From the NCBI RefSeq assembly GCF_000004825.1, contig NW_008805064.1:124001-188000 (forward strand): a stretch of DNA of 64,000 nt, given 5' to 3'. The DNA comes from Heterostelium album PN500 (lineage: Eukaryota > Evosea > Eumycetozoa > Acytosteliales > Acytosteliaceae). The notes under the pieces were generated by a model. It was not told the DNA's origin and made no database searches. It saw only the letters and a list, made by a program, of their open reading frames with translations. Position 1 is the stretch's first letter, and each line of letters opens with the position of its first letter. Below are positions 1 through 64,000 of the stretch, in pieces. Both the position numbers and the translations under genes were made by a program.

Positions 1-3000
1 GACAAAAGTTCGAACCAGATCGTTCAAATCTACCTTGAAGATGCATTGCACAATCTTACAATCGTCAACACAAGTACATCAACTCCACTCAGATATCAGT
101 CGACTCTTGGTTTCAACTTAGATGGCCAAAACTATACCGATGCCAACGATAATACAAAAGATCCCAGACCACTTTACTATTTACTTTTCCAACAATTGAT
201 TGCAGCAACCAATCAAGCAGCATTACAACCTCTTGTTATTCCAAAGGTTAAAGTTGTAATTCACCTTGAAAATTCCACTGGATACATCAACGATGATCTG
301 TCAGCTCACTTTAACACGAGTTGTCTCGATTCTATCGTTCAAGTATATTCATACCACCTCATTAAATCATTGAATCCATTGTTCACAATAAACTTAGATC
401 AATTAAAGAATTCTGGTAAAAACCAAGGATGGTCAACTTCAACTCAAACAGATGCATTCATTCAATCACTCATTAATGTTTTTTCTACATTATTAAAACA
501 AGTATGTATTAAATTATAATATTATAAATACAATTCCAAAATCAAACAAAATATTAATGAAAATATCTTACATTACAAAATTAATATAAAGCATTCCCAT
601 CTGTTGCAACCAACACTGAAATTTCAATTAATAATTGCACTTTGATTCAAGACATTGAAAAGTTTAACAATTTCGACTCGAACGGAACAAAATCATTTGG
701 ATGGATATCAGCTTATCTTTGGGATTTGATTGATATCACCAATGATGACAACTATCTTGAACTCTCAAAGAAAGGTATTCTAAATGTCGATGGTAACAAT
801 CAAAATTCAATCGAATTGTTTGATTTCATCGGTGTTTTGAAAAGCTACACAACAACTTCCACACCTAATATTTTGGAATTCAACAACAACCTTATTTCAT
901 TCATCGGAACAACCTATCCTGATTCATCAGAAGACAAAGTACAATGGATCAATAGAATCGGAATCTATAACAATATCTTTGATTGTCAGACATGTCGAGT
1001 CGATCCAGCACCAACCAACAATGATCCTTCATCACTCACCGATTATCTACTTTCCAAAGGAATATGTTCATCGAGTTTTGACCAAGTTGGTTTCTCAATC
1101 GATATCCTCGAGAAACTTTTAAGTAACTGGGCAACAACAACCAGCGGTGATTGGTCATCAAACCAAGGTTTATCATTCCTCTTCTCCACTTCATTCCAAA
1201 CAGCATACCAAAACAATATTCTTTTGAGATCATTGCTCCAAAAGATGAATAGTGACCTCTGTTCATTTTCATCGCTTCCATTTATGACACCACTTGGCCT
1301 ACAGATGGCCAACGAACTTTTAAATTCATTACTATCAATTTCAACTGAGAGACGAACCTATAATCTCATCGATACCTATTATATTCCAAATAATATTGAT
1401 ACCACGCAACCTGGAATTGCAATTGTATCATACAACAATAAACTATGTTCAATGGTTTCCGTGACTTTGGATCAATTCAATTTGGGTGATGATGTATTAT
1501 CGAGTTGCAACAGTGGTCCAATTGTTTTCAATATCGATAATCTCTCAGGTCCAACATCAAGCAACACATTAATAACGATTGTTGGAAGAAATCTCGATAC
1601 AACTGGAACTGTAATTAAAGTTGGTGATAAAACTTGTCAAAATCCAACCATTACAAAGTTAGCAAACAACAATCAACAAATGACATGTTCCATTGGACCA
1701 GGATATGGAATACATTCAATCACATACTTTGGAAGTCAGAGTTTATTGGTTCAAGAGATGAACTACCTTGTTAAAACCTATACATTTACCTACAATACAC
1801 CAGTTGTCACATCGATTTCAACCAATGAAGATTTCATTAATACTATTTGAACATCAGTGACAGTCAATGGGCAGAATTTTCATACTACAGAAACATCAAG
1901 CCAACCAACACCATCATATGTCCAACTATTGATCAACAATAAAAAGACAGCTGCAACATTGATTCCAAGTGCCAACGGAATGAATGACAAACTTGTATTC
2001 ACAACCGATGGAACAGGTGTTGATAAAACAGTTATTGTTCAAGTTGGTGACCAAGTTTCAAATCATGATATCACAATCAGTTATAAAGCACCAACAATCA
2101 CTTCAATATCAATAAAAGATCCAGTACCAACGCTTGGTGGTGGAGCACTTGAAGTTGTAGGAACATCATTCGGTTCAGATTCAGATCAATTCGAAATCAA
2201 TATTGGTGATGGATCATGTGAAGATATCGTATTAATCAGTGATACCAAAGCAAGTTGTACAATTCCAAGTGGAAGTGGAAGGTTACTTGTCACAGTTCAG
2301 GTCGATAGTCAACAAACAGAGTTGTCACAAGATTTTGCAATCATTTACAAAGGACCAAATATCCTTCAACTTGTTCATCCAGAATTCAATACGTCTATAT
2401 ATAACGATTTCTGGATTGCCGGTACCGATTTTGGATCTGAAGAAGACATTCCAATGATTTCACTCTATGGATTTGCAGCAGCGGAATGTGAATACGATTT
2501 CGAGAATTGTTACAAATCCAAAGAATACTTTGACACCAATGGTAATTCAATAGATCCACCAACACAACAATATATCGATGGTGCTGAATATGACCCGTAT
2601 ATCGATTTAAGTGATTCATTCAGAACAACAGTTGATTTCTATTGTATCAAGTGTTTGCTTCCACCTGGATTTGGTGACAATATATCTGTTGCCGTTGTGA
2701 ACGATCTTACCTATGGTTGGACATTCCTCGACCATACACTGACATTCCCAAATTCCAAGATTTACTCAATCGAACCACTCAATAGCAGCACCGATGGAAA
2801 CACTACCATTTCGATCACTGGTACAAACTTTGTTCCCAACGAATATATTGTATATTCATATGACAATGATACCGATACCTATGTAGACGATGCACTTTTG
2901 GAAGGACCAATCACATTCTCGAATATCACACTCGACAAGACACTAACTACAAACAACAATTTCACAAATTCGACATTCATCACAACAGTAATTCCAGCAG

Positions 3001-6000
3001 GAATTGGAAAGAATCTCAACATTTCAATATCACTTGGAAATGTTGTTGATATCGACACATTCAACAAAAAATCATTCACTTTTTCATACAATCGTAATTA
3101 TTATCCATTTAATCTCTTTCTTTACAACCTAAAAAATATGATAACTAACTTTACTATTATTCTATTTATTTTTAGCCCCCAATGTAACAAAGAAAATTGT
3201 AAATCAACCAACAAAAGGTGGATTATTTTCAATTGAAGGTTTAGATTTTGTTCCAGAGATTCTTGCCAAATCACAACAAACATTCCCAAATAGTAATGTT
3301 ACAATCGATGGTAAACTATGTACCTCTTTGCTTTGGATCAATTCGACATTGATAAACTGCACTGTTGTCGAAGGTATCGGTGCAAATTTGACACTTGAAG
3401 TATTTGTTGGAAATCAAAGCAGTATTTCAGATGGAAAGAGTTCAATTAAATTATTCTCGTATATTGCACCAAACGTTACATCTGAAGAATTAAGTGGTAC
3501 ATCAAAAGGAAATGTTGAAATTACAATCAAAGGAACAAACTTTGTTCCAGCAAGTGTTGTGACATCAGCGACAAACGACAAGACAAACAATTATATTTCG
3601 ATCAACGGCAATCAATGTTTATCAACAAAATGGGAGAATGATCAAACATCATATTGCACAATTCCACCTGGAATTGGAACTGATTTAAATGTTCTGGTTG
3701 TTGTTGGAAATCAAAAATCACCAAACAATGCAGTATTCTCTTATGATAGTAAGTAATTATAGTTAATTTCATTTAATTTGATTATTTTATTAATTATTAT
3801 TATATCGTATTAATATAGGACCAATTTTAGAAAAAGATTTATATTACTCAGGACCAAATGAAGGTCAATATGAAATTACAATTAAAGGATCAAACTTTGT
3901 ACCATCTGAAATTGCAGATAAAGTTACAAAATCAGAGAGCAATACAATTAAGATCAATGATGTCGAATGTCCATCAATAAGATGGTCAACTTCATCGATT
4001 TGTTATTGTACAATTCCTCAAGGTTCTGGACATAATCTCACAGTCAATGTTACAGTTGGAGGTCAATGGACATCAACAAACGATTATTTCTCATATTATG
4101 ACATTCCTGAAATTTCATCGATTCAACCACTCAGTGATGTCGATGGAACTGAACCAATTACAATCACAGGTAAATTCTTCTATGGTAAAGATCTAAAGGT
4201 TCTCTTTGAAGAAAAAGCACTTGATTCATCCAAGATTCTGTCGATTTCTGAAACCAAGATTATATTCACTTGTCCAAGTGGAGGTGGAACCAAATTTAAA
4301 GTCCAAGTCAAAGCACATTCTCAAGAAAGTGAAACATTTACATACGATGGATATAAAGGTATGAATTTATCTTTCTTTTATTCAAAAGAGTTTTAATAAT
4401 TATTAATATTACTTTAAATATAGCACCTTCGAATTTACAAGTTAGACCATCAAGTGGAAAAACAGATGAGAGTCAACCAATTGATATTTCAGGAAATAAT
4501 CTTGGTTTGTTAGGAGAAAAAGTTAAAGTTACCATTGATGGAAAGAATTGTATCAATCCAGTTGTCTCTTCTTCTTCGTTAGTTACATGCTATACTCCAT
4601 TTGGAAGTGAAGGAACAAAGACATTAACTCTTACTTTCAAAGGACAATCTGGTGACTCTCAATACACTTATGAAGAGGAAGAAGAAAGTAGTGATCACCA
4701 GAGTGATGATGATGAAACCGACGGTGATGATGATCCTTCAGACACTACCGACAGTGGAGAATCGTGGTGGGATAAACTTAAGAATGTCTGGCAAGTGGTT
4801 GTTACAGTTGTGGTCACTGTTGTCGTTGCTGTGGCAGTAGCTATCGAGATGTTAGCTACGGAAGCGGTTGCAGCAACATTTGCACTTGCAGAAATTACAA
4901 TTCAAACAGCAGAAGGATTGACATTTGTTATTGAGAATGTTGCTGCTGAAGTTACAACATTTGTAATTGAAGAACTTGCTCAACCTTTATCAGCTGAACT
5001 TCTTGGTGTTTTAGAAACAACTGAAGTTTTAGTGACAGAGAATGCATTTTTCGCCAATATTAAATTACTTGTCACTCTTTTATTCGTTGGTGGAGGAACC
5101 GCTACAGGTGTTGCTGCTGGATTTACTGGAAAATATGTTGGAATTGGAAAAACCACAACCGATACAACTTATCCATGTAAGTAATTAATTTCAAAAATGT
5201 TCTTCTCTAATTATTAATATATTTACAATGATCGATCATTTTAGATTATTTGAATTTGAATGTATATGTTGATCAAGACATGACTGGTTTACTTGTTGAT
5301 CCATCGATTCAACAGAAATTCTCAGACTTTAAATCCATTTTGATTCAATTGAATATCACTCAAAACGATGGAACTATAAAGACTAGATATTACACTCCAG
5401 AGGTTGGAGGTGTGAATATGCCAGTTGAAGGAGATACTATTCTCACGATTATAACGAAATCATCTCAATTTAGACCAATGATCAACAATATCAAATATAA
5501 ATTCTCTGATTATCCACCGTATACAAAGAATATAGCTGAATCGTTTGGATTGTTAAGATCCGATTACATTAGCGATGAACGTGCAATTTTCTATGACAAT
5601 AATGGTGCAAGATTAACTCTACCAATTGGTGTCTATCAATCAGATTTCCTTTCCAATATTGGTTGGATCAATTCACGAATCAGTTCAATCACAACCATTT
5701 GGAATCTAACAATAAGTGTCTGGACATCCAATTCAGTGACTCAATATTATGGACCTATCACCTATGGTACTCCAATGACATTACCATCCAATATAATCAA
5801 ACTTGAAATATTCTTGAATTGTAAGTAAACTTATTTGAATCTTGATAATTAGACTTTGTAAAACTAATATAGCATATAAAAATATTTTAATTAGCAACTG
5901 TTACCAATGTTAAGAAATTGGAAATTGAATCACCAACAATTGGTACTCAAATTACAATCAATAATGCATACCCAACAATGAAATCACTCAATATCTTCTT

Positions 6001-7398
6001 GGATGGTATGTACATTATATTATTCTTTTTTTATTAAATATTATTCGATATTTTATTAACTTAAACTACAAATATACTTAGACCAACTTGTAAACTGTGT
6101 AATAAATGCAAAGATATTGAAATGTCCGATTTCAGCAGGAATTCAAAACAAAACACTCTCACTTCGTTGGAACAACTATGATGTTTATCAAAAGTATAAT
6201 ATATTCTATACTGGTATGTTTATGATATTATTATTTAAAATATTATTTTATTAACAATAATCACATTTTTCATATAAAATAGCACCAGTAATCACTTCAC
6301 ATATTGAGAATTTAGATATTCAACAAAATGGTCTTCCAAATATTGGATCTTTGATTTTCCACTTGAAAGGTACCAACTTTATTCCAAATAATGTCAATCC
6401 ATTGAATTCTAAAGTTTTGATCTCTGGTGAACCATGTCAATTTACCAAATGGGTTGATGAAAACAATATCATTTGTCTATCATCAATCAATTCATCTGCA
6501 ACTCTCAATAGTTTTATTGAATTAACAATTGGTTCAACAACAAGCAAACCATACACATTTAACTATATTTGTAAGTAGCAATATAATTTTTTAATGATTT
6601 ATACAGTATTTAGTATGACTAATAGATATCTCGTTTTTGAATAATTTAAGCACCAATTTGTGTTGGAGATACAATCAATGGAGAAACCACTCTTGCATCT
6701 GGTACTCATCTCGCACTTAGTCAACCATTTACATCAATTTTTGTAAGTTTAAAATCAAACATCATTCAATTAAAAATTGAACATCCTACTAATATCAAAT
6801 CATATGTTAATTGATAAATAGTCACCATCGAATTGTTATTCAGAAATTAACTATGTAAATTCTTCATTGATTGTAACACAAGTCTCATGGTTTGGAAATC
6901 TTACAACAACACCAGAGAGTCTCACAACCATTGATAATATTACTATTTCATGTAAGAAATACCCATTCATCCATATTCTCATGAACATTAAACAAACTAA
7001 CTACTTATCTCTTTTTTTTTTATTTTACCATATTTATTTCAGCACCAAGTTGTAAATGGAATTTAACATTTGTTGATTCACAATCACAAACACTTAAACT
7101 TGGAAAAGGTCATTACGATGAAGCGTATCTTCAATCGATTGGATGGTCAAATAGAATTGTTTCATTCGATGTGATTGTTGGTTGCAGAGTCACTGTGAGC
7201 AAGACAGCACCAACAAACTCTGCATTCTCGATTTCAACACATTCCAACATCACTCAAGAAACAATGCCAACACAACTCTTGTCTCAAATTACAACGATTG
7301 AGATCTCTGATTGGAATTTGGACAATGTTGATTTTGGTGTAACCACATATACCAACCAATGGATTAACTTTTATGGTATCGATCAATCAAAACTTTAA
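1..7398 (+). CDS. IPT/TIG-repeat protein with beta-gamma-crystallin-like modules, 5' partial, in-frame TGA
   Basis: Visible exons are <1-505, 592-3093, 3176-3748, 3819-4358, 4424-5176, 5245-5820, 5895-6005, 6082-6213, 6283-6570, 6651-6742, 6822-6951 and 7043-7398. They sum to 2186 codons with all phases matching; most introns are phase 1 and fall just before an Ala/Ser-Pro that opens an IPT module. At least eleven IPT/TIG (E-set) units are seen, each carrying a I-x-G-x-N/S-F motif. An acidic stretch and a long Val/Ala-rich hydrophobic block lie at about 4670-5130. Exons after 5245 contain motifs like ERAIFYDNNGARLTLPIGVY and GWINSRISSI, resembling beta-gamma-crystallin/spherulin folds; a second such motif lies near 7110-7170. 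The N-terminal part has a SFGWISAYLWDLID motif of unknown meaning. A TGA at 1848-1850 interrupts exon 2 in frame. The start lies outside the window. Probably a secreted or membrane adhesion-type protein; function unknown. Confidence 0.75.
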
Positions 7399-7507
7399 AA
7401 TGAATAAAATAAAAATATGATTTATTATAAAACTTTAAAATATTTAAAGATATAATTTCAGTACCAATTAAAAATTTCTGATTTTTATTTGTTCTTTTAA
7501 GATTCTT

Positions 7508-7693
7508 TTAATTAACTGCTATGAGTGTGTGAGCACAAGTCTTATCAGCTTCTTCTAAAATTAGAATTTAAATAGTTAATAGATATTCAATTATAAATTT
7601 TAGATAATATAACTTACCTTCAGCCAAGCAAATGGTATTTACTACAACCACGAGTACAAACAATAAAGTATATTTAATAAGATTTCTTGACAT
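7508..7693 (-). CDS. 40-residue secreted peptide, two exons
   Basis: ATG at 7693-7691. Exon 7693-7618, intron 7617-7555 (GTAAGT...TTTTAG), exon 7554-7508 ending in TAA. The predicted product has a strong signal peptide (KYTLLFVLVVVVNTICLAE) followed by only about 16 residues, EEADKTCAHTLIAVN, with a single Cys after the signal region. The spliced frame, the signal sequence and the exon boundary right after the predicted cleavage site argue that this is a real gene although it is too short for ordinary ORF calling. Dictyostelids have many tiny secreted or surface proteins, but I do not recognise this one. The coding part could also be the start of a longer transcript with another splice form. 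It converges with the IPT-repeat gene, whose stop is about 110 bp away. Confidence 0.5.
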
Positions 7694-9502
7694 TTTATCT
7701 TTTAGTTTCTAGGTTTAAAAAGTAATTTAGTTGGAATGTTAAAAACTACAGACTGACCTCAGTATAAATAGGAAAAAAATTAAACAATCAAAATTTATGA
7801 TCATACAATAAAACTGTAATTTGAACCATATGATGAATGTAATAAAAATTAAGCAGTTTAACAATTTTTTTGAAATAGATTAAAAACAAACACAGATTTC
7901 CATTTACAGTTATATCAGTTTTTTGAATAAAAGATGGGTACAGAAAACTGTGGAGTACTCTTTAAAAATTTGTAATTCTTAATAAAAATTTATATTAAAA
8001 CGAGTACTTGTTGTTCTATTTAAATTGAAGTTGTAATCATCCTTCCTTGTTTTGTTTTTATTCAGTACAATGTTTAAAAATATTTTATATGATGAATCAA
8101 AATGAGAACTCGTTCAATTAAAAATAAGGTTTGTATTAATGATAGAATAAGGAAATAGAACCACTCTATGAAAAATTGATAAAATCAGTACCCATAGCTA
8201 GTTTAAATTCCACCACATTAAAAATTGAAATTTTTCGCACATTCAGAATTGTAACAAAAGTATTAAAATTTGTTTTTTTTGATAAAAAGAGCAATGATTA
8301 TTGGTAATAACACTGAAATCGAGTTAATATAATTGGTGTAAAAGGGGCATACTAATGACACTGAAAAACAAACAAAAAATATTTGTGTTATTTCATTTTA
8401 TAGGTTGGGTTTTTTTTTTCACAGCTTTTTTTTGGTATTCTCGCACTATTTTTGAAAAATGCCGTACTGAAGGTCAACTAACCAACCACAAGTACCCCCT
8501 TTGTCCGCCGTACTGAAGGTCAACTAACCATCCACAAGTAATGTACAAAATTTATTTGAGAATGAGTAAACACATTTCCTATCTTCATTTAGTTTGCTCA
8601 ATAAAGAATACAATTCTAAATAATCAAATATTAAAAAAATATAACCAAACCAGGTACCAATTATGAACTTTTTTATTGATTAAGTATTGTAGTGGTTGAA
8701 TAGGACAGAATAGATTCCTTCAGAGAAAGGAGACTACCATCATCATCAGAAAGAAGGGATTTCCCGGTATTACTCTGGAGAATTTCTTTAGATATATTAT
8801 TTATTTAAATCTGTTGCTTTCTAGGTAAAATCTAAGATCACATGAAGGAATTTCAATTTGAAATCCAGAGTGCTTTTTGCAAATCTTATTAGTTATATTT
8901 TTGTTCATTTTATAATGTTAGTAGATTTAAAAATAATAGTATAAACTAATAATATAGAGTAAATGTGGTAATGATAGTGAAAATTTGTTTTTATACATTA
9001 TTTATTCCTTTTGGAGAATTTAATATGAAATCGATTCAAGTAATAATCTCATTTTAACCCAAATATAATTAGTTTTTTGATACACAACAAATCTATATCA
9101 GCCACCAATTTATTTTCTAACCATCTTTAAACTTGGTACTATCATGATACTCACAGTTTTGATATCTTCAAAAACATCTTTGGATATGATGCCCTGGAAT
9201 ACTCATATCTAGTTTCCTATAAGTCTTTAACCTTTTCTATCAGTGATTTAAAGCTTAATTCGATGTTATTAAAATGGGAAGAGAATGATCAATGAAGACA
9301 ATAGAAAGTCTTTTGGTTGAATTTAATTATAGATGATTTTAACATTAATGGTTATGTTTGAGATAATGATTTGATGATTCTTAGGTTAAATTGATTAACT
9401 TTAAACCCTACGTTTTTATTTAATTAAGTGTAGGTAATTAAATAATTCGCAATCTACTATTATTATTTATGTACATATTTTATTGTCAATATTAGATTCA
9501 GA
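7694..9502. other. Intergenic, 1.8 kb, no confident gene
   Basis: AT-rich DNA with many in-frame stops. It holds the 34-bp direct repeat at 8461-8540 and an ATG-less open stretch at 9131-9295 (55 codons including the stop). A locally GC-richer patch lies at 8700-8880. The segment next to 7693 is the presumed promoter of the small secreted-peptide gene. No tRNA or known transposon was seen. Confidence 0.6.
8461..8540. repeat. 34-bp direct repeat, two copies
   Basis: A 34-bp unit beginning GCCGTACTGAAGGTCAACTA occurs at 8461-8494 and 8507-8540, 46 bp apart, with one mismatch (CCAACC versus CCATCC). It is much richer in C and G than its surroundings and lies outside any coding frame I can support. 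It may be a remnant of a regulatory or mobile sequence; no other copy was noticed in the window. Confidence 0.75.
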
Positions 9503-11226
9503 TTAAGATGATCTTAAAAGAAGTTGTTTTCTTTTCAGTTTCTCCAAGTAGAGTTCCAATTCTTTTTTATCTAGCTTTGAGAGTAATGTTTGATAGAATT
9601 CGTCGAGTGCACCAATAGGCTGTTCACTCAGTGTCTTGACCATTTCCACGTGTTCTTTGGTGAGCCATTGCAGACTGTGAGTCGGTTGCAACTGAATGTT
9701 GAGATTGTAATAGAGGTGAATCTCTCCAAAGAACGTTACGTATACGAAGCAGGTGGTAGATTGTCCACCGCGGCACAGTGTGTAGTTGCCGCTGTAGAAT
9801 GCACAGACACGGTCGCCAAACTTGTATTGCACTTGATTGCGGTCTTTGTCGATGACCATCGTCAGTCCGTCCCAGCCGCACGCCACGATGTAGTAGTCGT
9901 CGTCGTCGCGCAACGCCACCGAGTAGAGCGCAATCAGCTGACCACTGGTCATCTCGTCGACCTCCATCTTCCAGACGACACCCTTGCCGACACGCTTCAG
10001 CTTGAGCACGCCATCGAGAGTCGCTATCGCCACGATGCTGGCGCTGTCAGCGCGCTCCTCTGGTTCTTCGACGCCGTCGTCATTGACGATGCGCGCACCC
10101 GACTTTAGCTTGAGCGGTGCACTGATGTTTGTGATGATCTCTGTCTTTCGCTTTCGCATGTGATCGAGTGAGATGAACGTCTCGGTATTGGTGAGCATAT
10201 CCGTAGTGAAGTCAGGCACAACAACCGTTGTTGAACCAGCATTAGCCGAACTGTACGGCGGAGAATAGGAAGAGGACATCGATTGCAGGTTTGTCGGTCG
10301 TTCCTCACTGTACAGCTGTCCTTTCCTATCCAATATAACATAGTTGGTTCCTTCACAAAGTCCAACGATCAGAATATCTTCGCCACCCGCTTCCTTAGCC
10401 ATAACTAAAGAACCTATCTGACCAGGTAATTGCCATTTATTCTTACAAAACAATGTATATTCTTTGTTATTATTACCTTCACTATTGTTATTATTTGTTT
10501 TATTATCATTATGATCATGATTGCTTTGTTGTTCATTGTTATTGTTATTGTTATTATAATTATTATTATTTGATTGATGTTCTGATTCTTGTTGTTGTTG
10601 TTGTTGATTCGATGATAATACTAAACTAAATGAATATAGAGTATGATCGTATGTTCCAATGATCAATTCATTCTTGCCATCATGATCGATATCACCTATC
10701 AGAATAGCAGAGGCATTGGGTGGTAGTCTTTGTGATATCGTAGGTATCAATTCTTTACCACCGATATCATCACTATGTACATTATATATATTACAAACAC
10801 CTTCTGATGAAATAACAACTAAAAGATTCTGTATCATATATATATATAATGTATAAATAAATAGTTTAACGATTATATTCATTGAATCTAACTACATACT
10901 TTATTACAAGATAATAAATCACCAACTGCTATACCAACAATCTAATAAATAAATTTGTATTGTTAAATGTTAATAAATTCTTCGGTATAAATAATTGTAT
11001 TGCTTATGTAATGTTATCCGCGGACTATACATACAGAACCTAAATTATTTGCTACTTTCCAAGGTGATTTCTCGGTACCTTTAAAGATAGTTAGGTTACC
11101 CTCGAGACTACCGACAATCAATTCATTATCAGAATCATTATCGACGTCAGCCAAAGTGATCGCTCTTCTAAATACATTTCCCTTCCACGAGAATACTATT
11201 TTATCAACTAATGATATGTGTCTCAT
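9503..11226 (-). CDS. itfg2: ITFG2, KICSTOR complex subunit
   Basis: Exons 11226-11035, 10941-10900 and 10828-9503 (phase 0 introns) encode 519 residues. The N terminus MRHISLVDKIVFSW and the motif LADVDNDSDNELIVGS closely follow human ITFG2, as do GDIDHDGKNELIIGT, IATLDGVLKL, ACGWDGLTMVIDKDRNQVQY and FVYVTFFGEIHLYY. These are FG-GAP/beta-propeller repeats. ITFG2 forms KICSTOR with KPTN, C12orf66 and SZT2, which recruits GATOR1 to lysosomes and lets amino-acid shortage shut off TORC1. The dictyostelid protein carries a poly-Q/poly-N insertion between propeller blades at about residues 115-165. The tiny 42-bp second exon supplies the conserved GDLLSCNK segment. The 3' half of the last exon is unusually GC-rich for the window. 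Confidence 0.9.
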
Positions 11227-11839
11227 CTCAATAAATAAGTAATCGACAAGAAAAAAATAAATAATAAAAAAAAACGTCGATGGTTAATTAATATTTAAAA
11301 ATATCAATTTTTATTATCATATTTTTTTTGTAAAATTAATAAACAAAATGCAATATTTATTTCATTATTGTTTGTCACTGTCTATGTCAAATGTTTGGAT
11401 CGGGTCCTTTACACATTAAAAGCACTAACCACCAACAATGAACTATAAAAAACAATTCTAGCAGATTATAAATATTTATCCATGGTAAACAAAAATCTCA
11501 ATCTCATACTGAAGTGTGTATTACTATTATTATTAAGTTTAAAAATATTACAATCTTTATTGAACAGATTTGGCGGGCAAGTAATGTTATTCTTTATTAA
11601 TTTTTGTAAATTTTCAAAATTATTGGGCGATGAGAGTGGCCACCACCAAAATTTCATCACGACATTCATTTCTCAAAAAATTATAAAAACAATGTTTTTT
11701 GAATTTGACCCGATCAAAAAATCGAAAGGTTTATTGTAAAATATTAAAAGTAAATATTTAAGTTTTTAATTTTTATTGTTGTTATTGAGGAGAGAAAGAA
11801 AATTATTTTATATATGTAGTTGTATTAATAGAAATAGAT
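11227..11839. other. Intergenic between ITFG2 and helicase-TUTase gene 1
   Basis: Divergent promoter region of about 610 bp. It contains TTTGGCGGG at about 11570-11578, which looks like an E2F-type site but is isolated, and a Pu/Py-poor AT background. A short open frame at 11482-11739 has no codon signature or splice context and is not called. Confidence 0.5.
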
Positions 11840-14800
11840 ATGGTGACGAAAGAAGAAGCGATTCAGTTCAGAATCAATAAACTGAAACAAAAGATCGTTA
11901 ATATTCAGAAAGAAATCGCTGCAATCAGATCAGAGTATAAAATAAAATTGAAAGACAGCACCTCGCGTGAAAAAGCACTACTCTATGCCGAGCGAAGATC
12001 GTTTGTTCGCGCAAAGCGTCAAAAGTTGGAGATCTACACTGAGAGAATAAAGACTCTCCAAGCAGCACCTAAACCAGTGGCAGCACCTAAACCAGTAGCA
12101 GCACCTAAACCAGTAAAACAACCTGCAACAGCAGCACCTCCACCAGCTGTAGTCGTTAAGAAGCCAGCGGCAGTAAAACAACCTGCACCAGCTGCACCTG
12201 TACCTGTTGTGGTTAAGAAACCAGCCAAAGTAAAACAACCTGCACCAGCTGCACCAGCTGCCCCAGTTCCTGTCGCTATAGCTGTTCCTGTACCAGTTGT
12301 AATTCCAAAGCCATTCTCAGTTAAGCTCCAAGACTTGGATTCATATTCAGCCGGTCAGTTGCAAAAGGAGTTTGAATCGATGTGCCGCCAGATCAGAGAT
12401 TGTCAGGATGACATCATTAAAGTCCAAAAGCAAGTAGCCAAGTTGAGGATTCAGCAACCACAGAGCAGAACCAAACAGCAATGGAAGGATTTGGAAATTA
12501 GTTCAACAAGTAATTTGAAGAATCATTTAATATTACTATGTAATGAGAAGACTAAATACTTGAAAGTAATAGTAATGAGAAGTAAAGGTCAAGTTGTCTC
12601 CAACACCGTTATTAAGCATTCAACTCCAATCGTTTCTCCTCCTCCACCAGTAAAGAAATCGGCTCCAACAGTTTCTCCTCCTTATAAAAAAAAAAAACCT
12701 CCTCCACCAACCACTCCAATAGTACATAGATCAGCTCAAAAGGAGATTGATGAAATTAGTATATTAGGAATGAATGTAAGCATTTTAAATTATTATTACT
12801 TTGCTCACAGAGAGAACTAAACTAATTTTACATCTCTTTCACTACTGTTAGTCTTTTGAGGTGATCGATATCTTTTTAAGATGTAGACCGTCAAGAGTTG
12901 GATTCCTTTCACATCGTCTCACTCAATTTGAAAATAAGGACGATCGAGCACACATGGAGTATGTCGGTGACATTCTACCGTTGATGTTTGAAGAGTTGAG
13001 GTCTCAGATTACCCAGGAGTTGGAGAGTAGAGGTGCATTCGTTATGGAGAATGGACAGTTTAACTATGACAAGCTGGAGAGAACTTCGTGTTTGATTGGA
13101 AATATCGACTTGCCAAAGAACGATACTGGAGGAATCATCTTGTCGCTCGACTACAAATATACTAAACCCGAGAATGAATTGAATATAAAGGATCTTCTGT
13201 TACTCAGGCTGCGTGACAAATCGGTATTCGGTCTCATTGTTAATCAGAAGCCGAGTATGCTTCAAAAACAACAGAGTATTCTCATTCATTTGATGGACAA
13301 TCAATCGGATGCACCTCATACCAGTGAGTTCATCGATGATCTCTATCAAGAAAAGAGGAAAGGAGGCAAGGTAAATATCTCGTGTGTCAGCAACTTTACT
13401 ACTTTCGAGAGGGAGCTGTTTGCAGTCAGAGAGTTTACCAAACACACACTGGCACCACTCATTCTCGCACCCAAACTATACTCTATCACTCAGACACCGA
13501 TCTCTCCTGCCTATCAAATGCCGGGATTGGTTGGAACCATCTTACGTAATCAATTAAATCAATCGCAATTCAATGCAATTTCAGAGTCATTGGCAAGTCG
13601 ACATGTATCATTAATTCAAGGTAAGTAACTTTAAACTAAATTGGATCTACTTTAAGTATTGATTTTATTGTAATTAAATATAGGTCCACCTGGAACTGGT
13701 AAAACCAAAACAATCATTAGTTTATTGGCTATTTTCAATGCTATTTTGCCCATGACTGCAAAGATTTTGGTTTGTGCACCATCCAATGTTGCAGTTGATG
13801 AAGTTGGTTTAAGAGTTTTGAAAGATGGTCTTCTCGATAATTCCGGAGGCAGAACCGATCCATCCATTGCTAGAATCGGAAGATTAGAAGCCATCAACGA
13901 GAATATCCATCAGATATGTGTCAGTAAACTTCAGACTCCTGATTCCAAGAAAATAATGATAAAGAGATCAAGAATCATTTTATCGACACTTTCTGGATCA
14001 GGTTCAATGATCTTGGCGCAACCCGAATTCTATCCTTCGGTCGTAATTGTCGATGAGTCCACACAGTCGTGTGAACCATCCACTCTCATCCCACTGCTCA
14101 GAAACCCATACTCCAAGGTCATTCTTATCGGTGATCCCAAGCAGTTGCCACCAACTGTATTCTCTACAATTTCCAGTCGATTCAACTATGATGTTTCGCT
14201 CTTTGAGAGACTCGCCAAGTATTTCCCAGTGCACATGCTCGACACCCAGTATCGTATGCATCCAAAGATTTCGAAATTCCCATCCAACCAATTCTACAGC
14301 GCCAAACTCAAGGACGGTGAGAATGTCGTTAAATATAACAACTCGTTCTATACCGATCCCAAATATGGACCGATCAATTTCTATCATATTCCAGACTCAC
14401 AAGAGCTTAAGACAATTGGAAAATCAATCAAGAACAGTCTGGAAATCAGATTGGTATTTACGTTGTTGAAGAAACTCGTACAGGATCATCCAGAGGTCAA
14501 GTCGATGAGTGTCGGTATTATCACACCTTACAAGTTGCAAAAGAAGGAACTCCAAGATGCCAAGAGTCATTTCAATGAGAAGATGGATGTTGTTGTGAAT
14601 ACTGTCGATGGATTCCAAGGTGCTGAAAAGGATATCATTATCTTTTCATGTGTTCGAAGTGAAAAGATTGGATTCCTCAAGGACACTCGTCGTATCAATG
14701 TTGGTATCACTCGTGCAAGAAGAGCACTCTACATTGTCGGTTCATCAAAGTTGCTGGAACAAGATCCAAATTGGGGTGCATATCTTCGTAACATCAAATC

Positions 14801-16421
14801 GACCGTCAAGAAATTCATCTCGATCGATTCAAATGGAATCAGTGTATTAGAGGAGCAAGTTAGACAGTTTGATATTGCACATCCCGATGATTTGATCGAT
14901 ACAAGTCAAGAGGATTTCAAAGAACTTGAAGACTTGTTTGATGATCGTGATGATAGAATTTTCAAGGATATCGGTGATGACGATGATGATGACGATGGAG
15001 ATAGTGAGGATGAGGAGGAAGAAGAAGAAGTAGCAGAAATGAAGAAAGTGGAACAAACTATTGAACCAATATCAACAACAATGAATTGGTTAACCAATAG
15101 ACTGAAATCAATGTCATTATGGAAGTCTACCGATCCATCGATACCGCTGAAGATAAGGGAGATTGAGCAAAATCTTGGAGAGTACAATCAACTTCGCGAA
15201 TTTAGAATCAATGCTACTATTAGAGCGAAAATAGTGGATACCAGAAAGTTGATTTGGAGAGTGCTGAGAGATACTCTTAGGAAGTTAAAGATTGAAAATT
15301 CGAAATACGATGTTTCTGAACTGTTGGTTACACACAACAACAACGACGACATGTCAAATCAGCTGATTGCACTCTACATAGGAAAGACCTGTCCAAACGA
15401 AACAATCAAGAAAAAGAGTTTCCAATCACTGGAAAACCATTGTCAAAAGGCATTCCCAGGTTCCAAGCTGAAGCCATACGGATCGTTTGTCAATGGAGTG
15501 CAAACTGCCTCAAGTGATATCGATGTATGTTTCTCAGTCGTTGGTGTTCCAACCGATACCAATTCAAAACTCCTTCATCTTATGAAAAGAGTTGCCATTA
15601 GTATAAAGAAAAGTAAGTATCCTCTTCCTGCTACAATATCACAATTCCTAACTTATCAATTCATTTATATTTCAGATACTTCATATGAATTGGAAAAGAT
15701 TATTAGATTTTCAAGAGTACCGATTCTTAGATTCAAGGATATTGGAAGTGATATTTCTTTCGATATGTGTTTCAATAATTCTTTGCCAGTTGGAAATTCG
15801 TTGTTGATCAAAGAATATACTATGATTGACGCTCGTGCTAAAGTATTGATGTTGTTGATCAAGTATTGGGCATCGAGAAAGGATATCAATGACGCATCAA
15901 TGGGAACACTTTCATCTTATAGCTGGCTGAATATGGTTATTTTCTATCTCCAATGTGTCAGTCCACCTGTGCTGCCTTGTCTCCAATCAACACTGACAAA
16001 CACCACACCAAAGAGTTCTATCATTAGCAGTTCGGAGGATGGTTGGAAATTCCTTAATTCACTAACACTCAATTTCAAGAGTACCAACACCATGTCATTG
16101 TTCCAGCTGTTTAGTGGATTCTTCTCATTTTACTCGAGATTCGATTTCGCAAACCTCTTGATTACAATCAAACGAGGCTGTTTGACCAACATTAGAATGG
16201 CAACTAAACTCTATTTGGATCACAACCGAAAGCAAAATATCTGTATCGAAGATCCATTCAATCCACAACAGAATCCAGCAGCTTCAGTTGGTAGAAATGC
16301 ATTCGATGTCATTCTCTACGAGCTTAAATCGGCCGAGCAAAAACTTTCCTCACTGAAATCCAATGAAACAGTCGATGTATTCATGGAGTCAACCTTGATG
16401 AAATTCTGTAGAACTAAATAA
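11840..16421 (+). CDS. SF1 helicase (Sen1/UPF1-like) fused to TUT4/7-Cid1-like nucleotidyltransferase, copy 1
   Basis: Exons 11840-12775, 12852-13620, 13684-15612 and 15676-16421 encode 1459 residues. The N terminus is a coiled coil, then Pro/Ala/Lys-rich repeats, then a second coiled coil. Helicase motifs: Q-like NQSQFNAI, Walker A GPPGTGKTKT (about 569-578, codon split by intron 2), Walker B VIVDEST (about 688), GDPKQLPPTV (717), QYRMHP (755), DGFQGAEKD (877) and GITRARRAL (908). The upstream DILPLMFEELRSQI stretch is typical of Sen1/senataxin-type proteins. An acidic linker lies at about 995-1020. The nucleotidyltransferase has GSFVNG and SSDID (about 1168-1181) and the third Asp in FDMCFNN (1239). 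The PAP-associated segment DINDASMGTLSSYS strongly resembles TUTases. Expected activities are RNA/DNA unwinding and 3' uridylation or adenylation; the biological role is inferred only. The third intron is 63 bp and open in frame. Confidence 0.9.
15613..15675 (+). other. 63-nt in-frame intron inside the nucleotidyltransferase domain
   Basis: GTAAGTATCC donor and TTTCAG acceptor. The length is divisible by three and the intron has no stop, so retention would add 21 residues between the catalytic SDID motif and the third catalytic Asp. The paralogue has its intron at exactly the same codon (20730-20807), but 78 bp long and opening with an in-frame stop (GTAAGTAAA), which supports splicing as the default. 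Confidence 0.8.
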
Positions 16422-17065
16422 ACAAAACAAAAACAATTGCCAATATGTTACAATATTTTCAAGTAGAAATAAAGTAAACATGTTTCGCTATTTTGTTTTA
16501 ATAAATAAAATTTATTCTTTGTATTCATGTAAAATTGTAAATCATTGCCAAATAAGTAAATTAGCAAAAAAATGTGCTCTATTACTACAATTTACTCTAA
16601 TTGGTCATCGTTCAACTTTAAAAACCATAATGCATGTGCAAGAGCCGATGTTCAGAATACAATGCAACGGGAACCTCAGGTGTTTTTCAGCGAAATTTGA
16701 ATGAAAATTGATGAAAAATAGTGTGTTTACCAAAGAATCATCTAGATTGGCCCGTAAAGAATTTAAAAAAATTGTCAAATTTTAAAAAATTAATTAAAAC
16801 TAGGAGTAAAAACGGGGTGTTGTTAAGAATCTCCTCATAAATATATTTAAAATATATTTTAACTTTGTAAATATAAATCAGATTTGAGACCGATTTTTTT
16901 TTCTGTGTCAAGTTACTTTTTGATGATGCTCACAGCAAATGGATCATAAAAAATAGAAATTGCGAAAATTAAATATTTAAGTTTTGTGATAACAAAGCAA
17001 TATTTTTTAATTGCTTTTTCTAAAGTAGATAACATTTCATTAAGAATATTATTATATTAAGATAG
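16422..17065. other. Intergenic between the tandem helicase-TUTase genes
   Basis: About 640 bp of AT-rich DNA that serves as 3' region of copy 1 and promoter of copy 2. A 74-codon open frame at 16480-16704 has no recognisable domain and is not called. No repeat flanks mark the duplication boundary. Confidence 0.5.
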
Positions 17066-20000
17066 ATGTTAAACAAAGAAGAAATTCGAATTAAAATCAA
17101 GTTTTGCGGAAAACAGATTCAAAAAACTCAGGAGGAAATTCATCTGATTAAATCACAGTATAAAAAGGAAATCGATTCATGCTATGATGGTAAAAGAAAA
17201 ATCCTCCTTTATGAGGCGAGAAAATCCGATCTACGACCAATCCGTGAGAAGTTGGAGATGTATGAGAAGCAAAGAAAGTATCTCATGAGTGCTCAGCTAA
17301 ACTCACCTGCACCAGCACCAACACTAGAACCAATAACACTACTAGTTCAACCACCAGTATCCATTGTCCAACAACCAATCGAAGTTAAACCCCAAAACTT
17401 AGATTCCTTTTCACCCTCTCAGTTACAAAAGGAGTTTGAATCTATTTGTCGGCAGATTAGAGATTGTAATAAAGACATTTTTAAAATCAAAGAAGAAGTT
17501 TCAGATTTGAAGAGTCAGCAACCATACAGTAGGACAAAAAAACAATGGAAGGCTTTAGTAACAAGTTCGACAAGTGATTTGAACAAATCTTTGATTATAC
17601 TATCAAGCCAGAAATCAATAGTCCGTCAAGCAATAGAGAGGAGGAAAACTACAGTGCAAATTGTGTCAAATAAGGTTATTAAACCAATATTTGTTACTCC
17701 TACTACTCCTCCTCTCACTCCAAAGAATCCTACAGTTGTTACTCCTACTACTCCTCCTCGCACTCCAAAGAATGCAACTTTTACACTTACCCCTCCTCCT
17801 CCATCTGGAAAGAAACCACCTCCAAATGGAAATAACTCTTCTCAAAAAGAGATTGATTATGTTAACATTTTAGGAAAGAGTGTAGGTTAGAAACAATATA
17901 TTTATTACTTTATTCAGTTAATTAATAATTGATTTAATTTATCAATTTAGGTTGATGACGTTTTTGATATATTTCTAGGTTGCATACCTTCAAGAGTAGG
18001 ATTCCTTTCACATCCCCTTAACAAATTTGAAAACAAAGACGATCGAACTTTAAATGAATATATCCTAGATATTATACCATTGATGTTTGAAGAGTTGAGA
18101 GCCCAGATTACCAAGGAGTTGGAGAGTAGAGGTGCAGTCGTTATGGAAAGTGGACATTATAACTTCGACCATCTGGCGAAGACATCATGTTTAATTGGAG
18201 ATATCGATATGCCAAAGAGAGCCGGGGAAGGTGTACACTTATATTTGGACTACCCATATACTAGATACGAGAATCAATTGAATATCAAAGACATGGTGCT
18301 GCTTAGACTGCCAGGTCGATCAGTGTTTGGCCAAGTTATAGGTGCAAATCTATTCTCGAAAACGAAGGAACAGAGGGTTATTATTCGTATCATGGATAAT
18401 CAATCGTATGCACCTCATACTAGTGAATTCATCGATGCCCTCTACCAGACTAGAAAAGATAAAGGCAAGGTAAATCTTTCATATGTCAACAACTTTACTA
18501 CTTTTGAGAGAGAGTTGAATGCCGTCAGAGGATTTACGCAACATGCATTAGCGCCACTCATTCTCGCTCCTAAACTATACAGTATATTTAAGACACCAAT
18601 CTCCCCGATCTATGTAATGCCGACAATAGTTGGAAGCTTGTTGAGTAGTCAACTGAATTCATCACAATTCCGTGCTATTTCACAGTCATTGGCTAGTCCT
18701 CAAATATCATTGATCCAAGGTAATTGAAATTTAATTAATTCTCTTCTAAAACACTAATTGTTTTTATGTGATAATTAAATATAAATTATTGAATTTTATT
18801 TTTCTGAATGTAAATATTTAAATATAGGTCCACCTGGAACTGGTAAAACCAAAACAATCATTAGTTTATTGGCTATTTTCAATACCATATTGAAACCAAC
18901 AGAACAGATTCTGGTTTGTGCTCCATCCAATGTTGCAGTTGATGAAGTTGGTTTAAGAGTTTTGAAAGATGGTCTTCTCGATAACTCCGGAGGCAGAACC
19001 GATCCATCCATTGCTAGAATCGGAAGATTAGAAGCTATCAACGAGAATATCCATCAGATATGTGTTAGCAAACATCGTCGTGCCAGTTACAAGAAAAAAA
19101 TGATACAATCATCAAGAATCATTTTATCCACTCTTTCAGGTGCAGGTTCACAATTGATAATCCATTCAGGATTTCGCCCGTCGGTGGTTATTGTGGATGA
19201 GTCTACCCAGTCTTGTGAATCATCTACTCTCATTCCACTGCTCAGAAACCCGAACTCAAAGATCATCTTGATCGGTGATCCCAAGCAGTTGCCACCAACA
19301 GTATTCTCTGGTATTTCCAGTCGATTCAACTATGATGTTTCGCTCTTTGAGAGACTCGCCAAGTATTTCCCAGTGCATATGCTCGACACCCAGTATCGTA
19401 TGCACCCAAAGATTTCGAAATTCCCATCTCTCCAATTCTACAACTCCAAACTCAAGGACGGTGAGAATGTAGCCAAGTATCACAACTCATTCTATACCGA
19501 TCCTAAGTATGGACCGATCAATTTCTACCACATTCCAGACTCACAGGAACTGAAAACCATTGGAAACTCAATCATGAATGATTTGGAAATCAGATTGGTA
19601 TTTACGTTGTTGAAGAAACTCGTACAGGATCATCCAGAGGTCAAGTCGATGAGTGTCGGTATTATCACACCTTACAAGTTGCAAAAGAAAGTACTCCAAG
19701 ATGCCAAGAATCATTTCAATGAGAAGATGGATGTTGTTGTGAATACTGTCGATGGATTCCAAGGTGCCGAAAAGGATATCATTATCTTTTCATGTGTTCG
19801 AAGTGAAAAGATTGGATTCCTCAAGGACACTCGTCGTATCAATGTCGGTATCACTCGTGCAAGAAGAGCACTCTACATTGTTGGTTCGGCTAAACTCTTG
19901 GAACAAGATCCAAATTGGGGTGCATATCTCCGTGACATCAAATCGACTACCAAGAGATTAGTGTCAATCGATTCAAATGGAATCAGAATGTTAGAAGAGC

Positions 20001-21553
20001 AAGTTAGACAGTTTGATATTGCAAATCCCGATGATTTGATCGATACAAGTCAAGAGGATTTCAAGGAACTTGAAGACTTCTTTGATGACAATGATGAAAG
20101 AATTTTAAAGGATATCGGTGATGACGATGATGGTGAGGATGATAGCGAGGAGGAGGAAGAAGAAGAAGTAGTGGGAAATAATGAAGTATCAATGGATATG
20201 ATAGTTAGTAAACTAAAATCAATGACATTATGGAAGAATTCTACCGATCCATCGATACCACTGAAGATTAAGGAAATCGAACAATATCTTGGAGAGTACA
20301 ACCAACTTCGTGAAATTAGAATCAATTCTACCATAAGAGCTCAAATAGTAGAAACCAGGAAGTCTATTTGGACAGGGTTGAGAGATACTTTGAAGAAGTT
20401 AAAGATCGAAAATTCAAAACACGATGTTTCTGATTTGGAATTTATCGCACCCAACGACAACGACTACATGTCAAGACAACTACTTTCATTATATAGAGAA
20501 AAGAAGTGTCCAAATGAAGATATCAAGAAAAAGAGCCTCCTATCACTGGAAAACCATTGTCAAAAGGCATTCCCAGGTTCCATATTGAAGCCATACGGAT
20601 CGTTTGTCAATGGAGTGCAAACTGCATCAAGTGATATCGATTTATGTTTCTCAGTCGTTGGTGTTTCAACTGATACCAATGATAAACTCTTCCATCTTAT
20701 GAAAAGGGTTGCCTTGAGAATAAAGAAAAGTAAGTAAAAAATGATTGTAGTACCAAAATCAATTCAATTTCAATCGAAACTAAACTAAATTTTATCTTTC
20801 TATATAGATACTTCCTATCAGTTGGAGAAGATTATTAGATTTGCGAGAGTACCGATTATTAAATTCAAGGATATTGAAAATGAAATATCATTTGATATGT
20901 GTTTCAATAACTCGATGCCAGTTGGTAATTCGTTGTTGATCAAAGAATATACTATGATTGACGTTCGTGCTAAAGTATTGATGCTGTTGATCAAGTATTG
21001 GGCATCGAGAAAGGATATCAATGACGCATCAATGGGAACACTTTCATCTTACAGTTGGTTACTTATGGTTATTTTCTATCTCCAATCTATCAATCCACCC
21101 GTGTTGCCAAATCTCCAGTCAACCCTCATAAACACAGCACCAAAGAATGCTATCATTAGCAGTTCGGAGGACCGTTGGTTATTCCTTAGTTCACAAGCAC
21201 TCAATTTCAAGAGTACCAACACCATGTCATTGTTCCAGCTGTTTAGTGGATTCTTCTCATTTTACTCGAGATTCGATTTCTCAAACCTCTTGATTACAAT
21301 CAAACAAGGCTGTTTAACCAACATTAGAATGGCAACCAAAATCTTTTTGGACAATAACGGAAAGCAAAATATCTGTATCGAGGATCCATTCACACCACAA
21401 AATAATCCAGCAGCTTCAGTTGGTAGAAATGCATTCGATGTCATTCTTTACGAGCTTAAATCGGCTGAGCAAAAGCTTTCAGCACTCAAACCAAATGAAA
21501 CAGTCGATGTATTCATGGAGTCAACCTTGATGAAATTCTGTAGTGCTAAATAA
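17066..21553 (+). CDS. SF1 helicase fused to TUT4/7-Cid1-like nucleotidyltransferase, copy 2
   Basis: Exons 17066-17881, 17951-18719, 18828-20729 and 20808-21553 encode 1410 residues. Intron positions and phases match copy 1 exactly, and exon 2 (769 bp) and exon 4 (746 bp) have the same lengths in both. All helicase motifs (GPPGTGKTKT, VIVDEST, GDPKQLPPTV, QYRMHP, DGFQGAEKD, GITRARRAL), the acidic linker and the transferase motifs (GSFVNG, SSDID, FDMCFNN, DINDASMGTLSSYS) are present, so both copies look catalytically intact. The N-terminal region is shorter and has TTPP-type repeats instead of the Ala-Pro-Lys repeats of copy 1. Long stretches of the helicase core are nearly identical at the nucleotide level between copies, including synonymous sites, while exon 1 has diverged. 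Start chosen as the first ATG giving the conserved coiled coil (KEEIRIKIK versus KEEAIQFRINK). Confidence 0.9.
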
Positions 21554-21685
21554 ACAAACATTACCAGATTACCAATCTGTATCAATTAGAGAATAAAGTA
21601 AAATAAAATAGAATATTAAAGAATAAAAATACATGATTAAAAAAATAAATTAAAATTATATGTTTTAACTAATAATATTTTACTA

Positions 21686-23200
21686 TTATCTTATAAATGT
21701 TTTAAATGTTGTAAAACCAAATTGATTTTTGAATATACCACTGTCTGCTATGATCTGTTGAAATTCAGTGTCTTTGGTTTTGAGTAGCGATATACTGGTG
21801 TTTGATTTTAGGAATAATTGGATTGCTTCACCCATTTTGGTGGTATTCTGATAGTTTTTGTTAAAATTGTCTAGATAGAGTTGCTTGATCGATTGATTCT
21901 TTGAAAGACTGATAAACAATGAAGTAAGGTCATAGTTTATATTGTAGATATTCAGAGTAGCAATATTACAACCGCTATCCTCTAGAAAAGTAAAGTCATA
22001 GTGTCTCGATGCCAGCTGATAGTCCAGTCGTTTAATACCTTCGAATACCACCCGATTGGTAATACTGAAACTACGATTACACTTAACGAGTTGAAGCGAC
22101 GATTGAAAGTTTGGTTCTTCTTCGGGCGTTGGGAATGCAACATGTTGGAAATCCGAGACAAACAACTTTAGAACTTTCTGACAATTGAATCGAACCGTTC
22201 GATCTTTCAATTGATTATGTATACTTAGTTTGGTGATAGTCTGGTTACTGACGAGTGTATCCGAGAGTTTCATCAGCTCACTGGTCATTCCCAAACTCAT
22301 AAACTCTAGCTTCAACACTCGCAGTTGTTTCATGCGGTTGATGAATGAAAAGTCAATGTCAGCGACACTCGTCATATAAAGGAAAACCTGAAGGAACAAG
22401 CTAGAGAGATGCGTAAGATTTATCAGGTCGTTGATATACTGTCGATTGATAACCAACTGTGCGCTGCTATCGGACAATAAAATATTTGCTTTTCTCAAGT
22501 TGCTCTGTGCCGATTGAGACGCCAGAAATGAATGTACAAACTGCAGCTGATCTTCACTGACGTCTCTAATCTGGATGGAATCAACCACCATTCCATTATT
22601 GACCAGTTCATTGAGATACAGTCGACTAGCCTCTTGATCGAGCTCCTCGAATTGGATGATAAGTCTGTTCGCCATTGAAAGATATGGTTTCACTCTTGTG
22701 AATGACGAATAGAATTGCTTGGTACCCTTGAGCGACACTCGGAGATTATTTACGATGCCTCGCTGAAGCGCGTCTATCAGGACATCATAGAGACGTTGGT
22801 ATCGCTCCATTGTTTTCTGGTCGATCAGTTCATCACGAAATCCGCTATCCTCAATCATAAAATTATGATCTTGAAAGAAGTTGACAGTGAAATTCGTTGG
22901 ATACTTCAATTGCAGCTCGTTAAGTTGTGTTGCCACTACTTGTTTGCCGGCATAGCCCCTCGGTCGTAGCAGGTTGTTGACGTCCAACCTGAACACCCTA
23001 CAATACTTGTAGTAGAGTTGATCGACAATGTCGGACCACTTCTTACAAACCAAAGCCAACGATAACTTTATAGCAAGTGGGAACAGAGTGTCGTTCAGTT
23101 CCAGTCCAAAGTAACTGTCACCCCAGTTCTTAAAAGATGTATGTGAAGCTCTAAATATTCTATCTAGAATTTGTTGTTGAATATAATATGATAAGATCAT
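21686..23200 (-). CDS. F-box-like/leucine-rich-type protein, dictyostelid family
   Basis: Single exon. I place the start at 23200 (MILSYYIQQQILDRIF), giving 504 residues; 15 further codons upstream encode a low-complexity hydrophobic run over a T-rich stretch and are probably 5' UTR. Residues 1-60 resemble an F-box (LDRIFRASHTSF, then SLALVCKKWSDIV). The rest has regularly spaced Leu/Ile (for example TLNIYNINYDLTSLF, KQLYLDNFN), as in LRR-type substrate-binding domains. It is clearly related to the protein at 48331-49878 in layout and N-terminal motif. F-box proteins recruit targets to SCF ubiquitin ligases, but the F-box here is weak, so this role is an inference. It converges on helicase-TUTase copy 2 with about 130 bp between stops. 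Confidence 0.75.
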   Translation of the reverse strand: MILSYYIQQQILDRIFRASHTSFKNWGDSYFGLELNDTLFPLAIKLSLALVCKKWSDIVDQLYYKYCRVFRLDVNNLLRPRGYAGKQVVATQLNELQLKYPTNFTVNFFQDHNFMIEDSGFRDELIDQKTMERYQRLYDVLIDALQRGIVNNLRVSLKGTKQFYSSFTRVKPYLSMANRLIIQFEELDQEASRLYLNELVNNGMVVDSIQIRDVSEDQLQFVHSFLASQSAQSNLRKANILLSDSSAQLVINRQYINDLINLTHLSSLFLQVFLYMTSVADIDFSFINRMKQLRVLKLEFMSLGMTSELMKLSDTLVSNQTITKLSIHNQLKDRTVRFNCQKVLKLFVSDFQHVAFPTPEEEPNFQSSLQLVKCNRSFSITNRVVFEGIKRLDYQLASRHYDFTFLEDSGCNIATLNIYNINYDLTSLFISLSKNQSIKQLYLDNFNKNYQNTTKMGEAIQLFLKSNTSISLLKTKDTEFQQIIADSGIFKNQFGFTTFKTFIR

Positions 23201-23782
23201 CTTTTGAGATACTATTAGAAATAAAAAAAAAATAATATAACACATTAATTAAATTCCAATTTAGATATTTTGCAAAAATTTTGTAGATCAGTTTCTTTTT
23301 TTTTTAATTAAATTATTTGAAATAATAAACAAAATGAATATTAAGTAATTTTAATGGAAATGATCGAATTTTTACTTTATATTCATTTTATTCGAAGTTA
23401 TTTAACAAGAATTTATATAATAAAATAAAATGTGTTTACAACAGAACAATTTTTAGTTTAATTAATCAAGATTTGTTAAATTTCATTCTATTCTTTTTAA
23501 ACTATGAACACATTTAAAATTGAATTGGCACAGATAAAAAAAAAGATTGATTGTAAATCAACAAAAGAAATAGATAAATTATATAAGTTACACACAAATT
23601 CAAAAATTTTGTCGTTAAAAAAAAAAAAAAAAAGAGCGCCAAATGTGTCAGCATTCCTCATTTTACCATTCCACAATTAATATTTTTTCAATAAAATCAA
23701 ACCATCATTTTTTAATAAAAGATTAATATTTATATCTATTATTATAATAAATATTTACAAAAATATATTTTGGTAAAAGAGA
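23201..23782. other. Divergent promoter region
   Basis: About 580 bp between the F-box-like gene and the coiled-coil gene. It is AT-rich with a 19-nt poly-A run and contains the GCGCCAAA element annotated separately. No open frame or RNA gene was seen. Confidence 0.5.
23636..23643 (-). promoter_or_regulatory. E2F-type site
   Basis: TTTGGCGC on the minus strand (GCGCCAAA on plus) is a perfect match to the E2F consensus and sits about 140 bp upstream of the ATG of the coiled-coil gene at 23783. In an AT-rich intergenic background such a GC-rich octamer stands out. Dictyostelids have RB and E2F/DP homologues, so cell-cycle control of the downstream gene is plausible but not shown. Confidence 0.4.
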
Positions 23783-25339
23783 ATGAGATTAGTTAAAGTT
23801 GACAACAAGTATGTATTTATATATAATTAAAAATTAATTTATGCTCCAATGTTAATATTTTTAATACTAATATATTTATTTTAATTAATAATTTATAGAA
23901 ATACTACAACAAATGTAGTTGTACCAAAGAAAACAAGTCCATTGAAGAAAAATACTTCTGGATCCAATAGTGGTAGAAAATCAGCTGGAAAAGATTCAAA
24001 CAACCAAATGGTTTACTTCAAGGATTTAGAATCAATGTCCACTGCCAACTCACAGACAAACAAAGGAAAGGAAGTAAAGTCTCTCACTTCCTACTATGAG
24101 AATCTTAATAAATCGGTCAGCTCAAAACCAAATGTACTATCATCATCACAATCGAGCAATTCACTTGCTCTATTGAAAAAGAGAGCATCCAATTCCAATA
24201 ACACCACCACCACTACCAAGCCTGCTTCTCCAGCTAAACAACAACAACAATCACCAAAACAATCACCAAAACAACAAGTAGTTGTAAATGAAGTTGTTCC
24301 AATGGAAATTAATCAACCAATTTCATTCAACTCTGCCGATTCCACTCCAATTCAATCGCTATCACCAAAAGTCAACAAGTCAACTTCTATTGTCATTGCT
24401 GCTGCTGTTGATACTCCAGTTGAAGTTGCTGCTGTTAACGTCATCAAGACACCACCAGTAGCTCCATCACCATCGAAAGTACCAAAGGAAGTTGAAACCA
24501 TTCGTGAAACCGTTGAGGTCTATCGTACAAAGATCGTGGAGTTGGAGAAGCGTTTGGAGCGAGAGATCCTATCATCCAAGTCATTGAAGCAAGAGTTGAT
24601 GCTGATGAACGATGTCCACAAGAAGGAAGTCCAACAGCTACACCGTGAGATAGATGAGCGTGAAGAGCACGTCGAGGAACTCTACGAGAAGTTGGAGACC
24701 AAAGAGTACTCGTTGATGGATATCGACCAGTATAAAGAGGAGATCAACGGTAAGAACAATGTGATTGAGCGTCTCGAGGAGGAAATACACCAGGCCGAAG
24801 AGTACTGCTATGAGATTCGCAAGGAGCAAGAGAAAGAACGTCGTCTCATCGAGGACTACAAGAAGGAGTTGCTCGATTGCCAGACTCTAGTTGCCTACTA
24901 CCAAGACGAACTCGGTTTGAAGAGCAACGAACTCAATGAGCTGCAACGTCGTTTCGCCGGACAATCCGACGAGTTGAAACAATACAAGCACAAGATTCAA
25001 TCGTTCCTCCAACTACTCGATACTCAAGAGCGTTTGAAAGAACAACTTGTATCATCACAACAACAACATCAACAACAATCATCAATTAAATCACCAGTTT
25101 CAACATCATCATCATCACAAATGCAAACACCAAAGAAAGAGAATTCCTCTTCCTATTTCAACTCTTCCAATCAAACACCAGTCTCGGCCAAGAAGAAGAC
25201 ATCCTCCATTACAACCGCTGTCAATACATCGATCAACAACAACAATAACAGTGTATTCAAATCACCAAATCCACTCACCAAACAAAGAACTCCAAAGAAA
25301 GTATTATGTTCCCCAAGATCCGTTATGGAATATATCTAA
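23783..25339 (+). CDS. Coiled-coil protein, unknown function
   Basis: Exons 23783-23808 and 23899-25339 encode 488 residues; the short first exon (MRLVKVDNK) is joined in phase 2 across a 90-bp intron. Residues about 1-185 are low complexity and rich in Ser, Lys, Gln and Pro. Residues about 195-385 form a long, nearly uninterrupted charged coiled coil (VELEKRLEREILSSK, REEHVEELYEKLETK). The C terminus is again Ser/Asn-rich and basic, with several SP/TP sites such as QTPVSAKK and KQRTPKK that could be CDK targets. I do not recognise the family. The E2F-like site and the S/T-P motifs would fit a mitotic, centrosomal or kinetochore component, but that is only an inference. Confidence 0.8.
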
Positions 25340-25590
25340 ACAACCACAACCTAACACATAGGATCCGACCAACAACTAACCTTTCCATTCCACTATGTTT
25401 TGTATCAATCAATCCATTTCTCTTATTATTTATAATTATCAATTCATAACAAAAAGGAGATATTTAAAAAGTATCATATCCTTTTTAACCAATCTATTAA
25501 ACATAAATTAAAAAATAAATATTTTGTATATCTTATCTAAACTTTTCATATCTTCTTATTATTATTATTATTATTAGATCAACTATTTAA

Positions 25591-27145
25591 TTAATCTTTA
25601 TTACTATTATCACCTCCTTCTACCATTGCACTAGTATATTTAATAATATTATTTGTTTCATCTATTACATCTGTTTCTCCAAGCTAATTAGAATGAATGA
25701 ATGTTAGTAAATAATAACAATTGGAAATAAAGAGTTAATATTATTGACATACTCTTGTACCATTGATTCCTTCTGCGTATAAATAATGTTTCTCTAAATC
25801 TGGATGCAAGATACCTGCAAACTCTCTTACTTGAGTTCCTCTCGGTACCATTATACAATCTCTCAGTACACTTCCACCTGCCTTATCGCATGACAAACTC
25901 TTTAGATTCTTGACGGGATAGACCGGTATGAATTTCTTTAGTTCCACAGCGGTCTTTATTGTATCTTGCACACCGGTCGATCCATATCTAAACAACACCA
26001 AATCTTTCAGCTTCTCCAGACGTCCTCTGAGTTTCTCGTCACACGGTTTCAGCTCTGCGTTGTCGTCGCTCGTCTCAAAGTTATCTTGACCCTCGCGGTA
26101 CGCTATATATTGTTGCGAGCGCATCTTTCTCAGGAAGATCTCTGCCAGTGCACTCGTGGGAATCATCTTCATATCGGGATACTTCATACAGATCTTATTG
26201 ATATTGTTATCGGACGACGACATATCGACTTTATTCAGCACCAACACCATTGGGAATCTCACCTCCATAAAAGTATCGACCAGCAGATGCACAGTGGAAT
26301 CATCCCAACTATCGAGAGCAATCGGTTCCTTCTGTCCCATTCTATCCAACGATTCTCTAACAATATTCAATCTAGTTCCATAACCAGATAGCTTTTTATG
26401 TAATATCGTTTCTGCCAGTGATTCTAAAAGTTGTTTATATTTTTTCAAACAATTGTTAACAACAACAACAACAACATTGATTGATTGATGATTGAATAAG
26501 AACTAAACACTAGTTAGTTACTACTTACTGGTTGTCTTTTGTTTTCTAACGATGTTTGACCATCGCTTCCAAAGATTATTGTAGATCCATTGGTGTATTT
26601 CATCTTTTAGCCATTGTACATCGTTGATTGGATCGTAACCGGTGGTTTCTTCACCTTTTTCGTTGGTGGTACCAGATACATCGACGACGTGTAGTAGGAC
26701 GTGTGCATGTCTGAGATCATCGAGGAACTGATTTCCTAGACCTTTACCCTCGGATGCACCCGGCACCAAACCAGCGACATCCAACATCTTCACCGGTATA
26801 TAACGTGTTCCATCTTGACAACGTCCGTACCGAGGTTTACAAAGTGCTGTCTTTTCGTATTTCAAACATGGACATTCCGCAGGATAATATGTCACACCAT
26901 AGTTTGGTTCGATAGTAGTAAATGGATAATTACCTTTATTATTATTATTATATATTGAAGAGTATATTTAAAAATGAATTATTAGATAAACATATATTTA
27001 TTTATCAGTAGAGATGGAGTGATTCTGCGAGTAACAAAGATAATGACATACCAACTTTAGCATTAGAATCGGTTGCAGCATTCAAAAATGAACTCTTACC
27101 AGCAGATGGTTTACCAACACATCCAATCACCAACTCATAACTCAT
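25591..27145 (-). CDS. YchF-related GTPase of the Ygr210c type
   Basis: Exons 27145-27052, 26933-26529, 26423-25753 and 25683-25591 encode 420 residues. G1 is GKPSAGKSS at residues about 11-19, followed by [13 protein letters not shown]3 is [16 protein letters not shown] and G4 is NKVD. A C-terminal TGS-like region contains [18 protein letters not shown]. The Cys-rich insert [19 protein letters not shown] after the switch I region is typical of the archaeal/Ygr210c branch rather than of OLA1/YchF. These GTPases associate with ribosomes and translation, but their exact function is unknown. The last coding exon is short and ends in a divergent acidic tail. The gene ends about 250 bp from the convergent coiled-coil gene. 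Confidence 0.88.
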
Positions 27146-27961
27146 CTTTTATTTAATATTGTTATTATGATTGAACTATATGATTACAACTAAACAATTG
27201 AAAAATCAACCGATTAGTTGATCTAAAAATTTTTTTTTTTTTTTTTAAATTTAAAGTCATTTTTTGCGAAATTGAATAGAAAGAAAAAATTTTCACAGTT
27301 GTTATATTTGTTTATTTGTATTTAGAAGTTCATAATGATTTTGGAGTTGAATCACATTCATTGTTTATATCCCTTTTATTATTAAAATACTTATTTTCTT
27401 TAAATGTAATTATAATCATTAAAATTAAAGCTGTTTAGTTACAATTGGTCATGATTCATTGAAGCAAAGATTGAAAGGTGTAATTATTGTAAAATAGTGA
27501 TAGTATAGAGGTGGTTATTGTAATAAGGTTTTGCAAATATATATTAGAACTAAATTACAAATTAATATTAATATTGATATTAATAAACAATGACCATCAT
27601 TCTGACTTATTGTATAGAGTAATTCTAATGAAGTATTCAATTTTAATATTAGTAGTGTGGTTTTTTTTTTTGAACTCACACAACATACACACACAATTGC
27701 AAATATGAAAAAACAACTTTTATTTTATTAATTGTGGTACCTTTTTTTATACATATACAGATAAAGGTTGGATTTAATTAAATTCAAGTTCACCACCATT
27801 GTGTTAAAAAAAAAGAAGTAAATCCATTTTTAAGGATTATGATTTTTAAAAATCAATTATAATAATTAAAAATAAATTATTATATAATAATTATCTTTAT
27901 CTCTATAATATTGTTAATAGTAATAGAAATAAAATAAATTTTGTAGAATATTCTATTTATT
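27146..27961. other. Divergent promoter region
   Basis: About 815 bp between the Ygr210c-type GTPase and the small coiled-coil gene. It has poly-T runs near both genes, which is usual for dictyostelid promoters. A 65-codon open frame at 27511-27708 is a low-complexity Ile/Leu string and is rejected. Nothing else is seen. Confidence 0.5.
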
Positions 27962-28799
27962 ATGTATAGATTGTTTTCATATTTTTATTGTTCACCAACT
28001 TCCACTACTACAACTCCTTCAACCTCGGTAGAAGAAAATGAAAAAGATGAAAATATTAAAGATAAAAATAATAAATATTATTTAGAATTAAATGATTCAA
28101 CAACTACTAAACCAACTAGAAAGGAATCATATGAATTTTATATCTCTGACTCTGAAGATGTAACGAAAAATCAAATAAAGATATTGACAGACAGTCTCGA
28201 TGAGTTTGGAAATCAAATTGAAATCATAAGGAGAGAGTATAGATCGATTTCAAGTCAACTACAACAAGAACGTGATAATTACAAACGATTAAACAATGAA
28301 AAGGAAGATAAAGAATTGAAATTACTTACAACTATCGATGACCTTGAGCTTCAATTGAAACAAGAGAATAACAATAATTCGGAATTAAAATTAAATATAG
28401 AATCAAAAGAAAAAGGTAAGAAAGAAATACTTAAAAAAAAAATACATTAATTAATTAAAAATTAATATTTATAATTTATAATTATTTCTTCAAGATCTAA
28501 ATATAATTATTTCAGAAAGATCTTTATTTATAAATCAAATAGATCAATTAAGAAAAAAGATTGAAATATTAATGAATGAAAAATATGAACAAGAGCAAAA
28601 GATATCGGATCTAAGTGAAGTTGTTGTGAATAAAAATGAAACCATTGAACAACTCACTCTGAAATTGGTACAATTAGTAGGAGATGCATCAAATCCTTAC
28701 AATTCAAGCATTACAAATAATAATATAAATAATAATAATACTACCAATCCACCATTACAACAACCGGTATTATTAAATCAAGTAGCATCTGTTAATTAA
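27962..28799 (+). CDS. Small coiled-coil protein, unknown function
   Basis: Exons 27962-28415 and 28516-28799 encode 245 residues (phase 1 intron). After a short aromatic N terminus (MYRLFSYFYC) and a Thr/Glu/Lys-rich stretch, residues about 55-205 form a coiled coil (KILTDSLDEFGNQIEIIRRE, QIDQLRKKIEILMNEK). The tail is Asn-rich (NNNINNNNTTN). No enzymatic motif is present. Start is the first ATG downstream of an AT-rich leader. Family not recognised. Confidence 0.75.
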
Positions 28800-28926
28800 T
28801 TAATATATATTAAATAAAAATAGTAGATTAATAATTATAATATTATATTTCTTTTGGAAGAATAGAAAACTGTTAACAATTATATATTAAATAATATATA
28901 ACAAGACTGATTTATTTGATATTTGT

Positions 28927-31900
28927 TCAAGAAATCATATTATTAAATGATTGATTGACGAAATCCATTACGGACCATGCTTGATCTCGACTGTTGACCA
29001 GTTCCAATTTATGACAGATTAGGATGTTACCGAAAGTATTTCCCTTGTTGACAGTGAGTCGATAGGTTTTAAATTTCGTTTGATCATCTTTCCAAGCTTT
29101 GGCACTGACCAAGTCAATCGATTCAGATTCACTGTATTTCATAGATTTCAATACCTCTTCTGATTTTGCCCACAAACCAACTTTTTTAGCTTTGATCAGT
29201 TGACTTTTAATTTTAATCATATGTCTAAATTAATATTATTATTATTATTATTTAAAAATATATATTAGTTAATGATTGATTGAATAAAATATTATTATTT
29301 TTATATCTATCTTATTAATTAACTTACTGGTGAGGTATGTTCAATATCTTTTCTATGATCTCTTCATCATTAACAACAATCGATTTGACTGAACTGCCAT
29401 CAGATACTTCACACTCCATGCTTCCGATAAATTTGCAATTAGCAATATCCTGTCTCTCCCATTTACATTTACATTTGGTCGATGTTATTGGTTGTTCACA
29501 TTCACTACATCTATAATTATAATTAAAAGACAACATTAATAAAACGATGTGGATGGATTGAATTGTCTCTACTAATGAAATAACTTACGAATAAGAAATA
29601 TCTACATAAATGATATTGGTAATATCGGCTACCACTCTACATAATGTCTTTGGAGGTATCGATCTATTTACATCTGCCAATAGCAATGGTTTCGAATAAT
29701 CGTAGGTAGGTAGATTATCATCGTAACCTCCGTCATAGTTATGACTACTATTTGAAGTCATTGTAGATGCAGATGTTGTTGTAGTTGTTGTAGTTGTTGC
29801 GGCAACATCATCATCACCATACCTATTGAATCTTTGCTTTTTAATAGGACGATCACTACCAAACCCTTTAAAGGGAAACGGTGAATTGGAAGATGAAGAA
29901 GTAGTAGAATTGGAAGATGATTGTTCGTTGCTTGGCGACGACACTTCTTCTTTTCTTTGATCATAATCAAATAGTTCAATGAGTTTAAAAGCTTCTTCTC
30001 TTGTCTTTGTATCACTATTATCACTACTATTATTATTATCATCATAATCATAATCATAGTCATCGTTGTTGTTGGTAGTTGTTGATTTTCTTTTCATTGT
30101 TGTTGTACTTGTTGTTGCTTGTTGTTGTTGTTGTTGTTGTTGATCATTTATAGTAATACGGTGAGCAATTAAAGGACTATTACTAGAAGTACTATGATTG
30201 TCAGCAGAGATACGTTCATTCTCAGATGACAACACATTGTAGTAAGAGTATCGGTTGCTGTGACAAAAGTTATTGGTACCAACACCACCGGTTGTCAGAC
30301 AGAGATTAGTAAACTTTACAACCATACGCTCAACTATTCCATAATGATAATCTTGCAATATAACACATATCTCTTTACCAAGTGAATCATTTGGATCTCT
30401 ACACCATAGAATCAATGTAAGTTTACTAAATAAAATAAATCAATTAATAATTAATAAAAATGAATATTATTTAAATAATCGATCTATCTATTTTCTTTTC
30501 TTACCCGTTCTTTGATTTAATATATTGTTTTGTAATAAAAGCAATGAATGTAACTAAATTGAATTGATCCTTCTTGTAGAGTTGCATAGCATCCAATTCA
30601 AAGAGTTCTCTAACACTGTAGTGGTCGGATCTCACTTCAAATCGATCGATCTGGTCAAACAAATCATCGTTCTGAATAGTTACCAAAGGAATACAGTAAT
30701 CATGTATCAAATCGATTGTAGCATCTTGTGGAGTCAATCTAGATTCATCAGAATCAATAAATATAATAGTTTTAAATTGAGCTATAATAATTATAATAAG
30801 AAAGGTTAGTTAGTTAATAGTTATATTATATCATTATAAACAATCTTACCATTTGAATTGACTTTAATTTTTTACTATATTTATGTGATTGTTGTGATTG
30901 TTGTTGTCTCTTCGATGATGATGATAACTTCTCTGAACACTGATCTACATAGTAATAACTTGATATTTGTAATGCAGGATAATACTTGTTCGGTACATTA
31001 TTAATCTTGATTAGGGGTTGTCCTTCGACCAAGAGAATGGCAATCAATGATAGTTTGCCGTATCTAGTGATCTTTCCAATGAGTTTGAAGAATAGGAAGC
31101 CCAACTGATGGAATGTCTTTGCGTTCTGTTGTAGTAGATCGAATTTCTCTTGATACTCTTTCGATTCTCTGTCGCAGTTGGCCGACAGATGTCTGTCGAC
31201 ATCGATCGGTGCCAACATATTGCAATCATCCATCGAGAACTGAAGATAAACCAACTTCTTCTCATTGCCTAGTTCATCTTGATAGACCTCTAGATTTATC
31301 ATATAGTTATTGATCTTCCAAATATAATTTAAATGATATTCATTCAACTAAGAAAATAATAATAAACCACACAATTTGATTTGATTTGATTTGATTAGAT
31401 TACTATTATTCTAATTTCATTACATACAATACAATACAATACATACATCAATAATATTACATATCATAAAAGAAGAGTCAGCATCTTTAATATAAACTTT
31501 TCCCCACTCATAGCTTTGTGGTTCAAGTTCGAATCTTCCAATTAAAGTATATTTCAAATTGTTTAAATATCTTTCTGATTCTATTGTATTTATATATATA
31601 TATTAGTAAATAAATTTGAATATAATTTAGCTATTGAATTTTTATAGTTACTTGTTACATTCTTTGGTTGTGGAATTTGAGCTATCTCTATAATACCTGG
31701 GAATTGAAAAGATTGTTTGTTGTAGTAACATTGAGTGTCATGATTAAAGAATATATCGTAGTGATCTTCCGATCGATGAAATGGTGCAACTGGTTTAATA
31801 CCAAAAGAAGATGCAATCTGATCATATAAATAACCATTTTTAAACTTTATACAAACAAATAAATAATAATAATTAGTTTTGGTGGCATAGACTAATTTTA

Positions 31901-33983
31901 TGATCATCATTGAGTGAAACTAACTTACTGGTCTGTTAAATGAATCGAAATCTTTGAAGAGATTGGGGAATTTAGTTGTTAGACGTTTCAGTATCTTTGG
32001 CAGTGTACACGAATCGATGATAGAATACTTGTTCCACAGAGGAAAGTACGATGACGGCTGGAACGGTTGAAAGTTTCTGAGTGTTTGATTATGTACAAAT
32101 GAAATGAATTTATATGAACTGTTGGGACAAACTCCAAGTCCCTATATAGTAATCATGTTAGACAATATGTATTGTATAAGAGTAGTAAAGTTGTTTCATA
32201 AAACTCAAACTTACCTCTAGTGAATTATTTACATAGATTGGATGTACATTCTCCAATTTCATGATGGTTCCAACTCTGATACCACTTCCAAAGAAACCTT
32301 TGCATGCGTAGTGCGTGAAGAATACACGTAGTCCGTTGTCCATTATGTATGATCCTTCGTCGATTTTGAAATCGCCAGTGATCGTTCCGACAAAGTCGAT
32401 GGCATGTGGCAGTTGCTGAGCGGATTTGGTGGCTGCCTGTAACGACTCTGAGTTGAGGGTGATACGTGTGTTTGTTTTGGCAATTGCAGTGTGAAAGATC
32501 TTTGTATCGCTATACACATGGAACAATATTCTTTCTTTCGGAGCACCACTGAATATCAACTTAACAGTGATATTCTCCAAGAGATAGTGATTACCAACAT
32601 CCAGCAATTGAAACCATTTCGTCATATCGTCACTAAACATAATATAAAATATTTGTTCTTGTTGCTTCGATGCTTTATCAGAACTACTGTCACTAACCAT
32701 CAATGCCTGTAGAAAGAAGAATTGTCCATTTCTAGAAGGTAAGATTGATGATTTCGATAGTATTTTGATATGAATTGTATATCTTCCTTTCTTGTTTGGT
32801 GAAGATGATGATGATGATAATGATGATGTCGATGAAGCTGTTGAAGAAGTGGACAATGATGATCCAATTTGTGATAATGTTAACTTGGTTGGTGGATATG
32901 TTTTTTAATAAAGGAAGTCAGTGTAGTTATTTCGGTTTGCTTGTGGAATCGGTCCAGTATGCGTTGGTAGTAGTTGTTTGCTCCACGATATAGAACATAC
33001 AGCTTTTGTATTTCGATATAATTTACAACGTTTCGAGATGAATAGATGTTGTTTGTTGAGTTATTTGTAGATGATGGTGATGATGACGGTACAACAACAA
33101 GTCTCCAACTTGTTACAAAGACAATGGAATCCATCATATCGGGAACGGGTGTCGATGACGAACTCAGTTGAACAGGCATTTCACCATCACGATCTTTCAG
33201 TACCAATCGGTCTCTGTTGTCTGGATTCGAGCAGCTCGTAATCATACCCATCAGCAAACGGAAGTTATGATTCATTTCGTCGGGCACCGACTGGTCTAGC
33301 GATGCATAGTTGGCCGTTCTACTCATAAGCTCCTTAACATTGACAAAGTAACTCTTGGTTGGACACCATCCATTCTCATTTCCTTTAATAATATTAGTTG
33401 CTGCTGATGAAATTCCTGCATTTGTTGTCGATGTTGTAGTTGCTGTCGTTGTTGTAGTTGTATTGTTGTTGTTAGATGTTGATTTCCTACGATTAGGAGT
33501 TGTTAAGATTGTACCATTGTCTATCAATTTCGATTGATTGTTTGTTGGGTTACTAGATATTATTTGAATACCAAGTAGATAGACTATTAGACGCTCCATT
33601 GATTTGTGAATCTGAGGAGGTTCAATCAAACCACTTAGATGGTTGTATTGCGCGGCAAGAGAGTGTCTGATCCATCGTGCAACGAAAGGTGAGATACCGT
33701 CCGGTACAATATGATCATCTTTCAACTTTGATTGTGAAAGTGGTAAAGAAGGACTGCTACCTCCACTGTGCTTGTCATCCTCTACATCATCATCATCATC
33801 AATGACAACGATATTGTTGTTTTTGATACCAACACTACCACTAGTCGTACCGACATGACTCAAAGTACTTGTAAATTCATCATTACAATAATTTAAATAT
33901 TTTAAAATACTTTGAACATAAGGTGATGATTTCAATTCTCTTTTAGATTGTATACTTATTTTTCTTTTGTTTACTTTTTGCAT
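28927..33983 (-). CDS. CTC1-like OB-fold protein (CST telomere complex), one frame break
   Basis: Exons 33983-32215, 32141-31929, 31844-31652, 31580-31447, 31347-30876, 30781-30505, 30425-29589, 29510-29328 and 29224-28927 encode about 1458 residues; all junction phases fit. The first exon needs one extra base at the A6 run (32901-32906) to stay open. The central part has IDFVGTITGDFKIDEGSYIM and RVGTIMKLENVHPIYV, followed by LGVCPNSS, in the order and spacing I associate with an OB fold of CTC1. Near the C terminus (about residues 1299-1325) is a four-Cys zinc ribbon, CSECEQPITSTKCKCKW, followed by an OB-like segment, as in the RPA1 DBD-C/CTC1 C-terminal fold. Long N/S/Q-rich inserts are present. 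CTC1 with STN1 and TEN1 binds single-stranded DNA and recruits polymerase alpha for C-strand fill-in. RPA1-like or another OB protein is the alternative. Confidence 0.6.
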
Positions 33984-34593
33984 TGTGTAAAAAAAGAAAA
34001 AAAAACAATACAAAACAATACAAAAACTTTTGAATTACGTAACTAACTAAACTAATAGATTTAAATATATAAATATGTTTGTTTTTTTTTTTTTGTAAAT
34101 AAATATAAATAAATAAATCAATCAAATAAATAAATAAATAAATAATTATAATATGAATATAAATATAACAATTGTCCGAAATATGATGATATTCTTTAAC
34201 TTTAATATTTCCCTTTTTTTTTTTTGATTTTTTTATGTTAACAGTTGTTTATTTTAATTAGATAACTTTTTATTATAAATGACAGTCGAAACAAACATTC
34301 ATTGAATATTATTTACAAAAATATCTTTTTTTTAAATAAATTTGTGCACATTTTTTATTTTTTTTTTTTGGAACTTCACCCTTAGTATTGTGCTGACTCA
34401 TGTTGAACTTTAAATATTTTAACACCACAGTTTTATTACTAATTTCGAGGTCATTATTTAAGTTTATTTATTAATTATATATCATATTTTTATAATACTA
34501 AATATTTAATAATTTAATTTAAAATAATTAAATTTTGATAGTAGTCAGTCTATAAATAGAAAGATATATATATAGTTTAGTTATTGATAAATT
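33984..34593. other. Divergent promoter region
   Basis: About 610 bp of A/T runs and AAAT microsatellite between the CTC1-like gene and the KDEL receptor. A TATAAATA element at 34552-34559, 35-42 bp before the receptor ATG, is a candidate TATA box. No RNA gene or open frame is supported. Confidence 0.5.
34552..34559 (+). promoter_or_regulatory. Candidate TATA box of the KDEL receptor gene
   Basis: TATAAATA, 35-42 bp upstream of the ATG, is followed by a short AT repeat. Position and sequence fit dictyostelid core promoters, but such strings are common in this AT-rich DNA, so the call is weak. Confidence 0.3.
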
Positions 34594-35546
34594 ATGAATC
34601 CATTTAGATTGATAGGTGACTTGTTGCATATCACTGCAATTCTCTTATTGTTATTCAAAATAAAGAATGATAGATCATGTAATGGTATGTACTTTGAAAT
34701 TATATAATTGGTTTATAAAGCTATGATGATGAAATGCTATAGAATGATTACTCATACTTATTGATTAATGATTGATTGATTGATCAATTGATTGAACAAC
34801 AAATAATAATAATAATAATAGGTATTTCATTAAAGAGTCAAATATTATATTCGGTTGTGTTTACAACTAGATATCTAGATCTATTTGTATCACACTATTC
34901 TTATTATAATACTATGATGAAGATCATCTATCTTTGTGCATCCTACTACATCATTTACTTGATCACCGTCAAGTTCAAGTTTACCTACGACAAGGAGCAT
35001 GATAACTTTAGAATTCACTTCCTCATTATTCCATGTGCCATTCTATCATTGTTCTTATACGATAGAACTACCAACGATACTATTTTAGAGGTATGAAATC
35101 CGAAAATGGCAGTCATAAATTAATATATATTAATCATTTTATAAAAACAAACTTATATATATATAAATATTTAGATATTATGGACATTCTCAATCTTTTT
35201 AGAATCAGTTGCAATTTTACCACAACTATTCTTGTTACAGAGAACAGGTGAAGTAGAATCATTGACATCGAACTATATCATTTGTCTTGGTGGATATCGT
35301 GCATTTTACTTTTTGAATTGGATTTACAGAATTTTCACTGAGGATTTCTCTGGTATGTTGGTCATGTTTGCTGGTGTTATCCAAACTATTCTCTACTGCG
35401 ACTTTTTCTATTATTACTTTAAGAGGTAAGTTTTAAAAAAACATATTATGTTCAACAAACAAACTAAAACAAACTAATAACATTTAACATTTTATTTTAC
35501 AATTTACAGTAAATGGTTAGGAAATAAATTAGTTTTGCCACAATAA
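34594..35546 (+). CDS. kdelr: ER lumen protein-retaining receptor (KDEL receptor, ERD2)
   Basis: Exons 34594-34684, 34822-35090, 35175-35425 and 35510-35546 encode 215 residues, the normal size of the family (about 212). The N terminus [16 protein letters not shown] and the motifs [39 protein letters not shown] and [13 protein letters not shown] are hallmark ERD2 sequences, and seven membrane segments are expected. It binds the C-terminal KDEL/HDEL signal of escaped ER residents in the acidic Golgi and returns them in COPI vesicles. The last coding exon is only 37 bp and supplies the cytosolic tail [11 protein letters not shown], with a basic residue near the membrane and no canonical KKxx end. 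SEC13, the COPII counterpart, lies elsewhere in this window. Confidence 0.96.
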
Positions 35547-35672
35547 TAAATAAATAAATAAATAAGATAAAATAAAATAAAAAATAACTATTATTATTAT
35601 TAATTTTAACAATTATAATTATTTATATAATATTGGGTTGATTTTAATTTATTTTATAGTTTTATTTTTATT

Positions 35673-38600
35673 TTAGAACTTTCTTTTTAATTTAACAGCC
35701 ATGTCTATAAGCTTTCTTCCTTTAAGTTGTTTCTTTATAATTACAACTGCTACAGTAATTAATATTAAACCACCGACAACAGAGCAAACAACAATCACTG
35801 GAACTTTCCAATTATTCTTTTTAGAGTCACATTGTTCTGGGTCACCAGTTAACAACAATGAGAAGTTTGGATCTAAAATACATTGGCTGTCAAAGTACGG
35901 AACTTGAATTGCTGTCAATAATGTGTATTTTGTTTGATCTGTTGAGTTACTTTTGACGATTTGATACAATGGATCGGTTTCTTCATCCAACAATATAACG
36001 TTACTCTTTGTGATACGTCCATTCACAAATAGATATCTTGCAAATCTAGCCGATAGGATTGATGTTCCAATTTGAACTTGGTACCATGATGCTGAGTTGC
36101 TTGTTGTTCCATCAGATAATACTTTTGGTGTTGAACAAATATCTTGATTTTGAAGTAGTTGTGCTGAATAGATAACTTCAAGTGTACTTAGTTGATCTTT
36201 GAATGGCCAACTGCTGATTGTAACTTGGAATTTGACTGAATTGGCATCCATTTGAATTGTCTCTCCTGCAAATACAATCGACGTTGATATGTTGAAAATA
36301 TTGACATTCAATTGGATTGTTGTTGAACTGTTTGCAATCTGACCTGTGTAAATATAATATGTGGTGTTTGATTGAATCAATGTCCAATCGATATCAGAAA
36401 CATTCACAAGTTTCAACGTATTTCCATTCGAATCGATCTCTCGAATATATTGGATGTCAATGTTGAACTTTGACGTTTCAACACTGTCGTTCTTTGTTAC
36501 GAGTACAGCACCACCATTGTTGTTCACTAAAGGTGGTGGTGGCAATGTTTGTGTGGATTTCATTGAACAATCCCATAGATAGAATCCAGGACGACATTGG
36601 CATTGTCCATTGTCATGATTACACACTCCGTTTCCAGAACATGTTGGATTTGCACACTCATAGTATTGCCTATAAAAGAATAAATAGGAGGTGGTAGTGC
36701 CAACATTATTTGAGACTGCGATTGGTAGTGCATCCTTTCCACCAACTGGAGTACCTGTGAATGAACAGATCAATTGTTGTGGACTGAGATATACAATATA
36801 ATCACATCCAGCTCCACCAATTGTGATTTGAGAAGTATTCATAAAATGATCACCAAATATTGTTACATTCCCTGTTTCACCTTGTTTCATATTCGTTTGA
36901 TACCTATTTATAGTTGGTGCTAAAGTAAGAATAGCGTTAATCATTTGATAAAATATGATTTTAAACCTGTCATTTTCAATATTAATACTTACAATATAAA
37001 TTATTTGTATAGTTGATCTGATTGGTGTTAAGACCATTAATAATAAAATACATTGATGTGGTGTTTATACCTGCTGCAACACGTAATACAATTGGAATTT
37101 TGGTCTCTAATACAGAGTACAATGGAACTAAACCCATTACTTGTATTGAGTTAATATTTTGATTGAAGTCGATATCAAAGATTGCATATCCATCCTGGTA
37201 GTTGGATGCGTTCGTTGTATATCCTACAATAGTTGGAGACATGATTGGATTGTACACAAGGAAATAAATGTTGCTTAGGGCATTGGTATTGGTGTCCATT
37301 AAGGAACCACTGGTGAGACTTAAGGTAATCGCAGTATTTACAACGCTGCATCCATTCGTTCCGTAGTAGTACGGTGCAACCAAAGAATTTTTCGATGGTC
37401 CATACATGTTATAGAAACTTCCACCAGAGACCATTCGAACACCTTGAGTAAGCACTCTGGTTGGGAATATCTTTGATACCAAATTGTATTGGCTTGCTTC
37501 GGTGAGTGCACCGAAATACACTGTTTGGTCGCTTAGCTTTGGAACAATATAGGTGAGAAAAGTCGTAAGATTTACATTGAGAGTGAATAGGGCAAAGTTT
37601 GGTGGATTGTTGGTTACGCCTGAAAGGTAAAAGGGTGCTCGATACGATTTGATTTCCATTCCATCTACCGATATGATTAAAGGAAACGGTGATAGAACAT
37701 CACTACTCAAAGTACAAGACAATTGATCACCACTTAATTGAACGCTTCTACACTGAACATTCCCAATTGACATCGAAATTAAGTTTATATCATTTCCAAA
37801 ACCTTGACCTCTTACGACCAATATTTCATCTTTTTGGAACTTTGGAGTAAAACCAATAACGAGAGGTGCTTTTTTTTAATATAATAATAATGATGGTTAG
37901 GTTAGTATTCTTCATAGTAAATTATTAATATAGACTTACAATTATATTGAAATATTGATATATATGTATTTTGTGTATTGGTAATACATTTCAATTTATA
38001 TAAACCTGTACCTGGAGGTACTTGAAAAGTTCCATTCTTCACTCTAGGAAGGTTGATTATTTGTGTCAAATCATTCCATTTCAAAATTTGACATGTATCT
38101 AGAAACTGACTCTGAGGATTGACATAGAAGATCTCCAATTGTCCTCCATCGGAAGAAATAGAAGTTTTCTGAACGATCTTTATACTGAGATTATCTTCTA
38201 CACAAAGTGCTTTATAAGAGTTAGTTCGTGGAACAGAAATGAATTGCAGAGTACCATCGCCTTGCAGCTGTGCTGCAACTGCATTGTTGCTCTGTCCAAT
38301 CACTGGGTGACCGTCACTCCAAGGGCAAAAGGTGTAACACTGATCGTTTTGTGCTGTGTACATCGGCATCGTAGAGAAAGGACCGCTCGAATCATATGAG
38401 TATCCAGTTCCATTAAGCGATGCCGCTTGAATACTAATCCAGAAAGGATCGTTGAGCGCATTCGTCTCTAGCTCTGCTCGAATAAAATCCGCTTCCTGTT
38501 TGCTTGTGATTGTTGCGAGGAATCCACCACCCTGACACTGTGTCAACGCTCCATTATAATTGTAATCGAGACCTAAATATCTGTAGGAGTAACCGGTTAC

Positions 38601-38696
38601 ATTCCATGCTGGAAACAGTATGTCGGTGTCACCAACACAAATATTAATCAAAAAAACAATTAAACAAATAAATGTAACAGATAAGCTGGTAAACAT
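35673..38696 (-). CDS. C-type lectin/IPT/EGF transmembrane protein, tandem copy A
   Basis: Exons 38696-37940, 37868-36993 and 36919-35673 encode 959 residues (phase 1 introns). Signal peptide (FICLIVFLINICVG), then a C-type-lectin-like domain: ATITSKQEAD, WISIQ, CPWSDGHP, KALCVE. Exon 2 opens an IPT/TIG domain (SPLVIGFTPKFQKDEILVV). Exon 3 opens a second IPT (GETGNVTIFGDHF) and then an EGF-like module (NPTCSGNGVCNHDNGQCQCR). A long stalk is followed by a single membrane span (VPVIVVCSVVGGLILITVAV) and a short basic tail (KKQLKGRKL). The layout resembles dictyostelid ComC/Tgr-type adhesion and signalling proteins. Exon 3 is almost identical to that of copy B downstream of the EGF module. A role in cell-cell recognition or ligand binding is inferred. 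Confidence 0.88.
35680..36655 (-). repeat. Near-identical 3' tract of surface-protein copy A (matches 38926-39901)
   Basis: Offset to the partner is 3246 bp. I count about a dozen single-base differences over roughly 975 bp by eye. The tract runs from the stop-codon region through the transmembrane segment and stalk to the EGF module, then identity drops abruptly at about 36655 within the same exon. Confidence 0.85.
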
Positions 38697-38918
38697 TATC
38701 TAATTTAAAAAAAATATATAATATGATCAAAATTTTTGCGAGCCTAAAAAGATTTCTTTATCTTTTTTTTTTTTAAATAAAAACGTAAATCTTAAAAAAT
38801 CTTCTTTATCGTGATTAAAATAATCTTCCATGTTATATATATTAAAAAAAAATTAAAGATTTTAGTCAATTTTTAAATCATTTCTTCTCTTTTAGTATTA
38901 CATGTATTTTTTATTTAT

Positions 38919-41900
38919 TTAAAGTTTTCTTTTTAATTTCACAGCCATGTCTATAAGCTTTCTTCCTTTAAGTTGTTTCTTTATAATTACAACTGCTACA
39001 GTAATTAATAATAAACCACCGACAACAGAGCAAACAACGATCACTGGAACTTTCCAATTATTCTTTTTAGAGTCACATTGTTCTGGGTCACCAGTTAACA
39101 ACAATGAGAAGTTTGGATCTAAAATACATTGGCTGTCAAAGTATGGAACTTGAATTGCTGTCAACAATGTGTATTTTGTTTGATCTGTTGAGTTACTTTT
39201 GACGATTTGATACAATGGATCGGTTTCTTCATCCAACAATATAACGTTACTCTTTGTGATACGGCCATTCACAAATAGATATCTTGCAAATCGAGCCGAT
39301 AGGATTGATGTTCCAATTTGAACTTGGTACCATGATGCTGAGTTGCTTGTTGTTCCATCAGATAATACTTTTGGTGTTGAACAAATATCTTGATTTTGAA
39401 CTAATTGTGCTGAATAGATAACTTCAAGTGTACTTAGTTGATCTTTGAATGGCCAACTGCTGATTGTAACTTGGAATTTGACTGAATTGGCATCCATTTG
39501 AATTGTCTCTCCTGCAAATACAATCGACGTTGATGTGTTGAAAATATTGACATTCAATTGGATTGTTGTTGAACTGTTTGCAATCTGACCTGTGTAAATA
39601 TAATATGTGGTGTTTGATTGAATCAATGTCCAATCGATATCAGAAACATTCACAAGTTTCAAAGTATTTCCATTCGAATCGATCTCTCGAATATATTGGA
39701 TGTCAATGTTGAACTTTGACGTTTCAACACTGTCGTTCTTTGTTACGAGTACAGCACCACCATTGTTGTTCACTAAAGGTGGTGGTGGCAATGTTTGTGT
39801 GGATTTCATTGAACAATCCCATAGATAGAATCCAGGACGACATTGGCATTGTCCATTGTCATGATTACACACTCCGTTTCCAGAACATGTTGGATTTGCA
39901 CATTCGAAATACTGCTTATAATAGAAAATATAGGCAGTTACAGCTCCAACATTGGTCGACACTCTGATTGGTAGTGCATCTTTTCCACCCAAAGGAATTC
40001 CATTGAAAAGACAAACCAATGTTTGTGAATCAACGAAATTTAATGCATTACATAAATAATTACCGATCGACACCATCGAAGTATTCATAAAATGATTTCC
40101 AAAGATAGTTACATTTCCAGATTCACCTTGTTTTTGTATAGATTGATAACTATTTATAATTGGTTCTGTAAATAAAAAGTTAGTTCAGATAATATCCTAA
40201 TTTTTACAAATTAGATTTTAAATACTTACTATAAAAATTATTTTTATAAAAAATAGTATTTGTTTGTTGTCCATTAAGTGTCAAATATACATAATTCATA
40301 AATATTCCAGCTTTTACAGATAATATTAACTGATTTTCCGTGTATATTGGTTGTCCATAAATAGCGTCGGGAGAAAATCCATTTAATGTGATTGTTTTAA
40401 ATTCTTCATTTAAAAAATAATTCAACACTATAGTTCCATCTTGATAGTTGGAAGCATTTGTTGTATAATCGATAATTCTTGCTGTGGTGAGAGAGTAATA
40501 TTGAATAAAAAAGTTATTGGTAACTATGGTATTATCGGTTCCGCTCAATGAAGCATCGGTAGTATTAAATAAGACAGGACCGGGCGAATCGAGAATGAGC
40601 GAAGTTGCGTTTTCTTTAAAATAAGGCGAGGCTCTTACATCTTTATTTGGACCATACGAATAGAAGAAAGCTCCACTGAGCACCTTAAGACCTTCAATAA
40701 CTGCGGAATTGGGGACTATCTTTTGCAAAAGATTGAATTGATTTAGTGATGTAACCACTCCAAAAAACTTTCCATCGTCTATATAACTTGAACTCGATAT
40801 AAAATCGGTAAATTTCGTAATGTTGGCCTGTAAGTTGAAGATTGAAAAGTCAGGTGGTTCAAAGGTTACTGTATCCAAATAGACTGGTGCTCTTGTTGAA
40901 GTTACTTGAATACCATCGACCATAATATTGATTGGATATGGAGAAACAATATTATCATTCAAGGTACAGGTAATTTGATCTCCTTTTAAAAATAAAATAT
41001 TGCTACACGCCACTTTACTGAACATCTCTGATAATGTATTTCCAAAAACCACAGAAATTAATGAAGGATCTACACCGAAATTTACACCTCTAATAGTGAC
41101 AACCTCTCCTTTATTAAACTTTGGTGTAAAACCAATAATTTGAGGTGCTATTTTGTTTGTTTATAATAACAAAAATATTAATAAACAACATTTTTGTAAT
41201 AATACTATAATTTATATTTACCTTTATATTGAAATATTCCTGAGTATGATTGAGGTGGCGAATCTTGTGTAAACACTGTAAAGTTGTATATCCAAACACC
41301 AGTACCAGGTGGAATTCTAAAAAATAGATTCAGTTGATCGATTGCAAACGTATTTCTGGGATTATTGTAGCTTTGTAAAGTACCTCCCACCGTTGTTATA
41401 TTTGCAGTGTTGGTAACAACAATTATTAAACTTCCTCCGGTGGTTGGCACCTGACTTCTTTGTAGGATTCTCTTTTTATTGCTTGGGAGTTCTAAACATA
41501 GCACAGGCAGTTGAGTAGTGAATGGTAATGCCCTGAAACTGATTTGGCCATTGGTAATCTGTGCAGCGACAGCATAGAGCGATGCATTACCAAAATTGAT
41601 AGGTTCGCCGGGTCCCCATGGACAATAGGTAATACATGTATCGTTCTGGACATCGTACATTGGCTGTAGATCCAGTGATGTTCCCGATTCGTAGGTGTAT
41701 CCATTTCCATTGGAGCTTAGCGATTGAATTCCAATCCAGAAAAGTGTGTTGGTAAAATTGTTCGAGTTGGCAACGATATAATCAGCTTCCTTTTTGTTTG
41801 ACAACGAGGCTATTGCGCCAATTTGTAAACACATATTCAAAGATATATCATATGAAACAGGTGCATCTTTAAGAACATATGAATATCCGGATACATTCCA

Positions 41901-41984
41901 TGCTGGAATCTGTGTATCAGACAAACATTGTTGAACCAGAAATATTCCAAATATAATGAATAATATTAAACTTTTATTTATCAT
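38919..41984 (-). CDS. C-type lectin/IPT/EGF transmembrane protein, tandem copy B
   Basis: Exons 41984-41222, 41147-40230 and 40165-38919 encode 975 residues with the same three-exon plan as copy A; exon 3 is exactly 1247 bp in both. Signal peptide (LFIIFGIFLVQQCLSD), then a C-type-lectin-like domain (SLSNKKEADYIV, FWIGIQ, CPWGPGEP, PVLCLE). IPT domain from APQIIGFTPKFNKGEVV, second IPT (GESGNVTIFGNHF), EGF-like module, stalk, membrane span and basic tail as in copy A. Exons 1-2 have diverged strongly from copy A, while the EGF-to-tail part is nearly identical. Same head-to-tail orientation, with about 220 bp between the genes. Likely a cell-surface receptor or adhesion protein. Confidence 0.88.
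38926..39901 (-). repeat. Near-identical 3' tract of surface-protein copy B (matches 35680-36655)
   Basis: Partner of the copy A tract. One difference changes the stalk codon Ile to Thr (FNISTS versus FNTSTS); most others are silent or conservative. The sharp upstream boundary inside the exon is the signature expected of gene conversion. Confidence 0.85.
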
Positions 41985-42257
41985 TTTTGAAATATTTGTA
42001 TATAAATAAGTATATAAAAATAATTTTTAACATTAAAGGTTGAGATTGTATGATTTCGTTGATAAAAAAATGTAAAAAATAACCACTCACAAATAAGATT
42101 CCTTTTCTTGATTTTTTTTTTTAAAAAAACATAGATGATCAGTGTCCACTGATTTCCAATAAAAATAAAATTTTTTATAACGTTATATCTAAACTTATCA
42201 GATTTATTCTTTAAAGTGAAGAGAATGTTTTCATTTAATAAATATTTTATTTTATTT

Positions 42258-43920
42258 TTAAATTATTAATTTAATATCATTTGTTTCATACAATAGATAA
42301 TTTGTATTCCATTGATTTTGTTTTTGTAAACTTTCGTAGAATCGATTGAATTGTTGATCTATTTGGTTATTATCGATTACATTCAACGATTGTTGATCGA
42401 TCAACAAAGAGTGAAAGTAAGATTTCAATAATATTAGATTAAGGTTATCGTTGAGGTGCTCCTTGTCATTTTGATTCTCAATCAATACAACCTGATACTT
42501 TCTACCACCACCGTTGGTATTCTTTACTTTCAAAAGATATTTATACTTGTCGTCACTACTATTTGAACTCGTCGATATACTATTATTCTTAATATATGAA
42601 ACTATGTCCGATTCATCTTTAATATCGAAAGCATCCTCAACTGTAACACCAAATGCAATATCTAATTTATCGACCATCTTTGTTGGTAACATAAAACTAT
42701 AAAACAACTTAATTAATACATTACTATTAATATGTTTATTATTATATATTTTTACTTACTCTTCATTTCTATTTACTTGATCTATTGATAAAAGTTCACC
42801 GTTACTTTGTAACCAATGTTTGATTAGGATGTTTGATCTTTGGATGTTTAGTGTCTTGAACTTGATTGATTTGATTGCACGGTATCCACAATACATATGT
42901 ATTAGAGAGAGACCGAACACAGCAGATAGATTCATTGTTGTTGTCATTTGTACCATGTGTAGACCAAACAGTGTTCCGATTGCCATACCCGTCAAATAGG
43001 ATGACATTGCCTGTGACTGATACTTGGCAGTGATATCACCGATATTCTCTTTCAATGCAAACGATTTGTGCAACGATGCTCTAGTAGATCCATAAATAAG
43101 TCCTGCAATACCCTTTGCCAAATTCGATATAGAAGCCATCAACAAGAAGTAACCAGGTAGAAAAGGTGTACATGTTTCAAGCTAACAGACATAACATAAG
43201 TATACGAAAAAGTTAGTTAGATTAGAAACAAACATCATGATATGATGTTTAATAATTGTGTATGTGTGTATTTAAATTAGCTATACTTACGAATACACCA
43301 AAGTTATGTAGAAAATCACCTCTAAATTTGAATCGTTTTAGATCAAAGTCTAGAGAGGTACTGTATTTACTGGCGAATAAGACTAGTGCTGATGCACCTA
43401 AACCATCTTTGAGTACCCACGATATCGCAGCTGAGAATGGTAATGATGCGGAGAGACCTACACCAACAGAGGTTAGGAGTGCATGTGTCGAGAGCATATA
43501 GGTGACCGATCCCAGTGTATTCTGAACAAAGATCCAACGTTGATATGATGCATAATCTTGTGATACCGACTCTGGATAACCACTAGGAAGAAACAATGTT
43601 TTGAATGTTTCATACAACTTTTCACTTAGCGAACCAACGCCAACACCAACACCATTATTAACACTAACTACATCACCAGTACTCTTTGTTGTATTGTTTA
43701 CATCGTTGTTTTGAATCGATATCAATCTATCATTATTATTATTATTTATTTGAGTATATTGTTTCTTAACTACACCATGATGAATTTCTTTGATTGTTGT
43801 TGATGTTGTTGTCGTTGTTGAATTGCAATATCTCCTTAGTCCATAGACAATAGCTGAGTTACCATAGTTCTTAATATTATGATAACTCTTAGAACTACAT
43901 CCTAAAGCAATCCTTAACAT
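42258..43920 (-). CDS. RUS1/DUF647 family membrane protein
   Basis: Exons 43920-43291, 43181-42760 and 42696-42258 encode 496 residues. The DUF647 core is unmistakable: LFLPSGYPESVSQDYASYQR, WVLKDGLGASALVLFASKYS, DFDLKRFKFRGDFLHNFGVF, then LETCTPFL and NIGDITAKYQSQAM. Several hydrophobic segments fit a polytopic membrane protein. Family members are plant ROOT UV-B SENSITIVE proteins and animal RUSF1; their molecular activity is not settled, with links to vitamin B6 and early seedling growth in plants. The basic Ser/Asn-rich N terminus (MLRIALGCSSKSYHNIKNYG) could be an organelle presequence, followed by a Thr/Asn-rich insertion. The C-terminal exon is less conserved. Confidence 0.92.
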
Positions 43921-44296
43921 TTTTTATAACTGTTTTAGATTTATATTTGAAGTTGAATTTGAAATCGAAATTGAAAATATATTTTGGGATCAGATGATCA
44001 TTCATTTTGATCGTTAAGTTCACTTCAAGTGGGAATCACCCTTTTCAGTAAATCAGTGGTGTGGGGTTTCTGATTGATGAATCATTGGAAGATTACACGC
44101 AGATAAAAAAATAAAAAAAAAAAGTTAATTGAAAAAATATAAAAAAGGTTATTATTAATCAAACTGTTTTTTTATTATTGAAGCCAGTCTGATTGATTGG
44201 GAGGTTGGTTATCTTAATTATTTACATAACTATTTGTTGTTGTTGTTGTTGTTGTATTTTGTCAGGTGTTCTCGCGCATTTATAATTACATTCAAT
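43921..44296. other. Intergenic between HMG-like gene and RUS1 gene
   Basis: About 375 bp holding the RUS1 promoter and the 3' end of the HMG-like gene. It contains GTGGTGTGGGG at 44056-44066, a G-box-like element, and a 15-nt A-rich run. No coding potential was seen. Confidence 0.5.
44056..44066 (+). promoter_or_regulatory. G-box-like element
   Basis: GTGGTGTGGGG resembles the GT-rich G-box bound by G-box binding factor in developmental genes of Dictyostelium. It lies 136 bp upstream of the RUS1 ATG. A single copy, so the functional call is weak. Confidence 0.25.
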
Positions 44297-45493
44297 CTAT
44301 TTGTTCCATTTTCTACCGAATTTCTGTTTTCTTTGAGGAGCTCCACGTGCTTTGAAACCTCTCTTCATATCAGCATAACCTTCATCCTCTTCATCTGCAT
44401 ATCCATCATCGTCATATTGAATACGTTTAAGTTCTTCTTCATCTATTTCTTCACCATCGTTTTCCTCTCCATCTTCGTCATCTTCTTCGTCTTCTTCCTC
44501 ATCTTCCTCATCGTCATCTTCCTCATCCTCATCTTCATCATCTTCATCTTCATCATCATCTTCTTCTTCTTCTTCTTCTTCACTTTCACTTTCATCCTTT
44601 GGATGAATCTTTTTATTACGATTTGCATTTGTTTCGAGTTCATATCTATTTGCAGTCGATACTACGGTTGAACCACCTGCAACTACTTTCGGTTGAGATG
44701 TTGTTGTTGTTGTTGAGTTTGTCCATGATGGTGATTGTGACAAAACACTCTTGTTCTTCTTTGACAATCGTTTCTCTCGCTTGCTTGTTGCACGATCTTC
44801 TTCCTCTTGGTCATCGTCACCGCCTGGCACCTTCTTAGTGGATTCTTTATCGTCTTCGTTTTGGTCGTCGGCTCTCTTCTTCTTGTCTTTCTTTTGAGTT
44901 TTGTGGTGTGAACTAACGACTTGAGCATGAATCTTCTCGTACTCTGCCATCTGTGTTTGATAACGACGCTTGTCTTCGTCGGCCTTCTCGTAGAACGGTC
45001 GTTTTGCTAGATCGTCCATGCCACGCCACATCTCCTGACACCAGCCACTCGACTTAGTGCTATTGGCATCCTTGTAGTACTGATAGGCAGGAATCGGCAG
45101 TGTTGGCTTCGATCGCTTGATTCCACTGAGATTGGCTTGCGGAGTGCCATTCGCAAGATGATGGTTGTGGTGACCGTGATTCTCCGATGCTTTCGATCCA
45201 CTGGCTGGCGCCTGACTCTGTGGCTGGCTCTGTTGCTGTTGCTTTTGCTTCATCTCTTTCTCATGCTCTTCACGTTGCATCTTTGATTTCAACTTGAATT
45301 GTTGAATCTCTTTTTGCAGTGAATCGACACCTTCCTCAGTGTTGTCATCCTTAGCAGTGGTAGTAAGAGCAACAGGTTGTTTCTCCTCGACATTCTTCTT
45401 TGACTTTACACCACCTTTTTTGACTTTTTTATCATTTTTTGTTGAAGCAGCAGTAGTGGTTGTGATATTTGTGTTGGTAGAACTCTTTGTCAT
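44297..45493 (-). CDS. HMG-box-like protein with very acidic C-terminal region
   Basis: Single exon, 398 residues. N-terminal Lys/Thr/Gln-rich region with a short coiled coil (EIQQFKLKSKMQREEHEKEM). At about residues 130-190 is a divergent HMG-box: KPTLPIPAYQYYKDANS, then MWRGMDDLAKRPFYEKADED and KRRYQTQMAEYEK, matching the P-x-x-A-Y-x-x-[FY], W and K-x-P-[FY] landmarks. The middle is basic (KKDKKKR, SKREKRLSKKNK). From about residue 310 the chain is almost pure Asp/Glu for over 50 residues, ending in a basic RGAPQRKQKFGRKWNK tail. Such acidic HMG proteins act in chromatin, nucleolar or histone-chaperone roles. A specific orthology is not clear. Confidence 0.75.
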   Translation of the reverse strand: MTKSSTNTNITTTTAASTKNDKKVKKGGVKSKKNVEEKQPVALTTTAKDDNTEEGVDSLQKEIQQFKLKSKMQREEHEKEMKQKQQQQSQPQSQAPASGSKASENHGHHNHHLANGTPQANLSGIKRSKPTLPIPAYQYYKDANSTKSSGWCQEMWRGMDDLAKRPFYEKADEDKRRYQTQMAEYEKIHAQVVSSHHKTQKKDKKKRADDQNEDDKESTKKVPGGDDDQEEEDRATSKREKRLSKKNKSVLSQSPSWTNSTTTTTSQPKVVAGGSTVVSTANRYELETNANRNKKIHPKDESESEEEEEEEDDDEDEDDEDEDEEDDDEEDEEEDEEDDEDGEENDGEEIDEEELKRIQYDDDGYADEEDEGYADMKRGFKARGAPQRKQKFGRKWNK

Positions 45494-46201
45494 TATTATA
45501 TTATGTTGAGAGTAAATAAAATTAAATTAAATATATGAAAAATAAAACAAATAAACAAGTCTAATTAATTATACAATTATATAAATTAAAAACAAAAATG
45601 ATAAATGATAATATATATATATATATGATAATGGTTAATGATGATAATATTATAAACAATTAATTATATTACAACAGATGTTATTATTTACAATGATTTG
45701 ATAAAAAAAAAACAAAAAAAAGATAATTGATTATAACTCTTACTAAAATATCAATACACACAAGTATAAATAAAAAAACAAATTGAAAATTTGAATTGGT
45801 GTTAATTTGAATTGTATGTAATTTGTGTTGGATTGCTTGGACAACACACAAAACAATCTTAGTTTTTTAACAAAAAAAAAAAAAATGAAAAATAATATTA
45901 TATTAAAGTAGCTTCAATTCATTCTTTATTAATTATCAATTTTCCTTTAAAATATAATTGGTGTTTACATTACAAAAAAATCAATAGCTTTGACAATTAT
46001 TTAAAGAACTTCGAAAATCTAATAAATTTTTGACTTTTTTTCTTTTTTTTCGACTTTTTTTATTTTTTATTTTTTTTTTGGCAATAAACTCGCCAGACTT
46101 TCTTGCAATAAAACCGAGGTCTGTTCAGTAATTTTTTTCATTGTCTCTTGGTCCAATTGGTATGTAACTAAACTATTCAATAAGATATAAAATTTCTATG
46201 T
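45494..46201. other. Intergenic upstream of the snoRNA
   Basis: About 700 bp of A/T runs, including the HMG-like gene promoter. A locally GC-richer patch at 46080-46130 contains the inverted pair CAGAC (46094-46098) and GTCTG (46120-46124), possibly part of another small RNA. No protein frame is supported. Confidence 0.45.
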
Positions 46202-46291
46202 TATATTTTGATGATGATTTATTTTCGGGAATCTCTCTGAAACCTAAATGAAATGAAAACGGTAGATCTAACCTATATCTGACAAAATATA
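46202..46291 (+). ncRNA. Box C/D snoRNA
   Basis: A 9-bp perfect terminal stem is formed by TATATTTTG (46202-46210) and CAAAATATA (46283-46291). Directly inside it are the C box ATGATGA (46211-46217) and the D box CTGA (46279-46282). An internal D' box CTGA lies at 46237-46240, and a degenerate C' box (ATGAAAT) at about 46248-46254. The 90-nt size and the spacing are standard for C/D snoRNAs, which guide 2'-O-methylation of rRNA or snRNA through the bases just upstream of D and D'. The candidate guides are TTTTCGGGAATCTCT before D' and GGTAGATCTAACCTATAT before D. No clear upstream DUSE element was seen, so it could be processed from a longer transcript. Confidence 0.75.
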
Positions 46292-46844
46292 ATATAAAAA
46301 TTTTATCATCACCATGATTCCAAATCATTAACTTACAATTACTAACATCCAATTTTATCATCTATAGATTTCTTGATTCCTTTGATCACTACTCCATGTG
46401 AACTGAATTTCATTTAAATAAAAATAATAATTATTTCAAATTACATAGTAGTATTAGCACTTCTTATTTTTTTTACATTAAAATTAAATATTGATTATTT
46501 TTAAATAATAGAATGGATTGGTATTTATAAAATGTTTAAACTTTGAATACACACACTAGAAATCAATACTAGAGTAGAAATGTTATGATGAATGAACATG
46601 CATACATATTTATTAAGAGTGAATATATATAATTCTTCGATAGTTATCGATAGCATTTCATTCTCTTTTTAAAAGAGGACAGGACCATCTCGTTCTTAGG
46701 CAGATAGTATAGATGACAAACAATAAAGCAATTGATTAAAAAATATAAATTCAAAAAAAGAAAAGAAAATAAATATTTTACTATAAATATTACTTTTATT
46801 AGATTGTTGATTTACATCGGTAGTTAGTTAGTTAGTTAGTTAGT
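46292..46844. other. Intergenic downstream of the snoRNA
   Basis: About 550 bp. It contains a short palindromic stretch CTCTTTTTAAAAGAG near 46660-46675 and an ATCGATAGTTATCGATAG motif near 46637-46654. No protein or further RNA gene can be supported. Confidence 0.4.
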
Positions 46845-47813
46845 TCATTGAGGTATCATATTTGTGTTTGTTGTTTCAAAGTCTGTTTGAGTGGTAAATT
46901 CTTCCCATCTCTTTTGGTCTTTGAACAACTGTTCGGCTCTAATTTTAAGTAGTTGATTAGATTCTGGCGATACAAAGAGGTGCATAGTATCACCCTCTGA
47001 TTGATAAACTCTAATTAGGATATCCAATATCTTTGATGGATCAACTGGTTGATTTCCACTATACTGATTAATAATGAAATCTAAAACACTATGAACTTGT
47101 TTATATGCTTCAATCCGGTTCTTTGGTTTATATGCATCAGCCTTTAATAATAATAATAATAATAAAGTGTTAATATAATAAAACTATAGATTAGATATTA
47201 ACTAACACTGCTTATTACTTACATCTAAAATAGTTGTTCTAGCTGCACCTAAATTGACGGTAGTAACTCTAATACCAAATGGTTTAACCTCTTGAGCATA
47301 GGACTCTGACAAGCCATCGAGTGCAAACTTGGTGGCGCAATAGGCACTGTGTGCAATGACACCTTGGAGCCCACCGACCGACGAGATGTTGAATACATAT
47401 CCGGATCGTTGATTTCTCAGGATTGGCGATACGTTTCGGAGTACATTGAAGACGGCGAATACATTGATGTCGAAATTGGAACGGACCTGTTTGTCGGTGT
47501 TCTCCTCCAATGCACCGGAGATACTGAATCCAGCGTTATTAACAACGACATCGATTCTTCCGAATTTCGAGAGTGCATCATTCAATGATTGCCTGATACT
47601 ATCTTCATTGAGAAGGTCAACCTGTACCGCCAAGAAATGATCTCTGTAACCAAAATTACCGACGGCATTGATCAGATTTTGTCTATCTCTCGATGTACCG
47701 ACAACTTTAAATCCATAGGCCAGCAGCCCTTTTGTCAAAGCAAGTCCAATTCCTCTCGATGCTCCAGTTACAAACCATACTTTATCATTTGACTTTATTT
47801 CTAAACTCGACAT
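46845..47813 (-). CDS. Short-chain dehydrogenase/reductase
   Basis: Exons 47813-47223 and 47141-46845 encode 295 residues (phase 0 intron). Classical SDR signature: VTGASRGIG at residues about 15-23 (NAD(P) binding), VVNNAGFS, catalytic Ser in NISSVGG and the YCATK active-site motif. The TSRDR segment after beta-2 favours NADP(H). The closest layout is that of the bacterial/dictyostelid SDR group annotated as 3-oxoacyl-ACP reductase-like or retinol dehydrogenase-like oxidoreductases, but the substrate cannot be read from sequence. The C-terminal exon (YQSEGDTMHLFVSPES) is a variable substrate-side extension. No signal peptide, so probably cytosolic. Confidence 0.88.
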
Positions 47814-48330
47814 TTTCTATATATTTTAAGTTGATTATTTATCTTATTTCTTTAGAAAAAGGTAATATTAGTTTCTGATTATTATTTGTTGCTTTTTATT
47901 TTTATGTATTTCTAATTTTAATTATATATATTTACGATGTGAAGAAAAACACTTAATAGTAAAAGCATCTTCACAGAAAGTAGAAAGTGTGTGAATCTAT
48001 CTTATGTGTGTGTGTGTGTTCGTCCAATTACATTTTTTGTTCTCTATTCTCAAAGAGAATATTCTTCAGATTGACATACTGTTGAGATTAAACAAAACCA
48101 TTAAAAAAAGGTGTACCCCTAATTTGTTCTCTTTAAAAATTAATTAAAGATTTATGAAAAGAAGTTTTGTGATATAACACCTTAAAAAAATCTCTTGTCA
48201 AATTTTTGAAAAAAAACAAAAAACTTTTGCAAATTGAAAAGATTAAAAAAAAAATAAAAAGGTAGAATAATCTAAAAAGAAGAAGATTCGAAGTTGATCA
48301 ATTTTTTTATTTTCTCATTAAATTTAATTG
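47814..48330. other. Divergent promoter region
   Basis: About 515 bp between the dehydrogenase and the second F-box-like gene. It has a short GT repeat near 48006-48020 and several poly-A runs close to the F-box-like ATG. Nothing else was seen. Confidence 0.5.
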
Positions 48331-49878
48331 ATGATGGCTTCGCTAACAGATTATTGTCAACGTTACCTTTTGGAGATCATTTTCAAAAGTTCGCATTCTA
48401 TTTTCAAAGAATGGTCTTCTCAATATAAGAAAGATGTCGATATGACATTGTCATCAAAGATCTACCTATCTTTGGTGTGTAAGAGGTGGTATGAACACGT
48501 GGAGTTTCTCTATTACAAATATCATATGTTTATAGATTTGGCTATATTATGTATGCCAACGATCACTCCAAAGCCAATATACTTTGTGAATATGAAAGAG
48601 ATCGTTCAGCAGGGACTCAAGTATCCAACCAATATCTTTGTAAAGTTTGAGCGCTCTCTTCCAAAGGGTGGAACAGAATTCCATAGAAAGCTACTCGATC
48701 GACTCATTAGCCTTCTCGAGAATGACATGGTCTTGACGCTGAGTATCATTTTCAATGGATTCGGTGATTCCATTGATACTCTTGGCCGATTGGTTCCTCA
48801 TCTCGCTCGTGCTCACCGATTGATCATACATATCCGGTTTATGAAACTCAACTATTTCGACGAGTTTCACGATGATCCCGTTGGAACCTGGCGAGGAAAA
48901 AGAGCTCACAAAAGAAAATACAACCAAGTTGATTATAATAGAATGGTTGCTCCACATCTACAGTTCCTAAATAGTTTGAAGAATATCGATACTCTGTACA
49001 TCGGGGATTTAGAAATCAGTCAGGAATTAGATATTTTGCAATCGGTCTATGATAATCACTCGCACTCACTGCAATCTATTCATCTTTTACTTCGTGGACA
49101 TTGCTGGCAGTACCTGACCGATCAAAAATCAATCAGTAAGATGATCACACTCAAACATCTAAAGAATCTTTCGCTCCGGTTTCAACTCTCTGATATCTCT
49201 GTGGACATAGACTTTGGCTTCATTAACCAACTACCACAACTACGAACACTCTCACTGAGTTTCAATGAGATGATGCTTTACTGTTTAGAGAGTAGTAACC
49301 TTTTAGGAATATATAATACACTAGAGTCAAACAAAACGATCAAAAGACTATCGATTGGAAATCACATTCCAAGCATTAGGTACAATCATTCCGTGATCAA
49401 GAGATTGAAAGTTTATCACTTTGGATCAGTAGAACTACCTGGAAGCATAGATTCGAGTGCACTCGAATATCTGGAGTGTAACTTTATATTTCTTACTATT
49501 AAAAATAGAACAGTGTTTTCGAATTTAACTCATTTAGTTTGGCAACTCCCAGATAATCTTCCCAATTCTGATACTCTGTTTTTAGTTGATCCATATTGCA
49601 AGATTCATACTCTATCAATTTACAACGATACAAACATAGCTCACAATTATAAATTTCTATTCGAAATGATAACAAGCAACAAAACAATTAAAAGACTGTA
49701 CATAGATAGTTTACTTTCATCTAAAAAAGACAACATCAATCTCGATTACTTTTTGAGAACAAACACTACAATCAGAGAGTTCACAACCAAAGACAAAATG
49801 ATTCAAAAGAATTTAAAAAGTGGAATATTCACAACCATTTTAAAAGATGAAAACAATCATATAACTTATAAAAGATAA
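48331..49878 (+). CDS. F-box-like/leucine-rich-type protein, dictyostelid family
   Basis: Single exon, 515 residues from the first ATG of the MMASLTDYCQRYLLEIIF start; the frame also opens with a TTG just upstream that I do not use. The N terminus (YLLEIIFKSSHSIFKEW, IYLSLVCKRWYEHVEFLYYK) matches the gene at 21686-23200 and looks like a diverged F-box. The remaining chain has Leu/Ile-rich periodicity (LKHLKNLSLRFQL, LPQLRTLSLSFNEM), consistent with LRR-like repeats. Dictyostelid genomes carry many such F-box-like paralogues. SCF-dependent ubiquitination is the likely but unproven role. It converges on the acyl-CoA synthetase gene with about 100 bp between stops. Confidence 0.78.
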   Translation: MMASLTDYCQRYLLEIIFKSSHSIFKEWSSQYKKDVDMTLSSKIYLSLVCKRWYEHVEFLYYKYHMFIDLAILCMPTITPKPIYFVNMKEIVQQGLKYPTNIFVKFERSLPKGGTEFHRKLLDRLISLLENDMVLTLSIIFNGFGDSIDTLGRLVPHLARAHRLIIHIRFMKLNYFDEFHDDPVGTWRGKRAHKRKYNQVDYNRMVAPHLQFLNSLKNIDTLYIGDLEISQELDILQSVYDNHSHSLQSIHLLLRGHCWQYLTDQKSISKMITLKHLKNLSLRFQLSDISVDIDFGFINQLPQLRTLSLSFNEMMLYCLESSNLLGIYNTLESNKTIKRLSIGNHIPSIRYNHSVIKRLKVYHFGSVELPGSIDSSALEYLECNFIFLTIKNRTVFSNLTHLVWQLPDNLPNSDTLFLVDPYCKIHTLSIYNDTNIAHNYKFLFEMITSNKTIKRLYIDSLLSSKKDNINLDYFLRTNTTIREFTTKDKMIQKNLKSGIFTTILKDENNHITYKR

Positions 49879-49983
49879 AATTATATTTGCAAAAGTTTAT
49901 TAATAATAAATTTAATATTATTATATAAAATAACATTATGTAGTATATATTTGATTGGTTGATTGAATTTGTGATTATTTAAA

Positions 49984-52299
49984 TTAATCTAATTTAGAAT
50001 ACATTTGATTGATTTCATTTTGATAATGTTCTTTGATTTGTGGTCTCTTCAATTTGAATGATGGTGTCATCATATCGTTGGTGTCACTGAATGCTTCGTG
50101 AATGATGTGGATTTGCTTGGGAACTTCGAATCCAAACAATTTCGATGCTCTTCCTACGTTGTTGATATCCTTCAAAATCATTTCGTTAAAGTCCTTGTTG
50201 GCACAGATCTCTTTGAATCCACCTGAAATACCCTTGGAGTGTGCCCACTCTTCAGCCTTGTCTTGGTGAGGATGAATGATAGCGACCAACACTGACTTTT
50301 TAGAGTCACCGTAGACGCAGATCTGAGCGATCCACTCGCTCTTGTGGAGAACGTTCTCGATCTTCTCGACGGCAACATACTCACCCTGTGACAACTTGAA
50401 GATATTCTTCTTACGATCGATGATAGAGAGCGATCCGTCTGGGTTCCAACGACCAATGTCACCAGTGTGGAACCATCCGTCTTTAAAGTCTTGCTTGGTC
50501 TTCTGGTCGTCCTTGTAGTAACCGATGGCAATGGATGGACCACGCAGACAAACCTCTCCAGTGGGTGGATTGTGTGAGGAGAGATAGTTGAGGTCTGGCA
50601 CATCGACCAACTTGGCTTCACACGATACAAATGGTGGTCCAAGAGTTCCGAGCGAGTCGTCGTCCAAACGTTTCACAGCAGTTCCACCGCATGACTCTGT
50701 CAAACCGTAGCCCTGAACAACCGAACACGAGAAAGCAATACGAAGGAAACACTCGGTATCGAGAGCGAGTGGAGCACCACCCGAGAGAATGGCACGAACT
50801 CTTCCACCGAGTTGCGATTTCAATTTGTCGAAAACAATCTTGTTGATAAGCTCCTCAATCAGTGGCATACGGAATCCATAGAGAATGGCGAGTTGTTTCA
50901 ATTTGTACGCTGTGTAGAACACGGTCTTCTTGACTGACGATTGCTTGGCAACCTCCTTAAAGACACCGGCTTTGATACGCTCAAACACACGTGGAACACC
51001 AATAAAGAGAGTTGGCTTCAACGCTTTGACCTCAGTGAGAATCTTAGTAGTGTCTCCACAGAAGATACCGACGGCGGCACCATAGTGGAATGCAGTAGAG
51101 GCGACAACACGCTCCAGAATATGTGCGTATGGTAAGTATGAATAATGACAATCGTCTACATAGACATCGGCCAGCTGCTTAACAGCGCACAACACAGAGA
51201 TAACATTACGATGAGTAATCATAACACCCTTTGGATCACCTTTGTAGTTTTGGAAATTTTGATTAGTTTATAGAGTTCGAGCTCAGTTGATTAGTCATTT
51301 ATAAATTGATCAATTTACCTGTGGTACCTGAGGTATACATGATGGTGCAGAGATCGTCTGGGTGTGGAGGAACGTGCTTGTGTTTGCCGGCGAGTGAAGC
51401 GCCACGCTCCATCAACTCAGAGTAAGTGTAGATATGGATATTCTTTGCTTTGAACGACTGACGTTCCTCGTCGGACACATCATCGAAACAAACGACAGTC
51501 TTTAGCTCCTTGACACTGAAAGCAATCTCCTTGGTCTTCTCGAGTGTCTCCTTCGAGCAGAAAGCCAACTCAATCTCAGCGTGCTTGCTGACAAAGATCA
51601 GCGATTCCACACCAAGAGTCTCATAGAAACTGACAACGATATTCGACTGCATGAAACAGGCACCCTGAACAACCAACCATTCAACTCTATTTCTACTGAA
51701 AATACCTATTTTACTTTTCTGTTTATACAATTAGTTGATTGATATAATACGATAATTTCGTTTTTAGTTTGAAGTTTGTTTTTAATAAAATACATACTGG
51801 TTGAACACCCAAATCAACTAAAACCTGGAACAATGTTTCGCAGCGATTGTAAAACTCGTTGTAAGTGATGAATTCAAAGTTTTCACCGATTTCACCATTC
51901 TTTCCGATAGGTCTAGAACCAAAACATTTACGTGTACTGAACTTTTGACATGATTTACTAGTAAAGAAGATAGATAGATAGATAATCGATTATGTACAGT
52001 AATGAAGGTAGGTAGGTAGGAAAGAATGAAAGTTTAGTAAAGTAAACTTTTAGTGATCGATATGATCGTATCGATTGATTTAATACTTACACAATTGAAT
52101 CGTATAAAGTATAGATTTGATCTTCTTCGACATGAGTAACTAACTCTGGATTTGCAGCGTTTCTTCTTGCTCTACCTTCACCTTGCACAGTTGGTCCGAC
52201 TTCGATCGATTGATTTGTAGGATGAGGTCTCTTCCATCTGATTGCCAAAATGCTACTGACCATCACAAGTCCAATAGCAGCCAACCAATTCTCATACAT
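49984..52299 (-). CDS. Long-chain fatty acyl-CoA synthetase
   Basis: Exons 52299-52091, 51957-51798, 51718-51319 and 51239-49984 encode 674 residues, the usual size. An N-terminal hydrophobic anchor (WLAAIGLVMVSSILAI) precedes the enzyme. The AMP-binding P-loop motif CTIMYTSGTTGDPKGVMITH is split by intron 3. Later motifs are GYGLTESCGG, DGWFHTGDIGRWNPDGSLSI and DRKKNIFKLSQGEYVAVEKI, the last being the fatty-acyl-CoA synthetase signature. It activates long-chain fatty acids to CoA thioesters using ATP, probably at a membrane such as endosome, ER or peroxisome. It corresponds to the FcsA/FcsB group of D. discoideum, but which of the two cannot be decided here. The 3' exon is GC-richer, suggesting good expression. 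Confidence 0.95.
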
Positions 52300-53729
52300 A
52301 GCTTTACTTTTAACTAACTAACTAACCTAACTAACTAAAAATTGTAAAATAAAATAAAATAAAACAAAAACAATATACAAAAAAACTTTTCTATTTATTT
52401 ATTTATTAAGTAAACAAACAAGAATGATAATGATAATAAAAACGGAGAATTCACGGTTCTTTATGTTCACTCTTCAGCACAAAGTTTCAGTGTAATTCAA
52501 AAACATCAAATTAATTTATAAATTTCACCAATTTTAAATTTTTTTTTGCAAAATATAAAAAAAAAATTAGTGATGTAAATTTCCTTTTTAGTTAAAAGAT
52601 TGCGCTTTTTTCAGTCTTGGGAATTTCATAAAAATTATACAAAATATTATTAATCTTTTTTTTCAAAACAAACAAATTATTTAAGATCATAATTTTTTTG
52701 GAGTTATTAAAAATAGATATTATTATGATATAAAAAACAAAAGGGGTGAATTTAGTTTCTTTATATGTCAAAAATGTCAAGTATCCATTACTTTTGTTGT
52801 CGTTTGATAAAGAAAACAATTATCAAACCATCAACAGGTTCATGGTCTCACACACACACTGTTAATGAACACATTCTTATAAACCAGGTTGATTGACAAT
52901 CCAATTCCCCAATAACTATCCACATCATTAACACACACGGAGGTTGTGTGTTTAGTCCAAACCATCACATCGCATCGCACCTCAATGAAATCTTTTCAAA
53001 TTAATTGAAATTTAGTTTGTTTTCAAAATAGTTTGGGAACTTGGTGTTTTAAATTTCCATAAAAATGTCGATATAGTTTACCTATTTCTATTTTTGTTTC
53101 TATTCTCGTCAATTCCATTTACTGCCTGGTTGAAAAACAAAGATAGTTTTAAATTGAATTGACATGTTAAATTTATTAATCTGAATTTACTCCATTTCAA
53201 TTTGAATTGAGGTAAAATCTATTTTGAGCTTACCAACTCAACTGACATAATGTTATTTCCAAAGATTTATTTATGATGGTTAGAATTTAATCATTTTATT
53301 TATTTTTTTTTAAAAATTTGGAGTTGTAGTAAAGTCGATCGATCGTCTCTCTTCTTTGTTTTTGTTTTTGCTTTTGGATTGGAATTGAAACTAGATAGAT
53401 AGTTTGTTGTTATTTAATTATTGGGGGGCGACTTTGGGTGAAGAAATAATAATATTATTATTATAATTATAATTAATTTAATTTAATTATTAAATGGGAA
53501 ATCGTTTTGTGTCTAGTAAAATTTTTTTTGAAAAAAAAATTAAAATTGGTTAGTTAGAATTAAAATTGTTATCCAGATATTTAAGATTATTAAATAAAAT
53601 AACAATATATCATCACTTATTTACTATTTTGTACTGATATGATGAATAATTGTGTATTATTATTATTGATATTATTATTGCTATTATTATTGTTTTGTTT
53701 TCTTTTTAAAAAAAATCACTACTTACTGC
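52300..53729. other. Intergenic, 1.4 kb
   Basis: AT-rich. A 75-codon low-complexity frame at 52592-52819 is not credible. Around 52820-52985 the DNA is richer in C/A and includes a hairpin-capable AACACACA...TGTGTGTT pair (about 52929-52952), perhaps a regulatory region of the acyl-CoA synthetase gene. No RNA gene recognised. Confidence 0.45.
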
Positions 53730-55900
53730 CTACACATCAAAATCCCAAACAATAATTTCTTTGGCAGCTGTAACCAGCTTGCTACCTTTGAATTGAAGAC
53801 AAATGATTGATTCAGTGTGTCCATCGAGAGTGTATTGCAGTTTACCAGATTCCAAATCCCAAACTTTAACCTTTCGATCCCAACCCGCTGTAACCAAACG
53901 TTTGCCTTCAAATTGAACACCCCAAACATTAAAACTATGTCCAGTGAGAGTGTGTATACATTTTCCAGTCAGGAGGTCCCACACTCTTACAGTTGTATCC
54001 CAGGATCCTGAAACTAAAATATTACCTCTAATATATGTACACCGAACTCTAAATGTATGACCCTAAAGTAATAATTAAATAAATAAAATAATATTAATAA
54101 ATATTTACGTGTTGTTTTTTTAAAATAAAATTGTTATTTCTATTATCTAAATTAAATATACTTACTGATAATACATGAATTGATTTACCAGTTTGTAAAT
54201 TCCATACTCTTAGTGTATAGTCCCAAGAAGAACTGATAATGGATGGTTCTCCATTTGGATTGTCCCACCACTGAATGGAAGTGACACGATCGCTGTGTCC
54301 ATGAAGTGTTTGCAATACAATTCTAGATGGTAAGTCAATTACATTCAAAACACCACCCATAGTACCACTAATTAACAGATTATTTTTATAGTACAAACAA
54401 GTAATACCAGTTACATGTTTCTATAAAAAATATTAAATAAAATAGAAATATATATATTAGTTTATAAACAAATTGTTTGTTGTTTTGTTTTTGTATTGTT
54501 TACTTACAGCAAATGAATGTAATAATTTACCGGTTTCAATACTCCATAGATTGATTGTATTATCGAGTGAACCACTGGCAATCATGTTGTCGTCGATCAA
54601 TGTGAGACAACTGACACCGTCGGTGTGTCCTCGAAGAATGTGTAGACATTCGCCAGTTGAGAGATCCCATATTCTCAGAGTGGAGTCTGAACTACCGCTG
54701 ATTAGCCTGTTGCCTTTGAATTGAAGACAGGTAATTCCGGCTTGGTGACCTCCCATCTGCTGGCTGGAGAGCAGCAGCCAGTCGCCAGTATCGATATTCC
54801 AGAGTTTGAGAGAACTGTCCCACGATCCTGTGACCAGAATCTTGCCGTCGAACTGCATGCATGTAATCCAATCGTTATGTCCAGGGAATTTCTTGGAGGT
54901 GCAATGACTCTTCCACCAATTATACTCGATCTTCAATCGCTTCATATAGAGTTCGCGCCAGTCGATTCTTATCCTCTTCTTCACCTTGTTGACACTGACA
55001 CAGTCTTCGTCGTCGGATTCATGGTGGTGAATCGATGGTGGAATGTCGTCGCTTATCAACTGGTCGTGTATGACGCTGTCGCTATTGCTATTGTCGGGTA
55101 TGATCGCCTTGATATTCTTGCTCTCGTGACTGCTCTCGCTGTCGCTGTCGAACGAGCAATTGTTGTTGTTGTTGTTGTTGTTGTTGGAGTCGGTTCGAAG
55201 AGTACGGATTGAAGCCGGACGGCGGTAGGATAGCGGAATGCGGTGTCTTCCGAGTGACGGTGCGGTCGTCGTACTGTGTTCTCAGACGTGTCTGCTGCAC
55301 CAGTATGGTGTTTGGCAGAATCTGAGGTGGTTGCGACGGTGGTAGTATTGGACTCGACCAGAACGAAGACGGAATCACCTTGAGTGGTTTCGATTCGTTG
55401 TGATGATGCGTGTCCAACGTGTTCCACTTGACGTAGAACAGGTTCTTCCACACGATGTCAGAGAGTGACAACCTGTTCCACAGCTTACAAACACGTGATA
55501 CATTAAAGTAGATGTCATGGAACGATAGATATTCAAAGATATTGATAATAACTTCCATTGGTAACAATGAAATAACAGATGGTATTATAAAGTTGTTGTC
55601 AGTTGGATTACATTCGTATTGCAATCCAAAACGATTGGCTAGATTACGCCATTTAACCAAGACCGATTGTTGTACACGGACCATCGATTCATCGATGATC
55701 TGTTTCTCTGCTTTGATTCGACGTATGTTATCGACAAGTTTCAACTTTTGCGAGAGTAATGCTGCAATCTCTGATTCTACATTCTCGAGACCTGCTTCCA
55801 ACAATACCAAATCGTGAACTTTAGACAATTGCTTTGATTTCAAATCATCAATCAAAGGGTCACCAATGAACATTCCCCTTTCATTTAATGAATTATTCAT
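53730..55900 (-). CDS. F-box/WD40-repeat protein (SCF substrate receptor), one frame break
   Basis: Exons 55900-54508, 54420-54166 and 54062-53730, about 659 residues if the frame break is bridged. An N-terminal coiled coil (residues about 20-85) precedes an F-box at 111-155 (SLLPMEVIINIFEYLSFHDI, then VCKLWNRL). After a Pro/Gln-rich linker, at least seven WD40 repeats follow, with motifs such as LVTGSWDSSLKLW, LISGSSDSTLRIWD, IASGSLDNTINLW and LVTAGWDRKVKVWD. Such proteins dock phosphorylated targets for SCF ubiquitin ligases (CDC4/FBXW7, beta-TrCP, Dictyostelium FbxA). The frame changes by one base within the CAA/AAC microsatellite at about 55157-55187, between the linker and an acidic Ser/Asp-rich segment. 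No AT-rich intron is there to explain it. Confidence 0.85.
55157..55187. repeat. Trinucleotide (GTT/AAC) microsatellite
   Basis: About nine GTT units on plus (AAC/CAA on the coding strand) inside the F-box/WD40 gene. The upstream frame reads it as poly-Gln and the downstream frame as poly-Asn, so the frame break of this gene is located in or beside it. Confidence 0.85.
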
Positions 55901-56854
55901 TACTTTTAGAAATAACTAAAGTAAGTAATCCTATTTTCTGTTCTTCTCTTCTCTTTTCTTCTCTTTTTTTTCTTTCTTTTCTTTCTTTATTGTAAATGTG
56001 ATAATAATATATTTGATTATTATTTATTCTCTATTTATTTATCTTATAAACTACCTATAGTTGATTGTTAAGATTAAGATAAGATAACTATTAATATTAA
56101 CTAACTAATTAACTAACTAACTATTTATCTCGGAAAAAAAAAAAACAAAAATATGAATTACTTGTTAAATAAAAGTAGTTGGAATGGTTTTTGTTTTTTT
56201 TTTGGGGAAATGCAAAAAAAAGAAAAAAAAATGTCGTTTATGCTTTTGTAAATAGATAATATTATATTAATTTAGATTAAAAATAACACTACTTTTAATA
56301 CTACTATTGTTATTATAATTGAAAAAAAAACAAAAAGATATGGTGAGATGAATTAAAAATAAATATAAAAAAAAAAAGTTTGTGATTTTTTTTTTTATAA
56401 GTAGTGTAAAAAAATTAATACACTTTATTTTTTTAATTTTTTTTTTAAATTATTTTTGGATGAGTCGTCTTTGAAAAAACAACATGTTGCAGCGAATAAT
56501 TTTTTTTGATCTTCCCTTCGCATTTGCAGCTTTTTGTCTTATTTTTAACTTTGTTGTTTTCTTCTAACCTTAACTTGGCTGTCTTCAGAATAAAAATTAC
56601 TTTTCAATAAACTTTTACTATTAACTTTCACTTGAAATCAACATAGAGAATAAAGATATTTTAAATAAATTAGTAATAAGTAAAAATAAATTAAATAATC
56701 AAATAATAATAAAATTTTTTTAAATTATATTTTAAACAAAAAAAGTTAATAATATTTTAGATATGATTTATTTATATATTTTTGTTTTTTTTTAAATGTT
56801 AATAAATTAATTTTTTTTTTTTTTTTTTTAAAAAAGTTAAGATATTGAATCTAT
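55901..56854. other. Intergenic, about 950 bp
   Basis: Very AT-rich with a pyrimidine-rich run (CTTTTCTTCTC-type) at about 55940-55990 just upstream of the F-box/WD40 gene, and a long T run before the stop of the carbohydrate-binding gene. No gene was seen. Confidence 0.5.
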
Positions 56855-59177
56855 TTAACAGGCAACTGAGACGATGTTGAGGGCAGATGGGGCAGAACCT
56901 TCGACGACGTAACTCCATTGGTATTGATCGTTGACAGCGATGGTTTGAGCGGCCTTCTCAGCAGAGATATCGTAGTTGTGAGCTTCCTTCTTGAGGGCAC
57001 CCCAGTAGTTGTTGAATGGCTCCAAAGCAGCGTAGACAATGACTGACTTGAGTGGTTGGGTACCGATGTTCTTCAAGGTGATATCGAATTGTGAGTAGGT
57101 CTTACCGTCTGGACCAGTCCAGGTGTTGTAGTTGGTTTGGTAGTATGAGGCATCACAGACACTTGAGTTACCTCCAGTGGTGGTTGAGGCGGTGGTCGAT
57201 GGACATTGGCATGGGCACATACATTGACCTCCAGTGGTGGAAGATGATCCAGATGATCCAGTGACTGAACCGGTGGTTGAAGATGATCCAGATGATCCGG
57301 TGACGGAACCAGTTGTGGCGACTCCACTTGTGGTGGCTGAACCGGTGGTTGAGGAGGACGACGATGAGGAGGTAGATGAGGAGGATCCAGTTGAGGAGTA
57401 TCCATTACAGACTTGGACGGTGACTGGGTTGGTACCCTTGACAGTGTAGGTGAATGGGTGACCGTTACCGGTTTGCAATGGTGAGTTTTCACGGGATGGG
57501 AAGAAGTCAAAGTTGAGACCGTCAGAGGTGGCGAGACCGTCGACAGCAACCAAGTTGAGGTTGTTCAAGAATTGGACTGAAGTGTGGGTGATGGTTGGAC
57601 CGTTGTTGAGAATCATACAGAAGAATTTGGAGAGGGTTTCACCGTCTTTTTGGTAGGTGTTACCCAACTCACATTGGTTGACGAGATTACATGAGGAACC
57701 AGAGGAACCGGTGGAGGTGGTGACTGAACCAGTGGTGGAGGTGGATGGAGCAGATGATGAACCACCGCAGACTTGGACAGTGATTGGTTGGTTACCCTTG
57801 ACAGTGTATGACCATGGGTGACCGTTACCGGTTTGCAATGGGGAAGCATCACGAGATGGAGCGAAATCAAAGTTGATACCGTCTGAGGTTTGGAGACCGT
57901 CGACAGCGACCAAGTTGGCGTTGTTGAGGAGTTGGACTGAGGTGTGGGAGACGGCTGGACCGTTGTTGAGGATCATACAGTTGAAGACAGTGTAGGTTTG
58001 ACCGTTTTGTTGGTATGAGGAACCGACTTGACATGAGTTGGAGAGGGCACAACCACCGGTGCTTGAACCGGAAGATGAGGAGGAGGAGGAGGAGGAGGAA
58101 GATGAACCAGATGATGATCCACCGCAGATTTGGACAGTGATTTGTTGGTTACCGACGACAGTGTATGACCATGGGTGACCGTGACCGGTTTGCAATGGTG
58201 ATGAATCACGGGATGGAGAGAAATCAAAGTTGATACCGTCTGAGGTTTGGAGACCGTCGACAGCGACCAAGTTGGCGTTGTTGAGGAGTTGGATTGAGGT
58301 GTGGGAGACGGCTGGACCGTTGTTGAGGATCATACAGTTGTAGACAGTGTAGGTTTGACCGTTTTGTTGGTATGAGGAACCGACTTGACACGAGTTGGAG
58401 AGGGCACAGCTGCTTGAGGTGTGACTAGAGGTGTGACTAGAGGTGTGACTAGAGGTGTGACCAGAGGTGTGACCAGAGGTGTGACCAGAGGTGTGACCAG
58501 AGGTGACATGTCCAGTTGTTGGTTCACAGTCAATGTTGAATCTGAGTGGGGTGGTACCAGAGACGATGTATTCGAATGGGTGAGCATTACCGGTTTGCAA
58601 TGGTGAACCAACACGGGATGGTTGGAAGTCAAAGTGGACACCGTCAGAGGTTTGGAGACCGTCAAGGGAGACAAGGTTGGCTGCGTTTTGGATGGTGACA
58701 TCGATATGGTCGACAGCTCCACCGTTGTTGATGATCATACAGGTGAACTTGGTGATTGTGTTACCTAGACCGTCAGCTCCAATGATACCATTGTCGCATG
58801 TGTAGGTACAACCACAACCAGCTCCACCACTGGTGAATACTCCAGTGTCTTGGATACCTCCGGTTGATGTGATGAAACCAGAGTCTTGAATACCTCCAGT
58901 TGTTGTGATGAAACCAGTTGTTGAAACGAAATCAGTTGTTGTGATGAAACCAGTGTCCTGGATACCAGTGTCAGATACAAATCCAGTATCCTGGAAGTAA
59001 GTGTTACCACCATCATCCTGAGGTTGAGCTCTAATAGCTGTATTATTATTATTATTAAATAATTAAATATTAATATCAAAATTCAAAATTTAATTTTAAA
59101 GAAGAGATATAATTTATCTTATACATACCAATTGCAGTTGTGCAGAACACAGCTATCATTAAATATTTCCAATTCAT
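56855..59177 (-). CDS. Secreted multi-module carbohydrate-binding (CBM49-like) sheath/coat protein
   Basis: Exons 59177-59129 and 59037-56855 encode 743 residues. A signal peptide (KYLMIAVFCTTAIA) is split by the intron. A Thr/Gly/Asp repeat region (DTGFVSDTGIQDTGF) leads to four related modules of about 95 residues, each with F/YNCMILNNG, ANLVAVDGLQTSDG, FDF.PSR and SPLQTG.GHP motifs. The modules are separated by Ser/Thr/Gly linkers, one being seven HTSG/HTSS units. The last ~100 residues (TYSQFDITLKNIGTQPLKSV, VNDQYQWSYVVEG) are a CBM49-like cellulose-binding domain as found in dictyostelid cellulases and sheath proteins. Strong preference for ACC, GTC and CAA codons, unlike the neighbours, suggests high expression. 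Probably an extracellular matrix, stalk-tube or spore-coat protein that binds cellulose. Modules 2 and 3 are nearly identical. Confidence 0.85.
58417..58500 (-). repeat. Seven tandem 12-bp units coding HTSG/HTSS
   Basis: Unit AGGTGTGAC(T/C)AG repeated exactly seven times on plus. The first three have T and the last four C, so the coded tetrapeptide changes between Ser and Gly. It forms the linker between modules 1 and 2 of the carbohydrate-binding protein and keeps the frame at any copy number. Confidence 0.95.
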
Positions 59178-60784
59178 TTTTGGATTGATTTTAGAAAAAA
59201 ATAATGTTAATTATTATTTAGTGAAATAAATATAAATTATTGGTTTTGATTTTGAAATAAATAAATAAATAAATAAATAAGTTGATTAAATTAATTGTTT
59301 TAAGATTTTTATAAATATATGATCTTATTTACTAAAGTCTTAATTGTATTTGTATTTGTTGAATTGAATGATTTGAAGATTGAAGATCTCCAACTATTTA
59401 TAATTCTTTCAATTGTATGGAGTGCAAAGTGGATCTTCCTTTAGAGGTAATATTATCGAACCACTCGTAATTATTTGCTTTCCGAAAGTGGTCATGAACA
59501 CCAATACAAATCCCGATCTACTTTATTTAACCTATGCATATGCTTAACACACAACAACACTCTCATTCGATATTTTCACTTTTAAGTAAGATATATTGTT
59601 TTATAAACACCACTACTTTAAAAAAAATAAAACACTTGTCTAAATTGGGTTTCACGTTTTACGTATGTGGTCAGAACAACACCACACTACTCTTTTTTTT
59701 TGGTTTTTCCTTAATAACAACTTGACATATCATACACATTTTACACATTCGCATAATAACACAAATTAGACAAACACAATGAAAATTGTGTGTGTGTGTG
59801 TGTGTAAACTTTGTCTTCGAGTTTTGTTTGATATTATTATTATTTTATTTTTTTATCTTCTCATTACACACTATACTAATTGATATATTTCAATAATATC
59901 TGATATCTTTATGAAGTAGATAAAAATATTTTATTATCTATAGATAGCACAGAGTAGTGTGGACAATAGGAATTTCTGCGATATATTTGTAAATACTTTC
60001 CAAATTTAAATTATTTTTTACTTTTATATCAAATTGTATACCCATATGGCAGTGGAATTTCTATTTTCAAAAAACTATCTCAAACATACCTTACAAATCA
60101 GTTTAAATGTATATCATATCTGTATTCTTATCTATTTCACATTTTTATAGATTTAATATTAATTATACTTGATAAGAACTTCAAAGTTGAAGAATTGTCA
60201 TAATTATGACACTTACTTTATTACATTTTCATTCAATGTTCACTAAATACACCTAAACTATTCATTATTATTATTATATTATACAATCAAATTGAATAAC
60301 ATAAGCAAAAAATAATAATAGAACAAAAAAAAAAGTTGAGATGAAAGAAATATCGAAAATGAATGAGAAAGAATTTTTTTTTTTTAATTTATTCACCCAC
60401 TTTTAATTTAATTTAATTATTTTTGTCACACTCTTACCTACTTGAATGATTATGATTGATCAGTATATCGACAATACTCTTAAGATTTAGAATCCTGTTA
60501 TTGTATAATTTGGAATCAATATTGTAAACAATGAGCACGGGAAAGACAATTGTCTCAAGAAACATTAAATATAATATTATTATAATCTTTTTTATTTTTG
60601 GAAAGGTTTATTTATTGCTCTCGAAAGTGGTTTGATTATTTAATTTTAGTTATTGGGGAGTAGTTTGATCTTATCTATCTTATCTATTACTTTTCTTATT
60701 ATTATTATTATTTATTATTATTGAATATTATTATATGTTTATACTAGTTCTACAATTGTGATATTTGTTTAACTACTACTATTT
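59178..60784. other. Intergenic, 1.6 kb
   Basis: Upstream region of the carbohydrate-binding protein gene and 3' flank of SEC13. It contains a GT repeat near 59790-59804, GC-richer blocks near 59440-59520 (candidate enhancer) and many A/T runs. No protein or RNA gene is supported. Confidence 0.5.
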
Positions 60785-61985
60785 TTAATTATTCTCAATT
60801 TGTGATACTGGCTTCCACTCAGAGTCCAAACCTTCCTTCCAAAGAGTCACTTGATTGTCACCACACGATACAGCTAAAATATGTCCAATAACAGACCAGT
60901 TTACTCTCCACACGATATCGTCAAACTTTGGTAGTGGTTTTCCCGACCAATTACCGGCTTCGTCTTGAGTCCAAATTACAACGGTTCTGTCTTGTGAGCA
61001 TGATGCAATCTTTGATGTTGGCAATCCGATATTTGGTGCCCAAGCGACATCTCTAACCCAATCCTTATGTTCTTCCAATTGCTTTTCAAGTACCCATTTA
61101 TCTTCTGAGAATCTAAACATCAATCACAATCAAAAACTGTAAGTAAACTAAAAAATCCTAACTTATTTCTTCTCTACTACTCTACATACTTGAAAATTCT
61201 AATTAAATTATCACATGCACCGGTGACAATACGTTTGACGGGTGCTGGAATCGATTGTTGTGTAGCATTGACAAGTGATGCTGGTGTTGAAGCTGGTGCC
61301 CAAGAAATTGAATTTACACCGATTTGAGATACTGTAATCTTTTGTGGTTGTTCCCAAACATTGTCTATTAAGAATTTAGATAGATAGATAGATAGATAGA
61401 AAAGAAAAGTGTTAATTTTAAATGTCATATATCTATGATTAATTAGTTTGTTTTGTTTGTTTTGTTTGTTTGTTACCTTTAAAGTTATGAATTGAAACGG
61501 TACCATCGGAAGATGCACACGCTAAGCACAGACCAAACTCGTGTGGCGCCCATGAGATAGAGTTGACAGAGAGTTCGTGACCGGAATATTGGTGGATGAT
61601 GCTCCATTGGTTGTTGTTTGTTTCTTTCCAGATGATGACCTTTCTGTCGTACGATGCCGATGCCAATATCTTTCCAAACTTTGGATGTGCCCATGCTACT
61701 TGCCAGACTGGACCTTCGTGTCCTCTCAAGTCTGCGAGATGTACGTGGTTGTCTCCACCGACATCGAAAATCTTTATAAGTCTATCGCTCGAGCATGTCG
61801 CTAAATATTTTCCATAGTAATCGAATTGTGCATCATGAACCATATCCTCATGATGAGTATCTAAATTAACCTGTGCCTAATAATAATAATTATATGTCGA
61901 TCGATCGATCAAATCAATCAAAAATCACAATCATTAATAAGATGATCAGATCATTCATCTTCAAATCAAACTATTCTCTTACCAT
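60785..61985 (-). CDS. sec13: SEC13, COPII coat and nuclear pore WD40 protein
   Basis: Exons 61985-61983, 61876-61477, 61364-61190 and 61112-60785 encode 301 residues. The first coding exon is only the ATG; the next exon starts [17 protein letters not shown], which lines up with the family N terminus. Diagnostic stretches: [66 protein letters not shown] and [18 protein letters not shown]13 is a six-bladed WD40 propeller completed by SEC31 or by NUP145C/NUP96, and works in COPII vesicle budding, the nuclear pore Y-complex and, with SEH1, the GATOR2 complex. The GATOR2 link is relevant because ITFG2/KICSTOR is also in the window, but they are far apart and not co-regulated by any visible sign. 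Confidence 0.96.
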
Positions 61986-62959
61986 TCTCTATATTATTAT
62001 TATTCTTCTATTTATATATATATATTATGATTTACTATTATACTATTTTGTTTTATTTTATTTTATTTTAGATCTAATTTAATTTCGATAATCTATAAAT
62101 AAAAATATAATAAATTTATATTTATTTAAAATAATATAATCGACAGAAAATATGATCTTTGGATAATGTGAAAAAAGTAAAAGTGTGATAGTTCACTATT
62201 AAAAAAATTAAACTAAATAAAAAAAAAAATTTTATCAAAAAAAAACAAGTGAGTCATTCAAAATTTTTCTATGACTTAGTCTTTGACTCATTCTCTCTAC
62301 TCATGCAAACAAATAATTGATTCGTTAAATTTATATTTGTGCAAACAACAATAAAACAAATATGAATATCTGATATCTGATATTATTATATTAAATTAAT
62401 ATTTTATTGGTAAATCTTCTAAAAATATATATATATATATATATTAGTTATCTTATTTAATATATACAAATATTTAGTTCATATACTTTATTGTTGTAGT
62501 TTTTATAATGGGTTGTCTTTTAAAAGTATAATGACTGTGTATAAAAATTGAAGGTATCATCTGTTTATTTTTATTTTTTTTTTATTTTTTTTGGTAATAG
62601 CTTCAATAATATCCATAACATCATCACATAGGAATATACAAAAAAGGGTAGAATTCTATTAACTTTTTAGAAATGATATAAACAAGTTTGATCCATAAAT
62701 ATTATACAAATAAAGAACCAATATTAATTTTATTTATTGTTCAGATGATTAAAAAAAAAAAAAGTCAGGACTGTTGTTTGGGTTGGTTGGATGTTGATAG
62801 TCGTTCTTCCAATACATACTGTAAAGTTGGTTGATTGATTATTGTTGTTGGGAGTTGTATTGTCAATTTGAAAACAAAAAAAAAGTGAATTTATTGATAA
62901 TTGTTTGATGTTTGTTTTGGTTTGTTTTTTTTTTTAAAACTTTGTATTGTTGATTGAGT
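61986..62959. other. Intergenic, about 970 bp
   Basis: Promoter of SEC13 and 3' flank of VPS4. AT-rich with a TA microsatellite near 62428-62446 and poly-A/T runs. An open frame at 61873-62082 overlaps the SEC13 first intron and is spurious. Nothing else seen. Confidence 0.5.
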
Positions 62960-64000
62960 TTAAATACCTTCTTGACCGTAATCTCTTGTGAATTCTATAT
63001 ATTTATCCAAGTCCTTGGAACTAACCGATGGCTTGACAGTACGAATACTCTTGACGCAGTCGTTGATGGTGATCTCTGGCTCCTTGAGTTTGGATCCGTC
63101 GATCTCCATCCAGGTCATCTCCATGGCGTCGCGATCACCCGGTGAGCAGGGTGTGATATACTCTACGATTACATTGGGATCTTCACGCGATGGTCCACGG
63201 ATGTTCTTAAAGTGAGTTGCAGTCTGGACGGTACGGATCGGTTGCATAATGGCGTCTTTACACACGATCTGGATATCGGCACCGGAATAACCTTCGGTCA
63301 TCTCTGCCATTCTCTTGAAATCCTGTGGTGTGAGGGTATTCGGTGTGTTTCCAATGTGGATTTGGAACATCTTTATACGTGCGTGTGGATCTGGCAATGG
63401 GATATAGATACGCTTCTCGAAACGTCTTCTAATAGCCAAATCCAATCCCCAAGGAATATTGGTTGCTGCCAAAATTAAAACACCATCCGAATCATTACCA
63501 ACACCTAAATAATAATAATAATAATAATAATAATTGTTTTGTTAATGAAAAGTTTGTAATGTAAACCTATGGATCATCAATAAATATTGTATTGACATAC
63601 CATCGAGTTGAATCAAAAACTCTGTCTTGATACGTCTGGAAGATTCACTCTCTTGGTCATTACGTGATGAACAAAGAGAATCGATTTCATCTACAAATAT
63701 TACACTGTTGTTTGCTGCTCTTGCCATTTCAAAGAGTTGTTTCACCAGCTTCTCACTGTCACCAAGCCACTTGGTTACGATATCGGATGGTGAAATCGAA
63801 AAGAATGTCGAAGAGATCTCTGTTGCAACGGCTTTTGCCAAGTATGATTTACCAGTACCTGGTGGCTATATAATATATATATATATATATATTAGATATG
63901 ATTGTGACTCGACTTTGCATTGATTAACTACTTACACCATATAGAAGAATACCTTTCCATGGCTTTCTCTTTCCTGTGAACATCTGTGGGAATTTGATGG
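62960..64000 (-). CDS. vps4: VPS4 AAA ATPase, 5' end outside window
   Basis: Visible exons >64000-63936, 63865-63601 and 63504-62960. The large AAA domain has Walker A PPGTGKSY right at an exon start, Walker [13 protein letters not shown], sensor AATNIPW and arginine fingers in [15 protein letters not shown]. The beta domain and C-terminal helix that mark VPS4 are present: [31 protein letters not shown] and a final DYGQEGI. VPS4 hexamers use ATP to pull apart ESCRT-III filaments in multivesicular-body formation, cytokinesis and membrane repair. The N-terminal MIT domain that binds ESCRT-III tails must lie beyond the window edge. All visible junction phases match. Confidence 0.95.

Follow-up and report, generated by a model that had tools for sequence, protein, structure and literature searches.

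Two tandem genes, A (11840-16421, 1459 aa) and B (17066-21553, 1410 aa), each join an SF1 helicase to a Cid1-type terminal nucleotidyltransferase (NTase) in a single polypeptide, so that the fusion is present twice in the window, which is the whole 64 kb stretch of DNA analyzed, apparently from the genome of a social amoeba. The domain order in both proteins is a helical and proline-rich N-terminus, the SF1 helicase, an acidic linker and the NTase. A helicase and a transferase in one polypeptide, in two copies, had been proposed in a preliminary description, and the spliced frames, the Pfam matches and the motifs confirm it.

Results

Gene models and the helicase-NTase join

The spliced frames of both genes were found where the preliminary description had placed them (Table 1). 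Each gene has three introns, all GT-AG, at positions shared between A and B. One refinement of the earlier gene model concerns 15613-15675 in gene A, which is open in frame but is very likely an intron (GTAAGT...TTTCAG, 63 nt), because a frame-breaking intron occupies the same place in gene B and because TUT7, TUT4, URT1 and GLD2 lack a 21-residue insert there; in the alignment, GLD2 has about five extra residues at this place.

Table 1. Positions in the window of the exons and main features of genes A and B.
Gene	Feature	Position	Strand	Basis or content
A	Exon coordinates	11840-12775, 12852-13620, 13684-15612, 15676-16421	+	Spliced reading
A	Exon 1	11840-12775	+	aa 1-312: basic helical-looking segment, Pro-rich repeats, another such segment, Pro-rich spacer
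A	Exon 2	12852-13620	+	Precedes first RecA domain; 3′ end within Walker A glycine codon (G569)
A	Exon 3	13684-15612	+	Helicase motifs I-VI, acidic linker, transferase GS and catalytic Asp 1-2, single open frame
A	Motif VI	14688-14720	+	Motif search
A	Acidic linker, helicase-transferase	14769-15158	+	aa 931-1060; in-frame counterpart in gene B
A	Transferase GS and first two catalytic Asp	15480-15524	+	Motif search
A	Intron 3	15613-15675	+	63 nt, in frame; position matches gene B intron 3
A	Exon 4	15676-16421	+	Third catalytic Asp, PAP_assoc, nucleotide recognition motif
A	Third catalytic Asp1241	15762-15764	+	Alignment
A	Gln1410 at uracil-His place	16269-16271	+	Alignment
B	Exon coordinates	17066-17881, 17951-18719, 18828-20729, 20808-21553	+	Spliced reading
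B	Exon 1	17066-17881	+	aa 1-272: N-terminus, Pro-rich repeats
B	Exon 2	17951-18719	+	Precedes first RecA domain
B	Exon 3	18828-20729	+	Helicase motifs, acidic linker, transferase GS and catalytic Asp 1-2, single open frame
B	Motif VI	19832-19864	+	Motif search
B	Transferase GS and first two catalytic Asp	20597-20641	+	Motif search
B	Exon 4	20808-21553	+	Third catalytic Asp, PAP_assoc, nucleotide recognition motif
B	Third catalytic Asp1192	20894-20896	+	Alignment
B	Asn1361 at uracil-His place	21401-21403	+	Alignment

The join between helicase and NTase lies inside a single exon in A and in B, with no in-frame stop. Read without splicing, gene A has an uninterrupted frame of 911 codons spanning 13686 to the stop at 16419 (915 aa when measured between stops); when 13684-16421 was shuffled by single bases 500 times, the longest open run obtained was 225. 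Across the join there were 0 stops in frame versus 15-25 in the other forward frames, and GC was 0.37-0.38 versus 0.15-0.25 in the flanks and the intergenic gap. A search for AATAAA across the join found none in either copy, which is weak evidence because the coding sequence here has few anyway. Each gene is presumably transcribed as one RNA. It is extremely improbable that two separate genes have been taken for one, and we regard this artefact as ruled out by the open frame, the coding-like GC, the stop counts, the lack of AATAAA and a join within one exon whose layout is identical in both copies. AlphaFold, run on an unspliced DNA reading rather than the spliced protein (gene A read through 13686-16418, and two B exon rows), gave a mean pLDDT of 35.5, too low for a model that could be used.

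Domains, motifs and constraint

A Pfam scan of both spliced proteins returned four domains, all above their gathering scores: AAA_12 (4.3e-61 and 2e-61 in the two proteins), AAA_11 (4.2e-50 and 1e-51), MTPAP-like_central (2.5e-23 and 1.3e-25) and PAP_assoc (2.8e-11 and 8.7e-11), with each transferase domain matched once per protein. The motifs quoted in the preliminary description were found intact by motif search in A and B alike. All seven helicase motifs searched (I, Ia, II, III, IV, V and VI) are intact in both proteins, as GPPGTGKT, ILVCAPSNVAVD, VIVDESTQ, GDPKQLPPT, QYRMHP, NTVDGFQGAE and RRINVGITRAR. The transferase of both has the GS...DxD signature, the third catalytic Asp and PAP_assoc, with all three catalytic aspartates intact. 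A and B are 74% identical, and by the measure of dN/dS between them, 0.12-0.53 depending on region, both copies are under constraint. The highest value among the regions measured is that of the linker (0.53) and the lowest that of motor 2, 0.12, a figure that is rough because of gene conversion.

The helicase is of the Sen1 class

By sequence comparison the helicase is a Sen1-class SF1 Upf1-like motor. In a tree of 30 rows (one of 31 was dropped because of a stop; ZNFX1, Hrr1 and MOV10 not included), the helicase core of A and B clusters with two Sen1 sequences at a support of 100/99, and groupings of A and B with UPF1 (p-AU 0.0115) or with SMUBP2 (6.7e-5) were rejected, a result to be read in light of the long SMUBP2, A and B and several prokaryotic branches and the odd letter make-up of win_B. 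Between the core of gene A and the Sen1 sequences of Chaetomium and yeast, identity is 40-41%. When PDB sequences were searched, the best Sen1 chain scored 256 and 268 bits versus 107-109 bits for ZNFX1, and the top match of the helicase bears the name 5′-3′ RNA helicase-like protein. Three prokaryotic helicases used as a control placed UPF1/NAM7 or SMUBP2 on top and never Sen1. Ranking Sen1 first, as A and B do, is therefore not a generic outcome. Among NCBIfam models, which are prokaryotic, an IGHMBP2-family helicase model was the best for two helicase-bearing pieces, below its cut-off.

A and B thus share with Sen1/senataxin the kinship of the helicase core and the core motifs searched. Unlike Sen1, they have a C-terminal NTase, a motif II that reads DESTQ as in UPF1 (DEAAQ and DEACQ in the two Sen1 sequences) and an N-terminal region of 272-312 aa for which the Pfam scan reported no match, and which therefore gives no hint of Sen1's transcription role. 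The helicase had earlier been matched to Hrr1, described as the fission-yeast orthologue of ZNFX-1 (PMC9276528). We do not retain that match, since ZNFX1 falls far below Sen1 in bits and the core groups with Sen1 in the tree, from which ZNFX1 and Hrr1 are absent.

The transferase lacks the uracil-selecting histidine

The transferase of gene A is 29-33% identical to TUT7, GLD2, URT1 and TUT4. Its top matches among PDB sequences, as for gene B, were the uridylyltransferases TUT7 and TUT4, at about 150 bits; 3nyb, which we take to be Trf4, of the TRAMP transferase class, scored 36 and 41 bits. A six-row tree, flagged for long branches, put A and B beside GLD2 (70/71) and rejected neither TUT4/7 (p 0.169) nor URT1 (p 0.236); sequences of Cid12, Cid1 and Trf4, like those of ZNFX1, MOV10 and Hrr1, are in neither tree. 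The third catalytic Asp of A and B aligns with that of TUT7 and TUT4, and the Ala found there in the URT1 and GLD2 chains probably marks inactivated crystal constructs.

TUT4/7 are characterized by CCHC zinc knuckles and, besides the active transferase module, by an inactive second one. A search of A and B for CCHC knuckles gave 0 matches and no C..C pair, and in the aligned nucleotide recognition motif the uracil-selecting His is missing from both: the place is held by H in TUT7, TUT4 and URT1, by N in GLD2, by Q in A and by N in B. The earlier label of a TUT4/7-like family is therefore not supported, since the uracil-His and the knuckles are absent and one module was found; the six-row tree neither favors nor rejects TUT4/7. 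A and B have in common with Cid1-type transferases (GLD2/TENT2, URT1, TUT4/7, Cid1) the GS...DxD, the third Asp and PAP_assoc, but their domain sits behind a helicase in the same chain and, unlike the uridylyltransferases of this type, replaces the uracil-His with Q or N. GLD2 resembles B in its Asn at this place and differs from A, with its Gln. Changing H336 of Cid1 to Ala or Asn is described as producing a poly(A) polymerase (PMC4357723), and in the sections of that source available to us Gln is not among the Cid1 changes reported. We predict that tailing by A and B is adenylate-rich or relaxed, and UTP preference may depend on residues other than the uracil-His.

Search for relatives

Peptide-pattern scans found no relative of gene A exon 3, the transferase alignment or the helicase alignment in viral contigs, an absence that is weak because the scans rely on few peptide patterns, and no match to the transferase alignment in prokaryotic genome contigs. 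The helicase alignment had at least 416 related stretches in the prokaryotic contigs; among the best 80 of these 416, the helicase itself was encoded at 80 of 80 loci and a transferase beside it, with flanks of up to 4 kb, at none. A viral origin was set aside on the first of these results, with the same weakness, and a prokaryotic fusion on the other two. Full-text searches of open-access papers in PubMed Central listed none that, judged by title and abstract opening, describes such a fusion, and the portions of PMC3710099 available to us contain none.

Discussion

The best explanation, which we offer tentatively, is that each gene encodes a single-chain "clear and tail" RNA-surveillance enzyme. 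The Sen1-class motor would bind single-stranded RNA and travel 5′ to 3′ toward the 3′ end, removing structure and bound proteins, and the C-terminal Cid1-type transferase, held by the acidic linker, would next append a short tail without a template, most probably rich in adenylate or mixed in sequence rather than oligo(U). The tail could mark aberrant or non-coding RNA for decay, a parallel to Sen1 plus TRAMP within one protein. Sen1-family helicases translocate 5′-3′ on RNA, and the polarity assigned to A and B would follow from this family; we infer the ATP preference, the functional coupling of helicase and transferase, the RNA targets and the fate of the tail. In yeast, Sen1's complex is described as terminating transcription at targets that receive poly(A) from TRAMP (PMC4186968). 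Nrd1-Nab3-Sen1 and TRAMP (Trf4-Air2-Mtr4) thus couple Sen1 functionally to a non-canonical poly(A) polymerase, although by an Nrd1-Trf4 contact instead of a fusion and with Trf4 belonging to a distant transferase class. It has been proposed in reviews that a helicase makes 3′ ends accessible to tailing enzymes (PMC6232586) and that processivity in TRAMP is under the control of its helicase (PMC7988573). Several observations weigh against the clear-and-tail reading: the best PDB matches of the transferase are uridylyltransferases, its score against the presumed Trf4 chain is low, motif II reads as in UPF1 and not as in the two Sen1 sequences, and the N-terminus has no Pfam match.

The analogy to helicase-transferase partnerships drawn in the preliminary description is sound, and it leads to two other readings. 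A role in small-RNA amplification (RNAi) is possible though unlikely: A and B would be one-chain counterparts of Hrr1 and Cid12 in the RNA-dependent RNA polymerase (RdRP) complex, or of the worm ZNFX-1/RDE-3 loop, tailing a target that an RdRP then copies into small RNAs. In the fission yeast complex (Hrr1, Cid12 and Rdp1), too, an SF1 helicase works with a transferase of the Cid type. The missing uracil-His agrees with an enzyme that adenylates or makes mixed tails, and in D. discoideum RrpA-C are each described as combining a helicase with an RdRP domain, and the 5′ spreading of small RNAs as dependent on RrpC (PMC3661229). However, the yeast components are separate chains with a ZNFX1-class Hrr1, whereas A and B are fused and are Sen1-class by score rank and by a tree built without ZNFX1, and no gene for an RdRP, an Argonaute or a Dicer came to light in the window, where the scan covered ten neighboring ORFs. 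Decidedly less probable is a mode like that of MOV10 with TUT4/7, in which the helicase clears RNA of retroelement or foreign origin for uridylation by the transferase. On LINE-1 RNA, MOV10 is proposed to strip off ORF1p and so give TUT4/7 access for uridylation (PMC6232586), a clearing of RNA for a tailing enzyme that can be likened to A and B, and TUT7 or TUT4 are the best PDB matches of a transferase whose kinship to them the six-row tree did not reject. Against this, MOV10 and TUT4/7 are separate chains that uridylate, both copies lack the uracil-His and the knuckles, and the helicase is Sen1-class by a comparison in which MOV10 itself had no part.

It is also rather unlikely that the two domains share a chain without catalytic coupling, the helicase serving mainly as an RNA tether or localizer for the transferase, or vice versa. 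The linker is the least constrained of the regions measured, as expected of a simple tether, but neither copy has lost any of the helicase motifs searched, and motor 2, subject to the roughness noted above, has the lowest dN/dS.

Helicases and tailing enzymes are usually separate partner proteins, and their cooperation occurs in RNA silencing and RNA surveillance. The hand-over of a 3′ end from motor to transferase is hard to study where the contact between partners is brief; covalent joining sets their ratio and geometry, so the hand-over becomes testable with one purified protein. With Gln beside Asn, A and B are also a natural test of the uracil-His rule. A more doubtful proposal, though one we consider worth stating, is that an amoeba lineage merged helicase and tailing partners into one motor that travels to the 3′ end of an RNA and tails it, and whose two copies are diverging, and because their nucleotide-recognition residues differ they may perhaps add different tail letters. 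If the fusion is conserved in dictyostelids, the pairing of helicase and tailing enzyme would be old, and useful enough to have been fused.

A helicase and a transferase in one predicted protein

The preliminary description placed an SF1 helicase and a terminal nucleotidyltransferase in one spliced frame in each of two neighboring genes, A and B. Pfam recovered both domain sets in each gene, AAA_11 and AAA_12 (SF1 helicase) and then MTPAP-like_central and PAP_assoc, all above curated cut-offs. The genes are arranged head-to-tail with a 644-base gap, and their introns are GT-AG and fall at three matching places.

Features of the two genes and their surroundings
Feature	Position	Strand	Description
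Gene A	11840-16421	+	four exons, 1459 residues
Gene B	17066-21553	+	four exons, 1410 residues
Spacer repeats, A	12061-12255		Pro-rich, N-terminal
Spacer repeats, B	17691-17801		Pro-rich, N-terminal
ORF	21689-23248	-	520 aa
ComC-like genes	35676-42026	-	two in tandem
ORF	48328-49875	+	516 aa
ORF	56858-59062	-	repetitive, Thr- and Gly-containing

The join between the helicase and transferase parts, within exon 3, has no stops in the coding frame in A (14791-15460; 15 and 25 in the remaining forward frames) or in B (19933-20602; 17 and 25). The GC content of the join is 0.38 in A and 0.37 in B (19930-20600), comparable to the helicase (0.41) and transferase (0.37) parts of A and different from the flanks of the gene pair (0.23 before A, 0.15 after B), the stretch separating the genes (0.25) and the introns (0.14-0.30). 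Even without splicing, a reading of A from 13686 meets no stop for 911 codons, whereas the longest open run in 500 single-base shuffles was 225. A plus-strand scan found no AATAAA in either join; the motif occurs in exon 1 of A (11876, 11941, 12046), in B at 17468 and 20719, overlapping both stops (16417, 21549), and past them (16468, 16500 and 16504 in A; 21592 and on in B). The stop-free joins and their coding-like GC thus uphold the predicted fusion, twice.

The segment 15613-15675 of A is in-frame and open, and read-through would add 21 residues. We take it as an intron because B has a frame-breaking intron at the matching place and four aligned PDB transferases lack such an insert, with GLD2 carrying about five extra residues there.

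The helicase groups with Sen1

In a PDB sequence search the top helicase match was Sen1 for both A (E 1e-74) and B (E 1.5e-78), with bit scores of 243-268, followed by UPF1/NAM7 (187-193), SMUBP2 (144-151), DNA2 (107-110), ZNFX1 (107-109) and Aquarius (61-88). Control relatives ranked differently: archaeal (UPF1 304, SMUBP2 230, Sen1 210, ZNFX1 138), Bacteroidales (SMUBP2 215, UPF1 192, Sen1 183) and Caballeronia (NAM7 112, SMUBP2 89, Sen1 83). The helicase phylogeny proposed in the preliminary description was run against Sen1, UPF1 and SMUBP2 as a 30-row tree, with ZNFX1, MOV10 and Hrr1 outside it; A and B joined two Sen1 sequences with support of 100/99, to be read with the long A+B branch (1.52), long end branches (SMUBP2, five prokaryotic rows), the joining of two long rows, and odd letter composition in several rows, B among them. 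Forced placement with UPF1 (p 0.0115) or SMUBP2 (p 6.7e-5) was rejected. Motif II is DESTQ, as in UPF1, and differs from both Sen1 rows.

Pattern-based scans found no relative in viral contigs and no transferase in prokaryote genomes, and within the DNA fetched around the best 80 of 416 prokaryote helicase relatives a transferase was found in 0/80.

The transferase may add adenylate

The label TUT4/7-Cid1-like stood in part: the top PDB matches are TUT7 for A (2.1e-42) and TUT4 for B (1.3e-43) and the Asp triad is intact, but the uracil-selecting histidine is missing and a motif search found no CCHC knuckles in either protein. The histidine, which selects uracil in Cid1 and is present in TUT7, TUT4 and URT1, is Asn in GLD2, Gln1410 in A and Asn1361 in B. 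Accounts of Cid1 mutants describe its replacement by Ala or Asn as converting the enzyme from a uridylyltransferase to a poly(A) polymerase (PMC4357723), with the Ala conversion described again in PMC4605311. From this behavior and the absent histidine we predict adenylation or mixed tails, although the top PDB matches are uridylyltransferases. In a six-row transferase tree the two proteins joined GLD2 (support 70/71), under a long-branch warning and with URT1 and TUT4/7 placements not rejected.

Constraint and conversion

A and B are 74% identical and, judged by Nei-Gojobori dN/dS (custom script), are two copies under constraint. The ratio is 0.43 for the N-terminus, 0.24 for the region ahead of RecA domain 1, 0.22 for the whole motor (motor 1 0.29, motor 2 0.12), 0.53 for the linker and 0.29 for the transferase, with the apparent gene conversion making single-region ratios rough. 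The enzymatic two-thirds appear to have undergone conversion, beginning late in intron 2 (13674-16421, 18818-21553): dS is about 0.9-1.0 in exons 1-2 but drops, unevenly, to about 0.3 in exons 3-4; two 60-codon windows, which begin at codons 823 and 853, show 97-98% base identity; and a 66-base exact match starts ten bases ahead of exon 3. Exact matches in these regions reach 106 bases. Units of 18, 57 and 45 bases, repeated in tandem, make up the N-terminal spacers, and do so in a different way in A than in B.

ComC supersandwich and CBM49 domains are also encoded nearby and, taken with the base composition, point to a probable dictyostelid source. The ComC-like pair, with ComC_SSD in the one member scanned with Pfam, is 89% identical in the C-terminal parts (419 columns) and 38% in the N-terminal parts (313 columns), a patchy pattern suggestive of conversion, as in A and B. 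The 520-aa ORF, next after B on the opposite strand, had no Pfam match and is 31% identical to the 516-aa ORF over 531 columns; a CBM49 carbohydrate-binding domain lies close to the end of the repetitive ORF.

A motor that may clear the RNA end

Sen1-class motors travel 5′ to 3′, so the motor would move toward the same RNA end that the transferase extends. TRAMP differs in that its helicase, Mtr4, belongs to another superfamily and travels 3′ to 5′. Two reviews suggest that helicases make occluded 3′ ends accessible to tailing enzymes, whose processivity they may also control (PMC6232586, PMC7988573), and the yeast Sen1 complex and TRAMP are described as sharing non-coding RNA targets (PMC4186968). 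An RNAi role resembling that of Hrr1-Cid12 (PMC9276528) is a possible alternative, made somewhat more plausible by the helicase domain that the D. discoideum RdRPs themselves bear (PMC3661229). Under the end-clearing mechanism that we propose, the fused enzyme would perform both steps, clearing by the motor and then tailing.
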